A stretch of 64,000 nucleotides of DNA from Afipia sp. Lineage in GTDB: Bacteria > Pseudomonadota > Alphaproteobacteria > Rhizobiales > Xanthobacteraceae. Positions 1-64,000 of this stretch are shown piece after piece. The translations under genes and the position numbers were made by a program. Positions within the stretch are counted from its first letter, which is position 1. Each line of letters opens with the position of its first letter. The stretch is from assembly GCA_017474385.1 (NCBI GenBank), contig JAFVHU010000138.1, forward strand, positions 1-64,000. The letters run 5' to 3'. Below the pieces are notes generated by a model. That model made no database searches and had not been told where the DNA came from. It was given only the letters and a program-made list of their open reading frames with translations.

Positions 1-94
1 CTTCCTTGCCGTAGGTCGAGCGGGTCAGGTACTCGGTCCCGTCGGTCATGACGACCTTAATTGTATGATAATCCGGGTGAATTTCGGCTTTCAT
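1..94 (-). CDS. rpmE: 50S ribosomal protein L31, N-terminal part
   Basis: The reverse strand from the ATG at 94 reads [20 protein letters not shown] and continues to the window edge. This is the typical start of alphaproteobacterial ribosomal protein L31, a small protein of the large ribosomal subunit. Only about 31 codons are present, so the zinc-binding status (C+ or C- type) cannot be judged; no cysteine occurs in the visible part. It is divergent from the ABC exporter that follows, and the 162 bp between the two starts must hold both promoters. Confidence 0.9.
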
Positions 95-256
95 GGCAAA
101 TCCTCTGGCGCCGCGCGCCCACAGATCAATGATGTTCGGGATGAATTTGGGCGCTCTATATCGCAGGACAGCCTTTGAAACAAGCCGAGAACGTCATTTG
201 CCAGCGCTCGTCATGGGGCCTATTTGAGGGCCAGAAAGCAAGAGGCGGCCGACAGA

Positions 257-2137
257 ATGAGTGCAGTGGAACGCGTTGAAGACCCGGGGTTGCCATCCGC
301 GCTGGCGCGCGAGGTGGCGGCCGTCAAAGGGGTCTCTACCACTGCCACCGGACCGACGCCGGATGCACCCGAGACAGAGCCGAAGAAATCCCGCGGCGTG
401 AAGCTGCGTCCGCTGCTGGCGCTGGCGCCTTATGTGGCGCGTTATCGCGGACAGGCCTTTGCGGCGCTGGTGGCGCTGATCATCGCATCCGCCGTGACGC
501 TGGTGGTGCCGCTTGCTGTGCGCCGCATGATCGATTTCGGCTTCAGCCCCGAAGGCATCGCGCTGATCAACAGCTACTTCGCGGTGATGATCGCGGTGGT
601 AGCGGTGCTCGCATGCGCCAGTGCGTCTCGCTACTACCTCGTCATCACACTGGGCGAACGCATCGTCGCCGATCTGCGCCGCGATGTGTTCAAGCATCTC
701 ACGTCGCTGTCGCCGTCGTTCTTCGACACCGCGCATAGCGGCGAACTGGTCTCGCGCCTGACCGCCGACACCACGCAAATCAAATCGGCCGTCGGTGCAT
801 CGGTCTCGATCGCACTGCGCAATCTCGTGCTGTTCGTCGGCGCATCCGCGATGATGGTCGTCACCAGCCCGAAGCTGTCGGGCATTGTGCTTGCGGTGAT
901 TCCGCTGATCGTGCTTCCGCTGGTCGCTTTCGGACGCCGTGTGCAGAAACTGTCGCGCGGCGCGCAGGACACGCTGGCGGAAGCCTCGTCCTACGCCTCA
1001 GAACTCATCGGTGCGATCCGCACGCTGCAGGCCTTCACCAACGAACGCCTCGCGGAAGCGCGGTTCGGCGGCGAAGTCGAGCGAGCCTACGTTGCTGCGC
1101 GCAATTCGACGCGCGCGCGCGCGTTTCTTACCGCCACGGTGATCTTCCTGATTTTCACCAGCGTCGTCGCGATCCTGTGGATCGGCTCGCATGACGTCCT
1201 GACCAAACAGATCAGCGCCGGACGGCTCGGCCAGTTCATTCTCTATGCTGCGTTCGCAGCGGGTGCGCTCGGCGAACTCAGTCAGGTGTGGGGCGAGATC
1301 TCGCAGGCGTCCGGCGCGTCGGAACGGCTGTTCGAAATCCTGCGCATCAAGCCGGATATCGCCGCGCCTGCAAATCCGCGCGCGCTGCCGGTGCCGCCGC
1401 GCGGCGACGTTGCATTCGACAATGTGCGGTTCTCCTATCCGACACGGCCGGATCACCTCGCGGTCGACGGCGTCTCGTTCGCGGTGAAAGCCGGCGAGAA
1501 GGTTGCTGTGGTCGGACCGTCCGGCGCAGGCAAGAGCACGCTGTTCCATCTGCTGCTGCGGTTCTACGATCCCGCCTCTGGGGTGATCTCGGTCGACGGC
1601 GTTCCGATCCGCGAGGCCGATCCGTCCGCGGTGCGGTCGCGGATTGCACTGGTGCCGCAGGATTCCGCGGTGTTCGCCACCAGCGCCCGTGAGAACATCC
1701 GTTTCGGCCGTCCAGATGCCAGCGATGCCGAGGTTGCGCGCGCTGCCGATCTGGCCCACGCCACCGAATTCATTACGCGGCTGCCGCTTGGCTTCGACAC
1801 CCAACTCGGCGAGCGCGGCGTCACGCTGTCCGGCGGTCAGCGTCAGCGAATTGCGATTGCGCGCGCAATCCTGCGCGATGCGCCGCTGTTGTTGCTGGAC
1901 GAGGCTACGTCATCGCTCGATGCCGAGAGCGAGACGCTGGTGCAGACCGCTTTGGAAGAACTGATGAAGCATCGCACCACGCTGGTGATCGCGCATCGTC
2001 TTGCCACCGTGCTGTCCTGCGATCGCATTCTGGTGATGGAGAATGGCCGCATCGTCGAGCAGGGCACCCACGCCTCGCTGGTCGCGGCCAACGGTCTTTA
2101 CGCTCGTCTTGCACGGCTCCAGTTCGAGGGCGTCTGA
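257..2137 (+). CDS. ABC exporter, fused permease-ATPase (ABCB/MsbA type)
   Basis: A half-size ABC exporter of 626 residues. The N-terminal half has the six-helix transmembrane domain beginning near residue 55 after a polar leader. The C-terminal half is the ATPase, with Walker A GPSGAGKST near residue 420, signature LSGGQRQRIAIARAIL near 523, Walker B LLLLDEATSSLD near 543 and the switch histidine in IAHR. It should work as a homodimer in the inner membrane, exporting a lipid, peptide or drug; the substrate cannot be read from sequence. I chose the ATG at 257, which follows an AG-rich stretch (AAGAGGCGG); an in-frame TTG at 224 would add eleven residues. It is divergent from rpmE. Confidence 0.88.
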   Translation: MSAVERVEDPGLPSALAREVAAVKGVSTTATGPTPDAPETEPKKSRGVKLRPLLALAPYVARYRGQAFAALVALIIASAVTLVVPLAVRRMIDFGFSPEGIALINSYFAVMIAVVAVLACASASRYYLVITLGERIVADLRRDVFKHLTSLSPSFFDTAHSGELVSRLTADTTQIKSAVGASVSIALRNLVLFVGASAMMVVTSPKLSGIVLAVIPLIVLPLVAFGRRVQKLSRGAQDTLAEASSYASELIGAIRTLQAFTNERLAEARFGGEVERAYVAARNSTRARAFLTATVIFLIFTSVVAILWIGSHDVLTKQISAGRLGQFILYAAFAAGALGELSQVWGEISQASGASERLFEILRIKPDIAAPANPRALPVPPRGDVAFDNVRFSYPTRPDHLAVDGVSFAVKAGEKVAVVGPSGAGKSTLFHLLLRFYDPASGVISVDGVPIREADPSAVRSRIALVPQDSAVFATSARENIRFGRPDASDAEVARAADLAHATEFITRLPLGFDTQLGERGVTLSGGQRQRIAIARAILRDAPLLLLDEATSSLDAESETLVQTALEELMKHRTTLVIAHRLATVLSCDRILVMENGRIVEQGTHASLVAANGLYARLARLQFEGV

Positions 2138-2148
2138 TTTCCCGCGCG

Positions 2149-3000
2149 CTAGCCGCGCTTGAACACCGGCTTGCGCTTCTCCACGAAAGCCTTCACGGCC
2201 TCCTTGTGATCCGCCGTGCCCGCGGATCGCACCATGCGCTCGGCTTCATGATCGAGCGAGGTGAGGAAATCGTTCATCAGCGCTTCGTCGAGATTGTCCT
2301 TGAGGAAGCGCAACGCGGTCGAGGGACCTTCGGCGAGTTTCTTCGCCATGGCGAAGGCTTCCTCGCGCAACTTGACGTCCGGCACCACGCGATTGACGAT
2401 GCCGAGCGATTCGCAACGCTTCGCATCGATCTTCTCGCCGAAGAACATCAGTTCCCGCGCACGCGATGTGCCGACAAGGCGCGTCAGCAGCCATGACATG
2501 CCGTAGTCTCCGCTGAGCCCGATCTTCACATAGGCTGTGGTGACGAAGGCGGATTCCGCTGCAATGCGCAGGTCACACGCCAGCGCCAGCGACAATCCTG
2601 CGCCTGCTGCGGGGCCGGGCAGCGCCGCGATGGTCGGCTTGCGGACGTTGACCAGCGCGCCGGTCAGCGTGCGCTGACGTTCCTGCAAGCGCGCGACTTT
2701 CTGGTCGAATGTCAACTCCGGTGCATTGCTGCTGCCGGGTTTGCCGCCCATGCCTTTGACATCGCCGCCGGCACAGAACGCATCGCCCGCGCCGGTGATG
2801 AGAATGGCGCCGACATTCGGATCTTCGCCGCAGAGCTTGATCATGCGGCGGAGCGCCGGCGTCAGATTGTCGGAAAGCGAGTTGCGCGCCTGCGGGCGAT
2901 TGAGCGTGATGACGGCGACGCGGTCGCGCACTTCGCAGAGAAGTTCTTCGGTGCCGGTGTCGATGACGGTTTCGGAAGATGCAATCGCGGTGGCGGTCAT
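2149..3000 (-). CDS. enoyl-CoA hydratase/isomerase family protein
   Basis: Crotonase-fold protein of 283 residues. It shows the family pattern VAVITLNRPQARNSLS near the N-terminus, the oxyanion-hole segment GAGDAFCAGGDVKGMGG and the second core segment ALPGPAAGAGLSLALACD. Crotonases hydrate 2-enoyl-CoA or carry out related isomerase and hydrolase chemistry; the exact reaction is open. In the second core segment the position that usually carries a catalytic Glu reads GAGLSLALA, so a classical hydratase is not assured and an isomerase-like role is possible. The ATG at 3000 is preferred over an upstream in-frame start at 3042 because the homologous part begins later. It converges with the ABC exporter, ends only 11 bp apart. 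Confidence 0.8.
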   Translation of the reverse strand: MTATAIASSETVIDTGTEELLCEVRDRVAVITLNRPQARNSLSDNLTPALRRMIKLCGEDPNVGAILITGAGDAFCAGGDVKGMGGKPGSSNAPELTFDQKVARLQERQRTLTGALVNVRKPTIAALPGPAAGAGLSLALACDLRIAAESAFVTTAYVKIGLSGDYGMSWLLTRLVGTSRARELMFFGEKIDAKRCESLGIVNRVVPDVKLREEAFAMAKKLAEGPSTALRFLKDNLDEALMNDFLTSLDHEAERMVRSAGTADHKEAVKAFVEKRKPVFKRG

Positions 3001-3198
3001 GGTCGCTATCCCGATAGTTGGTTTCGAAATAGAACTTATCAATTATTGGACCGGGTTTTCCAGCAAAACCTCGCGCAATACAGGCATGTTGGGCGAGGTT
3101 TTTCCGTCATCGGACGGATGTTTCTCCATCTCTGCGTAGCAGCTTTCGTTCATCAATGGTTCAAGCGCAAAGTAGCTAAAAAGCGAACGAGCGGCACC

Positions 3199-3362
3199 AG
3201 TGTCCTGAATCCGAGGTCCGCTTCATTTCGCAGCGCCTTCTGTAGCGAACTTCGGATTCAAAAAGACACTAGAAAGCATGATTCTAGTGTGGTTTTGGTT
3301 CGCAAATCCGCAAAATGAAGGTGCTGTAGAAATGATGCGCACTTGCGAACCACCACACTAGA
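3199..3362. repeat. composite palindromic repeat, copy 1 (units A then B)
   Basis: This lies in the 445-bp gap between the enoyl-CoA hydratase and lemA. Unit A has arms 3199-3222 and 3244-3270, built on AGTGTCCTGAATCCGA and its imperfect complement. Unit B has arms 3283-3312 and 3336-3362, built on TCTAGTGTGGTTTTGGTTCG and its complement. Each unit would fold into a long hairpin. The same two units, in reversed order and orientation, recur at 41864-42024, and the loops and the spacer also match. No coding sequence is seen. The rest of the gap (3001-3198, 3363-3445) shows nothing else I recognise apart from the lemA ribosome-binding site. Confidence 0.85.
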
Positions 3363-3445
3363 TGACCGGCGCGGTGGGGGCGTGTATGCTGATCGTCACA
3401 AGGCCGGCTTATGGTCGTGTGCTGGTTCATTACTGGAGATCATTC

Positions 3446-4096
3446 ATGCGCAAGATTTTGACGGTCCTCGCAGCGCTCGCCTCGCTGAGCCTCACCAATT
3501 GCGGCTACAATGCGATCCAGCAGAACGACGAGTCGGTAAAGTCGAGCTGGTCCGAAGTCGTGAACCAGTACCAGCGCCGCGCCGATCTGGTGCCGAACCT
3601 CGTCAACTCCGTAAAAGGCTTCGCGCAGCAGGAAAAGGATGTGCTGCTCGGCGTGACCAATGCGCGCGCCAAGGTTGGCGGCGTGCAGGTGACCCCGGAA
3701 GTTCTCAACGACCCGGCGGCGCTGCAAAAATTCCAGGCGGCGCAAAGCGAACTGACCGGCGCGCTGTCGCGGCTGCTGGTGGTGACGGAAAACTATCCGC
3801 AACTGAAATCCGACCAGTTGTTCCGCGATCTGGTTGCGCAGTTAGAGGGCACCGAGAACCGCATCACGGTGGCACGCAACCGCTACATCAAGGCGGTGCA
3901 GGACTATAACGTCGGCATCCGCACCTTCCCGAACAACCTGACCGCGATGGCGTTCGGCTATAAGGAAAAGGCCAATTTCACTGTGGAAAATGAGAAGTCG
4001 ATTTCCACGGCGCCGAAGGTCGATTTCAACGCGCCGTCGACAACGGCTCCCGCGCCGGCAACACCTGCTCCAACAGCACCGGCGCCCGCGAAGTAG
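3446..4096 (+). CDS. lemA: LemA family lipoprotein
   Basis: Protein of 216 residues with a short hydrophobic leader ending in the lipobox-like LTNC, so probably lipid-anchored after export. The body is the LemA helical domain, with the characteristic segments YNAIQQNDESVKSSWSEVVN, QYQRRADLVPNLVNSVKG and the later TENRITVARNRYIKAVQDYN. The C-terminus is a Pro/Ala/Thr tail. LemA proteins are commonly encoded beside TPM-domain proteins, and two such genes follow here at 21 and 14 bp, indicating one operon. The biochemical role of LemA is not established. The ATG at 3446 follows TGGAGAT and starts the signal peptide; upstream in-frame codons would spoil it. Confidence 0.88.
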   Translation: MRKILTVLAALASLSLTNCGYNAIQQNDESVKSSWSEVVNQYQRRADLVPNLVNSVKGFAQQEKDVLLGVTNARAKVGGVQVTPEVLNDPAALQKFQAAQSELTGALSRLLVVTENYPQLKSDQLFRDLVAQLEGTENRITVARNRYIKAVQDYNVGIRTFPNNLTAMAFGYKEKANFTVENEKSISTAPKVDFNAPSTTAPAPATPAPTAPAPAK

Positions 4097-4117
4097 GGTG
4101 CGCAACAGGCGCGCACG

Positions 4118-4996
4118 ATGAAAGCGGCAAAGGCGGTCATTCTCGCGTTCATGCTGTGCTGGGCGTTTGCCGGTACGACGTTCGTTGCGCGGGCAGACGT
4201 CGCGGTGCCGCCGCTCACCGGGCGTGTCGTCGATCTGACGGGTACGCTGTCCGCCGATCAGGCTGCGGCGCTCGAACAGAAGCTGAAGGCATTTGAGGAC
4301 CGCAAGGGCAGTCAGCTTGCGGTCCTGATCGTGCCGACCACACAGCCGGAAACCATCGAGCAGTATTCGCTGCGCGTAGCCGAGCAATGGAAGCTCGGGC
4401 GCAAGAAGGTCGATGACGGTGCGTTGCTTCTGATCGCCAAGAACGACCGCAAGCTGCGCATTGAGGTCGGTTACGGCCTCGAGGGCGTGCTGAACGACGC
4501 GACCTCGAAGCGGATCATCGACGAGATTATCACGCCAAAATTCAGGAGCGGCGATTTCGCCGGCGGCATTTCGGACGGCGCCGATCGCATCCTGAAAGTC
4601 ATCGACGGCGAACCGCTGCCCGCGCCGGAGCCGAAGCGCGATCCGGTCGATCTCAGCGCCATCGGCGAATACTTTCCGTTTCTCTTTATCGGCACGCTGA
4701 TGGCCGGCGGGATTTTCCGGGCGTTGCTCGGGCGCTTGCTGGGTTCGCTCGTCGCAGGCGGCGGCATCGGACTGGTGATGTGGTTCCTGGTCGGCGCGCT
4801 ACCTCTTGCAGCGCTTGCCGGTCTGATCGTGTTCGTGCTGACGTTGATCGGGGACACGCTGGTATCGTCCGGCGGTGGCGGAGGCCGCGGCGGTTACGGC
4901 GGCGGATTCAGTTCCGGCAGTTCGAGCAGTTCCAGTGGCGGGTTCAGCGGAGGCGGCGGCAGCTTCGGCGGCGGCGGCGCATCGGGCAGTTGGTAG
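4118..4996 (+). CDS. TPM-domain membrane protein with Gly/Ser-rich tail (YgcG type)
   Basis: Protein of 292 residues: signal peptide (to about residue 27), a TPM domain (about 33-155, with LTGRVVDLTGTLSADQAAAL and GYGLEGVLNDATSKRI), two or three transmembrane segments (about 185-245) and a low-complexity Gly/Ser tail ending GGGGASGSW. This matches the YgcG/DUF2207-like arrangement in which an extracytoplasmic TPM domain precedes membrane helices and a glycine-rich tail. The TPM fold has been linked to phosphatase or assembly roles, but the function here is unknown. It is the middle gene of the lemA-TPM-TPM operon. Confidence 0.85.
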   Translation: MKAAKAVILAFMLCWAFAGTTFVARADVAVPPLTGRVVDLTGTLSADQAAALEQKLKAFEDRKGSQLAVLIVPTTQPETIEQYSLRVAEQWKLGRKKVDDGALLLIAKNDRKLRIEVGYGLEGVLNDATSKRIIDEIITPKFRSGDFAGGISDGADRILKVIDGEPLPAPEPKRDPVDLSAIGEYFPFLFIGTLMAGGIFRALLGRLLGSLVAGGGIGLVMWFLVGALPLAALAGLIVFVLTLIGDTLVSSGGGGGRGGYGGGFSSGSSSSSSGGFSGGGGSFGGGGASGSW

Positions 4997-5010
4997 CCGA
5001 GAGCACAGCA

Positions 5011-5508
5011 ATGGGCATCAAGCGCATCGGCAGACATCTTCTTCTCAATCGCTGGCGGGTCCGGCGCGCGTTCCCGCGTCAGGCGCTGGCCAATATCGAG
5101 AAGGCGATCAAGGCCAGCGAAGCCGCGCATGCGGGCCAGATCCGTTTTGCGGTGGAGGGTGCGCTCGATGGCGTGCCGTTGTTCAAGAACCAGTCCGCGC
5201 GCGCCCGCGCCATCGATGTGTTCGCGCATCTGCGGGTCTGGGACACCGAGCACAGCAATGGCGTTCTGATCTATCTGCTGCTCGCCGACCGCGACGTCGA
5301 GATCGTCGCCGACCGCGGCATCAACGAGAAGGTCCAGCAGGCGGAGTGGGAGAAAATCTGCCGCGTGATGGAAACGGAATTCCGCGCCAAGAATTTCGAG
5401 GGCGGAGTGCTGATGGGTATCGCGGCTGTCACCAAACTTCTGGCCAAGCATTTCCCGCCGGGCCATTCGCACGGGAACGAGCTGCCAGACAAGCCGGTGG
5501 TGCTGTAG
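5011..5508 (+). CDS. second TPM-domain protein
   Basis: Protein of 165 residues starting at the ATG at 5011, 14 bp after the preceding gene. It carries a TPM domain (about residues 25-145: ALANIEKAIKASEAAHAGQI, VWDTEHSNGVLIYLLLADRD, VEIVADRGINEKV) without an obvious signal peptide or membrane helix, so it is probably cytoplasmic or membrane-associated. It has no glycine-rich tail, unlike its neighbour. The pairing of a membrane-bound and a short TPM protein behind lemA suggests that the three products act together at the inner membrane; that is inference from gene order. Its exact role is unknown. Confidence 0.8.
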   Translation: MGIKRIGRHLLLNRWRVRRAFPRQALANIEKAIKASEAAHAGQIRFAVEGALDGVPLFKNQSARARAIDVFAHLRVWDTEHSNGVLIYLLLADRDVEIVADRGINEKVQQAEWEKICRVMETEFRAKNFEGGVLMGIAAVTKLLAKHFPPGHSHGNELPDKPVVL

Positions 5509-5530
5509 GAGGGTGCCACTGGTGAGAGGT

Positions 5531-5616
5531 GTCATGCGCGGGCTTGACCCGCGCATCCATCATTCTTCAGAAGATTTTCGGAACGGATGGATTGCCGGGT
5601 CAAGCCCGGCAATGAC
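5531..5616. repeat. intergenic palindromic repeat, family R1 (copy 1)
   Basis: Two inverted blocks, GTCATGCGCGGGCTTGACCC and the complementary-type GGGTCAAGCCCGGCAATGAC, frame a short spacer containing GGATGGATT. A closely similar copy lies at 9989-10070. It sits between the convergent TPM gene and putA and could serve as a two-way transcription end. Confidence 0.85.
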
Positions 5617-5636
5617 GAACCGTGCCTGCTTTCCGG

Positions 5637-8600
5637 CTACTCTTCCGTCATCAGCCCGACATTGCCGCCCGCGGCCGCGGTGTTGATCGTGACCGTCTGC
5701 TCGGTGGCAAGGCGCGGAAGATAATGCGGCCCGCCGGCCTTCGGTCCGGTTCCCGACAGTCCATGCCCGCCAAACGGCTGCACGCCGACCACCGCGCCGA
5801 TCATGTTGCGGTTGACGTAGACGTTCCCCACCGCGAGCCGTTCGACGGTCGCCTCGACTGTGTCGTCGATGCGCGAATGAATCCCGAGCGTCAGGCCATA
5901 GCCGCTGGTGGCGATCGATTGCAGCACATGCTCGAAATCCGCCGCCTTGTACCGCACCACATGCAGGATTGGACCGAACACTTCCTCGGTCAGTTCGTCC
6001 GCGCTTGCCAGTTCGAAGACATGCGGCGCGACGAAGTTGCCTGATGCTGGCGCTTCGCCCGCGAAATGAACCCGCGCTGTGGCTTTCATTCGCGCGATAT
6101 GGGCATCGAGACGTTCCTTCGCTTCGGCGTCGATCACGGGCCCGACCTGGGTCGCCGGATCGCGCGGATCGCCGACCTTCAACTCACCTGCGGCGCCCGC
6201 GATGATCTCGATCATGCGGTCTGCGACGTCGTCCTGAACGAACAGCAGCCGCAATGCCGAGCAGCGCTGGCCGGCTGACCTGAAGGCAGAGGTCGCCACA
6301 TCGTCGGCGACCTGTTCGGGCAGCGCGGTCGCATCGACGATCATCGCGTTGATGCCGCCGGTCTCGGCGATCAGCGGCACGATCGGGCCGTCTTTCGCGG
6401 CGAGAGTGCGGTTGATCGCGCGCGCGACATCGGTGGAGCCCGTGAAGACAACGCCTGCGATGTTGTCTTGCGCGACCAGCGCCGCGCCAATTTTTCCGTC
6501 GCCCTGCACGAGATGAAGCGCCGAATCCGGAATGCCGGCCTCATGCAACAGCGCCACTGCTTCCGCGGCCATGCGCGGGGTCTGTTCGGCAGGCTTGGCC
6601 ACAACGGCGTTGCCCGCCATCAGGCACGCCGCGACCTGGCCTAAGAAAATAGCCAGCGGAAAATTCCATGGCGAGATCGCAACCATGACGCCGCGCCCGC
6701 GCAGGCGTAGCGTGTTGCTCTCGCCGGTGGGGCCGGGAAGCGGCAGGCCGTCACCGAACAGCTTGCGGCCTTCGATCGCATAATAGCGGCAGAAATCGAT
6801 TGCTTCGCGGACTTCCGAGACCGCATCGTCGATGGTCTTGCCGCCTTCGGTTTGCAGCAACGCGACAAAGCGCGGCATCCGCTGCTCTAAAAGGTCAGCG
6901 GCGCGTTCGAATGCGGTGGCGCGGGTGTCAGCGGACGTCCGGCTCCAGAAGGCGAAGCCGGTGCGCGCCAGAGCGACGGCAATCGCGGCGTCTTTCTCGG
7001 CCGCATCCTTGACGTTGCCGGAAGGAATCACTGCACCGTCAACCGACGTCAGCAATGCGTCGAGCGCGGCGCGTTCTCCGAACTCGATGCCCTTCGAGTT
7101 GATCCGCGGCAGATACAAGTCGCGCGGCGGCGGCAGGCGCGCGTTGCGGGCTTGGTCCGGCATTGCGATGATCTGCTCGGGCCGCTCCAGCAGCGCCGCG
7201 ATCGGAACGCTGTCATCCGCCGCCAGCGCCACAAAGGACGAGTTGGCGCCATTCTCCAACAGCCGCCGCACCAGATAGGCCAGGAGGTCGCGATGGCTGC
7301 CGACCGGCGCATAGATGCGGCAGGCGAGATCCGGCTTGTCTTCGTGCAGTTGCGCATAGAGCGCGTCGCCCATGCCGTGCAGCCGCTGAAATTCGAAGCT
7401 GTCATCATCGCCCGCGAGCTCAGTGATGGTCGCCACCGACAGCGCGTTGTGGGTGGCGAACTGCGGGAAGATACGCGGGCGCAGGCCGAGCAGTTTTCGC
7501 GCGCAGGCGATGTAATTCAGATCCGTCATCGCCTTGCGGGTGAACACCGGATAGCCAATGAGCCCGCGTTCCTGCGCGCGCTTCACCTCCGTGTCCCAGT
7601 AGGCGCCCTTCACGAGACGCAGCACCATGCGGCGGTCATGCCGCCCGGCGAGATCATGGACGTAATCGATCACCGCTTCAGCGCGTTTCTGATACGCCTG
7701 CACGGCGAGCCCGAATCCTTCCCATCCTGCGAGCGAAGGGTCCGCAAATACCGCGCCGATGATATCCAGCGACAGTTCGAGGCGATCCGCTTCCTCCGCA
7801 TCGATGGTGAAATTTATGTCGTGCGCCTTGGCGCGGCGCGCGAGATCGAGCGTGAGCGGCACCAGCTCAGTCATCACCCGTGACCGGCTCAGTGCCTCGT
7901 AGCGCGGATGCAGCGCGGAGAGTTTGACGGAAATTCCCGGCCGGTCCGGCAGCGCCCTGTCTCCCGCCGCGCGGCCGATGGCCTCGATCGCCGCGGCGTA
8001 GGACTTGAGATAGCGCGCGGCATCGGCCGCGGTGTGCGCGCCTTCGCCGAGCATGTCGAACGAATAGCGATGATGATGGTGCGGGCCGTCGTCATCCGCT
8101 GCCCGCGCAAGCGCAGCTTCGATGGTTTCGCCAAGCACGAAATGATTGCCCATCAGGCGCATCGCCTGCCGGGTCGCGGCGCGCACGGCGGGAAGTCCGA
8201 TCCGCTTGGCGATCAGGCCGATGGTGCCTTGCGGCGTTTCACCGGGCTGGATCACGCGCGCGGAAAGACCGAGTGCCCACGCCGATGCATTGACCAGCAG
8301 CGCATGGGATCGCGTCTTGTGATGAGCGAAATCGCCCTGGCCGAGTTTGTCTTCGATGAAGCGGTCGGCGGTGGCTGAGTCCGGCACGCGGAGCAGCGCT
8401 TCGGCCATCACCATCAGGGCGAGGCCTTCCTTGGTCGAGAGCGCGAATTCACGCAGCATGTCCTCGACGCCGCCGAAGCCGCCGTCATGTCCGCGCACCG
8501 CTTCGATCAGCCGCGTGGCCGCCGTGTCGATGCGGGCATTCTGTTCGGCGGACAGCGGAGGCGTCGCCAGCAGACGCGCGGCAATCTCGCTGTCGTCGGC

Positions 8601-8648
8601 CGCAAACGGCGCTGAAAAGGGGCGAACAGGACTAAAGCGGTCGAGCAT
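5637..8648 (-). CDS. putA: bifunctional proline dehydrogenase / L-glutamate-gamma-semialdehyde dehydrogenase
   Basis: A 1003-residue PutA that oxidises proline to glutamate in two steps. The N-terminal half is the FAD-dependent proline dehydrogenase barrel (segments IAKRIGLPAVRAATRQAMRL, VLRLVKGAYWDTEVK, RIYAPVGSHRDLLAYLVRRL). The C-terminal half is the NAD-dependent aldehyde dehydrogenase, with catalytic Cys near residue 796 in SAGQRCSALR and the upstream Glu in PLIAETGGINAM. There is no N-terminal ribbon-helix-helix domain and no C-terminal extra domain, so it is the minimal enzyme type known from Bradyrhizobium, where PutA is about 999 residues. It therefore cannot repress its own gene, and the divergent Lrp-type gene is the likely regulator. 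Confidence 0.97.
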   Translation of the reverse strand: MLDRFSPVRPFSAPFAADDSEIAARLLATPPLSAEQNARIDTAATRLIEAVRGHDGGFGGVEDMLREFALSTKEGLALMVMAEALLRVPDSATADRFIEDKLGQGDFAHHKTRSHALLVNASAWALGLSARVIQPGETPQGTIGLIAKRIGLPAVRAATRQAMRLMGNHFVLGETIEAALARAADDDGPHHHHRYSFDMLGEGAHTAADAARYLKSYAAAIEAIGRAAGDRALPDRPGISVKLSALHPRYEALSRSRVMTELVPLTLDLARRAKAHDINFTIDAEEADRLELSLDIIGAVFADPSLAGWEGFGLAVQAYQKRAEAVIDYVHDLAGRHDRRMVLRLVKGAYWDTEVKRAQERGLIGYPVFTRKAMTDLNYIACARKLLGLRPRIFPQFATHNALSVATITELAGDDDSFEFQRLHGMGDALYAQLHEDKPDLACRIYAPVGSHRDLLAYLVRRLLENGANSSFVALAADDSVPIAALLERPEQIIAMPDQARNARLPPPRDLYLPRINSKGIEFGERAALDALLTSVDGAVIPSGNVKDAAEKDAAIAVALARTGFAFWSRTSADTRATAFERAADLLEQRMPRFVALLQTEGGKTIDDAVSEVREAIDFCRYYAIEGRKLFGDGLPLPGPTGESNTLRLRGRGVMVAISPWNFPLAIFLGQVAACLMAGNAVVAKPAEQTPRMAAEAVALLHEAGIPDSALHLVQGDGKIGAALVAQDNIAGVVFTGSTDVARAINRTLAAKDGPIVPLIAETGGINAMIVDATALPEQVADDVATSAFRSAGQRCSALRLLFVQDDVADRMIEIIAGAAGELKVGDPRDPATQVGPVIDAEAKERLDAHIARMKATARVHFAGEAPASGNFVAPHVFELASADELTEEVFGPILHVVRYKAADFEHVLQSIATSGYGLTLGIHSRIDDTVEATVERLAVGNVYVNRNMIGAVVGVQPFGGHGLSGTGPKAGGPHYLPRLATEQTVTINTAAAGGNVGLMTEE

Positions 8649-8719
8649 GACATCCTCTAGGCTCTAGGGTTGCCAGATACTACCTCCGATGGCCGCCGTG
8701 GCTCGATAGACAAATTGGC

Positions 8720-8738
8720 GATTTTGCCTTACAAAATC
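8720..8738. promoter_or_regulatory. candidate Lrp-type operator between putA and putR
   Basis: A perfect inverted repeat GATTTTG-N5-CAAAATC lies in the 117-bp divergent region, 28 bp before the regulator start and about 70 bp before putA. Its position and A/T-rich arms fit a binding site for the adjacent Lrp/AsnC protein. The role is inferred from position and symmetry only. Confidence 0.5.
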
Positions 8739-8765
8739 AGGATTTAAACAGAGAATTATGGATAA

Positions 8766-9227
8766 ATGGGCGAAATTGACAAAATTGACCGGAAAATCCT
8801 CGATATCCTGCAGGCCGACGGGCGGATCGCCAATGTCGAACTGGCGGAGCGCATCGGCCTGTCGCCGACGTCCATCGGCGAGCGCCTGAAACGGTTGCAG
8901 CGTGACGGGTTCATCGAGGGTTACGGCGCGCGGCTCAATCCGCATCGGCTGGGATTGGGTCTCCTGGTGTTCGTCGAGGTGCTGCTCGACAAGACCACGG
9001 CGGACGTCTTCGAGCGTTTCGCCGAAGCGGTGAGACTCGCGCCGGAAGTGCTGGAGTGTCACATGGTGGCCGGCGGCTTCGATTATCTCGTCAAGGCGCG
9101 TGTCGCGGATATGACCGCGTATCGCCGGTTCCTCGGCGAGACGTTGCTGGCGCTGCCGGGTGTGCGCGAAACCCGGACCTATGCCGTCATGGAAGAAGTG
9201 AAACGCGACGCGCCGCTCCCGGTGTGA
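8766..9227 (+). CDS. putR: Lrp/AsnC family regulator, probable proline-responsive activator of putA
   Basis: Protein of 153 residues. It has an N-terminal winged helix-turn-helix (about 4-60, IDRKILDILQADGRIANVEL then LSPTSIGERLKRLQRDGFI) and a C-terminal RAM ligand-binding domain (about 68-145, LLVFVEVLLD, GGFDYLVKARVADMTAYRRF). Lrp-type proteins form octamers that bind an amino acid and bend DNA. Divergent placement next to a putA without its own DNA-binding domain matches the PutR activators described in other alphaproteobacteria, which respond to proline. The symbol is assigned from this context. Confidence 0.85.
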   Translation: MGEIDKIDRKILDILQADGRIANVELAERIGLSPTSIGERLKRLQRDGFIEGYGARLNPHRLGLGLLVFVEVLLDKTTADVFERFAEAVRLAPEVLECHMVAGGFDYLVKARVADMTAYRRFLGETLLALPGVRETRTYAVMEEVKRDAPLPV

Positions 9228-9234
9228 TCGGCGC

Positions 9235-9960
9235 ATGAATGTTGAGCGGCAAGCGGAGGGGCTGTTGATCGCGCGAGAAATCCGCCATAGTTCTGCGAGG
9301 CTGGCTTTTCAGGATCGCGCGTTGTTCCATCTCCCTTTCATATCCCGCACCGTTGCAATCACGGCGTTTGCGTTCGGAGTTGCGTTCGCGGCGCAGTCCG
9401 CGTCCGCCATGCAGCTCACGCCGCTGCAGAGCGAACTCTACACATCGGTGTCGACCAGTCCGCCGACGGCGGAGACCATGACGGTCTGCTATGGATTCGT
9501 GTGCCGCCGCCGTATCGAGCTTGATTTCACGGCGGCGGACCGCAAGGCGCTCAGCCAGATCATCGCGGCGGGCAAGGCCTCCGCGATGACTGAGCGCGCC
9601 GCGATCCAGAAGGTGGTGATGTGGTTCGACCGCAAGGTCGGCCCGACCCTCGGCACCACCACGCGTATCGCCCGCGCCGATATCCGCAGCGGGGCAGATG
9701 CCAGGAATTTCGATTGCTGGGATTCGACCCGCAACGTGTCGAGCCTGCTGCTGGTGCTGCAGGAATGGGGCCTGCTGAAGCACCACACCGTCGGCAATCC
9801 ACGCTATCGCGGCAATATCCTCGCGATGCAGTTGCCGCACAACACAGCCGTGATCGTTGAAAAGCAAAGCCGGATGGAGTGGGCCGTCGACATGTGGACG
9901 ACCAAATATCTTCAGCCGCCCGACGTCATGCTCGTCGAGCAGTGGCTGAAGGAAGATTGA
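9235..9960 (+). CDS. exported protein of unknown function, possible transglutaminase-like fold
   Basis: Protein of 241 residues with a hydrophobic export signal (about residues 37-58, ending AQSASA) after a long polar leader; a TTG about 29 codons downstream of the ATG at 9235 would give a more usual signal peptide. The mature part has Cys in NFDCWDSTRN, His in QLPHNTAVIVE and Asp in WAVDMWTTKYLQPP, in that order. This is the Cys-His-Asp order seen in bacterial transglutaminase-like cysteine proteinases. I do not recognise the family firmly, so enzyme activity is a suggestion only. It follows putR by 7 bp, but a shared role is not evident. Confidence 0.6.
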   Translation: MNVERQAEGLLIAREIRHSSARLAFQDRALFHLPFISRTVAITAFAFGVAFAAQSASAMQLTPLQSELYTSVSTSPPTAETMTVCYGFVCRRRIELDFTAADRKALSQIIAAGKASAMTERAAIQKVVMWFDRKVGPTLGTTTRIARADIRSGADARNFDCWDSTRNVSSLLLVLQEWGLLKHHTVGNPRYRGNILAMQLPHNTAVIVEKQSRMEWAVDMWTTKYLQPPDVMLVEQWLKED

Positions 9961-9988
9961 GCCGCGTAGTTGCTCTCATGCACCGAGC

Positions 9989-10070
9989 GTCATGCGCGGG
10001 CTTGACCCGCGCATCCATCTTCTTCAAGAAATTTCTCAAGATGGATTGCCGGGTCGAGCCCGGCAATGAC
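9989..10070. repeat. intergenic palindromic repeat, family R1 (copy 2)
   Basis: It has the same inverted blocks as the repeat at 5531-5616 (GTCATGCGCGGGCTTGACCC and CCGGGTCGAGCCCGGCAATG), separated by a spacer in which AGATGGATT is kept. It again lies between convergent genes. Confidence 0.85.
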
Positions 10071-10092
10071 GATTAAGTTCCTCGCGTCGCAA

Positions 10093-11646
10093 TCACGCCT
10101 GCGCTGGCGTCTTCTTGACCTTCGCCCAGTACTTGTCGCGCAGATGCCGCTTCACCAGCTTGCCGGTCGGCGTGCGCGGCAGTTCGGCCTCGAAGTCCAC
10201 GCTCTTCGGACACTTGATCGGCGACAGATGCTGGCGGCAGAACAGGATCAGCTCTGCTTCGAGTTCCTTGCCCGCGCGTGACATGTCGTGGGGCTGCACC
10301 ACGGCCTTGACCTCTTCGCCCATTTCCTCGTTCGGAACGCCGAACACCGCGACGTCCGCCACCGCCGGATGCGAGATCATCACGTCCTCGGTTTCCTGCG
10401 GGTAGATATTCACCCCGCCGGAGATGATCATGTAGGCCTTGCGGTCGGTGAGATAGAGAAAGCCGTCGTTGTCGAGGTATCCGACGTCGCCGAGCGTCGA
10501 CCAGCCGCGGTCATTGTAGGCACGCTGCGTCTTGTCGGTGTCGTTGTGATAGGCAAACGCGGGTCCGCCGGCGAAATACACCGTACCGGTTTCACCCACC
10601 GGCAGTTCGTGTCCGTCGTCATCGAGAATCCTGATCTCGCCGACCACCGCGCGGCCAACGGTGCCGCGATGCGCCAGCCAATCCTTCGAGGTGGAGACCG
10701 TGACGCCGTTGCCTTCAGAACCGGCGTAATACTCGATCAGGATCGGTCCCCACCAGTCGATCATCTTCGCCTTGACGTCGGCGGGGCAGGGCGCTGCGGC
10801 GTGCACCGCGCCTTTCAGCGTTGAGGTGTCGTATTTGGTGCGCACGTCGTCCGGCAGCTTGAGCATGCGCACGAACATCGTCGGCACGAGTTGAGACTGC
10901 GTTGCCTTGTGCTTTTCGACCAGCCGCAGGAATTCTTCGGCGTCGAACGATTCCATGATGATCGAGGTGCCGCCGAGCGCGCCGCACATCATGTTGAAGC
11001 GCAGCGGAGCCGCGTGATAAAGCGGCGCGGGCGACAGATACACGCTGGTCTCATTCATGCCGCACATGGTCGCGCACAACAGCTTGAGCAGCGGATTGGG
11101 CACCAGGATGGACGGCTCGGTCAGCGGGCGCTTGATGCCTTTCGGCCGTCCCGTGGTGCCCGACGAATAGAGCATGTCGTAACCGGCGGATTCGTCGGCG
11201 ATCGGTGTTGCGGGCTGCGTTGCCAGCGCGTCGTCCCATGACTTGAAGCCGCCCTGCGCCGCGCCGGTGATGAAAAAATGCGGCGTGCCGGGCGCGTCGC
11301 TGAGCAGCGGCGCGATCGATCCGATGCATTTCGGCGAGGTGATGACGACCTGCGCGCCGCAATCCTTGACGATGTAGGCGATCTCGTCCGCGGTAAGATA
11401 GCGGCTGATGGCGGTGTAATAGAGCCCGCTGCGCTGCGCTGCCCAGCAGATCTCCATGAACGCGATGGTATTTTCCATCAGCAGCGCGATGTGATCGCCC
11501 TGCTTTAATCCGAGTGAACGGAACAGATGCGCGCCCTGGTTGGAGCGGCGGTCGAGATTGCGGTAGGTGATGGCGTCGCCGCTGCTTGCCATCTGGTAGG
11601 CGATCTTGTCGGGTGTCGACTGGGCGTGAATCGATGGATGAGACAT
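10093..11646 (-). CDS. AMP-forming acyl-CoA synthetase
   Basis: Member of the acyl-activating superfamily, 517 residues. It shows the phosphate-binding motif MLYSSGTTGRPKGIKRP, the downstream segment YYAGSEGNG, the hinge region YLTDRKAYMIISGGVNIYPQ and the C-terminal catalytic lysine region RTPTGKLVKRHL. It would form an acyl-adenylate and then the CoA thioester of a carboxylic acid. The A5-type segment YYAGSEG differs from the usual YG-TE and is often seen in synthetases for large or branched acids. The start at 11646 is preceded by AGGGAG. It lies 149 bp downstream of the thiolase, with a terminator between them, so it probably has its own promoter. Confidence 0.85.
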   Translation of the reverse strand: MSHPSIHAQSTPDKIAYQMASSGDAITYRNLDRRSNQGAHLFRSLGLKQGDHIALLMENTIAFMEICWAAQRSGLYYTAISRYLTADEIAYIVKDCGAQVVITSPKCIGSIAPLLSDAPGTPHFFITGAAQGGFKSWDDALATQPATPIADESAGYDMLYSSGTTGRPKGIKRPLTEPSILVPNPLLKLLCATMCGMNETSVYLSPAPLYHAAPLRFNMMCGALGGTSIIMESFDAEEFLRLVEKHKATQSQLVPTMFVRMLKLPDDVRTKYDTSTLKGAVHAAAPCPADVKAKMIDWWGPILIEYYAGSEGNGVTVSTSKDWLAHRGTVGRAVVGEIRILDDDGHELPVGETGTVYFAGGPAFAYHNDTDKTQRAYNDRGWSTLGDVGYLDNDGFLYLTDRKAYMIISGGVNIYPQETEDVMISHPAVADVAVFGVPNEEMGEEVKAVVQPHDMSRAGKELEAELILFCRQHLSPIKCPKSVDFEAELPRTPTGKLVKRHLRDKYWAKVKKTPAQA

Positions 11647-11752
11647 AGAACTCCCTGGGCGTTTCCTCGGTGTTACGATGCTCCGGCGGCTTGTGCCGCT
11701 CGTTGGTTGAGCTTTGAAAAGTCCGGCGCGGCGGTTGATGTATCGCCGGCAC

Positions 11753-11779
11753 AAAAAAGGGCGGGTAATGAACCCGCCC
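11753..11779 (-). terminator. rho-independent terminator of the thiolase gene
   Basis: Read on the minus strand, a GGGCGGGT-TCATT-ACCCGCCC hairpin is followed by six T. It begins 17 bp after the thiolase stop codon. Confidence 0.85.
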
Positions 11780-11795
11780 CTTTCAAAAGCCGTTG

Positions 11796-12968
11796 TTACA
11801 GCCGCTCGATGATGGTGACGTTGGCCATGCCGCCGCCTTCGCACATGGTCTGGAGACCGTAGCGCTTGTTGCGCTGCTTCAGTGCGTTGACCAGCGTCGT
11901 CATCAGCTTGGTGCCGGAGCCGCCGAGCGGATGACCGAGCGCGATGGCGCCGCCATTGACGTTGAGCCGCGACGGATCGGCGCCGGTGTCCTTGAGCCAT
12001 GCGGTCGGTACCGAAGCGAAGGCTTCGTTGACTTCGAACAGATCGATGTCGTCGATCTTCATGCCGGCCTTCTTCAGCGCGCGGTGGGTCGCGGGCAATG
12101 GCGCTTCCAGCATGATGACCGGATCGCCGCCGATCATGGTCATGTGATGGATGCGCGCCAGCGGTGCGATGCCGAGCGCCTTGAGGCCGCGCTCGTTCAC
12201 AACCATGACGCCGGACGCGCCGTCGCAGATCTGGCTGGCGCTGGCGGCAGTGAGCTTGCCGCCTTCCGCAATGGTCTTGACGCCGCGGATGCCCTCGATG
12301 GTCGCATCGAAGCGGATGCCTTCATCGATGCTGTGGATGTCAGAGGAGCCGTCTTCGCGCGTGAACTTGAGCGGAACGATTTCGTCCTTGAAAGCGCCGG
12401 CCTGCGTGGCGGCAATCGCCTTCTGGTGGCTCTGGTAGGAGTACTGGTCGAGATCTTCCTTCGCGAGGCCGTACTTCTCCGCCATCATTTCAGCGCCGGT
12501 GAACTGGCTGAACTGGATATTCGGATACTGCTTCTGGATGTTCGGGCTGTAATAGTTGCCGAAGCCGTTCTTCGCGGCCAGCGTGGCCGGAAGTCCCATC
12601 GGCACGCGGGTCATGCCTTCGACGCCTGCGGCGATCACGATGTCCATCGAGCCGGCCATCACCGCCTGTGCGGCGAAATGCAGTGCCTGCTGCGACGAAC
12701 CGCACTGGCGGTCGACCGAGGTGCCGGGAACGCTTTCCGGAAGCTTCGAGGCCATCACCGCGTTGCGGGCGACGTTGTTCGACTGCTCGCCGGCCTGCAT
12801 GACGCAGCCCATAATAACGTCTTCGATCTGGGCGGGGTCAACACCGGTGCGGTCCACCAGCGAATCCAGCACTGAAGCGGCGAGATCGACCGGATGCCAG
12901 CCTGCGAGGCGGCCTCCCTTGCGTCCCCCTGCGGTGCGGGCGGTGGCGACGATATAGGCTTCAGCCAT
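11796..12968 (-). CDS. acetyl-CoA acyltransferase (thiolase)
   Basis: Thiolase of 390 residues with all three active-site elements: nucleophilic Cys in VDRQCGSSQQAL, the His in GGAIALGHPLGGSG and the second Cys in TMCEGGGM. It would cleave a 3-ketoacyl-CoA with CoA. Start at 12968, preceded by AGGGAG. It is divergent from the TetR gene and from the catabolic genes behind it, and probably supplies the last beta-oxidation step for that island. The typical length and complete motifs argue for an active degradative thiolase; chain-length preference cannot be read. Confidence 0.92.
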   Translation of the reverse strand: MAEAYIVATARTAGGRKGGRLAGWHPVDLAASVLDSLVDRTGVDPAQIEDVIMGCVMQAGEQSNNVARNAVMASKLPESVPGTSVDRQCGSSQQALHFAAQAVMAGSMDIVIAAGVEGMTRVPMGLPATLAAKNGFGNYYSPNIQKQYPNIQFSQFTGAEMMAEKYGLAKEDLDQYSYQSHQKAIAATQAGAFKDEIVPLKFTREDGSSDIHSIDEGIRFDATIEGIRGVKTIAEGGKLTAASASQICDGASGVMVVNERGLKALGIAPLARIHHMTMIGGDPVIMLEAPLPATHRALKKAGMKIDDIDLFEVNEAFASVPTAWLKDTGADPSRLNVNGGAIALGHPLGGSGTKLMTTLVNALKQRNKRYGLQTMCEGGGMANVTIIERL

Positions 12969-13029
12969 GGTGGTGCTCCCTGATGGATTGTTTTCGGTTG
13001 GGCGCGATAAAAGCACGGCGCGAGATTTA

Positions 13030-13043
13030 GTCAATCGGTCAAT
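13030..13043. promoter_or_regulatory. candidate regulator site between thiolase and tetR
   Basis: The direct repeat GTCAATCGGTCAAT (two GTCAAT units, eight bp period) lies in the 138-bp divergent region, 62 bp before the thiolase start. It could be a site for the adjacent TetR-family protein, but most TetR operators are inverted repeats, so support is weak. Confidence 0.3.
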
Positions 13044-13106
13044 TAACTCTTGAGCGCGGCCCGATCATCAGGTTAGCTGGTGGCCCATAATGTCCCGAGA
13101 CCGCGC

Positions 13107-13829
13107 ATGTCACCGACCCTGATCGCCAAAAAGCTGCGCCGGCCGCCATCGAAGCAGGTTCCCGAAAAGGAAGCCGCGCCGATGAATGCGACGGCTGCGA
13201 AATTGCTGGTGGCCGCCGGCGATCTGATGATCGAACGGAACTCGACCGAGGTGTCGCTGAGCGAGATCGCGCAGAAGTCCGGCGTGAACGCGGCACTGGT
13301 GAAGTATCACTTCGGCAACAAGGATGGTCTGCTGCTGGCGCTGCTGGCGCGCGATGCCGCCGCGGAAATGACCAATCTCGCTTTCGTGCTCGATCAGCCG
13401 ATCTCTCCGACGGAGAAGATGCGGCGGCACATCGCCGGCATCATCAATGCCTATTACCGGGTGCCGTATCTGAGCCGGCTGATCCATCTGCTGCTGCATC
13501 AGGGCAGCGAAGCGACCTCAAAAGAAGTCCATCGCTTTTTCATCGACCCGCTGTTCGGCTTTGTGCGCGGGCTGCTTGAGCAGGGCGTCGCCGCGGGTGA
13601 ATTCCGCAAGGTCGATCCGGCGCTGTTCTACATCAGCCTCAACGGCGCCTGCGACAATCTGTTCTACGGCCGCCAGATGAATGCGCGCTTCCTCGGGGCT
13701 GGCGGCATCACCGACGAAGTCAGGCGTCAATACATCCGGCACATGACAACGCTGTTCCTCGGCGGATTGCTGACGGACAAGGCTGCCATGTCGATCGACA
13801 CGGAAGGATCGTCGGCCGGCAAGAGATGA
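13107..13829 (+). CDS. TetR-family transcriptional regulator
   Basis: Protein of 240 residues. A basic N-terminal tail of about 30 residues precedes the TetR helix-turn-helix (about residues 29-72: LLVAAGDLMIERNSTEVSLS, EIAQKSGVNAALVKYHFGNK), followed by an all-helical ligand domain. The ATG at 13107 is chosen; a GTG at 13080 and an ATG at 13182 are alternatives, and the last would remove the basic tail. Divergent from the thiolase and 76 bp upstream of the racemase gene, it probably controls the acyl-CoA island in response to an acyl-CoA. Confidence 0.85.
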   Translation: MSPTLIAKKLRRPPSKQVPEKEAAPMNATAAKLLVAAGDLMIERNSTEVSLSEIAQKSGVNAALVKYHFGNKDGLLLALLARDAAAEMTNLAFVLDQPISPTEKMRRHIAGIINAYYRVPYLSRLIHLLLHQGSEATSKEVHRFFIDPLFGFVRGLLEQGVAAGEFRKVDPALFYISLNGACDNLFYGRQMNARFLGAGGITDEVRRQYIRHMTTLFLGGLLTDKAAMSIDTEGSSAGKR

Positions 13830-13905
13830 TAGAATTCTGTCAGTAAAAAAGCGGCGTTGATATCCGGCGCGCAAACAAGAAGACGTGAGTTCGGGAGAGA
13901 AACAG

Positions 13906-15030
13906 ATGAAGGATCGTTCGGCGGCAACAGGTCCGCTGCGTGGCGTGCGTGTCATCGAGTTCGCGGGCATCGGGCCAGGTCCATTCGCATCGATGCTGTT
14001 GTCCGACATGGGCGCGGATGTCGTGTCGATCGCGCGGCCCGGACAGGGCAAGCGCGATGTGCGGGACTTCGTCAATCGCGGCCGCCGTGTCATCGAACTC
14101 GATCTGAAAAATCCGGCTCACATCGCACAGGCGCTCGATCTGATTGCATCAGCGGATGTGCTGATCGAAGGTTTCCGGCCGCAGGTGATGGAGCGGCTCG
14201 GTCTCGGACCGGACGTGGTGCTCAAGCGCAATCCGAGGCTGGTCTACGGCCGAATGACCGGCTGGGGTCAGGAAGGACCGCTGGCGCAGGCCGCGGGTCA
14301 TGACATCAATTATATCGCCATCACCGGCGCGCTCGATTCATTCCGCGCCGCCAACGGTGAAACCGTCTCACCGCTGAATCTTGTCGGCGATTACGGCGGC
14401 GGCGCGATGTATCTCGTCGTCGGCGTGCTCGCGGGCGTGATCGAGGCGCGAACTTCGGGCAAAGGCCAGGTCGTCGATGCGGCCATGTGCGACGGCGTCT
14501 CCAGCATGCTGACCATGTTCCACAGCATGAAGGCGACCGGACGCTGGACCGATCAGCCGCGCACCAACCTGCTCGACGGCGGCGCGCCGTTCTATCGCAC
14601 CTACGAGTGCAAGGACGGCGGCTTCATGGCGATCGGTGCGCTCGAGCCGCAGTTCTATGCGGAGCTGCGCAAGCTCGCTGGGCTCGATGAGGATTGTTAC
14701 GACGCGCAGATGAACCGCAAGGGCTGGCCGAACCTGCACGAGAAAATGACCGCGCTGTTCAAGAGCAAGACGCGCGACGAATGGGCCGCGATTCTGGAAG
14801 GCTCGGACGCCTGCGCCGCGGCCGTGCGCGGACTGTTCGATGCGCCGACCCATCCGCATCTCGCTGCGCGCCAGACATTCGTCAATGTCGATGGTCACGT
14901 GCAGCCTGCGCCCGCGCCGCGTTTCTCGCGCACACCGTCAAACATTCAGGGATCACCGGCGGTGCCGCCGATCGATGCCGCCGAAATTCTTTCGCAGTGG
15001 TCGCAACCGGCCGCCGCGAAAGCATCCTGA
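13906..15030 (+). CDS. alpha-methylacyl-CoA racemase (CaiB/BaiF family)
   Basis: Class III CoA-transferase-fold protein of 374 residues. It has the signature of the racemase branch: His near residue 132 in AAGHDINYIA and Asp near residue 162 in LNLVGDYGGGAM, thirty residues apart as in the mycobacterial racemase MCR (His126, Asp156). Such enzymes interconvert (R)- and (S)-2-methylacyl-CoA so that the S form can enter beta-oxidation. The start at 13906 is preceded by GGGAGAG. It lies between tetR (76 bp) and the HSD10-like gene (48 bp). A true formyl- or carnitine-CoA transferase would carry an Asp nucleophile elsewhere, so racemase is favoured. Confidence 0.85.
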   Translation: MKDRSAATGPLRGVRVIEFAGIGPGPFASMLLSDMGADVVSIARPGQGKRDVRDFVNRGRRVIELDLKNPAHIAQALDLIASADVLIEGFRPQVMERLGLGPDVVLKRNPRLVYGRMTGWGQEGPLAQAAGHDINYIAITGALDSFRAANGETVSPLNLVGDYGGGAMYLVVGVLAGVIEARTSGKGQVVDAAMCDGVSSMLTMFHSMKATGRWTDQPRTNLLDGGAPFYRTYECKDGGFMAIGALEPQFYAELRKLAGLDEDCYDAQMNRKGWPNLHEKMTALFKSKTRDEWAAILEGSDACAAAVRGLFDAPTHPHLAARQTFVNVDGHVQPAPAPRFSRTPSNIQGSPAVPPIDAAEILSQWSQPAAAKAS

Positions 15031-15078
15031 AGTCATCACGACTTTACAGCATTTCACACCAAAGCAGGAAAACGACTT

Positions 15079-15837
15079 ATGCAGCTCAAGGATGTTTCAG
15101 TACTCATCACCGGCGGCGGTTCAGGTTTGGGCGCGGCAACGGCACGCGCGATGGCCGCAAAGGGCGCGAGGGTCGCCGTCATCGACATGAACAAGGACGG
15201 CGCGGAAGCCGTCGCCAAGGAGATCAAGGGCCTCGCGCTGGTCGGCGACGTGTCGGAAGAGGCACCGGTCAAGGAAGCCATTGCGAAGGCCGAAGCCGCA
15301 CACGGCACCATCCGCGTGCTGGTGAACTGCGCCGGTATCGGCGGCGCGGTGAAGACCGTCGGCAAGAACGGTGCCTATCCGCTCGATCACTTCTCGCGCA
15401 TCATCAAGGTCAACCTGATCGGTTCGTTCAACTGCATCCGTCTCGTTGCCGAGCGCATGCAGACCGCGCCGCCGATCGGCGAGGAGCGTGGCGTCTGCAT
15501 CAACACCGCGAGCGTCGCCGCCTTTGACGGCCAGATCGGCCAGGCGGCGTATTCGGCATCGAAGGGCGGCATCGTCGGTCTGACGCTGCCGGTCGCACGC
15601 GATCTTGCTTCGCTCAACATTCGCGTCATGACCATCGCGCCGGGCCTGTTCCTGACGCCGTTGCTGATGGGCCTGTCGGAAGAAGCCCAGAAGAGCCTTG
15701 GCGCGCAGGTGCCACATCCGGCGCGTCTCGGCGATCCGAGCGAGTACGCCCAGCTTGCTGTCGCCATCGTCGAGAACCCGATGCTGAACGGTGAAACCAT
15801 CCGTCTCGACGGCGCGATCCGCATGGCGCCGCGATAG
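15079..15837 (+). CDS. short-chain dehydrogenase, 3-hydroxyacyl-CoA dehydrogenase type II (HSD17B10-like)
   Basis: SDR enzyme of 252 residues with the NAD-binding [10 protein letters not shown] near residue 12, the NCAG motif, the catalytic Ser in [14 protein letters not shown] and the Tyr-Lys pair in AAYSASKGG. The segment [20 protein letters not shown] and the ending [15 protein letters not shown] are typical of the HSD10 group. That group oxidises 3-hydroxyacyl-CoA and 2-methyl-3-hydroxybutyryl-CoA. Following a racemase gene, it supports a role in methyl-branched acyl-CoA oxidation. Confidence 0.88.
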
Positions 15838-15843
15838 CACGAA

Positions 15844-15956
15844 GCGTCGCCCTTCGAGGCCGCCGCTTTGCGACGGCACGTCAGGGTGACGAACGCGCGT
15901 TATGCGTCATCCTGAGGTACGAGCCGCCTTTTGCGGTGAGCCTCGAAGGGTGATGC
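15844..15956. repeat. intergenic palindromic repeat, family R6
   Basis: Inverted ends GCGTCGCCCTTCGAGGC (15844-15860) and GCCTCGAAGGGTGATGC (15940-15956) enclose two smaller dyads. It separates the HSD10-like gene from the next operon, whose promoter must lie in or just after it. Repeats of this CTTCGAGGC type are common in Bradyrhizobium relatives (recollection, not searched). Confidence 0.75.
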
Positions 15957-16023
15957 AAGCTCTGACCGGCGAGGGGCGGCATAACAAAAATGCCCCCGCC
16001 GTTTTCCTCGGGAGGAAGCTGCG

Positions 16024-17928
16024 ATGAGTGCGAGTTTCGCTGGTTCGGGTCTTGCCGAAAAGAACGTGGCGATAGCGCCGCAGAAGCCGCCGTTTCGCAA
16101 GATCGACTGGTTGCCGCGCGATATCGATGTCGAGCGGCGCGCCGATGGCGTGATCGTCCTGAAATCCCGGTTTCCGCTCGATCCGTATGAGCCGCATATT
16201 CCCGCTTCTGTGGCGAAGTGGGCGGCCGCGCGTCCCGATCATGTCTGGCTGGCGCAGCGCCGCGGCCCCGAGCGGCAATGGCACAAAGTCTCCTACGGGG
16301 AAGCCAAGCGGACCATCGATGCGCTGACGCAGGCGCTGCTCGACATGAAGCTGCCGGCCGGGCGCCCGGTCGCGATCCTGAGCGGCAATTCCATCGAGCA
16401 CGCGCTGATGACACAGGCCGCGATGCAGGCGCGGATTCCGGCGGCACCGGTGTCTCCGGCGTACTCGCTGATGAGCCAGGATCACGCCAAGCTGAAGTAT
16501 CTGTTTGGTCTGGTGAAGCCTGCGGTGGTGATGGTGCAGGACGGGGTGATGTTCGAGAAGGCACTGGCCGCGCTCGATCTCGACGGCATCACGGTGATCC
16601 ATGTCGATCGTGCGCCGGCCAGCATCAAGAGTGTGGCCTATGCCGATCTCGCTGCGACGGCGGTGACCTCCGCGGTCGCGGACTCCATCGCGCAGATCAT
16701 GCCGGACAGCGTCGGCAAGTTGCTGTTTACCTCGGGCTCTACGGGAATGCCCAAGGCGGTCATCAACACGCAGAGGATGATGTGCGCCAACGCCCGCATG
16801 ATGATGCAGGTGCGGCCGCGTCCGGACGACGCGCCGGACGGAATTTATCTCGACTGGATGCCGTGGAATCACACCATGGGCGGCAATGCGTTGTTCAATG
16901 TGGCGCTGACCGAAGGCGGCACGCTGTATATCGACGACGGCCGTCCGGTGCCCGGCCAGTTCGAGGAAACGCTGCGCAACCTGCGCGAGATTTCGCCGAC
17001 CTATTACGCCAACGTCCCGGCCGGTTACGCGGCGCTGGCGGCGGTGATGGAAAAGGACGATGCGCTGTGCCGCTCGTTCTTCAAGAATCTCGGATTGCTC
17101 GCTTACGGCGGCGCGCGGCTGCCGGACGATCTTTACGATCGCTTCCAGACGCTGGCGGTGCGCACCACCGGCGAGCGCTTTGTGTTTTACACCGGCTGGG
17201 GCTCGACCGAGACCGCGCCGACATCCACCGGTACCTATTGGGACACCGAGCGCGTCGGGCTGATCGGGCTGCCGTTCCCCGGCGTCGAGTTGAAGATGGT
17301 GCCGTGCGGAGCGCAGTACGAGTTGCGATTGCGCGGCGTCAACGTGACACCGGGATATTACGGCCAGCCCGAACTGACGCAGAAGGCCTTCGATGAGGAA
17401 GGCTTCTACTGCATCGGCGACGCCGGTGTGTTCGTCGATCCGCAGGATCCTGCGCAGGGCCTGATCTTTTCGGGCCGCGTGGTGGAAGATTTCAAGCTCA
17501 CCACGGGGACATTCGTTCTGGTCGGCTCGCTGCGCACCGATGCGATTGCGGCTGCGTCGCCGGTTGTTCAGGACGCTCTGGTCGCGGGTCAGGATCGTCC
17601 CTTCATCGGACTGCTCGCGTGGCCCAATCTCGATTCCTGCCGCCGGCTGATCGAAGACATGAATGCATCGATGGATACGGTGGTGAACCATCCCAAGGTG
17701 CGCGCGCATTTGCGCGACGGATTGCTGGCGCACAACAAGGCGTGCAGCGGATCGAGCAGCCGCCGCATTGTCCGCGCGATGCTGATGGCCGAGCCGCCGT
17801 CCATCGACGGCAATGAACTCACCGACAAGGGTTACATCAACCAGCGGGCGGGGCTCGAGCGCCGCGCCGCGCTGGTGACGCAGCTTTATGCAGACCAGCC
17901 GGGACCGGACGTCATCGTTCTCGGATAA
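16024..17928 (+). CDS. feruloyl-CoA synthase-like AMP-dependent ligase
   Basis: Acyl-activating enzyme of 634 residues. It shows the phosphate-binding FTSGSTGMPKAVINTQ near residue 238, the segment LDWMPWNHTMGGN, GGTLYIDDGRPVPG, and the family-specific hinge GRVVEDFKLTTGTFVLVG. These are hallmarks of the feruloyl-CoA synthase group, which differs from ordinary acyl-CoA ligases by its longer N-terminus and LTTGT hinge. The substrate may be a hydroxycinnamate or another bulky acid; no enoyl-CoA hydratase/aldolase of the ferulate pathway is next door, so ferulate itself is doubtful. The start follows GGGAGGA. It is the first gene of a tight six-gene set ending with the dehalogenase. Confidence 0.82.
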   Translation: MSASFAGSGLAEKNVAIAPQKPPFRKIDWLPRDIDVERRADGVIVLKSRFPLDPYEPHIPASVAKWAAARPDHVWLAQRRGPERQWHKVSYGEAKRTIDALTQALLDMKLPAGRPVAILSGNSIEHALMTQAAMQARIPAAPVSPAYSLMSQDHAKLKYLFGLVKPAVVMVQDGVMFEKALAALDLDGITVIHVDRAPASIKSVAYADLAATAVTSAVADSIAQIMPDSVGKLLFTSGSTGMPKAVINTQRMMCANARMMMQVRPRPDDAPDGIYLDWMPWNHTMGGNALFNVALTEGGTLYIDDGRPVPGQFEETLRNLREISPTYYANVPAGYAALAAVMEKDDALCRSFFKNLGLLAYGGARLPDDLYDRFQTLAVRTTGERFVFYTGWGSTETAPTSTGTYWDTERVGLIGLPFPGVELKMVPCGAQYELRLRGVNVTPGYYGQPELTQKAFDEEGFYCIGDAGVFVDPQDPAQGLIFSGRVVEDFKLTTGTFVLVGSLRTDAIAAASPVVQDALVAGQDRPFIGLLAWPNLDSCRRLIEDMNASMDTVVNHPKVRAHLRDGLLAHNKACSGSSSRRIVRAMLMAEPPSIDGNELTDKGYINQRAGLERRAALVTQLYADQPGPDVIVLG

Positions 17929-17958
17929 CTTTCACGTTCACAACACGAGTCAAACCAG

Positions 17959-19086
17959 ATGAACTTTGAATTCTCGGACGACCAGAAGCAATTGCGCGAT
18001 CAGGCGCGGCGCTATCTCGCTGAACATTCGCCGCCGAAGGCGGTGCGCGCAGTGCTGGAAGGCAAGGCGCCATACGACAAGGCGCTGTGGAAGGGCCTCG
18101 CCGAGATGGGCTTTCTCGGTGTCGCCATTCCCGAAGAATTCGGCGGCGCGGGAGCTGGGCATCTTGAGCTTTGCGTGATCGCCGAGGAAATGGGCCGCGC
18201 GCTGGCCCCGGTGCCGTTCTCATCGACGATCTATCTCGCCGCGGAAGCCATCATGCTCGCCGGCAGCGATGCACAAAAGGCAAAGTGGCTGCCGAAGATC
18301 GCGTCGGGCGAAGCCATCGGCACGCTGGCGCTGTTCGAGGGCGTCGGCAATCCGTCGCACAAGGCGATCAAGGTCTCAGCCTCGCAGGGCGCGGTCTCCG
18401 GCACCAAGACGCCGGTGGCGGACGGCGCGATTGCGGATTTCGCCATCGTTGCGGCGCGCACAGGTTCGACCGGCCGTGAGACCGACATTGGGCTGTTTAT
18501 CGTCGATCTTTCTGGTGACGGCGTAACGCGCAAGGCGCTCGCCAATCTCGATCAGGCGCATGGCCAGGCCGAGATCACGTTCGATCGCGCCAAGGCGGAG
18601 CCGCTCGGCGCGACCGGCGAAGGCTGGAGCATTCTCACTCGCGTGCTGGATCGTGCGGCTGTGTTGATGGCGTTCGAACAGGTCGGCGGCGCCGACCGCG
18701 CGCTTGAGATGGGCCGCGACTATGCGCTGGATCGGATCGCCTTCGGCCGTCAGATCGGTTCGTTCCAGGCGGTGAAGCACATCCTCGCCGATATGTACGT
18801 CTCGGCGACGCTGGCGCGCTCCAACTGCTACTACGGCGCGTGGGCGCTTTCGACCGACGCGGCGGAATTGCCGGAAGCCGCGGCGACCGCCCGCATCAGT
18901 GCAACGCAGGCGTTCCAGCATTGCTCGAAGAACAACATCCAGGTGCACGGCGGCATGGGCTTCACCTGGGAATTCGACTGCCACCTGTATTACCGGCGCG
19001 CCAACGTGCTCGCGCTGTCGCTCGGAAGCCTGTCGTACTGGGAGAACCAGTTGATCGACCGCCTGCGCTTCCGCAACGCTTCTTAA
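17959..19086 (+). CDS. acyl-CoA dehydrogenase, small-subunit type of a heteromeric pair
   Basis: Acyl-CoA dehydrogenase fold of 375 residues: N-terminal helical domain, middle beta domain and a C-terminal helical domain with RIAFGRQIGSFQAVKHILAD and VHGGMGFTWEFDCHLYYRRA. The usual C-terminal motif with the YEGT-type catalytic glutamate is absent; the chain ends shortly after YWENQLIDRLRF. It is followed after 14 bp by a second dehydrogenase gene. Paired genes of this kind are known to form alpha2beta2 enzymes, for example in steroid side-chain breakdown by actinobacteria, acting on bulky CoA esters. I infer the same here. Confidence 0.85.
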   Translation: MNFEFSDDQKQLRDQARRYLAEHSPPKAVRAVLEGKAPYDKALWKGLAEMGFLGVAIPEEFGGAGAGHLELCVIAEEMGRALAPVPFSSTIYLAAEAIMLAGSDAQKAKWLPKIASGEAIGTLALFEGVGNPSHKAIKVSASQGAVSGTKTPVADGAIADFAIVAARTGSTGRETDIGLFIVDLSGDGVTRKALANLDQAHGQAEITFDRAKAEPLGATGEGWSILTRVLDRAAVLMAFEQVGGADRALEMGRDYALDRIAFGRQIGSFQAVKHILADMYVSATLARSNCYYGAWALSTDAAELPEAAATARISATQAFQHCSKNNIQVHGGMGFTWEFDCHLYYRRANVLALSLGSLSYWENQLIDRLRFRNAS

Positions 19087-19100
19087 GAAGGATCATTCAC

Positions 19101-20345
19101 ATGAATTTCGATGACACCCCGCAGGAAGCAGCATTCCGCGCCGAAGCCCGTGCCTGGATTCAGGTCAACGCGCCGAAGGAACTGGAAGCCGAGCTGTCGC
19201 AGCCGACCGTCGGCCGGATCAAGCTGAAGAACCGCGACATCCTGGAGGAATCCAAGAAGTGGCAGAAGAAGAAGGCCGAAGCCGGCTGGGCCTGTCTGCA
19301 TTGGCCGAAGGAATATGGCGGCCGCGGAGCTTCACCTATTGAGCGCGTGATCTGGCAGCAGGAAGAGGGCTTCTACGGCAAGCTCGAGGGCGTGTTCCTG
19401 ATCGGGCAGGGCATGTGCGGCCCGACGGTGATGGCGTATGGCAGCAACACCGACAAGGCGAAGTATCTGCCGAAGATCGCGTCAGGCGAAAACGTCTGGT
19501 GCCAGTTGTTCTCTGAACCGTCCGCTGGCTCCGATGTCGCCGGTCTGCGCACCCGCGCGGAAAAGAAGGGCGACGACTGGATCATCAACGGCCAGAAGGT
19601 CTGGACCACCGGCGCGCATTTCTCCGATTACGGCATCGTGATCACGCGCACCGATCCGACCCAGCCCAAGCACAAGGGCCTCACCATGTTCTGGCTCGAC
19701 ATGAAGTCGCCGGGCGTCACCGTGAAGCCGATCAAACAGGCCAACGGCCAGTCGGAATTCAACGAGGTGTATTTCGCCGACGTGAAAATTCCGGACTCGC
19801 AGCGGCTCGGCAAGGTCGGCGACGGCTGGAACGTGTCGCTGACCACGCTGATGAACGAGCGCATGTCGATCGGCGCGCGGCAATCGACCGGGTTCCCCGA
19901 ACTGTTTGCGTTCTGCAACGATCTGATGTTGGAAGACGGTCCCGCAATCGAGGACAAGAATGTCCGCTCGAAGCTTGCAAGCTGGGCCGTGAAGGCCAGC
20001 GGCCTCAAGTACACCAGCTATCGTTCGATCTCGGCGTTGTCGCGCGGCGAACGTCCGGGTCCGGAAAATTCCATCGGCAAGCTCGTGGCCGGCACGATGC
20101 TGCAGGACATTGCGATGTTCGCGATGGATCTTCAGGGCGCGTCCGGGGCGCTGACCGATGCGGACAGCCCGTCGGTCGGCGGCCAGTTCCAGTCGATCCT
20201 GCTGCGCTCGCCGTCGGACCGCATAGCAGGTGGTACCGATGAAATCCTGCGCAACATCATCGCTGAACGGGTGCTAGGCTTGCCGGGTGACATCCGCGTC
20301 GACAAGGATGTTCCTTTCAACGCCATTCCGACCAAGGGACGCTGA
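19101..20345 (+). CDS. acyl-CoA dehydrogenase, large-subunit type of a heteromeric pair
   Basis: Acyl-CoA dehydrogenase of 414 residues starting at ATG 19101 after AAGAAGG. It has the FAD/substrate segment CQLFSEPSAGSDVAGLRTRA, WIINGQKVWTTGAHFSDYG and the C-terminal DRIAGGTDEILRNIIAERVL. At the place where single-subunit enzymes carry the catalytic Glu (YEGT), this protein reads AGGT, so the base must come from elsewhere. With the preceding gene it forms a likely alpha2beta2 enzyme. The next gene begins 5 bp later, so translation is probably coupled. Confidence 0.87.
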   Translation: MNFDDTPQEAAFRAEARAWIQVNAPKELEAELSQPTVGRIKLKNRDILEESKKWQKKKAEAGWACLHWPKEYGGRGASPIERVIWQQEEGFYGKLEGVFLIGQGMCGPTVMAYGSNTDKAKYLPKIASGENVWCQLFSEPSAGSDVAGLRTRAEKKGDDWIINGQKVWTTGAHFSDYGIVITRTDPTQPKHKGLTMFWLDMKSPGVTVKPIKQANGQSEFNEVYFADVKIPDSQRLGKVGDGWNVSLTTLMNERMSIGARQSTGFPELFAFCNDLMLEDGPAIEDKNVRSKLASWAVKASGLKYTSYRSISALSRGERPGPENSIGKLVAGTMLQDIAMFAMDLQGASGALTDADSPSVGGQFQSILLRSPSDRIAGGTDEILRNIIAERVLGLPGDIRVDKDVPFNAIPTKGR

Positions 20346-20350
20346 GCGCC

Positions 20351-21043
20351 ATGCTTGCACAACCCGACAGCCGCGACATTGAAGTCGTGGAGAAGCTGCT
20401 TGCCGCGCGGTATTCCTGCCGCGCGTTCAAGCCGGACGCCGTTCCGCGCTCGATTATCGAGCGGGTGCTGAGCGCCGCGCAGAAGACTGCGTCATGGTGC
20501 AACAGCCAGCCGTGGCAGGTGACGATCGTCAGCGGTGATGCGACCCGCGCCTTTGGCGAGGCGCTGTACAAGAATGCGAGCGAGGGAAAGTTCTCGGCGG
20601 ATTTTCCATTCCCTCGTGAGTATCGCGGCGTCTATCTGGATCGCCGCCGCGAAAGCGGCTTTCAGCTTTACAACGCCCTTGGCATCCAGCGCGGTGACAA
20701 GGCCGCCTACAACAAGCAGATGCTAGAAAACTTCCGTTTCTTCGGCGCTCCGCATGTGGCCATTATCACCAGCGATGATGCGCTCGGCGTTTACGGCGCC
20801 GTCGACTGTGGCGGCTATGTGAGCAGCTTTTTGCTCGCCGCGCAGGCAGCAGGTCTTGCGACGATTCCACAGGCGGCGCTGGCAGGCCAGTCCAATGTGG
20901 TGCGCGAGCATCTCGGCCTTCCCGCCGATCGCCGGGTGGTGTGCGGTGTTTCGTTCGGCTACGCCGATGAAGCGCATCTCGCCAACAGCTATCGCACCAA
21001 CCGTGCGACGATCCCGGAGGCTGTTGCGTTTATCGGCGAGTAG
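20351..21043 (+). CDS. nitroreductase-family FMN oxidoreductase
   Basis: Protein of 230 residues with the nitroreductase fold: N-terminal LLAARYSCRAFKPDAV (phosphate/FMN-binding arginines), SAAQKTASWCNSQPWQVTI, and the later SSFLLAAQAAGLATIPQAAL and VVCGVSFGYADE. These enzymes use NAD(P)H and FMN to reduce nitro groups, quinones or activated double bonds. Five base pairs from the dehydrogenase and 21 bp from the NTF2-like gene, it belongs to the same operon; what it reduces there is unknown. Confidence 0.88.
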   Translation: MLAQPDSRDIEVVEKLLAARYSCRAFKPDAVPRSIIERVLSAAQKTASWCNSQPWQVTIVSGDATRAFGEALYKNASEGKFSADFPFPREYRGVYLDRRRESGFQLYNALGIQRGDKAAYNKQMLENFRFFGAPHVAIITSDDALGVYGAVDCGGYVSSFLLAAQAAGLATIPQAALAGQSNVVREHLGLPADRRVVCGVSFGYADEAHLANSYRTNRATIPEAVAFIGE

Positions 21044-21064
21044 ATTCGTCAGAGGGAAACAGCG

Positions 21065-21484
21065 ATGGCGGAGATGAAGGCGACCGACGACGCGGCGGCG
21101 ACGGAGCGTGTCCGCCGCGTGGTCACGCGTTACGCGACAGCCTGGGCGGCTGGAGATCTCCCCACGATCCGCGACTGCTATCACGATCAGTTCACGCTCT
21201 ATTATGGCGGCAACAACCCGCTGTCCGGCGTGCACAAGGGCAAGGCCGCATGCCTCGCGGTGCTGGAAGAATTCCGCAAGCGCACCCGCCGCAAGCTGCT
21301 CAGCGTCGATCACATCATGGCCGGTCCGGAGCGCGGCGCGGTTCTGGCGCGCGAGCAGTTCAGCCATGACAACAAAACCACGGACGTGCAGCGGCTGCTG
21401 GTGTATTCGATTCTCGACGACAGGCTCCATGAATGCTGGGTCTACGATCAGGATCAGGCCTTGATCGATCGGCTCCTGTCCTGA
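21065..21484 (+). CDS. NTF2-like/SnoaL-like protein
   Basis: A 139-residue protein with the pattern of the NTF2-like cone fold: RRVVTRYATAWAAGDLPTIR, CYHDQFTLYYGGNNPLSGVH, AREQFSHDNKTTDVQRLLVY and DDRLHECWVYDQDQALID. Members are ketosteroid-isomerase-like enzymes, dehydratases, hydrolases or ligand binders, so no reaction can be named. The ATG follows GAGGGAAA. It lies 10 bp upstream of the haloalkane dehalogenase, with which it is probably co-translated. Confidence 0.75.
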   Translation: MAEMKATDDAAATERVRRVVTRYATAWAAGDLPTIRDCYHDQFTLYYGGNNPLSGVHKGKAACLAVLEEFRKRTRRKLLSVDHIMAGPERGAVLAREQFSHDNKTTDVQRLLVYSILDDRLHECWVYDQDQALIDRLLS

Positions 21485-21494
21485 GGACAACGCG

Positions 21495-22376
21495 ATGACC
21501 GAACAGCCGCTTGCGAAAAAGACCGTTGAGGTGCTCGGCCGTCGCATGGCCTATCACGAGCGCGGCGAGGGCGCGCCGATCCTGTTCCTGCACGGCAATC
21601 CCACCTCGTCCTATCTCTGGCGCGATGTCATTCCCGAGCTTGAAGGACAGGGTCGCCTGATCGCGCCGGATCTGATCGGCATGGGTGATTCCGGCAAGCT
21701 GCCCGACGTGAAGCCGGATACCTATCGCTTCACCACGCATCGCGATCATCTCTGGGCCTTCATCGATACTGTGATCGGCCCGAGCGAAAAAGTTTTGCTG
21801 GTGATTCACGACTGGGGTTCGGCGCTCGGTTTCGACTGGGCCAACCAGCATCGCGATCGCGTGCGCGGCATCGCCTACATGGAAGGCATCGTGCGGCCCG
21901 TTGCCGGATGGGACGAGTGGAGCGAGGCGGCGACGCCGGTGTTCCAGGGGTTCCGCTCCGACAAGGGCGAGCAGATGATCCTCGACCGCAACCTGTTCAT
22001 CGAGCGCGTGCTGCCGGGCTCGGTGCTGCGCAAGCTGTCAGACGCCGAGATGGCCGAGTATCGCAAACCGTTTCTCAACCGCGAGGATCGCTGGCCGACG
22101 CTGACCTGGCCGCGCCAGATTCCGATTGGCGGCGAGCCCGCCGATGTGGCCGCCATTGTCGATGCTTACGCCAAATGGATGGCGCAGAACGATGTACCGA
22201 AGCTGTTTGTCAATGCTGAACCCGGCGCGATCCTGATCGGCAAGGTGCGTGAGTTCTGCCGCGGCTGGAAGAACCAGACCGAGGTAACGGTCCCCGGTTC
22301 GCATTTCATCCAGGAAGATTCCGGGCCGGCCATCGGCCGCGCCATCGCGGGCTGGATCAAGGACAAGCGCGTTTAG
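21495..22376 (+). CDS. haloalkane dehalogenase (subfamily II type)
   Basis: Alpha/beta-hydrolase of 293 residues with a complete haloalkane dehalogenase set: oxyanion/halide Asn35 in HGNPTSSYLWR, nucleophile Asp106 followed by halide-binding Trp107 in VIHDWGSALG, catalytic acid Glu130 in YMEGIVRP, and base His270 in GSHFIQEDSGP. Asp106 and Glu130 fall at the same numbers as in the Rhodococcus enzyme DhaA, and the overall pattern resembles DbjA of Bradyrhizobium. It would hydrolyse a carbon-halogen bond to an alcohol and halide. It is the last gene of the acyl-CoA operon, an unusual setting. An epoxide hydrolase is unlikely given Trp107 and Glu130. Confidence 0.9.
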   Translation: MTEQPLAKKTVEVLGRRMAYHERGEGAPILFLHGNPTSSYLWRDVIPELEGQGRLIAPDLIGMGDSGKLPDVKPDTYRFTTHRDHLWAFIDTVIGPSEKVLLVIHDWGSALGFDWANQHRDRVRGIAYMEGIVRPVAGWDEWSEAATPVFQGFRSDKGEQMILDRNLFIERVLPGSVLRKLSDAEMAEYRKPFLNREDRWPTLTWPRQIPIGGEPADVAAIVDAYAKWMAQNDVPKLFVNAEPGAILIGKVREFCRGWKNQTEVTVPGSHFIQEDSGPAIGRAIAGWIKDKRV

Positions 22377-22613
22377 GGCTTCAGCGCCGTGTCCGTCATC
22401 TCGATCTCCGCCCGTGCCTCGAATCATCGGTTGATTCGCGCCGCGTGCGGTCCGGTTCCATCTCTCTAACATTCAATGAACATGCGCACGATCCCGAGCG
22501 CGTGGTTAACCTTGCGTTAGGAAATTGCATTGCATCTTGCGGAAATGAAATGGCGCATGATTTTTTCGCCAAGCCGCCCATACTGGCGGGTCATGTAGCT
22601 GGGGAGATTTTCA

Positions 22614-23018
22614 ATGTGGTCCAGCCGCGAAGCCTTTGAGAACGACGTCTGCCCGGTCGGCGACGAGATGCTCGGAAGCCTGTACCGAGCCAGCGAACAC
22701 GGTCTTCCTCAACTTGTGGAATCGGTGTCGGCGGATGTCAGGGCGATGCTCGCTTTGTTCTGCTACAAGCGCGCCCACCTGCACGGCATGAGCCTCGCGA
22801 TTGCGGCGACTTGCACCGAACGCGATCTGGTCGAGCAGGGCGGTATCGTCGGGTCGACCTTGTTCGCGATGTCGCGGGAAGCGCCATCGGCAGGCCCGTC
22901 ACCATCGTCCTGTGGTAACCGCCGCAACATCACGCTCTCGACCAAGCCGCTGAGCACGTTCGCCCCGATCGCTGATGAGATCGATGACGAAGCCGACTTC
23001 GCTGCGATGCCGGCGTAA
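22614..23018 (+). CDS. hypothetical protein
   Basis: A 134-residue protein starting MWSSREAFENDVCPVGDEML with a good ribosome-binding site (GGGGAGA). The first half has a helical amphipathic character with two cysteines (CPVGDE, LALFCYKRAHLHG); the second half is low in predicted structure and acidic at the end. I recognise no family. The 237 bp upstream hold the short dyad AATCATCGGTTGATT at about 22421 and an A/T-richer promoter-like stretch. It converges with glnA, ends 27 bp apart. Confidence 0.6.
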   Translation: MWSSREAFENDVCPVGDEMLGSLYRASEHGLPQLVESVSADVRAMLALFCYKRAHLHGMSLAIAATCTERDLVEQGGIVGSTLFAMSREAPSAGPSPSSCGNRRNITLSTKPLSTFAPIADEIDDEADFAAMPA

Positions 23019-23045
23019 GCCGCCGCGATTTTGCCGGAACGTGTG

Positions 23046-24476
23046 CTAGATGTCATAATAGAGATGAAACTCGTGAGGATGGGGGCGAAGCCGGATGGCG
23101 TCGATCTCCTTCTTTCGTTTGTAGTCGAGCCAGGTTTCGATCACATCGCGGGTAAATACATCGCTGCGCAGCAGGAATGCGTGATCGCGTTCGAGTGCAT
23201 CAAGCGCCTGATCCAGCGACCCGGGCGTCGATTTCACGTCCTTCGCTTCGGCGGGCGGCAGATCATAAAGATTCTTGTCGATCGGTCTGCCCGGATCCAT
23301 GCGCTTCTCGATGCCGTCGAGGCCGGCCATCAGCATCGCGGAAAAGGCGAGGTAGGGATTGCACGAGGGATCCGGCGAACGGAACTCGACGCGCTTCGCC
23401 CGCGGGTTCGGCGAATACATCGGAATCCGGCAACACGCCGAGCGATTGCGCTGGGAGTAGACCAGGTTGATGGGAGCTTCGTAACCCGGCACCAGACGCC
23501 GATAGGAATTCGTGGTCGGGGCGCAAAGGCCGCATAGGGCCCAGGCATGCGTCAGAAGCCCGCCGATGTAGTAGCGGCCAAGTTCGCTCAACTCGGCATA
23601 GTCGGCCTTACCATAGAACAGATTGGTTTCGCCGTTCCACAGACTCTGATGCACATGCATTCCCGAGGCGTTGTCCTCGAACAGCGGTTTGGGCATGAAC
23701 GTCGCGGTCATGCCGTGGTGCAGAGCTGTGTTCTTGACCACGTACTTGTAGATCATCAGGTTGTCGGCCATGCGGGTGAGCGTCGTGAAACGCATGTCGA
23801 TTTCGTTTTGGCCGCCGGTCGCAACTTCATGGTGATGGGCTTCGATTGCGATCCCCAGCGACTCCATCGTCAGCACCATTTCGGTGCGAAGATCCTGCAG
23901 GCTGTCGGTTGGGGGAACCGGAAAGTATCCCTCTTTCGGGCGCGGCTTGTGGCCCAGATTCGGCGCTTCCTTCCTGCCGGTGTTCCAGTTGCCTTCGCTG
24001 GAATCGATTCTGTGGAAGGCGTAGTTGATGCCTTGTCCATAGCGCACATCGTTGAAGACGAAGAACTCCGCCTCCGGGCCGAAATAGCTCGTATCGGCGG
24101 TGCCGCTGCCCTTCAGGTACGTCTCGGCCTTCTGGGCGATATAGCGCGCGTCGCGACTATAGGATTGACCGGTCACCGGGTCCCTGATGTTGCAGATCAG
24201 GACGAGCGTCGTTGCCGAAGTGAAAGGGTCGATGAAGGCGGTCGTCGGGTCGGGCACGACCAGCATGTCGCTTTCCTGAATCTCCTGGAAGCCGCGGATC
24301 GACGAGCCATCAAATCCGATGCCCTCGTTGAGGGCGCCGGCATTCACCGCGCTTGGCGGGACGGAGAAATGTTGCCAGACACCCGGCAAGTCGGTGAACC
24401 GCAGATCAATCATCTGGACCTTCTGGTCCTTGATCGTCTTGAGGACGTCTTCGGTCGAAGAACAATTTGGAACCAT
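23046..24476 (-). CDS. glnA: glutamine synthetase type I (isolated copy)
   Basis: Glutamine synthetase of 476 residues. It has the type I landmarks [11 protein letters not shown], metal-binding [27 protein letters not shown], and [13 protein letters not shown]. The tyrosine site for adenylylation, in [10 protein letters not shown], is present. It makes glutamine from glutamate, ammonia and ATP. Alphaproteobacterial main glnA genes usually follow glnB; no PII gene is beside this one and I see no clear sigma-54 promoter upstream, so it may be a second paralogue with its own control. The start follows CTGGAG. Confidence 0.93.
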
Positions 24477-24653
24477 GGTTTCACTCCAGTAACGGAGAGC
24501 GATTCCCAGAGCGGTTTGCCGTTAGGCCGCTGGCAGACGGCCCGGCGCGGACCTTAGATTATGCTCAAACGTCCATATCGCCGCCGCGCCGACTCTGATC
24601 CGGCGTAGCGACGCCCGTGTTCAAACAAGCCTCGTCAATGGTGACCCGCAGCT

Positions 24654-24836
24654 TCAGCTTTGGTGCGGGCCGCGCATCATCTTGAGTGCGTCCTCGACAT
24701 GCCGCCAGTCCTTGGCTAGCTCAAGCTTGCCCTCCGCCTCGCACTCGGTCGCGCGCTGGGCGGCCTCTGCAATGGCCCGAGGACCATGAGCCTCCAGCAA
24801 TTGACGCGCATAGTCATGAATTTCCATTTCCCGCAT
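24654..24836 (-). CDS. small conserved-looking protein of unknown function
   Basis: Sixty residues, highly charged and probably helical throughout (MEIHDYARQLLEAHG, AQRATECEAEGKLELAKDWR). The start at 24836 has a strong GAGGAG site eight bases upstream, which supports a real gene. I recognise no domain; the helical AAQRATECEAEG segment could pack as a small bundle. It lies between glnA and the YkgJ gene on the same strand, 75 bp from the latter. Confidence 0.65.
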   Translation of the reverse strand: MREMEIHDYARQLLEAHGPRAIAEAAQRATECEAEGKLELAKDWRHVEDALKMMRGPHQS

Positions 24837-24910
24837 GGCGTCATGCTCCTCTTGTTCAGGGGCTTCAGGGGCTAAAAGGGTTGACGCCTGAGGGGAACAT
24901 TAGTTCCCGA

Positions 24911-25234
24911 CTATTCGCCGCCAGCCGAACCGGCCGCAAGTTCCGGCAATCCGAACCGCCGCCGCGCCATGCCGCATTCGGGATCGCCCGGCATGCAGGT
25001 GCGGCAGACTTCGGGGCGCACGTCATAAATTCCGCAGGCTGTCGCGGTTCCGACCTTGCCGGTCAGGGCCGAACACCGGTCGCCGTCGCAGCGCATGCCG
25101 GACAGCCGGTCGTTGACAAACTTCTCGGGAATGAGATCGAGCGCGGCGTCGTCTTCCACCGTAAAGCGCGGCCAGTTGCTCGAATAGGAGCAGCAGGCGC
25201 CGCAGCTCTGGCAGGGACTGTCGGTTGCGGTCAT
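24911..25234 (-). CDS. YkgJ-family cysteine-cluster protein
   Basis: A 107-residue protein with the YkgJ (UPF0153) pattern: CQSCGACCSY at residues 8-17, then MRCDGDRCSAL, ACGIYDVRPEVCRTCMPGDP and a further Cys in ECGMARR. The clustered cysteines are expected to bind zinc or an iron-sulfur centre; the function of the family is unsettled. It begins 4 bp after the WYL regulator gene, so the two are co-transcribed. Confidence 0.85.
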   Translation of the reverse strand: MTATDSPCQSCGACCSYSSNWPRFTVEDDAALDLIPEKFVNDRLSGMRCDGDRCSALTGKVGTATACGIYDVRPEVCRTCMPGDPECGMARRRFGLPELAAGSAGGE

Positions 25235-25238
25235 GTCG

Positions 25239-25940
25239 TCAGCGCTCGCGCATGTCGTTTTTGAGCGAAAAAGTCTTCATCCATTTCGTCCGCAAAGCGG
25301 CGCGGCGTTCGGGATACTTCTCGTCGAGAAACACGGCATCGGTCATGCGATCGATCCGGAAGCTGCGAAAATCCTTTCGCAATTCGCACCACGCCGCCAG
25401 CATCCGCACGGCCTCCAGATAGCCGACCGCGATAGGCCAGACGGTGCGTTTGCTGTCGCGGCCCTGTTCGTCGCGATAATGCAGCAGGACTTTCTTGCTG
25501 GCGTAGATATGCGCGCGCAATTGCGTCATATCGATGCTGTCGGGCGTCGCGTCCCATTTCGGCGGGGTCCGGCTGGCAGGGTCGAGCGCCAGCGGTTGCA
25601 GCCGCTCGGGAATGGTCTCGACGATCTTGGCGATCAGGTCCTGCGCCGCCTTCGCCAGCACCGGATCGGCCCGCCCGGCCACCCATTGCGCGCCAAGCAC
25701 CGCCGCCTCGATCTCGTCCGGCGTCAGCATCAGCGGCGGCATGTCGAAGCCTTTTTCGAGCACATAGCCGGTGCCGGCTTCGCCCCGGATCGGCACCCGC
25801 TGGCCGATCAGGGTGGCGATGTCGCGGTAGATCGTGCGTTTTGAGGTCTCCAGTTCCTTGGCGATGGCCTCGGCGGTCAGCGGCTTGCGGGTGCGCCGGA
25901 GCACCTGGATGATCTGGAACAGCCGGTCGGCGCGCCTCAT
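25239..25940 (-). CDS. YafY-type regulator with HTH and WYL domains
   Basis: Protein of 233 residues. The N-terminal winged helix-turn-helix (about 1-60) has RRADRLFQIIQVLRRTRKPL and ETSKRTIYRDIATLIGQRVP. The WYL domain (about 135-210) has KVLLHYRDEQGRDSKRTVWP and FRSFRIDRMTDA. These proteins sense a ligand through the WYL domain and act on divergent genes. Start at 25940: the homologous part begins MRRADR, and longer in-frame readings run into the divergent GST gene. A 24-bp palindrome in the shared promoter region is its likely operator. Confidence 0.88.
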   Translation of the reverse strand: MRRADRLFQIIQVLRRTRKPLTAEAIAKELETSKRTIYRDIATLIGQRVPIRGEAGTGYVLEKGFDMPPLMLTPDEIEAAVLGAQWVAGRADPVLAKAAQDLIAKIVETIPERLQPLALDPASRTPPKWDATPDSIDMTQLRAHIYASKKVLLHYRDEQGRDSKRTVWPIAVGYLEAVRMLAAWCELRKDFRSFRIDRMTDAVFLDEKYPERRAALRTKWMKTFSLKNDMRER

Positions 25941-25962
25941 TTTCGGTCTCTTGGGTCGCTTG

Positions 25963-25986
25963 CTGCTGACAGTATGGTGGCAGCAG
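25963..25986. promoter_or_regulatory. palindromic operator candidate for the WYL regulator
   Basis: CTGCTGACAG-TATG-GTGGCAGCAG: the outer nine bases of each arm match at eight positions when inverted. It sits in the 93-bp region between the regulator and the GST gene, 23 bp from the regulator start, so one bound dimer could control both. Confidence 0.6.
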
Positions 25987-26033
25987 GGGGTATCTACAAA
26001 CGGGCATCTTTTCAACGCGCAAGGATGCTCCCC

Positions 26034-26762
26034 ATGATCACCCTCTATGGTATTGGCCCCGGCTTCGGCCTTCCGGAAATCAGCCCCTACGTCACCAAGA
26101 CCGAGGTCCAGCTCAGAATGGCGGGCCTGAAATACGTCAAGCAGCAGGCGATGCCGGACACCTCGCCGAAGGGGCAGTTGCCCTATATCGACGACGGCGA
26201 CGAGCGGGTTGCCGATTCCACCTTCATCCGCCAGCATCTGGAAAAGAAACACGGATTCGATTTCGACGCGGCGCTCGACGAGCGCCAGCGCGCTGAAGCC
26301 TGGGCCATCGAGCGGATGATCGAGAATCATTTCAACTGGGCGTCAGGCTACGCGCGCTGGATGCTCCCTGAGAATTTCGCCAAGGGACCGGCGCATTTCT
26401 TTGACGCAGCGCCCGAGAACATCCGCGACGCGCTGCGCGAGGACGTGCGCGGCCGGGTCGCGGAGAATATGCGGATTGCGGGCCTCGCCCGTCACACGCC
26501 GGACGAGATCACCGAACTCGGTACCCGCTCGCTCTCCGCGCTGTCGATGCTGCTGGGCTGGAAGCCGTACCTGATGGGCGACCGGCCCTCCGGAATTGAT
26601 GCGATCGCTTTCGCGTCACTGGCTGGCCTGATGACGCCATTTTTCGATTCGCCGCTGCGTGACCGCGCGATGGAGTTCTCCAATCTCGTTGCCTACGTGG
26701 ACCGGATGATGGCGCGTTACTATCCGGAACATCAGTGGCAGCGGATGATGGCCGCGGCCTGA
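26034..26762 (+). CDS. glutathione S-transferase family protein
   Basis: Protein of 242 residues with a thioredoxin-like N-terminal domain (MITLYGIGPGFGLPEISPYV; SPKGQLPYIDDGDERVADST with the cis-Pro and glutathione Ser) and a helical C-terminal domain ending LVAYVDRMMARYYPEHQW. The opening resembles the FAXC/metaxin-like branch rather than classical detoxifying GSTs. The start follows AAGGA. It is divergent from the WYL regulator, which probably controls it. Confidence 0.82.
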   Translation: MITLYGIGPGFGLPEISPYVTKTEVQLRMAGLKYVKQQAMPDTSPKGQLPYIDDGDERVADSTFIRQHLEKKHGFDFDAALDERQRAEAWAIERMIENHFNWASGYARWMLPENFAKGPAHFFDAAPENIRDALREDVRGRVAENMRIAGLARHTPDEITELGTRSLSALSMLLGWKPYLMGDRPSGIDAIAFASLAGLMTPFFDSPLRDRAMEFSNLVAYVDRMMARYYPEHQWQRMMAAA

Positions 26763-26783
26763 GAACCATGATGTGTTGATTCA

Positions 26784-26904
26784 CCTCTCCCCGTGTTTAC
26801 GGGGAGAGGTCGGATCGCTTTTGCGATCCGGGTGAGGGGCATCGTCGCGGATGATAAGTATCGCCCCTCACCCCAACCCTCTCCCCGCAGGCGGGGAGAG
26901 GGAG
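26784..26904. repeat. intergenic palindromic repeat, family R2 (copy 1)
   Basis: It starts with CCTCTCCCCGTGTTTACGGG and ends with the inverse CTCTCCCCGCAGGCGGGGAG; GGATCGCTTTTGCGATCC forms an inner hairpin. Two more copies lie at 36169-36295 and 54566-54681. It sits between convergent genes. Confidence 0.85.
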
Positions 26905-26912
26905 GAATGTCT

Positions 26913-27533
26913 TCAAGGTGACCGCGCCTTTAATTGCGCCACTTCCGCCTCGAGCTCCGCGATGCGCTCATCGCGGGCCGCGATCGCCGCCGCGACATCG
27001 GCCGCGTCGAACTTCATGGGAATGTGCTGCGGGCAGTTGCTGTCCCATGCGGTGATCTTGAACAGGATCGCCTGTTCGGGCTTCGCCTTGTAATCCTTCG
27101 GCATCAGCGCGGCGATCAGCGCCGGATCGTCCTCGACCACGCGCGCCTCGCCCCAGATCTTGATCCGGCGGCGATTGACGTAATCGATCAGGAAAATATA
27201 CGCCTTCGGATTCTCGCTGAGATTTCCCTGCGTGATGTACTGCCGGTTGCCGCGGAAATCCGCGAAAGCCAGCGTGGACTTGTCGAGAATCCTGATGAAG
27301 CCCGCTGGGCCGCCGCGATGCTGGATATAGGGCTGACCCTCGGCATTCGCCGTCGCAAGGAAGAAGCTGGTCTGCTCGGCGATAAAGGCTGCGAGGGCCG
27401 GGTCGATCTCGGTGCGAAAGCCGCCGCCGTCTTCCATGTGGGCGTAGCCGCCGCGCGAACCCTTGCGGGCCTGAATGGCCTTCACGGTGGGCGTAAAGGC
27501 GACATCGCTGGAATAGGTGTTGGTGGTCGTCAT
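26913..27533 (-). CDS. pyridoxamine 5'-phosphate oxidase-family protein with C-terminal coiled coil
   Basis: Protein of 206 residues with the split-barrel flavin-binding fold: SFFLATANAEGQPYIQHRGG, LAFADFRGNRQYITQGNL, RIKIWGEARVVEDD. The end, about residues 185-206 (AARDERIAELEAEVAQLKAR), is a short heptad-like coiled coil that could drive self-association. The family binds FMN, F420 or haem; the substrate is unknown. It is divergent from a LysR gene, the classic arrangement for a regulator and its target. Confidence 0.82.
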   Translation of the reverse strand: MTTTNTYSSDVAFTPTVKAIQARKGSRGGYAHMEDGGGFRTEIDPALAAFIAEQTSFFLATANAEGQPYIQHRGGPAGFIRILDKSTLAFADFRGNRQYITQGNLSENPKAYIFLIDYVNRRRIKIWGEARVVEDDPALIAALMPKDYKAKPEQAILFKITAWDSNCPQHIPMKFDAADVAAAIAARDERIAELEAEVAQLKARSP

Positions 27534-27642
27534 GGCGGACCTCTTGTGACCGGCCGGAAACATGGCCTGAATTTAGTGGTCCGCCGTCTTGCGATAATCA
27601 CCGGCATTGACACTTTATCATTGCAGGATATGAAATAATGCC

Positions 27643-28542
27643 ATGGACCGTATCGACGCCATGCGCGCCTTTATTTCGGTGGCGGATCTTGAGGGCTTCG
27701 CGCCCGCCGCCCGCAAGCTGGGGCTTTCGGCCTCGGCCGTGACCCGGCTGATCGCCAGTCTTGAAAATCATCTTGGCGCGCGGCTGCTCCAGCGCACTAC
27801 GCGCTCGGTCACGCTCACCGACGTCGGTGCGCGATATCTTGAGCGGGCGCGGCGAATTCTCGGCGATGTCGAGGAGGCTGAGGCATCGGCTTCGGCGGAA
27901 ACAAGCCAGCCGTCCGGCCGGCTGGTGGTGTCGGCACCGCTGATGTTCGGCCGTTTGCATGTCGGACCGATCATGTCGGCCTATCTGAAGCAGTATCCCA
28001 AGGTCAGCGCCGAACTGCGGCTGTCGGACCGCATGGTCAATCTGGTGGACGAGGGTGTCGATCTCGCCGTGCGCATCGGGCATTTGGCCGATTCCAGCGT
28101 GGTCGCGCGGGCGGTCGGCAACATGCGGCGGATCGTGGTTGCCTCGCCGCGTTATCTCAAACTCCGCGGCACTCCCTCGAAACCGTCCGATCTAGCCAAA
28201 CACGAAGTCATACAATTCTCGGGCGCGACGTCCTTGTCCGAGTGGCGCTTCGTTGAGAATGGCCGCGAGTTTCGCGTGCCGAACACCTCACGCTTCGCCA
28301 CCAACAGCACCGACGCGGCGGTGTTGCATGCCGAGCAGGGCGGCGGGCTGATCAGCGTGCTGGCCTATCAGGTGGCGGATGCGCTCAAGGCCGGACGGCT
28401 CAAGATCGTGCTCGCAAACTACGAGCCGCCGCCGATGCCGATTCATCTCGTGTATCCGACCTCGCGATTGCTGTCGGCGAAGGTCAGGGCCTTCGCCGAC
28501 CTTGTGATCGAGAAATCGGACTGGCGGTTTGGGACGGCGTGA
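27643..28542 (+). CDS. LysR-family transcriptional regulator
   Basis: Protein of 299 residues with the LysR winged helix (1-60, MDRIDAMRAFISVADLEGFA, LSASAVTRLIASLENHLGAR) and a periplasmic-binding-like effector domain beginning near residue 92 (GRLVVSAPLMFGRLHVGPIM). It resembles the CrgA/DsdC-like subgroup that regulates oxidoreductases. The 109-bp divergent gap to the PPOX-family gene should contain its site, but I found no unambiguous T-N11-A box. It converges with the thioesterase. Confidence 0.88.
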   Translation: MDRIDAMRAFISVADLEGFAPAARKLGLSASAVTRLIASLENHLGARLLQRTTRSVTLTDVGARYLERARRILGDVEEAEASASAETSQPSGRLVVSAPLMFGRLHVGPIMSAYLKQYPKVSAELRLSDRMVNLVDEGVDLAVRIGHLADSSVVARAVGNMRRIVVASPRYLKLRGTPSKPSDLAKHEVIQFSGATSLSEWRFVENGREFRVPNTSRFATNSTDAAVLHAEQGGGLISVLAYQVADALKAGRLKIVLANYEPPPMPIHLVYPTSRLLSAKVRAFADLVIEKSDWRFGTA

Positions 28543-28548
28543 GAACCG

Positions 28549-28980
28549 TCAGTTCTTCTTCCGGGCGATCTTGAAGGTTGCGTTGGCCCGCGCGCAAGGT
28601 TCGCCGTCGGCGGTGACCAGGCATTGTGCGAAGCAGATTGACCCGCCGATTTTCATGAAGTTGGTGTCTATCTCAAGCCACTGTCCGATATTCGCTGAAC
28701 CGAGATAGTCGACCGAGAGGTTGATCGTGACCAGCCCGAGAAGATTGCCGGCCTTGAGACTGCAACTCAGTCCCATTGCATTATCGGCAAGCGCCGCGAT
28801 CAGCCCGCCATGAATCAGCCCGCGCGAATTGGTGTGTGCCTCAGCGAGGCGCAATCCAAGAATGTAGGCCTCCGGCGTCGCCTTGAAATAGATCGGCTCC
28901 CAGGGCTCGGTGAGCGGACTGCGCCGCGGATGGCGCGCGAAGCCTGCTGGAACATCGGCAAGAGTTTCGGTCGTTCCCAT
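28549..28980 (-). CDS. PaaI-family hotdog-fold thioesterase
   Basis: Protein of 143 residues with the hotdog thioesterase motif SRGLIHGGLIAALADNAMGL, where the HGG and the Asp are the usual active-site elements, and the strand SVDYLGSANIGQWLEI. Such enzymes hydrolyse acyl- or phenylacetyl-type CoA esters, often recycling CoA from dead-end products. It ends 6 bp from the convergent LysR gene. Confidence 0.82.
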   Translation of the reverse strand: MGTTETLADVPAGFARHPRRSPLTEPWEPIYFKATPEAYILGLRLAEAHTNSRGLIHGGLIAALADNAMGLSCSLKAGNLLGLVTINLSVDYLGSANIGQWLEIDTNFMKIGGSICFAQCLVTADGEPCARANATFKIARKKN

Positions 28981-29143
28981 GTTTCTCTTTCAAATGCTGC
29001 GTGGTGCGGTTGCCTGCATCATAAAGCGGGCCTCGCGCGCGATCATTCGAAATCAAGTTTGAAACACGGCATCGCCGCATGTTTGAAACAGCGGCGGCGT
29101 CATCGTTTCTTCATCGCCCCGCAGGAGAGAGGCGAGGGAGGTG

Positions 29144-30319
<1,176 letters not shown>

Positions 30320-30365
30320 TCACTCCCGGCGCCTTGCGAATATGGTTTTGCGCGCCGCCAAAATT

Positions 30366-30382
30366 GATTATACCAGATAACA
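30366..30382. promoter_or_regulatory. operator-like palindrome between pobA and the solute-binding protein gene
   Basis: GATTAT-ACCAG-ATAACA. It matches the perfect palindrome GATTAT-N5-ATAATC at 35542-35558 in ten of twelve arm positions. It lies 53 bp before pobA and about 190 bp before the binding-protein gene. The remaining 30383-30573 is AT-richer and shows the AAGGGAGGA ribosome-binding site. Confidence 0.5.
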
Positions 30383-30573
30383 ATATCCGAAAAGGCCATT
30401 CGAGGGCTGGCGCATCATACCAAGGTACATGCGGAAAGCATTGCAAATGGCCGCTAACTTCTATCTGAATGGCGGCAACCGAAGCCGGATGGTGCACCGC
30501 AAATAGCTTCGTCGTCCGGTCAATCGTTAACGACTGTCAGAAACGTCAAAAGAGACTTTCAAGGGAGGATGAC

Positions 30574-31719
30574 ATGAAGACTTTAACCTGGACCGCCGCG
30601 GTTCTCGCCGCCGCGATGGCTTTGCCGGGCGCCACGCTCGCGCAGGACATCACCATCGGCATCAGCATCAGCACCACGGGTCCCGCCGCCGCACTCGGCA
30701 TTCCTGAAAAGAACGCGCTCGAATTCGTGCCGACTGAAATCGGCGGCGCCAAGATCAAGACCATCCTGCTCGATGACGCGGGTGACCCGACCGCGGCCAC
30801 CACCAACGCGCGCAGGTTTGTGACCGAATCCAACGCCGACATCATCATCGGTTCGTCGACCACGCCACCGTCGATCGCGATCTCGACCGTTTCCAACGAG
30901 GTTGGTGTCCCGCAGTTCAGCCTTGCGCCGCTGCCGATCACGCCGGCCCGCGAGAAGTGGACCACCGTGTTGCCGCAGCCGGTGCCGATCATGGGCAAGG
31001 TGCTCTACGAGCACATGAAGAAGAACAACATCAAGACCGTCGGCTATATCGGCTTCTCTGATTCCTACGGCGATCTGTGGCTCAACGATATCAAGACCCA
31101 GACCGGCGCCATGGGCGGCATTACGATCGTCGCCGAAGAGCGCTATGCGCGTCCCGACACCTCGGTGGCGGGTCAGGTGCTGAAGCTGGTCGCGGCCAAT
31201 CCCGATGCGATCCTGATCGGCGCATCGGGCACCGGCGCGGCGCTGCCGCAGTCGGCGCTGCGTGAGCGCGGCTACAAGGGCCTGATCTATCAGACCCACG
31301 GCGCGGCTTCGATGGACTTCATTCGCATCGCGGGTCCGTCGGCGGAAGGTGTCATCATGGCGGCCGGTCCGGTGATGGCTCCGGAAGGCCAGGACGACAG
31401 CGCGCTGACCAAAAAGCCGGGCCTGGCGCTGAATTCAGTCTATGAAAAGAAGTACGGCGCTAACACCCGCAGCCAGTTCGCGGGCCATATGTACGACGCG
31501 TTTGAAGTTCTGAAGCGCGTCGTGCCGGTGGCGTTGAAGACCGCGAAGCCCGGCACGCCGGAATTCCGTGAGGCGATCCGCAAGGCGCTGCTCTCGGAGA
31601 AGGAAATCGCCGCCAGTCATGGCGTCTACAATTTCACCGAGACGAACCGCTTCGGCACCGACGATCGCTCGCGCATCATCCTGACCGTCAAGAACGGCAA
31701 GTATGAACTCGTGAAGTAA
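30574..31719 (+). CDS. ABC importer solute-binding protein, branched-chain/aromatic type
   Basis: Periplasmic binding protein of 381 residues (type 1 fold, LivK-like). It has a signal peptide ending GATLAQ, then DITIGISISTTGPAAALGIP and the later GYIGFSDSYGDLWLNDIKTQ. Such proteins bring amino acids or aromatic acids to a LivHMGF complex. The permease and ATPase genes at 31897-35443 lie next to it on the other strand, so it is their probable partner. Next to pobA, a ligand such as 4-hydroxybenzoate or a relative is likely, but not shown. A strong AAGGGAGGA precedes the ATG. Confidence 0.87.
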   Translation: MKTLTWTAAVLAAAMALPGATLAQDITIGISISTTGPAAALGIPEKNALEFVPTEIGGAKIKTILLDDAGDPTAATTNARRFVTESNADIIIGSSTTPPSIAISTVSNEVGVPQFSLAPLPITPAREKWTTVLPQPVPIMGKVLYEHMKKNNIKTVGYIGFSDSYGDLWLNDIKTQTGAMGGITIVAEERYARPDTSVAGQVLKLVAANPDAILIGASGTGAALPQSALRERGYKGLIYQTHGAASMDFIRIAGPSAEGVIMAAGPVMAPEGQDDSALTKKPGLALNSVYEKKYGANTRSQFAGHMYDAFEVLKRVVPVALKTAKPGTPEFREAIRKALLSEKEIAASHGVYNFTETNRFGTDDRSRIILTVKNGKYELVK

Positions 31720-31743
31720 GCGGAACGGACAGTTGTTCTGGCG

Positions 31744-31775
31744 AATGCCCGGCCTCGCGCCGGGCATTTTCGTTT
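31744..31775 (+). terminator. rho-independent terminator after the solute-binding protein gene
   Basis: A perfect ten-bp stem AATGCCCGGC / GCCGGGCATT with loop CTCGC, followed by TTCGTTT, 24 bp after the stop codon. Confidence 0.8.
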
Positions 31776-31796
31776 GGGAGGCTGATCAGAAATGGT

Positions 31797-31883
31797 GTCA
31801 TGGCCGGGCTCGTCCCGGCCATCCCGACCCATGAAGCACCGTGCCCGATTTATCGCGATCACCGGGACAAGCCCGGTGATGAC
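31797..31883. repeat. intergenic palindromic repeat, family R5
   Basis: GTCATGGCCGGGCTCGTCCC with its internal dyad is followed, after a spacer, by CACCGGGACAAGCCCGGTGA ending in TGAC. It resembles family R1 in design (GTCAT...GAC ends) but differs in the stems. It lies between convergent genes. Confidence 0.75.
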
Positions 31884-31896
31884 AGAGAAGAGAGCG

Positions 31897-32631
31897 TTAC
31901 AGCTTGCTCTGTTCGTCGTGCTGAAACCCGAGATAGCTCGCCACCACGCGCTGGTCGCCGCTGATCTCCTTCGCCGAGCCGCTCATGATGAACTCGCCCA
32001 GCTCCATCACATAGGCGCGGTCGGCGATTTCAAGCGCGGCGCGGGCATTCTGTTCGACCAGCAGCACCGATACGCCGGCCTGCCGCAGTTCGCCGATGGT
32101 GCGGAAAATATCCGCCACGATCAGTGGCGCGAGGCCGAGCGACGGCTCGTCCAGCATCAGCAATCGCGGCTGGCTCATCAGCGCGCGGCCCATTGCCAGC
32201 ATCTGCTGCTCGCCGCCGGACAGCGTGCCGGCGAGCTGGGTACGCCGTTCCTTCAGCCGCGGGAACAGCGCAAAGACGCGCTCCTGTTCAGTGGCGGCCT
32301 TTGCGCGCGGCACACGGAAGCCGCCAAGTTGCAGGTTTTCCTCGACCGTCATGGTGCCGAACAGTTCGCGATGCTCCGGCACGATGCAAAGTCCCGCCGC
32401 GACCCGGTCCTCGATATCGAGACGGGAGATTTGCTGCCCGGAAAAGACAACGCTGCCGCGGAGCGGCAGGATTCCCATGATGGCGTTAAGCAGCGTGGTC
32501 TTGCCTGCGCCGTTGGCGCCGACAATGGTCACGATCTCATCGGCGTTGACGTCAAGCGAGACGCCGCGTACGGCTTCAACCTTGCCGTAGGCGATGTGGG
32601 CGTTTTCGACGGACAGCAGTTTCGTCGTCAT
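31897..32631 (-). CDS. livF: ABC importer ATPase, LivF type
   Basis: ATPase of 244 residues with Walker A GANGAGKTT, signature LSGGEQQMLAMGRALM and Walker B LLMLDEPSLG. The SGGEQQMLA signature is typical of LivF. Its ATG overlaps the stop of the upstream permease-ATPase gene by four bases (ATGA), so they are translationally coupled. It powers uptake by the LivH / LivMG complex encoded just upstream. Confidence 0.92.
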   Translation of the reverse strand: MTTKLLSVENAHIAYGKVEAVRGVSLDVNADEIVTIVGANGAGKTTLLNAIMGILPLRGSVVFSGQQISRLDIEDRVAAGLCIVPEHRELFGTMTVEENLQLGGFRVPRAKAATEQERVFALFPRLKERRTQLAGTLSGGEQQMLAMGRALMSQPRLLMLDEPSLGLAPLIVADIFRTIGELRQAGVSVLLVEQNARAALEIADRAYVMELGEFIMSGSAKEISGDQRVVASYLGFQHDEQSKL

Positions 32632-34403
32632 GACGCTGTCCCCAGATAGGCTTTGATCACGTCGGGATTGGCGCGAACGGCCATCGGCGTGCCTTCGGCG
32701 ATCTTGGTGCCGAATTCCAGCACCACGATGCGGTCGGCGATGTCCATCACAAAGCCCATGTCGTGCTCGACCAGCAGGACCGACATGCCCTCGGAGCGCA
32801 ACTGGCGCAGCAACGCCGACAGCTTCTGCTTTTCCATGTGGCGCAAACCGGCCGCGGGTTCATCCAGCAACAGCAGGATCGGATCGACACACAACGCGCG
32901 GGCGATTTCCACGATGCGCTGTTGGCCGAGCGAGAGACTTCCCGCCAGTTGATGCATCTGGTCGCCGAGACCGACACGCTCGATCTGCTTTGCGGCTTCG
33001 GCGAGCAACGCGGCTTCATCCTTGCGGTCGAGCCGCAGCATGCTGGCGATCGCGCCGGCATGGCCGCGCAGATGGGTGCCGATGGCGACGTTTTCCAGCA
33101 CGCTCATGTCCGGCACCAGCTTGACGTGCTGGAAGGTGCGGGCGACGCCAAGCTTTGCGATGTTCTGCGGCGGCGCGTTGTCGACGTTGTGGCCGAGAAT
33201 GGAAATCGTTCCACCCGATGAGCGCAGCACGCCGGTGATGAGATTGAACGTGGTGCTCTTGCCGGCACCGTTAGGGCCGATGAGGGCCACGATCTCCCGC
33301 GCCTGCACGTCGAACGACACGTCGTTGACCGCGATCACACCGCCGAACTGTTTGCGTGCGGCCTGAATGTCGAGCAGCGTTTCGGAGGCGGGGATCGCCT
33401 TGCTGCGTGGCGGCAGCGGCTCCGCCACCTTCGGCCGTGGAAGCTTTGCGGTGTCGAATTTCAGCAGGGCGGCAAGGCGGGGCCACATGCCGCCGGGCGC
33501 GACCTGCAACAGCGCCACCAGCAGGATGCCAAAGATCACGGTCTCGAGCTGCGCCGATCCGTGAAACACCACCGGCAGGAAGCTTTGCAGGAATTCCTTG
33601 AGCACGACGACAATGCCGGCGCCGAGCACCGCGCCCCAGACATAACCCGCGCCGCCGACCACCGCGATGAACAGATACTCGATGCCGGCATTCAGGCCGA
33701 ACGGCGTGGGATTCACTGCGCGCTGGAAATGCGCATAGAGCCAGCCGGACAATCCGGCAAGCACCGCGGCATAGATGAAAACCAGCAGCTTGGCGCGCGC
33801 GGTCTGTACGCCGAAGGCTTCAGCCGCGATGTGACCACGGCGCAGTGCGCGAATGGCGCGGCCGGTCCGCGAGTCGAGCAGGTTCACGGTCAGCAGCGCG
33901 CAGACGATCACCGCGAACCAGATCGCGAAATAGATCTTGCCGGGATCGGTCAGTTGCAAGCCGCCGATCGCCAGCGGCGGAATGCCCGAAATGCCGTCGT
34001 TGCGTCCGACCAGCTCAAGCTTGCTGAACAGATAAAAGAGACTGATGCCCCAGGCGATGGTGCCGAGCGGCAGGTAGTGGCCGGACAGGCGCACTGTAAT
34101 GAGGCCAAGGATCACGGCCGCAACGCCGCTGACGATCAGCGACAGCGGCAATGTCAGCCACGGTGACAGTCCGTAGGAGGTGGTAAGGATCGCCGTCGTG
34201 TAGGCGCCGAAACCGCAGAATGCGGCCTGACCGAATGACGTCAGGCCGCCGACGCCGGTCAGCAGCACAAGGCCCATCGCCACCAGCGCTGCCAGGCCGA
34301 TGTTATCGAGCAGCACGATCCAGAACGGCGGCATACCGGGAATCAGCGGAATGACCGCCATCACCAGCGCGAACACGATCATGCCCCAACGCTGCGCGCC
34401 CAT
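32628..34403 (-). CDS. fused LivM permease and LivG ATPase
   Basis: A single 591-residue protein. Residues about 1-315 are a LivM-type permease with eight or so membrane helices ([20 protein letters not shown], the LivM hallmark). After a proline-rich linker ([20 protein letters not shown], about 320-345), residues about 350-591 are a LivG-type ATPase with [25 protein letters not shown] and [11 protein letters not shown]. The signature starts LSLGQ instead of LSGGQ. The fusion is in one frame without interruption, and both flanking junctions are ATGA overlaps, so it looks natural. It forms the importer with livH and livF. Confidence 0.9.
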
Positions 34404-35443
34404 CAGTCGTTCTCCTCTTCGACTTCTGGCGTAGCCAGCGAGCGCAGGATCAGGACCGGTAGCAGCAGCGTGAAGACGATGACCTCCTTGAAGTTGCTGG
34501 CATAGAACGACGAGAACGCCTCGACGATGCCCACCACCAGCGCGGCGGCGGCAGTGAGGGGATAGCTGACAAGGCCGCCGATGATGGCGGCGACGAAACC
34601 CTTCAGGCCGATCAGGAATCCGGTGTCGTAGTAGATGGTGGTGATCGGGACGATAAGGATGCCGGAGATCGTGCCGATGACGGCGGCGAGCAGGAACGCG
34701 ACCTGTCCCGACAGTGTGGTGCGGATGCCGACGATGCGCGCGCCGAGGCGATTGACGGCGGTGGCGCGCAGCGCCTTGCCGTAAAGCGTGTAGCCGAACA
34801 GCAGCCACAGCCCGACGATCAAGAGGATGGTGATGGCGTAGATGGCGATGCTCTGCCCGGTGAATCGCAGCGGCCCGAGGGTGAAGGCGGCGGTGGAGAT
34901 CGCCGGTGCACGCAGGCCTTCGGGACCGAAGAACACCAGGCCCAGCCCCTGCAAGGCGAGATGCATGCCGACCGAGGCGATCAGCAGCACCAGCACCGAG
35001 GCGTGCGCGATCGGCTGATAGGCGATGCGATAAAGATAAAGACCGATGGGGGCGACGATCACGATCGACAGCAGGAAGTTGACGATCACATTGTTCTGGC
35101 GTCCCGCCAGCAGCGTCGCCAGCCCCCAGATCGCGAGCGGCAGCAGGATGTTCAGCGCCAGCGAGCGAACGAACTTGCGTCCGTTCATCGTGCTTCGTCC
35201 GGCGACCATATCGAAAGTGAACGCAACCACGCCCATGCCCAATGCGAGCAGGGTGGTGCCCGGCACCTTGCCTGTGGCCAGCACGGCATAGGTCAGCGCG
35301 CCGAAGGTGACGAACTCGCCCTGGGGAATCAGGATGACGCGGGTCACCGCGAATACCAGAACGAGCGCGAGCCCGAGCAGCGCGTAGATCGCGCCGCTGG
35401 TTATTCCGTCCTGCAACAGGAACAGAAGGATCGTGCTCTCCAA
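34403..35443 (-). CDS. livH: ABC importer permease, LivH type
   Basis: Membrane protein of 346 residues with many hydrophobic helices and the LivH hallmark ALVLVFAVTRVILIPQGEFV near the N-terminus, plus GKALRATAVNRLGARIVGIR in the cytoplasmic loop. It is longer than the usual 290-300 residues owing to an insertion near residues 75-125 containing extra hydrophobic segments. The start codon is TTG at 35443, preceded by GAGGGGA. It is the first gene of the livH-livMG-livF operon and is divergent from the marR gene. Confidence 0.9.
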   Translation of the reverse strand: MESTILLFLLQDGITSGAIYALLGLALVLVFAVTRVILIPQGEFVTFGALTYAVLATGKVPGTTLLALGMGVVAFTFDMVAGRSTMNGRKFVRSLALNILLPLAIWGLATLLAGRQNNVIVNFLLSIVIVAPIGLYLYRIAYQPIAHASVLVLLIASVGMHLALQGLGLVFFGPEGLRAPAISTAAFTLGPLRFTGQSIAIYAITILLIVGLWLLFGYTLYGKALRATAVNRLGARIVGIRTTLSGQVAFLLAAVIGTISGILIVPITTIYYDTGFLIGLKGFVAAIIGGLVSYPLTAAAALVVGIVEAFSSFYASNFKEVIVFTLLLPVLILRSLATPEVEEEND

Positions 35444-35541
35444 GGCGTCCCCTCAAGCGTCGCGCGCACGCGGATTGAAGGGTCCGCTGCACCGAGAGCG
35501 GCGGTTGAACTCCGCCATCGCTATTTGATATGTTTTATAAC

Positions 35542-35558
35542 GATTATCGAGTATAATC
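35542..35558. promoter_or_regulatory. perfect palindrome, candidate MarR operator
   Basis: GATTAT-CGAGT-ATAATC lies in the 186-bp region between livH and marR, 71 bp before marR. Size and symmetry suit a MarR dimer. A related site occurs at 30366-30382. Confidence 0.6.
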
Positions 35559-35629
35559 ACAAGCCTTGGCCGCCTTTGGACGTCGAGGCGCCCTTATAGC
35601 AAGAGCAGACCGACGACAGGAAGCGCACG

Positions 35630-36151
35630 ATGGCTGTTTCCAGAACCGCGAGTACCGCTGCCGTCAAAGCCAAAAAACGGGTGCCCGCGGTGCGCGCGCG
35701 GACGATATCTCCTGCCGCCCCGATCCGGATCGGCGACTTGTCGGACTTCCTCGGCTATTCGCTCAAGCGCGCGCAACTGCGGATTTTCGACGATTTCATC
35801 GGCTGCGTTGCGGCGCTGCAACTGACGCCGGCGCAATTCTCGGTCCTGATGCTGGTCGAAGCGAATCCCGGACGGAACCAGACCGAGATTGCCAGCACGC
35901 TCGGCATTCTGCGGCCGAATTTCGTCGCCATGCTGGATGAGCTGGAAAGCCGGGATCTCTGTGTCCGGGTCCGCTCCAATAGCGATCGCCGCTCGCATAT
36001 CCTGAAGCTGACGGACAAGGGCCGCGCGGTTCTGTCCCGCGCCAGAAAACTGATCGAAACCCGGCACGAGGCGCGCCTCAAGGACCTGCTGGGAGAGGAC
36101 AACCGCACCTTGCTGCTGGCGATGCTCGGCAAGATCGCGAAGGAGTTTTAG
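35630..36151 (+). CDS. MarR-family transcriptional regulator
   Basis: Protein of 173 residues: a basic N-terminal tail of about 30 residues, then the MarR dimer and winged-helix domain (LQLTPAQFSVLMLVEANPGR, NQTEIASTLGILRPNFVAML, VRVRSNSDRRSHILKLTDKG). MarR proteins near aromatic-acid genes in Rhodopseudomonas and Bradyrhizobium commonly repress transport and CoA-ligase genes and release DNA on binding the substrate or its CoA ester. Divergent from the importer operon, it probably controls that operon and, by the shared palindrome, pobA. Confidence 0.88.
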   Translation: MAVSRTASTAAVKAKKRVPAVRARTISPAAPIRIGDLSDFLGYSLKRAQLRIFDDFIGCVAALQLTPAQFSVLMLVEANPGRNQTEIASTLGILRPNFVAMLDELESRDLCVRVRSNSDRRSHILKLTDKGRAVLSRARKLIETRHEARLKDLLGEDNRTLLLAMLGKIAKEF

Positions 36152-36168
36152 GGGGCTATCTCTCTTCA

Positions 36169-36295
36169 CCTCTCCCCGTTCACGGGGAGAGGTCGGATTG
36201 CGGAGCAATCCGGGTGAGGGGCCACTTTCATTGATGTCGTCGAGGAGGTCTGCCCCTCACCCCAACCCTCTCCCCGCAAGAGCGGGGCGAGGGGG
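36169..36295. repeat. intergenic palindromic repeat, family R2 (copy 2)
   Basis: It begins CCTCTCCCCGTTCACGGGGA and ends with ACCCTCTCCCCGCAAGAGCG, with the inner GGATTGCGGAGCAATCC hairpin. It matches the copies at 26784 and 54566, and lies between convergent genes. Confidence 0.85.
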
Positions 36296-36296
36296 C

Positions 36297-37580
36297 TTAC
36301 GGATCCACCAGAATGATGCGGATGTCGTTGACGTTGGTCAGCGTCGGCCCGGTCATCAGAAGATCGCCGGTGGCTTCAAAAAACGCGGTGGCGTCGTTGT
36401 TGTCGAGGTAGCTTTTCGGATCGAGCTTGAGTTCGCGCATCTTGGCAAACGTGCGCTGATCGAGCATCGCACCGGCCGGATCGGTCGGATTCCCTGCGCC
36501 GCCGTCCGCGCCGTCGGTGTCGCCCGCCAGCACGCAAATGCCCGTTGTATTGACGAACAGGCTCGCGAGGGCGAGCACGTATTCCTGATTAGGTCCGCCG
36601 CGGCCGTTGCCGCGCACCGTGACGGTGAGTTCGCCGCCGGACAGGACGGCCAGCTTCTTTCCCTCGGCGTGCGCCTTCAGCGCGATCTGCGCATGGGCAG
36701 CAGCAACGTCGCGCGCTTCGCCTTCAAGATCCGCACCGAGCGCGACGACCTCATAGCCGGCGTTTCGCGCAACCGCCACCGCAGCGTCGAGCGATTCCTG
36801 CGGCCGCGCGATGATCTTGAACTGCGCACGCGCGAACGCCGCGTCACCCGGCTTACAACTTTCGTTGCGCGGATCGTTCAGTGCCGCAGCCACGGCATTG
36901 TCCGCCTTGATCTGATAGCGGGCGACAATCTCGCGCGCGTCGGCCAGCGTCGTGGTGTCCGGCACTGTCGGCCCCGAGGCGATGGTCGCGGGGTCGTCGA
37001 ACGGCACGTCCGAGATCGCCAGCGTCAGAATTTGCGCGGGTGCGGCAGCGCGCGCGAGCCTGCCGCCCTTAATGCGCGAGAGATGTTTCCGGACTGTGTT
37101 CATCTCGCCGATCGGTGCGCCTGATCGCAACAGGCTCTTGTTCATCGCCTGCTTCTGCGTGAACGAAATTCCGTCCGCCGGCGCGACCCAGTTCGCCGAA
37201 CCGCCGCCGGACAACAGCACCAGAACGAGATCGTCGGCGCCGGCAGCATCAGCCAGTTCAAGCGTCCGCGCCGCGGCTTTCATGCCCGCTTCGTCTGGCA
37301 CCGGGTGACCAGCCTCGACAATCTCGATGCGCCGGGTCGGCATGCCATATCCGTGGCGCGTGGTGGCGAGCCCCGACAACCGCGCAGGATCGATATGGCC
37401 GCCGTCGAGATAATGCCGTTCCGCCGCATGCGCCAACGCGCCGGCGGCCTTGCCTGCGGCCAGACAGAGGATGCGCCCGCGTGGCGGTGGCGGCAGATGT
37501 TCGGCAAGAATGCGATCTGGATGGGCTGCGGCGACAGCGGCGTCGAAAATGGCACGCAGCAAAGGGCGTTTGTCGGTCAT
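36297..37580 (-). CDS. glycerate 2-kinase (MOFRL family)
   Basis: Protein of 427 residues with the two-domain glycerate kinase form. The N-terminal domain has LCLAAGKAAGALAHAAERHY and VLVLLSGGGSANWVAPADGI. The C-terminal MOFRL domain has VLSGGELTVTVRGNGRGGPN, CVLAGDTDGADGGAGNPTDP and GDLLMTGPTLTNVNDI. It phosphorylates D-glycerate using ATP, linking serine-cycle or tartrate breakdown to central metabolism. Older annotation calls this family hydroxypyruvate reductase (TtuD). It stands alone between repeats and the binding-protein array. Confidence 0.92.
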   Translation of the reverse strand: MTDKRPLLRAIFDAAVAAAHPDRILAEHLPPPPRGRILCLAAGKAAGALAHAAERHYLDGGHIDPARLSGLATTRHGYGMPTRRIEIVEAGHPVPDEAGMKAAARTLELADAAGADDLVLVLLSGGGSANWVAPADGISFTQKQAMNKSLLRSGAPIGEMNTVRKHLSRIKGGRLARAAAPAQILTLAISDVPFDDPATIASGPTVPDTTTLADAREIVARYQIKADNAVAAALNDPRNESCKPGDAAFARAQFKIIARPQESLDAAVAVARNAGYEVVALGADLEGEARDVAAAHAQIALKAHAEGKKLAVLSGGELTVTVRGNGRGGPNQEYVLALASLFVNTTGICVLAGDTDGADGGAGNPTDPAGAMLDQRTFAKMRELKLDPKSYLDNNDATAFFEATGDLLMTGPTLTNVNDIRIILVDP

Positions 37581-37634
37581 CAGGTCATCGCTTGGCGCTA
37601 TACGGGCTCAAGACATGACATGATCGGCCGCCCG

Positions 37635-37668
37635 ATAAAAGGCCCTCCGCAAGGTTATTGCGGAGGGC
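37635..37668 (-). terminator. terminator downstream of solute-binding protein 37751-38980
   Basis: On the minus strand the stem GCCCTCCGC / GCGGAGGGC is followed by CTTTTATC, about 80 bp after the stop codon. The same CCTCCGC stem recurs after the other two binding-protein genes. Confidence 0.75.
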
Positions 37669-37750
37669 GGAAATATTTTCAGATGTGGCCGTGTAGAGCG
37701 GGGAAACCGGATTTCTGAATTGGAAATCCGGCTTCCTTCCGAGCCGATTA

Positions 37751-38980
37751 TCAGCCGCCGATCTCGCCGCTGATGATGGGGCCGAACAGCTCCCAGCGCT
37801 CGCCCTTGAACTTCATCATCTGCAACTGTTCGATCGGAGCGAAGTCGGTCGCGCTGGTGTTCAGCTTGATGCCGGGCAGGCCCATCTCTTGCTGAAGGTC
37901 CTTGATGCTGGCGGCCTGCTTCATGACGTTCTCGCGGGTGAGATTGTCACCGCAGGCCTTCAGCACATGCACCATCGTCTGCGCGGAGCTGTAGCCGTAC
38001 GCAACCGAGCTGTCGGCCCGGTTGGCTTCGGGGAAGTACTTCGCGAGGAAGGCGTCGAAGTTCTTCACGCCCAGATCGTCCTTCCACTGCGGGTCGGTCG
38101 GATCCTTGCCGTAGGTCGCGGAGATCACGTCTTGCGCATTTTCGAAACCGGCCGGCTTGATGACCGATCCGGTGGATGAGGCGACGTTGTTCAGGATGAA
38201 GAGCGGCTTCCATCCAAGCTCGGCGACCTTCTTGATTGATTGCGCGCCGAATTTCGGCGTGGTGATGCTGACGAAGACATCAGCGCCTTTCGATTTCAAC
38301 GCAACGACCTGCGAGTCGATCGTCGGGACGGACGTCTCGTAAGGTTCCTCGGCGATGATCATCGAAGCGCCCTTGGCTCCGAGACCGTCCTTCAGGCCCT
38401 TCAAAACATCCTTACCGAAGTCGTCGTTCTGATAAAGAATGCCGATCTTGCCGTTCGGCTTTTCCTTCATCAGGTATTTCGCATAGATGATTCCTTCGCT
38501 CTGGTAGTTGGGCTGCCAGCCCATGGTCCAGGGAAAGTTCTTCGGATCGTTCCACTTGGTGGCGCCGGTGGCGACAAACAGTTGCGGCACCTTCTTGGAG
38601 TTCATGTATTTCTGAATCGCCGAATTCGACGGTGTGCCGAGCGAGTTGAAGATCAGAAGAACTTCATCGCTCTCGACCAGTTTGCGGGCCTGCTCCACCG
38701 CCTTCGGCGGCGAATAGCCGTCGTCATAGGAAATGAAATTGATCTTGCGGCCGTTGATGCCGCCTTCGGCGTTGATCTTGTTGAAGTAGGCCGCCTGGGT
38801 TTTGCCGATGATGCCGTAGGCGGAGGCGGGTCCGCTGTAGGGCATGATGCTGCCGATCTTGATTTCGGTGTCGGTGGCCCCGGTATCGTATTTCTTCTGG
38901 GCCAATGCGCCGCTGCTCATCGCGGCGACAAAAGCGAAAGTCGCGGCGGCAGTAGCAAGGCGAGACGTCGTCATGGACAT
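37751..38980 (-). CDS. solute-binding protein of a LivK-like importer (tandem paralogue 1)
   Basis: Protein of 409 residues: signal peptide ending SSGALAQ, then KKYDTGATDTEIKIGSIMPY, a type 1 periplasmic binding fold. Two further genes of the same predicted length follow upstream. Conserved stretches include KLVESDEVLLIFNSLGTPSN, AIQKYMNSKKVPQLFVATGA and FPWTMGWQP. They probably feed the livGFHM complex at 42207-45622. In Rhodopseudomonas, binding proteins beside the pim operon are thought to take fatty or dicarboxylic acids (recollection); the ligand here is inferred from the pim neighbourhood. Start at 38980 chosen for the AGGGAG spacing; 38974 is possible. Confidence 0.88.
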   Translation of the reverse strand: MSMTTSRLATAAATFAFVAAMSSGALAQKKYDTGATDTEIKIGSIMPYSGPASAYGIIGKTQAAYFNKINAEGGINGRKINFISYDDGYSPPKAVEQARKLVESDEVLLIFNSLGTPSNSAIQKYMNSKKVPQLFVATGATKWNDPKNFPWTMGWQPNYQSEGIIYAKYLMKEKPNGKIGILYQNDDFGKDVLKGLKDGLGAKGASMIIAEEPYETSVPTIDSQVVALKSKGADVFVSITTPKFGAQSIKKVAELGWKPLFILNNVASSTGSVIKPAGFENAQDVISATYGKDPTDPQWKDDLGVKNFDAFLAKYFPEANRADSSVAYGYSSAQTMVHVLKACGDNLTRENVMKQAASIKDLQQEMGLPGIKLNTSATDFAPIEQLQMMKFKGERWELFGPIISGEIGG

Positions 38981-39096
38981 TATTTGCTCCCTGATTCTTG
39001 TTCGCATCCTCGATCGTTTTTTTGAAAGCTCTTTGGCTTTCGAGAGCTCTTGGCGGCTCGCCGTCATTCAATACCTTTTGGCTGGTCTGTTCAACG

Positions 39097-39130
39097 AAAA
39101 GCCCCCTGCGATAGCGTCGCAGAGGGCTTA
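39097..39130 (-). terminator. terminator downstream of solute-binding protein 39200-40429
   Basis: On the minus strand, AGCCCTCTGCGACG pairs with CGCAGGGGGCT and is followed by TTTTCG. It lies about 70 bp after the stop codon, in a flanking sequence also seen at 40500-40570. Confidence 0.8.
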
Positions 39131-39199
39131 ATGTTTCATCAGGCGAAACATGAGGCAGGGTATTAACAACCAAGACCTGCCTTTTGCAGTGCGAAGGTC

Positions 39200-40429
39200 T
39201 TAGCCGCCGACCTCACCGCTCATGACATCGCCGAACAGCACCCAGCGATCTCCCTCGAACCTCTGCAGTTGCAACTGGCTGATCGGTGCGAAGTTGGTCG
39301 CGCTGGTGTTGATCCTGACGCCGGGCAACAGGCCGTCGATTTGCAGGTCCTTGATGCTGGCGGCCTGCTTCATGACGTTCTCGCGGGTGAGATTGTCACC
39401 ACACGCCTTGAGAACATGAACCAGGGTCTGTGCGACGTCGTAACCGACCATCACTGATCCATCGGCGCGATTGCCGTCGGGAAAGTACTTGGCGAGGAAG
39501 GCATCGAAGGCCTTGACGCCTGCGTCGTCCTTCCATTGCGGATCGGTGGCATCCTTGGCGTAAGCTGCCGAGATGATGCCCTGCGAGTTCTCGAAGCCGG
39601 CGGGTTTCATGACCGTGCCGGTCGAGGCGCCGACATTGTTCAGGATGAACATCGGCTTCCACTGGAGTTCGGCGACCTTCTTGATCGACTGGGCGGCGAA
39701 CTTCGGCGTGGTGATGCTGATGAAGATATCGACACCCTTCGACTTCAGCGTGACGATCTGCGAATCGATGGTGGGCACGCTGGTCTCATAAGGCTCCTCG
39801 GCGATGATCATCGTTGCCGCCTTGGCGCCGAGACCGTCCTTGATGCCCTTGAGGTAGTCCTTGCCGTAGTCGTCGTTCTGATAAAGGATGCCGATCTTGC
39901 CGTTCGGTTTTTCCTTCATCATGTATTTCGCGTAGATGCGGCCTTCGCTCTGGTAGCTGGGCTGCCAGCCCATGGTCCAGGGAAACTCCTTCGGGTCGTT
40001 CCACTTGGTCGCGCCGGTGGCGACGAACAATTGCGGCACCTTCTTGGAGTTCATGTATTTCTGGATCGCCGAGTTCGACGGCGTGCCGAGCGAGTTGAAG
40101 ATCAGCAGGACTTCATCGCTCTCGACCAGCTTGCGGGCCTGTTCGACAGCCTTCGGCGGCGAGTAAGCATCGTCGTAGGAAATGAAGTTGATCTTGCGGC
40201 CGTTGATGCCGCCCTCGGCATTGATCTTGTTGAAGTAGGCCTGTTCGGTCTTGCCGATAACGCCGTAGGCGGAGGCCGGTCCGCTGTAGGGCATGATGTT
40301 GCCGATCTTGATTTCAGTATCGGATGCGCCTGGATCGTATTTCTTTTGGGCGAGTGCGCCGGTGCTTGTCGCGGTGAGCAGGGCCACGGCGGCCGAAGCG
40401 ACCGCGAGTCGCGCGTAGAGTGCTGACAT
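39200..40429 (-). CDS. solute-binding protein of a LivK-like importer (tandem paralogue 2)
   Basis: Protein of 409 residues with a signal peptide ending STGALAQ, then KKYDPGASDTEIKIGNIMPY. It is very close to paralogue 1 through the middle (KLVESDEVLLIFNSLGTPSN is identical) and differs mainly in the signal peptide, in the segment around residues 290-330 and at the C-terminus (DVMSGEVGG versus IISGEIGG). A strong AGGAGG precedes the ATG. Having its own promoter region and terminator suggests separate expression from its neighbours. Confidence 0.88.
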   Translation of the reverse strand: MSALYARLAVASAAVALLTATSTGALAQKKYDPGASDTEIKIGNIMPYSGPASAYGVIGKTEQAYFNKINAEGGINGRKINFISYDDAYSPPKAVEQARKLVESDEVLLIFNSLGTPSNSAIQKYMNSKKVPQLFVATGATKWNDPKEFPWTMGWQPSYQSEGRIYAKYMMKEKPNGKIGILYQNDDYGKDYLKGIKDGLGAKAATMIIAEEPYETSVPTIDSQIVTLKSKGVDIFISITTPKFAAQSIKKVAELQWKPMFILNNVGASTGTVMKPAGFENSQGIISAAYAKDATDPQWKDDAGVKAFDAFLAKYFPDGNRADGSVMVGYDVAQTLVHVLKACGDNLTRENVMKQAASIKDLQIDGLLPGVRINTSATNFAPISQLQLQRFEGDRWVLFGDVMSGEVGG

Positions 40430-40533
40430 TTACGTTCCTCCTTGGAATCGTGTTTGTGTCTTCGTTCTGTTTTTGATTCTAAGCTCTTTGCGGCTCGCCA
40501 ATATTCAATACGGTTTTGGAATGCCGTTCAATG

Positions 40534-40570
40534 AAAAGCCCTCCGCGACGGCGTCGCGGAGGGCTCATTT
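40534..40570 (-). terminator. terminator downstream of solute-binding protein 40603-41832
   Basis: A perfect thirteen-bp stem AGCCCTCCGCGAC / GTCGCGGAGGGCT with loop GGC (40537-40565), followed on the minus strand by TTTTC. A-rich and T-rich flanks on both sides could also stop plus-strand transcription. Confidence 0.85.
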
Positions 40571-40602
40571 TTTCAGCAGCCTGTTTTTCGCAGAGCGAAA
40601 GG

Positions 40603-41832
40603 TTAACTGCCTCCCATTCCGCCGCTGATGATCGGCCCGATCAGTTCATACTTCTCGCCCTTGAACTGCATGATCTGCAGCTGGTCGATCGGATAGAAGT
40701 CAGTCGCGCTGGTGTTGATCTTCACGCCCGGCAGCAAGGTGTCGGGGGTGTAGTCCTTCAGGCTGGCGGCCTGCTTCATGATGTTCTCGCGGGTCAGGTT
40801 GTCGCCGGCCTGCTTCAGAACCTGAACCAGCGTCTGCGCCTGGCCGTAACCGTAGACGACAGAGCCGTCGGTCTTGTTCATGTCCGGCGCGTACTTGGCG
40901 AGGAAGGCATAGAATTTCTTCATGCCTTCGTCGTTGTCCCACTGCGGGTCCGCGCCGTCCTTGGCGTAGGCCGCCGAGAGGATTCCTTGCGAATTATCAA
41001 AGCCTGCCGGCTTGAGCACGCTGCCGACCGATGCGCCGACATTGCTCTGGATGTACATCGGCTTCCAGCCGAGTTCCGCGACCTTCTTGATCGCCTGGGC
41101 GGCGAACTTCGGCGTGGTGAAGCTGACGAACACGTCAGCGCCGGTCGCCTTCAGCTTGATGATGTGGGAGTCGATGGTCGGCTCGGACACTTCATAGCTG
41201 TCTTCCGCGATGACTTGCGACGCCTTGGCGCCGAGACCGTCCTTGAGACCCTTCAGCATGTCTTTGCCGAAGTCGTCGTTCTGGTACATGATCGCGATCT
41301 TCGCGTCGGGCTTTTCCTTCAGCAGATACTTTGCATAGACGCGGCTTTCGCTCTGGTAGGGCGGCTGCCAGCCCATGGTCCAGGGGAATTCCTTCGGCTC
41401 ACCGAATTTCGTAGCGCCGGTGGCGACGAACAGCTGCGGGATCTTCTTCGCGTTCAGATATTTCTGGATGGCGGAATTCGATGGCGTGCCGAGCGGTCCG
41501 AAGATGAGCAGGACTTCGTCGCTCTCGACCAGCTTGCGCGCCTGTTCCACCGCTTTCGGAGGGCTGTAGCCGTCGTCATAGCTGATGAAGGTGATCTTGC
41601 GGCCGTTGATGCCGCCCTGATCGTTGATCATCTTGAAGTAGGCTTCTTCCATCTTCCCGATCACGCCGTAGGCGGACGCGGGGCCGCTGTAGGGCATGAT
41701 GTTGCCGATCTTGATTTCAGTATCGGTCGCGCCGGTGTCGTATTTTTTTTGCGCGAGCGCATGGCCGCTCGTCATCGCAAGCGCGGCGACGGCCGACACT
41801 GCTGCTACGTTGAGCTTGAGTTTGGATAGCAT
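40603..41832 (-). CDS. solute-binding protein of a LivK-like importer (tandem paralogue 3)
   Basis: Protein of 409 residues, signal peptide ending SGHALAQ, then KKYDTGATDTEIKIGNIMPY. It is more distant from paralogues 1 and 2 than they are from each other: GPLGTPSNSAIQKYLNAKKI replaces SLGTPSNSAIQKYMNSKKV, and VIAEDSYEVSEPTIDSHIIK replaces the IIAEEPYETSVPTIDSQ block. The start at 41832 follows GGGAGAG; a longer in-frame reading runs into the repeat element and is rejected. It is the copy nearest the livGFHM operon. Confidence 0.88.
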   Translation of the reverse strand: MLSKLKLNVAAVSAVAALAMTSGHALAQKKYDTGATDTEIKIGNIMPYSGPASAYGVIGKMEEAYFKMINDQGGINGRKITFISYDDGYSPPKAVEQARKLVESDEVLLIFGPLGTPSNSAIQKYLNAKKIPQLFVATGATKFGEPKEFPWTMGWQPPYQSESRVYAKYLLKEKPDAKIAIMYQNDDFGKDMLKGLKDGLGAKASQVIAEDSYEVSEPTIDSHIIKLKATGADVFVSFTTPKFAAQAIKKVAELGWKPMYIQSNVGASVGSVLKPAGFDNSQGILSAAYAKDGADPQWDNDEGMKKFYAFLAKYAPDMNKTDGSVVYGYGQAQTLVQVLKQAGDNLTRENIMKQAASLKDYTPDTLLPGVKINTSATDFYPIDQLQIMQFKGEKYELIGPIISGGMGGS

Positions 41833-41863
41833 TGTAGTCTCTCCCTGAGATGCGGTATTCCGC

Positions 41864-42024
41864 CTGGTGTGGTGGTACGCAAGTCCGCACAACGTCTACA
41901 CCACGTTCTTTTGCGGACTTGCGAACCAAAACCACACCAGAATGATAACTGCTAGTGTCCTGAATCCGAAGTTCGCTCCAGAGCGCGCTGCAAAATGCAG
42001 CGAACTTCGGATTCAGGACACTAG
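41864..42024. repeat. composite palindromic repeat, copy 2 (units B then A)
   Basis: Unit B has arms 41864-41889 and 41912-41940. Unit A has arms 41952-41977 and 41999-42024, a perfect 26-bp inverted repeat beginning CTAGTGTCCTGAATCCGAAG. The reverse complement of the whole matches copy 1 at 3199-3362, including loops and the spacer between units. It lies in the 374-bp gap between a solute-binding protein gene and livM. Confidence 0.88.
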
Positions 42025-42070
42025 CGGAAATCGGCTCCGGAAAGAGATTATACCCCGAGGGCTAAAATGA

Positions 42071-42190
42071 GGGGTCTGATTCAGATGAACTGAATCAGAC
42101 CCCCTGTCACTTGGTCCGGAAACCGATTTTCCGGAAACACCATGCGCAAACAATCAGATGCCGACAAGTCTGATTTAACGTCGTTAAATC
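42071..42190. repeat. cluster of three short perfect hairpins before livM's 3' end
   Basis: A thirteen-bp hairpin GGGGTCTGATTCA / TGAATCAGACCCC (42071-42103, loop GATGAAC), an eight-bp dyad TCCGGAAA / TTTCCGGA (42115-42135), and a nine-bp dyad GATTTAACG-T-CGTTAAATC (42172-42190). None is followed by a clear T tract on the minus strand, but as they lie directly after livM they may protect or end the operon transcript. Confidence 0.65.
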
Positions 42191-42206
42191 AAACTTATGG
42201 CTACCC

Positions 42207-43223
42207 TCAGGATTTACTCTTTTTGCGGAACAAAGCCTCGATGTAGTAGGCGACCTGCCGGGCGCCGTGCGGCAGCAGGAAGATCACGGCGAACAGGAAG
42301 ACGCCGAACACCGCGCCGGACAGGCCCTTCGAGATGTGTTCCGCGACGTTGGGCACGAACACGATGAAGGCCGAGCCGACCAGCGATCCCGGCAGCCAGC
42401 CGACGCCGCCGACCACCATGCCGACGAAGATCGCGATTGCGAGCTGGATGGTGAAGCTGTCGGGAGCCACGAACTGCACCACGATGGCGCCGAGCGCCCC
42501 GGCGATGCCGGTGAACGCCGCCGAGACACCGAACGCCAGCGTCTTGTAGAGCGGCAGGTCGACGCCCATCGCCGAGGCGGCAATCGGATTGTCGCGGATC
42601 GCCATCAGCGCGCGTCCGGACCGGCTTCGCAGCAGGTTGACGGCCAGGATGTAGATCACCGCCGAGACGAACAGCGTGAAGTAGTACAGCCACATGTCCT
42701 GCGACATCTTCAGGCCGAACGGCGCGTCCGGCTTGGTGATGACGAGGCCCTGCACGCCGCCGGTCCAGTGCTCGAACACGTTCAGCTTGAGGATCTGCGG
42801 CATCGCGACCGCCAGTGCGAAGGTCGCGAGCGCGAGATACACGCCCGAGAGCCGCAGTGCCGGAAAGCCGAACAGGAAGCCGAAGATGAAGCAGATGATG
42901 CCGGCGGCTGGAATCGTCAGCACGTAGTTGACGCCGAGATGTTCCATCAGAATGCCGGCGGTATAGGCGCCGACCGCGTAGAAGGCGCTTTGACCGAGCG
43001 AGAACTGTCCGCTGCCGCCGGTCAACAGATTGAGGGCCAGGATGGCGATGGCGTAAATCAGCACCATCGTCATCTGGAAGATGATGAAGTTCTTCACGAA
43101 CAGCGGCGTGATGACCAGCAGCGCGAACACGACAAGCGTCGTGCCGAGGCCGACCGTCATCGTTTTCTTCGGCTCGGCATCGACCGCCGCAGGTGTGGAA
43201 ATGGAGTCCTGAACTGTGCTCAT
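42207..43223 (-). CDS. livM: ABC importer permease, LivM type
   Basis: Permease of 338 residues with about eight to ten membrane helices and the LivM hallmark NLLTGGSGQFSLGQSAFYAV followed by GAYTAGIL, plus LRSRSGRALMAIRDNPIAAS in the coupling loop. It is last in the order livG-livF-livH-livM, 2 bp after livH. It transports a carboxylate or amino acid delivered by one or more of the three downstream binding proteins. Confidence 0.93.
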   Translation of the reverse strand: MSTVQDSISTPAAVDAEPKKTMTVGLGTTLVVFALLVITPLFVKNFIIFQMTMVLIYAIAILALNLLTGGSGQFSLGQSAFYAVGAYTAGILMEHLGVNYVLTIPAAGIICFIFGFLFGFPALRLSGVYLALATFALAVAMPQILKLNVFEHWTGGVQGLVITKPDAPFGLKMSQDMWLYYFTLFVSAVIYILAVNLLRSRSGRALMAIRDNPIAASAMGVDLPLYKTLAFGVSAAFTGIAGALGAIVVQFVAPDSFTIQLAIAIFVGMVVGGVGWLPGSLVGSAFIVFVPNVAEHISKGLSGAVFGVFLFAVIFLLPHGARQVAYYIEALFRKKSKS

Positions 43224-43225
43224 GA

Positions 43226-44104
43226 TTAAACTCGCTGTACGATGGCGCGGCCGAACAGACCGGACGGTTTGATGACAAGCACGACGATGATCAGTGCCAG
43301 CGCGATCGGAAGTTTCAGTTCGTTGCCGACGCCCGGAATGTAGGTGCCGACAAGATTTTCGAAGACGCCGACCAGGAAGCCGCCGACGACTGCGCCAAGC
43401 GGGCTGGTAAGGCCGCCGAGCACCGCCGCCGCGAAGCCGTACAGCAGGATGCCGCCCATCATGTTGGGCTCGAGGAACACGACCGGAGCAATCAAGAGAC
43501 CGGCGATGGCGCCGATGGCAGAGGCCATGCCCCAGCCGAGCGCGATCATCCAGCTCGTGTTAATGCCGACCAGCCGCGCGGATTCCGGCAATGAAGCCGC
43601 CGCCCGCATGGCAAGGCCGATACGCGTATAGCGGAAGAAGAAGAACAACAGCAGCAGCAGGACCAGCGTGACGCCGATCATGCCGGCCTGGTGGGTCGAG
43701 ATCAGCTGGCTGCCCAGGAAGCCGGACGAACCGAACGGCGAGGGGAACTGCTTGATGGTGAAGTCCCAGGTCAGGCCCGCGACGCTGTTGAGGATCGCGA
43801 ACAGTGCGATGAAGCCGGCGACATGCACCAGCACCGGCGCGTTGGTCAGCGGCTTGAACAGCGCGCGTTCGATGATGATGCCGCCGATGAACGAGATGAC
43901 CAGCGTCAGCAGGAAGGCCGGCCAGAACGACAGACCCCACTGCATCAACTGCCAGGCGATGAAGGTCGAGAACATCGCCATTTCGCCCTGGGCGAAGTTC
44001 AGATGGTCGATGGCCTGATAGATCATGACCACAGCCAGCGCCATGCAGGCGTAGATCGCGCCTGTGGCAATGCCAGCCAGGACTTGGTTGGTAAACAGTT
44101 CCAT
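43226..44104 (-). CDS. livH: ABC importer permease, LivH type
   Basis: Permease of 292 residues, normal LivH length, with AVVMIYQAIDHLNFAQGEMA (the LivH hallmark) near the N-terminus, MRAAASLPESARLVGINTSW in the cytoplasmic coupling loop and a C-terminal VIKPSGLFGR. It starts at 44104, 10 bp after livF stops. It partners LivM to form the membrane channel. Confidence 0.93.
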   Translation of the reverse strand: MELFTNQVLAGIATGAIYACMALAVVMIYQAIDHLNFAQGEMAMFSTFIAWQLMQWGLSFWPAFLLTLVISFIGGIIIERALFKPLTNAPVLVHVAGFIALFAILNSVAGLTWDFTIKQFPSPFGSSGFLGSQLISTHQAGMIGVTLVLLLLLFFFFRYTRIGLAMRAAASLPESARLVGINTSWMIALGWGMASAIGAIAGLLIAPVVFLEPNMMGGILLYGFAAAVLGGLTSPLGAVVGGFLVGVFENLVGTYIPGVGNELKLPIALALIIVVLVIKPSGLFGRAIVQRV

Positions 44105-44114
44105 GGCTGCGTCC

Positions 44115-44828
44115 TCAGTATCCGAGATAGGATTTGCGGATGTCTTCGTTGTTCGCGATTTCCTTCGCGCTTCCCGACATCACGATGCGTCCGGTTTCGA
44201 TCACATAGGCCTTTTCCGCCAGTTCAAGCGCGAGCTGGGCGTTCTGTTCGACCACCAGGATCGTCACCTTGTGCTCGCGGTTGATGCGGCCAAGGATTCC
44301 GAACAGGTCGCGGACGACGAGCGGCGCGAGACCGAACGACGGCTCGTCGAGCAGCATCAGCCGGGGACGAAGCATCAGCGCGCGGGCGACCGCGAGCATT
44401 TGCTGTTCACCGCCCGACAGCGTTCCCGCCTGCTGGGTGTGACGCTGCTTGAGCACGGGGAAGAATCCGTACATCTGCTCGATATCGTTTTCGATTTCCT
44501 TCTTGCCGCTGCGCGAGATGGCGCCGAGCTGAAGGTTTTCCTCGACCGTCATGTTGGTGAAGGTGCCGCGGCCTTGCGGCACGTGGGCGATGCCGAGCCG
44601 CACCACGTTCTCGGTGGACACACCGGCGAGCGACTTGCCGTCGAACTCGATGTTGCCGGTGGAGCGGATCATGTTGCAGATCGCCCGCAGCGTCGTGGTC
44701 TTGCCGGCGCCATTGGCGCCGAGCAGGGTGGTGACGCTGCCCTCGTTGAGGGAGAACTCCAGTCCGTGCAGCGCCTGCACCTGGCCGTAATAGGCGCGCA
44801 GATCCCTGATCGTCAGCATCGTGCTCAT
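44115..44828 (-). CDS. livF: ABC importer ATPase, LivF type
   Basis: ATPase of 237 residues with GANGAGKTT, LSGGEQQMLAVARALM and LMLLDEPSFGLAPLV. Its ATG overlaps the livG stop (ATGA), so the two ATPases are translationally coupled. It provides half of the nucleotide-binding pair of the importer. Confidence 0.93.
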   Translation of the reverse strand: MSTMLTIRDLRAYYGQVQALHGLEFSLNEGSVTTLLGANGAGKTTTLRAICNMIRSTGNIEFDGKSLAGVSTENVVRLGIAHVPQGRGTFTNMTVEENLQLGAISRSGKKEIENDIEQMYGFFPVLKQRHTQQAGTLSGGEQQMLAVARALMLRPRLMLLDEPSFGLAPLVVRDLFGILGRINREHKVTILVVEQNAQLALELAEKAYVIETGRIVMSGSAKEIANNEDIRKSYLGY

Positions 44829-45622
44829 TGGTCCTTGCTCCCCAGATAGGCCTTGATGACGTCGGGGTCGGACTGCACCTGAGACGGGGTGCCTTCAGCG
44901 AGCTTCTTGCCGAAATTCAGTGCGACGACGTGATCGGCGATCTTCATCACCAATCCCATGTGATGTTCGACGAGCAGAACCGTGATGTTGCGCTGGTCAC
45001 GGATGCGGCAGATCAGGTCGCCGAGAACGTAGACTTCCTCGTGATTGAGGCCGCCGGCGGGTTCGTCGAGCAGCAGGATTTTCGGCTCGGCGGCGAGTGC
45101 GCGGCCAAGCTCGACCCGCTTCTGCGTGCCGAACGGAAGACCCGAGACTTCGCGGTCGGCGACGTCGTGCAGGTCGAGATAGTCGAGGATCTCATGGACC
45201 TTCGCGTTGAGCTTGCGCTCTTCCTCGCGAACCCACGGCAGCTTGATCGCGTCGCTGACGAAATCGCTCTTGGTGCGGCAATGTCCGCCGATGCGGATGT
45301 TGTCGCGCACCGTCAGACGCGGAAACAGCGCGACGTTCTGGAACGTGCGGCCGATGCCGACCTCGGCGATCTTCTGCGGCTGATGGACCAGGATGCTCTG
45401 GCCCTCCATCAGGATCTCACCGGTGCTCGGCTGATAAAGCCTGCTGAGACAGTTGAACAGCGTCGTCTTGCCGGCGCCGTTCGGACCGATCAGGCCCAGA
45501 ATCTGGCCCTTCTTCATGTCGAACGTAACGCCGTTCAACGCGATGATGCCCCCGAACACGACAGAGACGTCGCGAACCGCGAGCAAGGGGGCATGCCCCT
45601 GCGCAACCTGTGCCTGCATCAT
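44825..45622 (-). CDS. livG: ABC importer ATPase, LivG type
   Basis: ATPase of 265 residues with GPNGAGKTTLFNCLSRLYQP, the signature region SGLPFGTQKRVELGRALAAE (FGTQK in place of SGGQQ, as common in LivG-like proteins of this branch), Walker B ILLLDEPAGGL and the C-terminal IKAYLG typical of LivG. I chose the ATG at 45622; an in-frame TTG at 45673 is possible but lies closer to the iclR fragment. It is first in the importer operon. Confidence 0.92.
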   Translation of the reverse strand: MMQAQVAQGHAPLLAVRDVSVVFGGIIALNGVTFDMKKGQILGLIGPNGAGKTTLFNCLSRLYQPSTGEILMEGQSILVHQPQKIAEVGIGRTFQNVALFPRLTVRDNIRIGGHCRTKSDFVSDAIKLPWVREEERKLNAKVHEILDYLDLHDVADREVSGLPFGTQKRVELGRALAAEPKILLLDEPAGGLNHEEVYVLGDLICRIRDQRNITVLLVEHHMGLVMKIADHVVALNFGKKLAEGTPSQVQSDPDVIKAYLGSKDQ

Positions 45623-45682
45623 GTGTTGATGTCCACGCGAGGCCGGGATGTTCCCGCCTGCATGTAACCGCAACGCGCGCGG

Positions 45683-45883
45683 CTATCCGATCCCCTCAAT
45701 ACGTGCAACTTTTCCTCCTGGCGGTTTCATTTTCTTTATGTCGGCAGTTTCTTTGTTTTGCGATCCGCGCGCAACGCCGTCGGCGGGCGCGATCTCGATT
45801 TTTCCTTTAGCACTGTCGCGGGGCAGAATCCAATAAGGTTCTTTTTTCGAACTTTAACGGATTCCAATTTCAAGGCCGGGAAG
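45683..45883 (-). pseudogene. decayed 3' fragment of an IclR-type regulator gene
   Basis: Read on the minus strand, this stretch ends with VARGSQNKETADIKKMKPPG and GKVARIEGIG before a TAG. It matches the end of the adjacent intact regulator (VGRGPQNKETTSIKKIKSAG, GKVARVAEGIR). Further upstream, ALKLESVKVRKKNLIGFCPA still resembles AFKFSEVLLKNDIGPR but in a shifted frame, and nothing matches beyond that. So about 200 bp of a second IclR gene survives with a frameshift and no start. The nucleotide match to 45931-46130 is clear by eye. Confidence 0.8.
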
Positions 45884-45930
45884 GTGTCGCTAGGCCCAGG
45901 TTATCTGGCATGCCACCGCGACGGTGGCGG

Positions 45931-46812
45931 CTAGCGGATTCCCTCAGCGACACGTGCAACTTTTCCCCCTGCTGATTTGATTTTTTTGATGCTTGTCGTT
46001 TCTTTGTTTTGCGGGCCGCGTCCGACACTGCCGGTCATCGCGATCTCGATATTTCTGACCATCGCGACCAGGCGAGGGCCAATATCGTTCTTTAATAGAA
46101 CTTCGCTGAATTTGAAAGCAGGCGCGCCGCAGTTGAAGGCATAGGGGCCGGTTCCGTCATTCAGCTTGAGGGCAACACCGACTGCGTGGATGTCGCTGTG
46201 CCATTCTCCGGCGGACATGGCGAAGCCGTGCTTCGCAACACATTCGCCGGCGCGCTCGATGCCTTCGCGTATCTTCGGCCAGTTGGCGCCGCTATGCTCC
46301 TTGATCTCGTGCAGCAGGTTGGCGCGCTCATCCTCCGGCAGCGCCCACAGATAGGCGCGGCCCATCGCCGTCGTCGCGATCGGGACCTTGGAGCCGACAT
46401 CGAGCAGCACGCCGACAGTCAATTCACTGCGGCTCTGTCCGAAGTAGATCATGCTGAGACGATCGCGCGCGCCGATCGCAACCGCGCCGCCGGTCTCGCG
46501 CATCAACTGGTCGCGATAAGGATCAGACACATGACGCACGCCCATGTTGGCGAGTGCGGAATATCCGAGCGCCATCGCCGCGGGCGCAAGCTGATATTTT
46601 TCGAAGCGCGGAACTGGCGTCAGATAACCGAGTTTCGTCAGCGTGTAGGTGAGCCGCGAAATTGTCGGCTTCGGCAAATTGGTTCGCGCTGCGATTTCCT
46701 GATTTCCCAGAAGACCATCGCTGGGACGGAATGCGCGCAATACATCGAGCCCCCGCGACAACGCGATAACAAAACTGCGATCCGTCGCAGATTTCTTTGG
46801 TGGGCGTTTCAT
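45931..46812 (-). CDS. pimR: IclR-family regulator, probable regulator of the pim operon
   Basis: Protein of 293 residues: an N-terminal winged helix (about 15-75, ALSRGLDVLRAFRPSDGLLG, NLPKPTISRLTYTLTKLGYL) and an IclR effector domain (about 90-260, VAIGARDRLSMIYFGQSRSE, IATTAMGRAYLWALPEDERA). A lysine-rich tail follows (NKETTSIKKIKSAGGKVAR). IclR proteins bind organic acids. Divergent from the pimFABCD genes with an IclR-like palindrome in the 128-bp gap, it matches the place of the IclR gene beside the Rhodopseudomonas pim operon. Confidence 0.85.
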   Translation of the reverse strand: MKRPPKKSATDRSFVIALSRGLDVLRAFRPSDGLLGNQEIAARTNLPKPTISRLTYTLTKLGYLTPVPRFEKYQLAPAAMALGYSALANMGVRHVSDPYRDQLMRETGGAVAIGARDRLSMIYFGQSRSELTVGVLLDVGSKVPIATTAMGRAYLWALPEDERANLLHEIKEHSGANWPKIREGIERAGECVAKHGFAMSAGEWHSDIHAVGVALKLNDGTGPYAFNCGAPAFKFSEVLLKNDIGPRLVAMVRNIEIAMTGSVGRGPQNKETTSIKKIKSAGGKVARVAEGIR

Positions 46813-46880
46813 TCGTCAAACCGCATACGTGGTCTTCGTTGACAAAGGACGTGCTTCAAAATATCCCTCCGTGTCAAGAT

Positions 46881-46897
46881 GTGGAATTTAATTCCGC
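46881..46897. promoter_or_regulatory. IclR-type palindrome upstream of pimF
   Basis: GTGGAATTTAATTCCGC contains GGAAT-TTA-ATTCC, close to the usual IclR consensus TGGAAAT-N-ATTTCCA. It lies 44 bp before the pimF GTG and 69 bp before pimR, so it could control both. Confidence 0.6.
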
Positions 46898-46940
46898 ACT
46901 GCGAAATAGTCAAAAAAACAAGCGCTACAAGGAGAGTTGT

Positions 46941-49028
<2,088 letters not shown>

Positions 49029-49031
49029 TCC

Positions 49032-50714
49032 ATGACCCGGCCGGGCGAACAGTATTATCCGGAGGGTGTGCGCTGGGATTCACCGATCCCGCGCGGCACT
49101 CTTCCGGATTTATTGTCGAAGGCGGCCGCGGATTTCGGATCGCGCATAGCGATCGAATTCCGCGACCGGCCCATCTCCTTCGATGCGTTGCAGGGACTGG
49201 TGGATGTTGCCGCATCGGCGTTTCTCCGTGCCGGTACTGGCAAGGGATCGTCGATTGCATTGTTTCTGGGGAATTCGCCGGATCATCCGGTGAATTTTTT
49301 CGGCGCGCTGAAATCCGGCGCGCGCGTCGTGCATCTCAGCCCGCTCGACGGCGAGATCGCGCTGACCCACAAGCTGAAGGATTCCGGCGCACGCATTCTG
49401 GTCACCAGCAACTTGGCGACGCTGCTGCCCACCGCGCTGAAGTTCTTCGAAAAAGGCCTGCTCGATAAACTCATCGTCTGCGAGGACGAGACATGGGGCG
49501 ATGTCGGCAATCCGCACGCTGCGATCCCGGCTAACCCTGCGATCGTTACGTTCAAGGACTTCGCCAAAGACGCGCAACCGCCCGCAAAATGGCCCGAGGT
49601 CAGCGCCGACGACATCGCGCTGCTGCAATATACCGGCGGCACCACCGGATTGCCCAAGGGCGCTATGCTCACCCATGGCAATCTGACCTCGGCGGTCTCG
49701 ATCTATGATGTGTGGGGCGCCAAGCAGAAGGCCGAGCGCAGCACCACCGAGCGCGTCATCCTCGTGCTACCGCTGTTTCATATCTATGCGCTCACCGTCG
49801 TTTTGTTGCGCACATTGAAGAACGGCGACCTGATCTCGCTGCACCAGCGGTTCGATCTCGAAGCTGTGATGCGCGACATTGAAGTCAAGCGCGCCACTGC
49901 GTTCCCCGGCGTGCCGACCATGTGGATCGCCATCGCGAGCTTGCCCGATCTCGACAAGCGCGACCTGTCGTCGCTGGCTTTTGCCGGCTCCGGCGGCGCG
50001 CCGCTGCCGGTGGAAGTCGCGAAGGTGTTCGAGCGCAAGACCAAGCTCGCATTGAAAAGCGGGTGGGGCATGACCGAGACCTGTTCGCCCGGCACCGGCC
50101 ATCCGCCGAACGGTCCGGAGAAGCCCGGTTCGATCGGTCTGATGCTGCCCGGCATCGAGATGGATGTTGTCGCGCTGGACGATCCGAAAAAGGTGATGCC
50201 CGTGGGCGAGACCGGCGAAATCCGCGTCCGCGGCCCGAACGTCACCAGGGGATACTGGAATCGCGAGGCGGAGACCGCTGAAGCTTTCGTCGGCGATCGC
50301 TTCCTGACCGGCGACATTGGCTATATGGATAGCGACGGCTATTTCTATCTGGTCGACCGCAAGAAGGACATGATCATCTCCGGCGGCTTCAACGTCTATC
50401 CGCAGATGATCGAGCAGGCGATCTACACCCACCCGTCGGTTCAGGAAGTCATCGTGATCGGCATTCCCGACGACTATCGCGGCGAAGCGTCCAAGGCGTT
50501 CGTGACGCTGCGCGCGGGCGCGGAGCCGTTCACCATCGAGGAATTGCGCGCGTTCCTCACCGGAAAGCTCGGCAAGCACGAGTTGCCGGTCGCGGTCGAA
50601 TTCATGAAGGAATTGCCGCGCACCAGCGTCGGAAAACTCTCTCGTCACGAACTACGCAATCAGCAACGTCATCAAACGCAACAACCCAAACTTGCAACAG
50701 GAGGTCGTTCATGA
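49032..50714 (+). CDS. pimA: AMP-forming acyl-CoA ligase, probable dicarboxylate/fatty acid-CoA ligase
   Basis: Acyl-CoA ligase of 560 residues with the phosphate motif LQYTGGTTGLPKGAMLTHG, the A5-type segment SGWGMTETCSPGTGH, hinge DRKKDMIISGGFNVYPQMIE and the catalytic Lys region PRTSVGKLSRHEL. It starts 3 bp after pimF and overlaps pimB by four bases. PimA of Rhodopseudomonas activates medium-chain dicarboxylic and fatty acids such as pimelate; the operon position gives the assignment here. Confidence 0.88.
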   Translation: MTRPGEQYYPEGVRWDSPIPRGTLPDLLSKAAADFGSRIAIEFRDRPISFDALQGLVDVAASAFLRAGTGKGSSIALFLGNSPDHPVNFFGALKSGARVVHLSPLDGEIALTHKLKDSGARILVTSNLATLLPTALKFFEKGLLDKLIVCEDETWGDVGNPHAAIPANPAIVTFKDFAKDAQPPAKWPEVSADDIALLQYTGGTTGLPKGAMLTHGNLTSAVSIYDVWGAKQKAERSTTERVILVLPLFHIYALTVVLLRTLKNGDLISLHQRFDLEAVMRDIEVKRATAFPGVPTMWIAIASLPDLDKRDLSSLAFAGSGGAPLPVEVAKVFERKTKLALKSGWGMTETCSPGTGHPPNGPEKPGSIGLMLPGIEMDVVALDDPKKVMPVGETGEIRVRGPNVTRGYWNREAETAEAFVGDRFLTGDIGYMDSDGYFYLVDRKKDMIISGGFNVYPQMIEQAIYTHPSVQEVIVIGIPDDYRGEASKAFVTLRAGAEPFTIEELRAFLTGKLGKHELPVAVEFMKELPRTSVGKLSRHELRNQQRHQTQQPKLATGGRS

Positions 50715-51895
50715 CCCAGGCCGTTATCGTTTCCACCGCACGCACCCCGATCGGCAAAGCCTATCGCGGCGCTTTCAACAACACCGAAGGCGCGACGCTG
50801 CTCGGCCACGCGATCGAGCATGCCGTGAAGCGCGCCGGCATCGACGGCGCGGAAATCGAGGACGTGGTGATGGGCGCTGCCATGCAGCAGGGCGCCACCG
50901 GCGGCAATATCGCGCGCAAGGCCGCGCTCCGCGCCGGTCTGCCGGTGTCGGTTGCCGGCACCACCATCGACCGCCAGTGCGCTTCCGGCCTTCAGGCCAT
51001 CGCGCTTGCCGCGCGTTCGGTGATCTACGACGGCGTCGAGATCACGGTTGCCTGCGGCGGTGAATCGATCAGCCTCGTGCAGAACGAGCACGCCAACAAG
51101 TTCCACGCCGTCGATCCTGAACTGGTGAAGATCAAGGGCGACGTCTATATGGCGATGCTCGACACCGCCGAAGTGGTGTCGAAGCGCTACGGCATTTCGC
51201 GCGAGAAGCAGGACGAATACTCGCTGGAGAGCCAGCGCCGCACCGCTGCTGCCCAGCAGGGTGGCCGCTTCAAGGAAGAGATCGCGCCGATGACCACCAA
51301 GATGGCGGTCGCCGACAAGGTCACCAAGGAGATTTCGTTCAAGGACATCACCCTGTCGCAGGATGAAGGTCCGCGTCCGGAAACCACTGCTGACGGTCTC
51401 GCAAGCCTGAAGCCGGTGCGTGAAGGTGGCACCATCACCGCCGGCAACGCCAGCCAGCTCTCGGACGGCGCCAGCGCCGCCGTGATCATGAGCGACAAGA
51501 TGGCCTCCAGGAAGGGCCTCAAGCCGCTCGGCATTTTCCGCGGCTTCGTTTCGGCCGGCTGCGAGCCGGATGAAATGGGCATCGGCCCCGTGTTCGCGAT
51601 TCCGCGCCTCCTGGAGCGTCACAACCTCAAGATCGACGACATCGATATCTGGGAACTGAACGAAGCCTTCGCGGTGCAGGTGATCTATTGCCGCGACAAG
51701 CTCGGCATCGATCCTGAGAAGCTCAATGTCAACGGCGGCTCGGTTGCGGTCGGCCATCCCTACGGCATGACCGGTTCGCGTCTGGCAGGCCATGTGCTGG
51801 TCGAAGGCCGTCGCCGCAAGGCGAAGTACGGCGTGGTCACGATGTGCGTCGGCGGCGGCATGGGCGCTGCCGGCCTGTTCGAAATCCTGCAGTAA
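50711..51895 (+). CDS. pimB: acetyl-CoA acyltransferase (thiolase)
   Basis: Thiolase of 394 residues with Cys in IDRQCASGLQAIALA, His in NGGSVAVGHPYGMTGSR and Cys in TMCVGGGMGAAG, so complete. Its ATG overlaps the pimA stop (ATGA) and is preceded by AGGAGG. It cleaves the 3-ketoacyl-CoA of the pim pathway to acetyl-CoA and a shorter CoA ester. Confidence 0.92.
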   Translation: MTQAVIVSTARTPIGKAYRGAFNNTEGATLLGHAIEHAVKRAGIDGAEIEDVVMGAAMQQGATGGNIARKAALRAGLPVSVAGTTIDRQCASGLQAIALAARSVIYDGVEITVACGGESISLVQNEHANKFHAVDPELVKIKGDVYMAMLDTAEVVSKRYGISREKQDEYSLESQRRTAAAQQGGRFKEEIAPMTTKMAVADKVTKEISFKDITLSQDEGPRPETTADGLASLKPVREGGTITAGNASQLSDGASAAVIMSDKMASRKGLKPLGIFRGFVSAGCEPDEMGIGPVFAIPRLLERHNLKIDDIDIWELNEAFAVQVIYCRDKLGIDPEKLNVNGGSVAVGHPYGMTGSRLAGHVLVEGRRRKAKYGVVTMCVGGGMGAAGLFEILQ

Positions 51896-51906
51896 GCATC
51901 GCACGG

Positions 51907-51942
51907 CCGGCCCGTTCTCTCTGTTCAGAGAGGACGGGCCGG
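51907..51942 (+). other. strong hairpin between pimB and pimC
   Basis: CCGGCCCGT pairs with ACGGGCCGG, continued inside by CTCTCT / AGAGAG. There is no T tract after it, so it is more likely an mRNA-stabilising or processing hairpin, or a weak attenuator, than a full terminator. The rest of the 186-bp gap has the AAGGAGGA site of pimC. Confidence 0.7.
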
Positions 51943-52081
51943 AAAGCGTCCGGACGTAAGGGCACTCGAATCTTTTGACTGCCGAATTGCCTCCCGCCTG
52001 TGCCGGTCTACAATCACCGGACAGAACAAGAGGCCGAAATCCCGGACTGTTATTTCCAGTCAGACTCCAAGGAGGACCCCC

Positions 52082-53269
52082 GTGGATCTCAATTTCACCC
52101 AGGAAGAAAACGCATTTCGCGACGAAGTGAGGAAGTTCTTCCGCGAAAGCATTCCGCCCGCGATGCACAAGAAGCTGATCGACGGCGGTCATCCGAGCAA
52201 GGACGACATCATCACGTGGACGCGCATCCTTCACAAGAAGGGCTGGGCCGTTCCGCATTGGCCGAAGGAACATGGCGGCACCGGCTGGTCGCCTGCCAAG
52301 CAGCACATCTACCTTGAAGAATTGCAGGCAACTCCAGCGCCGTCGCCGTTGCCGTTCGGCGTCAACATGGTCGGCCCGGTGATCTACACCTTCGGCAACG
52401 AAGAGCAGAAGAAGTATTACCTGCCGCGCATCGCCAACCTTGACGACTGGTGGTGTCAGGGCTTCTCCGAGCCCGGCTCCGGTTCCGACCTCGCCTCGCT
52501 CAAGACCACCGCGAAGCGCAAGGGCGACGTCTATGTCATCAACGGCCAGAAGACCTGGACCACGCTTGGCCAGCATGCTGACTGGATTTTCTGCCTGTGC
52601 CGCACCAATCCGGAAGCGAAGAAGCAGGAGGGCATCTCATTCATCCTGATCGACATGAAGTCGCGCGGCATCACCGTGCGCCCGATCCAGACCATCGACG
52701 GCGGCTTTGAGGTCAACGAAGTGTTCTTCGACGACGTCGAAGTGCCGGTCGCCAATCTGGTCGGTCAGGAAAACAAGGGCTGGGATTACGCCAAGTTCCT
52801 GCTCGGCAACGAGCGCACCAACATCGCCCGCGTCGGTATGTCCAAGGAGCGCATCCGCCGCGTTCGCGAACTGGCGTCGAAGGTCGAGGCCAACGGCAAG
52901 CCGCTGATCGAGGACGATCGTTTCCGCGAGAAGCTTGCTGCCACCGAGATCGAACTCAAGGCGCTGGAACTGTCGGTGATGCGCGTCATCGCCAACGAGA
53001 CCAAGAACGGCAAGGGCAAGCCGGACCCGGCCTCCTCGATCCTCAAGATCAAGGGCTCCGACATCCAGCAGACCATTTCCGAACTGCTGGTCGAGGTCGC
53101 TGGCCCCTTCGCGACGCCGTATCTTCCGGAAGAAGGCATCGGCAACGAGGAAGCGGGCTGGGAGTCGCACACCGCTCCGCACTACTTCAACTACCGCAAG
53201 GTCTCGATCTACGGCGGGTCCAACGAGATCCAGCGTGGCATCATCGCGAAGGCGGTGCTGGGACTTTAA
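52082..53269 (+). CDS. pimC: acyl-CoA dehydrogenase, large-subunit type
   Basis: Acyl-CoA dehydrogenase of 395 residues starting at a GTG preceded by AAGGAGGA. It has the FAD/substrate segment GFSEPGSGSDLASLKTTAKR, VINGQKTWTTLGQHADW and the C-terminal VSIYGGSNEIQRGIIAKAVL. Where single-subunit enzymes have YEGT, this has YGGS, so the usual catalytic Glu is missing, as in the 19101 protein. It pairs with pimD, 145 bp downstream. Confidence 0.9.
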   Translation: MDLNFTQEENAFRDEVRKFFRESIPPAMHKKLIDGGHPSKDDIITWTRILHKKGWAVPHWPKEHGGTGWSPAKQHIYLEELQATPAPSPLPFGVNMVGPVIYTFGNEEQKKYYLPRIANLDDWWCQGFSEPGSGSDLASLKTTAKRKGDVYVINGQKTWTTLGQHADWIFCLCRTNPEAKKQEGISFILIDMKSRGITVRPIQTIDGGFEVNEVFFDDVEVPVANLVGQENKGWDYAKFLLGNERTNIARVGMSKERIRRVRELASKVEANGKPLIEDDRFREKLAATEIELKALELSVMRVIANETKNGKGKPDPASSILKIKGSDIQQTISELLVEVAGPFATPYLPEEGIGNEEAGWESHTAPHYFNYRKVSIYGGSNEIQRGIIAKAVLGL

Positions 53270-53277
53270 CGGCTGAC

Positions 53278-53370
53278 ATTCCGGGTCGCGCGAAAGCGCG
53301 AACCCGGAATCTCCATCAAGACTTGCTGTCTGGGTTCCGGGTCTGCGCGTAGCGCGCATCCCGGAATGAC
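53278..53370. repeat. intergenic palindromic repeat, family R4
   Basis: ATTCCGGGTCGCGCGAAAGC with inverse GCGCGAACCCGGAAT forms one hairpin. GGGTTCCGGGTCTGCGCGTA with GCGCATCCCGGAATGAC forms a second. It lies inside the pim operon between pimC and pimD, which is unusual since most repeats here fall between operons. Confidence 0.8.
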
Positions 53371-53414
53371 GGGCCTGGTCATCAAGCGAATGCTTCGAGC
53401 ACAGGGATTGTAAA

Positions 53415-54554
53415 ATGGATTTTGATTTGTCCGAGGAGCAGCGTCTCCTGAAAGACAGCGTCGACGGGCTGCTGGCTAATTCGTATGATTTCGAGCAGCG
53501 CAAGAAATACGCCGCCGAAAAGGACGGCTGGAGCCGTCAGGTCTGGAGCAAGCTTGCGGAGCAGGGCCTGCTGGGCCTGCCGTTCTCGGAAGACGATGGC
53601 GGCTTTGGCGCAGGCGCGGTGGAAACCGCGCTCGTGATGGAATCGCTCGGCCGCTCGCTCGTTCTTGAACCATACCTGACCACGGTGGTGATCGGCGGCG
53701 GTTTCCTCCGCCACGGCGCATCCGCCGAGCAGAAGGCCGCGCACATTCCATCGATCATCGACGGCAGCAAGACGCTGGCGTTCGCGCAAATCGAGAAGAA
53801 TTCGCGTTACAATCTCGCGGATGTCTCGACCACCGCCAAGAAGAAGGGTGACGGCTGGGTCATCGACGGCGAGAAGTTCGTCGTGCTGCACGGCGACAGC
53901 GCCAACACCTTGATCGTGACCGCGCGCACCTCCGGCGGCCAGCGTGATCGCGACGGCATCGGCGTATTCCTGGTGCCGGCCAACGCCAAGGGCGTCAGCA
54001 TCAAGGGCTACGCCACGCAGGACAGCATGCGCGCGGCCGACATCCGGTTCGAAGGCGTTGAGGTCGGCAAGGACGCCTTGCTCGGCGATCCGGCCAAGGG
54101 TCTTGCGCTGGTCGAGCGCGTCGTCGACGATGCACGCATCGCGATGTGCTCCGAGGCCGTCGGCGCGATGGAAGAGTCGCTCAAGATCACCGTCGAGTAC
54201 CTCAAGACCCGCAAGCAGTTCGGCGTTGCCATCGGCAACTTCCAGGCGCTGCAGCATCGTGCATCCGATATGTTCGTGAACCTGGAGCAGGCGCGCAGCA
54301 TGGCGCTGTTCGCTGTGGTGGCGACCGATCTTCCGGAGTCCGAGCGCGCAACGGCGGTCGCGGCTGCCAAGGTGCAGGTCGGCAAGTCGTCGAAGTTCGT
54401 CGGTCAGCAGTCGATCCAGCTTCACGGTGGTATCGGCATGACCATGGAGGCTCAGATCGGCCACTACTTCAAGCGGCTGTCGATGATCGAGAATTCGTTC
54501 GGCGACACCGACTATCACCTGCGCCGGGTCGCGGCGGCAGGCGCGCTGGTCTGA
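53415..54554 (+). CDS. pimD: acyl-CoA dehydrogenase, small-subunit type
   Basis: Acyl-CoA dehydrogenase of 379 residues (MDFDLSEEQRLLKDSVDGLL; YLKTRKQFGVAIGNFQALQH; HGGIGMTMEAQIGHYFKRLS) ending soon after FGDTDYHLRRVAAAG, without the C-terminal YEGT motif. With pimC it probably forms the alpha2beta2 enzyme that makes the 2-enoyl-CoA. The ribosome-binding site is weak (AGGGA). No enoyl-CoA hydratase gene equivalent to pimE follows; the next gene is glpK. Confidence 0.9.
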   Translation: MDFDLSEEQRLLKDSVDGLLANSYDFEQRKKYAAEKDGWSRQVWSKLAEQGLLGLPFSEDDGGFGAGAVETALVMESLGRSLVLEPYLTTVVIGGGFLRHGASAEQKAAHIPSIIDGSKTLAFAQIEKNSRYNLADVSTTAKKKGDGWVIDGEKFVVLHGDSANTLIVTARTSGGQRDRDGIGVFLVPANAKGVSIKGYATQDSMRAADIRFEGVEVGKDALLGDPAKGLALVERVVDDARIAMCSEAVGAMEESLKITVEYLKTRKQFGVAIGNFQALQHRASDMFVNLEQARSMALFAVVATDLPESERATAVAAAKVQVGKSSKFVGQQSIQLHGGIGMTMEAQIGHYFKRLSMIENSFGDTDYHLRRVAAAGALV

Positions 54555-54565
54555 TGCCTCTTCAA

Positions 54566-54681
54566 CCTCTCCCCGTTTACGGGGAGAGGTCGGATCGCTC
54601 TTGCGATCCGGGTGAGGGGCTTCTCGCCCTTGCAGGATTTTGCCTCTCACCCCAACCCTCTCCCCGCGAGCGGGGAGAGGG
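54566..54681. repeat. intergenic palindromic repeat, family R2 (copy 3)
   Basis: CCTCTCCCCGTTTACGGGGA ... CTCTCCCCGCGAGCGGGGAG with the inner GGATCGCTCTTGCGATCC hairpin. It is nearly the same as the copies at 26784 and 36169. Here it follows pimD and precedes glpK on the same strand, so it may end the pim transcript. Confidence 0.85.
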
Positions 54682-54787
54682 AGCACATTGTGCTCGCATC
54701 GGCGATTGATGCTCGCCTTGACGCGCGCCCTTGCAATCGCTTTGTTTGCGTTTCGAAACCAAAACGAAAAGAATTCGAGGAAACGGC

Positions 54788-56296
<1,509 letters not shown>

Positions 56297-56376
56297 TGGA
56301 TCGCGCTGAATCTCTTGCCAATCGGGTGCCTAGCCGGGTGTAATCGCGGTCGCAATTTCGCGGCGGAGATCACCTG

Positions 56377-57003
56377 ATGAACCTGATCGGCCAATACGAT
56401 TCTCCCTTTGTGCGGCGGGTCGCGCTCGCGCTGCGGTTCTATGGCATTCCGTTCGAACACACGCCATGGTCGACCTTCGGCGATGCGGAGAAGATCGCGC
56501 TCTACAATCCGCTGATGCGCGTGCCGACGCTGGTGCTGGACGACGGCGAAGTATTGATCGAGAGCACGGCCATCCTGGATTATCTCGACGAGATTTCTGG
56601 TCCTTCACGCGGGCTGATCCCCGATTGCGGTCATGTCCGGCGCGAGGTGTTGCACATCTGCGCCCTTGCCACCGGCCTCGGTGACAAGGCGGTGAGCCTG
56701 CTTTACGAGCGTGTGCTGCGCGGTGAGGAGTCCAAGCGCTGGGTCGAACGTTGCCGGTCGCAGATCGCGGGCGTGCTTTCTGGCCTTGAGGAAGACCGCG
56801 CGCGGCACAAGACGCGATACTGGTTCGGCGACAACATCACCCACGCCGACATCGCGGTGGCCTGCGTGATCCGTTTCACGCGGGAAGCCCACGCCGGACT
56901 GTTCGACGCGGCGCGCTATCCCGCGCTCAATCGCCACGCGGAGACTTGCGAAGCGTTGCAGCCGTTTCAGGATATCGTGCAGCCGCTGGCGCCGCCGAGC
57001 TGA
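56377..57003 (+). CDS. glutathione S-transferase family protein
   Basis: Protein of 208 residues. The N-terminal thioredoxin-like domain has MNLIGQYDSPFVRRVALALR and NPLMRVPTLVLDDGEVLIES (cis-Pro and the glutathione-binding ES). The helical C-terminal domain has YWFGDNITHADIAVACVIRF. It lies 80 bp after glpK and may have its own promoter. The substrate is unknown; position gives no clear hint. Confidence 0.88.
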   Translation: MNLIGQYDSPFVRRVALALRFYGIPFEHTPWSTFGDAEKIALYNPLMRVPTLVLDDGEVLIESTAILDYLDEISGPSRGLIPDCGHVRREVLHICALATGLGDKAVSLLYERVLRGEESKRWVERCRSQIAGVLSGLEEDRARHKTRYWFGDNITHADIAVACVIRFTREAHAGLFDAARYPALNRHAETCEALQPFQDIVQPLAPPS

Positions 57004-57011
57004 CATGCCGA

Positions 57012-57048
57012 AGCAGTGGCCGGATTGGCTCCGGCCACTGCTCGTTTG
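57012..57048 (+). terminator. rho-independent terminator after the GST gene
   Basis: A perfect twelve-bp stem AGCAGTGGCCGG / CCGGCCACTGCT with a seven-base loop, followed by CGTTTGTT, 9 bp after the stop codon. Confidence 0.85.
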
Positions 57049-57068
57049 TTGAGACTGCGATCAGAGCG

Positions 57069-57605
57069 TTACTGACAGATGTTCCGTGTGCCCTTGATGA
57101 AGGTGCCCGGCTGACACGCGAAGCCGTTTCGCGCGGCGTAGTTCGGCGATTGCGGCATGGCGACGCCGTTATAGTTGTAGGTGTCTACATAGCCCGGACC
57201 ATAGGCGTAGCTGTCCCGATAATACGGTCCGCCGAACGGTGCAGTTGCGATTGCGCCTGCGGTTCCGACAGCCGTCGCTGCGACGGCGCCTGCGGTTCCT
57301 ACTGCGCCGGCGGCAACGGCTCCCGGCCAGAAGCCGCCGCGGTTGTCCCAGCCTTGGTTGTTCCAGTCGCCGCGATTATCCTGAGCGGCCGAGCGCATAT
57401 AGGCCCCGTCACGGCTCTGCACACGGGCATGGTGCCTCATATGCTTGGTCTGCTTGGAACTGTGCTTCATCGGCTTGATCTGTTTGGCTTTGTCGGCCTT
57501 GCCTTGCATCGCGGAGCGCGGCTTTGCCGTGTCCTGCGCGAGCGCGGGTGTGGCGACCAGAGCGGTTACAGCCGCAGCAGCGGCGAAAAAGCTCACCTTG
57601 TTCAT
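57069..57605 (-). CDS. small exported protein of unknown function
   Basis: Protein of 178 residues with a clear signal peptide (MNKVSFFAAAAAVTALVATP, cleaved after ALAQ). Then comes a basic Lys/Met/His segment, a central Gly/Ala-rich hydrophobic stretch (about 94-124, PGAVAAGAVGTAGAVAATAV) that could cross or associate with a membrane, and a Tyr/Gly-rich end with two cysteines (GFACQPGTFIKGTRNICQ) likely to pair. A strong AAGGAGAG precedes the ATG. I recognise it only as a type common in Bradyrhizobium relatives. Confidence 0.75.
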   Translation of the reverse strand: MNKVSFFAAAAAVTALVATPALAQDTAKPRSAMQGKADKAKQIKPMKHSSKQTKHMRHHARVQSRDGAYMRSAAQDNRGDWNNQGWDNRGGFWPGAVAAGAVGTAGAVAATAVGTAGAIATAPFGGPYYRDSYAYGPGYVDTYNYNGVAMPQSPNYAARNGFACQPGTFIKGTRNICQ

Positions 57606-57758
57606 GGTCTCTCCTTTTGTGAGGTTGAGGGCTGGCGGCGCTTCAACGTCTCATGGAGAAGGCAGTTCCGGGCTTCACCATAATTGATGTCACACGCGCG
57701 TGAGATGAGTTCCATCGCGCGATGTTGTGATGAGGAGTGGGCAGTGTGCCATACATAG

Positions 57759-57862
57759 CGTCGTCCCCGCGAAAGCGGGCCATAGCCATTCAGTTTCGAT
57801 AAAATTTGAACGTGCCTTGCCTGGGCTACCAGAGCATGGGTCCCGCTTTCGCGGGGACGACA
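57759..57862. repeat. intergenic palindromic repeat, family R3
   Basis: GTCGTCCCCGCGAAAGCGGG at one end and TCCCGCTTTCGCGGGGACGA at the other, with a 60-odd base spacer containing CCATAGCCATTCAG. It could pair end to end. It lies beyond the end of metH, upstream of the small exported-protein gene. Confidence 0.85.
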
Positions 57863-57882
57863 CTCGTGAGACTGTCGCAGCT

Positions 57883-61734
<3,852 letters not shown>

Positions 61735-61738
61735 GGGA

Positions 61739-62650
61739 TCACGCGGCTTTCTGCGCACCGCTGGGACGAATTCCCAAAAGGTGGCTGATGGCGAACACAA
61801 GATCCGCACGGTTCATCGTATAAAAATGAAAATTCTCGACGCCATGCTTGGCGAGTTTCTGCACCTGACCGGCGGCAACGGTGGCCGCGACCAGACGGCG
61901 CGTATCTGCATCGTCGTCGAGGCCTTCGAATTTTGCCGACAGCCATTCCGGCATGGATGCGCCGGCGCGCTTGGCGAAATTGGAAGCCATCTTGAAGTTC
62001 TGCACCGGCAGGATTCCCGGAACGATCGGAATCGTAATGCCGGCGGCGCGGACGCGGTCGAGATAGCGAAAATAGAGATCGTTATCGAAAAAGAACTGGG
62101 TGATGGCGCGGGTCGCCCCGGCATCGACCTTGGCTTTCAGCGCGTCGATGTCGGCATCGAGGGTCGCGCTTTCGGGATGCTTCTCGGGATACGCCGAGAC
62201 GCTGACTTCCATATCGGGATGATGCCGCTTGATGCTGGCGACGAGTTCGGCGGAGCTTTGATAGCCGTCGGGATGCGCGGTGTAGGCGCTGCCGATACCG
62301 CTTGATGGATCGCCGCGCAGCGCCACGATATGGCGAACGCCGACGTCATGATAGCGCGCGACAACGTCGTCGATATCCGCCTTGGTGGCGTCGACGCAGG
62401 TCAGATGCGCAGCGGGCGTGAGTTTGGTCTCAGAGAGGATGCGCGCGATGGTCGAATGGGTGCGTTCGCGAGTCGAGCCACCGGCGCCGTAGGTCACCGA
62501 GACAAAGTTCGGCGTCAGCGGTGCAAGCCGGTTGATGACCTCCCAGAGATTGCGCTCCATCTCTTCCGTCTTGGGCGGGAAGAACTCGAAGGAAATCGCC
62601 GGACGTTTTTGCCCCTGCGATCCGGCCGGGGCGGTTGCTTCGCTCGTCAC
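61739..62650 (-). CDS. metF: 5,10-methylenetetrahydrofolate reductase
   Basis: Protein of 303 residues with the MetF barrel: [72 protein letters not shown] and [20 protein letters not shown]. It uses FAD and NADH to make methyltetrahydrofolate, the methyl donor for the adjacent MetH. I place the start at the GTG at 62650, just before the family homology; the longer in-frame readings have no support. Cotranscribed with metH. Confidence 0.93.
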
Positions 62651-63086
62651 GCTTCTCAACTCCACATCTCGATGGCGGTGCGCGGGCCGGATTGGGCAGC
62701 GGCTTCCGCGGATTCGGTGCGCCTTCATTCCGCCCTTTGGGCCGGACTTTGTCACCGTTTCGCCTTTACGGACCAAAATAAGCGAAACACGGCGTTTCCG
62801 ACAGCCCATCCATCGGGCTTTTGATGTGGGAAATTGCCCAATATGTCCCATTTATCGAAAGGGAGAAAGCGCTTAACGAGGCCGATGAACGCAATAATTC
62901 AGCGGTTTTGGCGAAATTACCCATGATTTTTGGGTCTTTGCGACTGAATCATCCAGTAAGTAGTGGGCAGATTTCTTCAGTTGCAACCAACTTGTCATAT
63001 AGCTGCCCACCGACATTTAACAACCCGGCGGGTGGCATGCCGTGGCGGCGCGTTGTCAGGCGCAGGCGAGTGACTAATTTGGCTCC
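62651..63086. other. 436-bp divergent control region between metF and the monooxygenase gene
   Basis: No gene is seen. On the metF side the leader can form hairpins at 62729-62746 (TCCGCCCTTTGGGCCGGA), 62758-62785 (TTTCGC ... GCGAAA) and 62801-62817 (GCCC ... GGGC). I could not match it to SAM-II, SAH or cobalamin riboswitch consensus. On the other side, an eight-bp inverted repeat GTGGGCAG / CTGCCCAC lies at 62963-63010 in AT-richer DNA, a candidate promoter or operator. Confidence 0.5.
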
Positions 63087-64000
63087 ATGACCCCGCTTTC
63101 CGTTCTCGACCTTTCGGTCGTCACCACCGGCACCAGGCCTTCCCAGTCGCTGCGCAACAGCATCGATCTGGCGAAGCATGCCGATCGCCTCGGCTACACG
63201 CGCTACTGGCTGGCCGAACATCACAGCCTCTCGTCGGTCGCGAGCCCCGCGCCTGAGATCATGATCGGACAGATCGCAGCGGCGACGCAGCGCATTCGTG
63301 TCGGCTCCGGCGGCGTGATGCTGCCGAACCACGCGCCGCTAATGGTCGCCGAGCGTTTCAAGATGCTGGAGGCGCTGTTTCCAGGCCGCATCGATCTCGG
63401 TCTTGGCCGTGCGCCCGGCACCGATCAAACGACCATGCATGCGCTGCGTCAGCGGTTCGATCCGCGCGGCGGCGACGACTTTATCGAGCGGCTGATCGAA
63501 CTGACTCTGTGGGAGACGCGCAACTTCCCCGAAGGCCATCCCTACAACAACGTGATCGCGATGCCGGACGACGCGCCGTTGCCGCCGATCTGGCTGCTGG
63601 GATCGAGCGACTACAGCGCGCAGCTCGCGGCACAGGTCGGCATGGGTTTCGCCTTCGCGCATCATTTCGCCTCGCACGACGCGGCCGACGCGATGATTCA
63701 TTATCGCGCCCATTTCAAGCCGTCGAACTGGCGCGAGACGCCGTATGCCATTCTGGCGATTGCCGTGATCATGGCCGAGACCGATGAAGAGGCGGACCGG
63801 CTGGCATCGTCGGCCGATCTTAATCGCCTGCTGCGTGACCGCGGCCAGTATCGTCCGCTGCCGAGCATCGAGGAGGCGCAGGCCTATCCGTATTCCGACG
63901 CCGAGCGCGCCAGCATTGCGCGCAACCGCTCGCGGTTGTTCGTCGGTTCACCGCAGACGGTGATGGAGAAGATCACGCCGCTGATCGAGACCTGCAAAGC
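63087..64000 (+). CDS. LLM-class (luciferase-like) flavin monooxygenase, 5' part
   Basis: The reading frame from the ATG at 63087 runs off the window after 304 codons. It opens MTPLSVLDLSVVTTGTRPSQ and continues with HADRLGYTRYWLAEHHSLSS, RIRVGSGGVMLPNHAPLMVA, ERFKMLEALFPGRIDLGLGR and LWLLGSSDYSAQLAAQVG-like strands of the bacterial luciferase barrel. These enzymes use reduced FMN or F420 and oxygen on varied substrates. The group resembles MsnO8/YhbW proteins, whose substrates are mostly unknown. Divergent from metF-metH. Confidence 0.88.
   Translation, partial: MTPLSVLDLSVVTTGTRPSQSLRNSIDLAKHADRLGYTRYWLAEHHSLSSVASPAPEIMIGQIAAATQRIRVGSGGVMLPNHAPLMVAERFKMLEALFPGRIDLGLGRAPGTDQTTMHALRQRFDPRGGDDFIERLIELTLWETRNFPEGHPYNNVIAMPDDAPLPPIWLLGSSDYSAQLAAQVGMGFAFAHHFASHDAADAMIHYRAHFKPSNWRETPYAILAIAVIMAETDEEADRLASSADLNRLLRDRGQYRPLPSIEEAQAYPYSDAERASIARNRSRLFVGSPQTVMEKITPLIETCK

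Follow-up and report, generated by a model that had tools for sequence, protein, structure and literature searches.

A conserved beta-oxidation-type operon of Afipia and its relatives, with a constant nitroreductase-family gene and a neighbouring haloalkane dehalogenase

The acyl-CoA gene island of the window (the whole stretch of Afipia sp. DNA analysed, 64,000 nucleotides) is one version of an operon found widely in Bradyrhizobium, Rhodopseudomonas, Tardiphaga and Afipia. The widespread form has a divergent thiolase gene and genes for a TetR regulator, an HSD10-type short-chain dehydrogenase (SDR), an enoyl-CoA hydratase, a feruloyl-CoA-synthase-like ligase, paired acyl-CoA dehydrogenases and a nitroreductase. 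Judged from sequence, the island would be a beta-oxidation cassette under local repression, and its substrate a bulky carboxylic acid that may bear a ring (probability about 0.6). The terminal haloalkane dehalogenase is a neighbour of the operon and sits there in some Afipia only. About one in three of the genomes sampled from the family had the marker gene of the operon, and Bradyrhizobium, a genus of legume symbionts, was among the named hits.

Gene layout, conservation and putative control

The open reading frame listing reproduced the genes, order, strands and gaps (30, 14, 5, 21 and 10 bp) of the initial annotation, and family names were backed by Pfam, NCBIfam and PDB sequence searches. 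The minus strand carries a FadD4-like acyl-CoA ligase, the second ligase of the island (10093..11646), and a thiolase of the acetyl-CoA C-acyltransferase type (thl, 11796..12968; NF005077, 768 bits vs. a cut-off of 590). The plus strand carries the TetR-family regulator (tetR, 13080..13829; PF14514 and PF00440 above cut-off), an alpha-methylacyl-CoA racemase (AMACR) homologue (13885..15030), the HSD10-type 3-hydroxyacyl-CoA dehydrogenase (15079..15837), the feruloyl-CoA-synthase-like ligase (NCBIfam PRK12582; 16024..17928), the acyl-CoA dehydrogenase genes acdS (17959..19086) and acdL (19101..20345), and ntr (20351..21043), the constant last core gene. Two accessory genes follow, for a SnoaL/NTF2-like protein (21065..21484; PF12680) and for the haloalkane dehalogenase of HLD-II type (dhaA, 21495..22376). 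The acdL frame was listed from 18840 and its homologous start is at 19101; the minus-strand ligase frame (10093-12000) overlaps the thiolase and its homologous start is at 11646.

The order thl, divergent from tetR (caiB) sdr (ech) (lig) acdS acdL (at least one) ntr, was complete in 17 of 20 fetched loci of relatives. The same thl-to-ntr order was found in 55 complete loci among the named loci (best 80 of 567), of which 42 had the commonest form of the operon and one had no tetR match. These two sets share several genomes. Bradyrhizobium sp. BTAi1 (locus L096) is one carrier of the full operon. As the order is kept in complete loci of relatives and of named genomes, the grouping of the island genes is beyond chance. 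The nitroreductase was the query for the named loci, and its presence in them is therefore by construction; its linkage was tested only by a ligase-based locus set and by the sample of 296 genomes of the family.

The feruloyl-CoA-synthase-like ligase was missing from three of the 17 complete loci of relatives and from four of the 55 complete named loci (best 80 of 567), all otherwise intact, and so may not be the sole activating enzyme. The FadD4-like ligase was present in all 16 complete loci of relatives with room for it and in three of six such named loci (best 80 of 567). A terminator-like hairpin with a T-run was found by RNA folding 3' of the thiolase (11753..11779, minus strand), so transcription of the FadD4-like ligase gene probably does not simply run on from the thiolase, and the ligase probably has its own transcript. 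A consensus scan for promoters and terminators, which did no better than shuffled sequences, did not report this hairpin.

A conserved operator-like site, TTAGTCAATCGnTCAATTAA, lies between thl and tetR (13027..13046). Its 8-mer TTAGTCAA occurred in 64 of the 68 intergenic regions compared, and TTAGTCAATCGnTCAATTAA had no other match in the assembled genome at up to 3 mismatches. TetR would act as a repressor at this single putative site, and its release would probably be by an acyl-CoA intermediate.

The initial annotation had named the pathway a candidate for an undescribed one. In agreement with this, no description of the operon was found in the literature searched, which was thin on subscription papers, nor one of the island in the portions available of PMC5343134, PMC13289028 and PMC13101464.

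Core enzymes and the nitroreductase-family protein

Gene acdS (small-subunit type, PimD/IpdE2-like) was immediately upstream of acdL (large-subunit type, PimC/FadE26-like) in 72 of 72 complete loci (overlapping sets; named loci from the best 80 of 567). The solved structures nearest to AcdL were the large subunits Tcur3483 and FadE26, and Glu253 of AcdL (LMNERMSIGA) aligned with the Glu of LNHER in FadE26; AcdS, compared by eye, reads LDRAAVLMAF at 230. At the gene level, the pair has the features of a heteromeric acyl-CoA dehydrogenase, and an alpha2beta2 complex is putative. Scores were below the cut-offs for PimC (AcdL, 233.5 of 623.85 bits), PimD (AcdS, 169.4 of 652.7 bits) and IpdE2 (AcdS, 189 of 450 bits).

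The ligase at 16024-17928 scored 1038 bits against NF009232 (cut-off 777). This places it in the generic subfamily PRK12582 only, whose link to feruloyl-CoA we take as given, and activation of ferulate is putative. The FadD4-like ligase scored 634 bits against NF038341, under the cut-off of 850. The SDR matched 3tl3, 6ujk (Rv1144) and 1u7t at E 6e-80 to 2e-87, as an HSD10-type enzyme. The racemase homologue matched 8rmw and 1x74 (E about 2e-117), vs. 4e-32 for the best CoA-transferase, and fell short of the NCBIfam CoA-transferase cut-offs; its GHDINY and NLVGD motifs, presumably those of the catalytic His and Asp, were aligned. These searches support an acyl-CoA catabolic island with an AMACR-type racemase, an HSD10-type SDR and paired dehydrogenases, as first annotated.

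The inference of a methyl-branched substrate leans on the racemase: the gene was present in 16 of the 17 complete loci of relatives but in only five of the 55 complete named loci (best 80 of 567), so that most carriers of the operon are without it there. One incomplete locus outside Afipia (L090) also had it. The racemase is thus found at this place mainly in Afipia, where its addition would open the pathway to the two epimers of a 2-methyl acid.

The absence of an enoyl-CoA hydratase, also remarked on in the initial annotation, is true of this genome but not of most complete relatives outside Afipia. A hydratase gene lay between the SDR and the ligase in 45 of the 55 complete named loci (best 80 of 567), and ech was present in eight of the 17 complete loci of relatives. 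The corresponding gap in the window (15838..16023, plus strand) holds a palindromic repeat and a hairpin upstream of the ligase. No close orthologue of the operon hydratase was found in this assembly (84% complete). The hydratase at 2149-3000 had been suggested as a stand-in; its frame (2149-3042) was rejected as a special hydratase of the island, being 37% identical to the operon hydratase and ranking second in the genome behind a 39% match. PimF (46797-49028) likewise carries hydratase and dehydrogenase domains.

The product of ntr belongs to the nitroreductase superfamily (PF00881, 104 bits vs. a cut-off of 23.5), with NfnB (2wzv, E 3e-39) and 3gr3 as nearest structures. A role as iodotyrosine deiodinase was rejected, with deiodinases at E 0.001 or weaker and 2wzv and 3gr3 closest, and so was a BluB role (42 of 150 bits). 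Among 296 genomes, 98 had both acdL and ntr, one acdL only, three ntr only and 194 neither (phi 0.97); each gene occurred in 12 of the 47 sampled genera, and shared ancestry inflates these counts. The starts of the two genes were within 3 kb in 94 of the 95 pairs checked among the matches listed. Absence of the dehalogenase and the nitroreductase from the operon of close relatives had been named as evidence against a common pathway; the nitroreductase stays tied to the operon (of the 102 genomes that had ntr or acdL, 98 had both) but the dehalogenase does not. Seven loci of nitroreductase homologues outside the family (L167-L173, tblastn) had no clear island partners, with only approximately 26-31% identity matches to racemase, SDR, FadD4 or LysR queries.

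Beta-oxidation by the two-subunit dehydrogenase could depend on the nitroreductase-family flavoprotein, either for an obligatory step or as a redox partner, in an undescribed route common to the Bradyrhizobium group, a proposal that we regard as tentative and as having less than an even chance; the flavoprotein may, for example, be an ene-reductase whose substrate is an intermediate with a conjugated ring or side chain. The operon is a genetically tractable natural setting for finding the true substrate of a protein of this family.

Proposed route, substrate and position of the dehalogenase

In the proposed route, the acid would be activated by the feruloyl-CoA-synthase-like ligase, perhaps also by the FadD4-like ligase, and desaturated by the two-subunit acyl-CoA dehydrogenase. 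Hydration would be by an enoyl-CoA hydratase, operon-encoded in many relatives and from elsewhere in this genome; the HSD10-type dehydrogenase would then oxidise and the divergent thiolase cleave. The nitroreductase-family flavoprotein would be a pathway member in a redox role. In some Afipia, the genes for the NTF2-like protein and the dehalogenase would have been added 3' of the operon, and the core would not need them. As substrate class, side-chain acids from plants or soil that are bulky and perhaps carry a ring are the likeliest. A survey of 21 loci with relatives of the ligase (36-57% identity) lends slight support to a ring: a PRK08150-type hydratase was nearby in nine, an SDR (at least 53% identity) in five, a 4HBT thioesterase in four and pobA in four, and most loci, some of them ending at contig edges, had no pobA, thioesterase or SDR.

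A narrower form of this explanation, whose odds overlap with it, has the island shorten a phenylpropanoate to an aroyl-CoA, from which a 4HBT thioesterase would free the product and PobA hydroxylate 4-hydroxybenzoate. The ligase family fits, and genes for a 4HBT thioesterase (28549-28980) and PobA (29144-30313, above its cut-off) lie 6-7 kb downstream of the island. Afipia loci long enough to include pobA also had it about 2-8 kb from ntr, and related ligase genes were within about 5 kb of it in four of the 21 surveyed loci (G041, G035, G003 and G033). However, both genes are on the strand opposite the island with intervening genes and may be simple chromosomal neighbours, pobA in G003 and G033 adjoins a different ligase-hydratase pair that may be its real partner, 17 of the 21 loci had no pobA, and the racemase would be superfluous for such a substrate. 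We consider this form unlikely, if the strongest of the alternatives.

Slightly less probable again is a general beta-oxidation of branched or medium-chain fatty acids or isoprenoids, as housekeeping of the clade and with no special ring-bearing substrate. Racemases and HSD10-type enzymes are established in 2-methyl-acyl-CoA metabolism, and acdL was found in 99 of the 296 sampled genomes of the window's family, and so is not a rare xenobiotic trait. Against it stand the dedicated local operator-like site and the pairing of PimCD/FadE26-like dehydrogenases, both unusual in our general judgement for such a role.

The dehalogenase scored 420 bits against NF002938 (cut-off 241), as an HLD-II protein. 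It has N35, D106, W107, E130 and H270 at the motif positions, in what we take to be the HLD-II motif (Asp nucleophile, Glu, His, and the Asn and Trp halide pair), and halide release is putative. Gene dhaA adjoined the operon in 11 of 21 genomes (the window and 20 island-bearing relatives), with one copy, that of A. birgiae, interrupted, and was absent beside it in the other 10 (9 of 20 Afipia island genomes). At 72% identity or more, dhaA was present in 22 genomes, 11 with it adjacent and nine, of other genera, with it 3.2-6.2 kb downstream on the same strand. An opposite-strand hydratase gene intervened in the five separated loci inspected; in the one inspected in full (L132, Bradyrhizobium), opposite-strand hydratase and ion-channel genes split dhaA from the operon. 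The dehalogenase probably came close by loss of intervening genes, and is a clear case of an apparent pathway enzyme being a mere neighbour. The SnoaL/NTF2-like gene was found in six of 61 genomes, and the predicted model of its protein was poor (mean pLDDT 52).

The route first annotated, in which the dehalogenase would strip a halogen and the nitroreductase a nitro group from a branched acid, is very improbable: ntr, the NTF2-like gene and dhaA are tightly spaced in the window, the dehalogenase motifs were complete in 15 of 16 compared sequences and all 22 dhaA genomes carry the island, but dhaA was present in just 22 of 99 acdL genomes, most nitroreductase occurrences were without a dehalogenase, and membership of the nitroreductase family alone implies no nitro substrate. 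A halo-acid or nitro-acid pathway was rejected because the dehalogenase lies outside the operon in other genera.

Comparison with known systems

The pimFABCD genes for dicarboxylate beta-oxidation, in the same window (46797-54554), share with the island a ligase, a thiolase and a two-subunit dehydrogenase (AcdL 33% identical to PimC and AcdS 31% to PimD of the window). The island differs in its ligase family and in having a separate HSD10-type SDR, a nitroreductase and a TetR regulator. The heteromeric dehydrogenases FadE26 and Tcur3481/Tcur3483, presumably of actinobacterial steroid side-chain degradation, are the nearest solved structures to AcdL, yet remote (E 1e-48 to 9e-45). As to CasG, the FadD4-like ligase scored 217 of 750 bits, and CasG was not among the best 25 matches of the other ligase.

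The PRK12582 cassettes at other loci of the order share the ligase family, the beta-oxidation logic and the SDR type (53-62% identity, five loci), and carry a PRK08150 hydratase, an HSD10-type SDR and a 4HBT thioesterase. Island queries found in them no close racemase (one 31% match, L052) and no close acdS/acdL pair (one 33% acdL-like match, L188), and an island-type nitroreductase with TetR in L066 only. The dehalogenase of the window is like the HLD-II enzymes LinB and Rv2579 in sequence and in catalytic motif positions, with no difference seen in the protein; a dehalogenase directly adjoining a beta-oxidation operon was found, among the genomes examined, in Afipia only.

Operon conservation and layout

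The island at 10093-22376 is real and conserved: it represents one variant of an operon shared with relatives, no description of whose core was found in the papers searched. Of 20 loci fetched from relatives and compared with the island proteins, 17 spanned thiolase to nitroreductase. Gene order in these 17 complete loci was thiolase (thl), TetR regulator (tetR), alpha-methylacyl-CoA racemase homologue (caiB; 16/17), HSD10-type dehydrogenase (sdr), enoyl-CoA hydratase (ech; 8/17), feruloyl-CoA-synthase-like ligase (lig; 14/17), small and large acyl-CoA dehydrogenases (acdS, acdL) and nitroreductase (ntr). A second set of named relatives, retrieved with the nitroreductase alignment (best 80 of 567 matches; ntr presence follows from the query), overlapped the first in several genomes and included Afipia, Tardiphaga, Rhodopseudomonas and Bradyrhizobium, with a nitroreductase match of 97% in A. 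birgiae. Complete loci numbered 55/80, with ech in 45/55, lig in 51/55 and caiB in 5/55, and the commonest form (42/55) was thl, tetR, sdr, ech, lig, acdS, acdL, acdL, ntr. Outside Afipia, caiB also occurred in one further, incomplete locus (L090).

In a Bradyrhizobium viridifuturi locus (L121), tetR had two matches and acdL four, in tandem. The operon in a record titled Frankia sp. RB7 (L140) was of Bradyrhizobium type, with Bradyrhizobium-like identities, which probably reflects mislabelling or contamination of the record.

ORF calls confirmed the strands, gene order and intergenic gaps of the initial annotation, and the island's family assignments agreed across sequence searches of Pfam, NCBIfam and the PDB. 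The start of acdL was placed at 19101, and that of the minus-strand FadD4-like ligase beside the thiolase at 11646. This ligase is likely transcribed separately from the thiolase, because a hairpin with a T-run lies 3' of the thiolase on the minus strand.

Nitroreductase and dehalogenase as partners

The nitroreductase is the constant partner of the operon. It followed acdL in 15/15 relatives' loci fetched via the ligase, and acdS-acdL-ntr was kept without a close ligase in five more genomes (L061-L065; L062 and L064 end at contig ends). Among 296 family genomes (E up to 1e-120 for acdL and 1e-70 for ntr), acdL was present in 99 and ntr in 101 (acdL alone 1, ntr alone 3, neither 194; phi 0.97, a value inflated by shared ancestry), and their starts were <3 kb apart in 94/95 checked pairs. 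Absence of the nitroreductase from the operon in relatives, one half of what would have counted against the pathway of the initial annotation, was not the pattern found: 98 genomes had both ntr and acdL. Against a fixed tie, one genome (G035, locus L066) had ntr and tetR without acdS-acdL, and ntr homologues in other bacterial families sat in other contexts. The closest solved relatives of ntr were NfnB (2wzv) and 3gr3.

Within the nitroreductase gene (20500-21000), the window was 92% identical to A. birgiae vs 77-82% for the rest of the close genomes in the comparison, several of which had 90-93% identity over the 500 bases preceding 20500; local recombination is possible.

The haloalkane dehalogenase (dhaA) is a non-constant partner. 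It lay directly behind ntr or the NTF2-like gene (ntf2) in 11/21 genomes (the window and 20 island-bearing relatives), being interrupted in one of these, A. birgiae; ntf2 itself occurred in 6/61 genomes, each time between ntr and dhaA. At >=72% identity, dhaA was found in 22 of the 296 family genomes, a count that leaves out eleven further genomes above the cut-off with copies of 55-63% identity. Eleven copies were adjacent, and nine were on the same strand at a distance of 3.2-6.2 kb downstream (G033, G474, G484, G505, G543, G559, G565, G587, G600); G028 had its copy elsewhere, and in G573 it sat at a contig end. The dehalogenase as headline of the pathway, proposed in the initial annotation, was unsupported; the strongest point for the link, presence of the island in all 22 carriers, is explained equally well by clade membership. 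Over 16 sequences (the A. birgiae one being a fragment), dhaA pairwise identities parallel those of ntr with r 0.86 and those of acdL with r 0.88, which fits a vertically inherited neighbour that may have been drawn closer via loss of intervening genes. The ntr-dhaA stretch of a Bradyrhizobium locus (L132) encoded a hydratase and an ion channel, both on the opposite strand, as well as a DUF3307 protein and one that binds cyclic nucleotides.

Hydratase gap and regulation

The initial annotation rightly reported no ech in the island, but the identity of the missing hydratase is known, since relatives carry ech, a gene of about 269 codons, in the sdr-lig interval. The corresponding gap in the window was 186 bp (15838-16023) and contained a palindromic repeat, followed by a hairpin immediately 5' of the ligase. 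The substitute suggested at 2149-3000 did not stand out: its match to the relatives' ech was 37% (at 2158-2946), against 39% for the best match in the assembly (4.48 Mb draft, 84% complete), which yielded no close orthologue.

Short palindromic repeats (about 90-130 bp by eye) occurred in 15838-16023 and in gaps of L037-L051, occupying different intergenic gaps in different Afipia genomes with operon order intact. The hairpin (15950-16024, plus strand) lay directly upstream of the ligase ribosome-binding region and is possibly an attenuator; similar sequence occurred in L039, L043, L044 and L046, likewise without the hydratase.

Regulation of the operon looks local. The thl-tetR intergenic region contained TTAGTCAA in 64/68 loci, in the window within TTAGTCAATCGnTCAATTAA. 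Allowing up to 3 mismatches, the window contained a single TTAGTCAATCGnTCAATTAA site, against 0.01 expected. The assembled genome also had a single site, as many as a backwards control gave there; no such operator-like sequence preceded lig or dhaA.

Predicted pathway and substrate class

The ligase, two-subunit dehydrogenase, hydratase, HSD10-type dehydrogenase and thiolase would carry out one round of beta-oxidation, and in Afipia the racemase and extra ligase would widen intake. Near 21 loci with ligase relatives (36-57% identity) were a PRK08150-type hydratase match (9/21), HSD10-type SDR (5/21), 4HBT thioesterase (4/21) and pobA (4/21); pobA was also near another ligase-hydratase pair in G003 and G033. 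Because of these neighbours and the window's own adjoining 4HBT thioesterase and PobA genes (28549-30313, minus strand, 6-7 kb downstream of the island), a ring-bearing side-chain acid is weakly suggested as the leading substrate class.

Elsewhere in the window, a pimFABCD operon for dicarboxylate beta-oxidation (46797-54554, plus strand; PimA, PimC and PimD exceed curated cut-offs) had Liv-type ABC transporter genes upstream (about 37.7-45.7 kb).

Among solved structures, acdL was closest to Tcur3483 and FadE26, with a Glu aligned with theirs.
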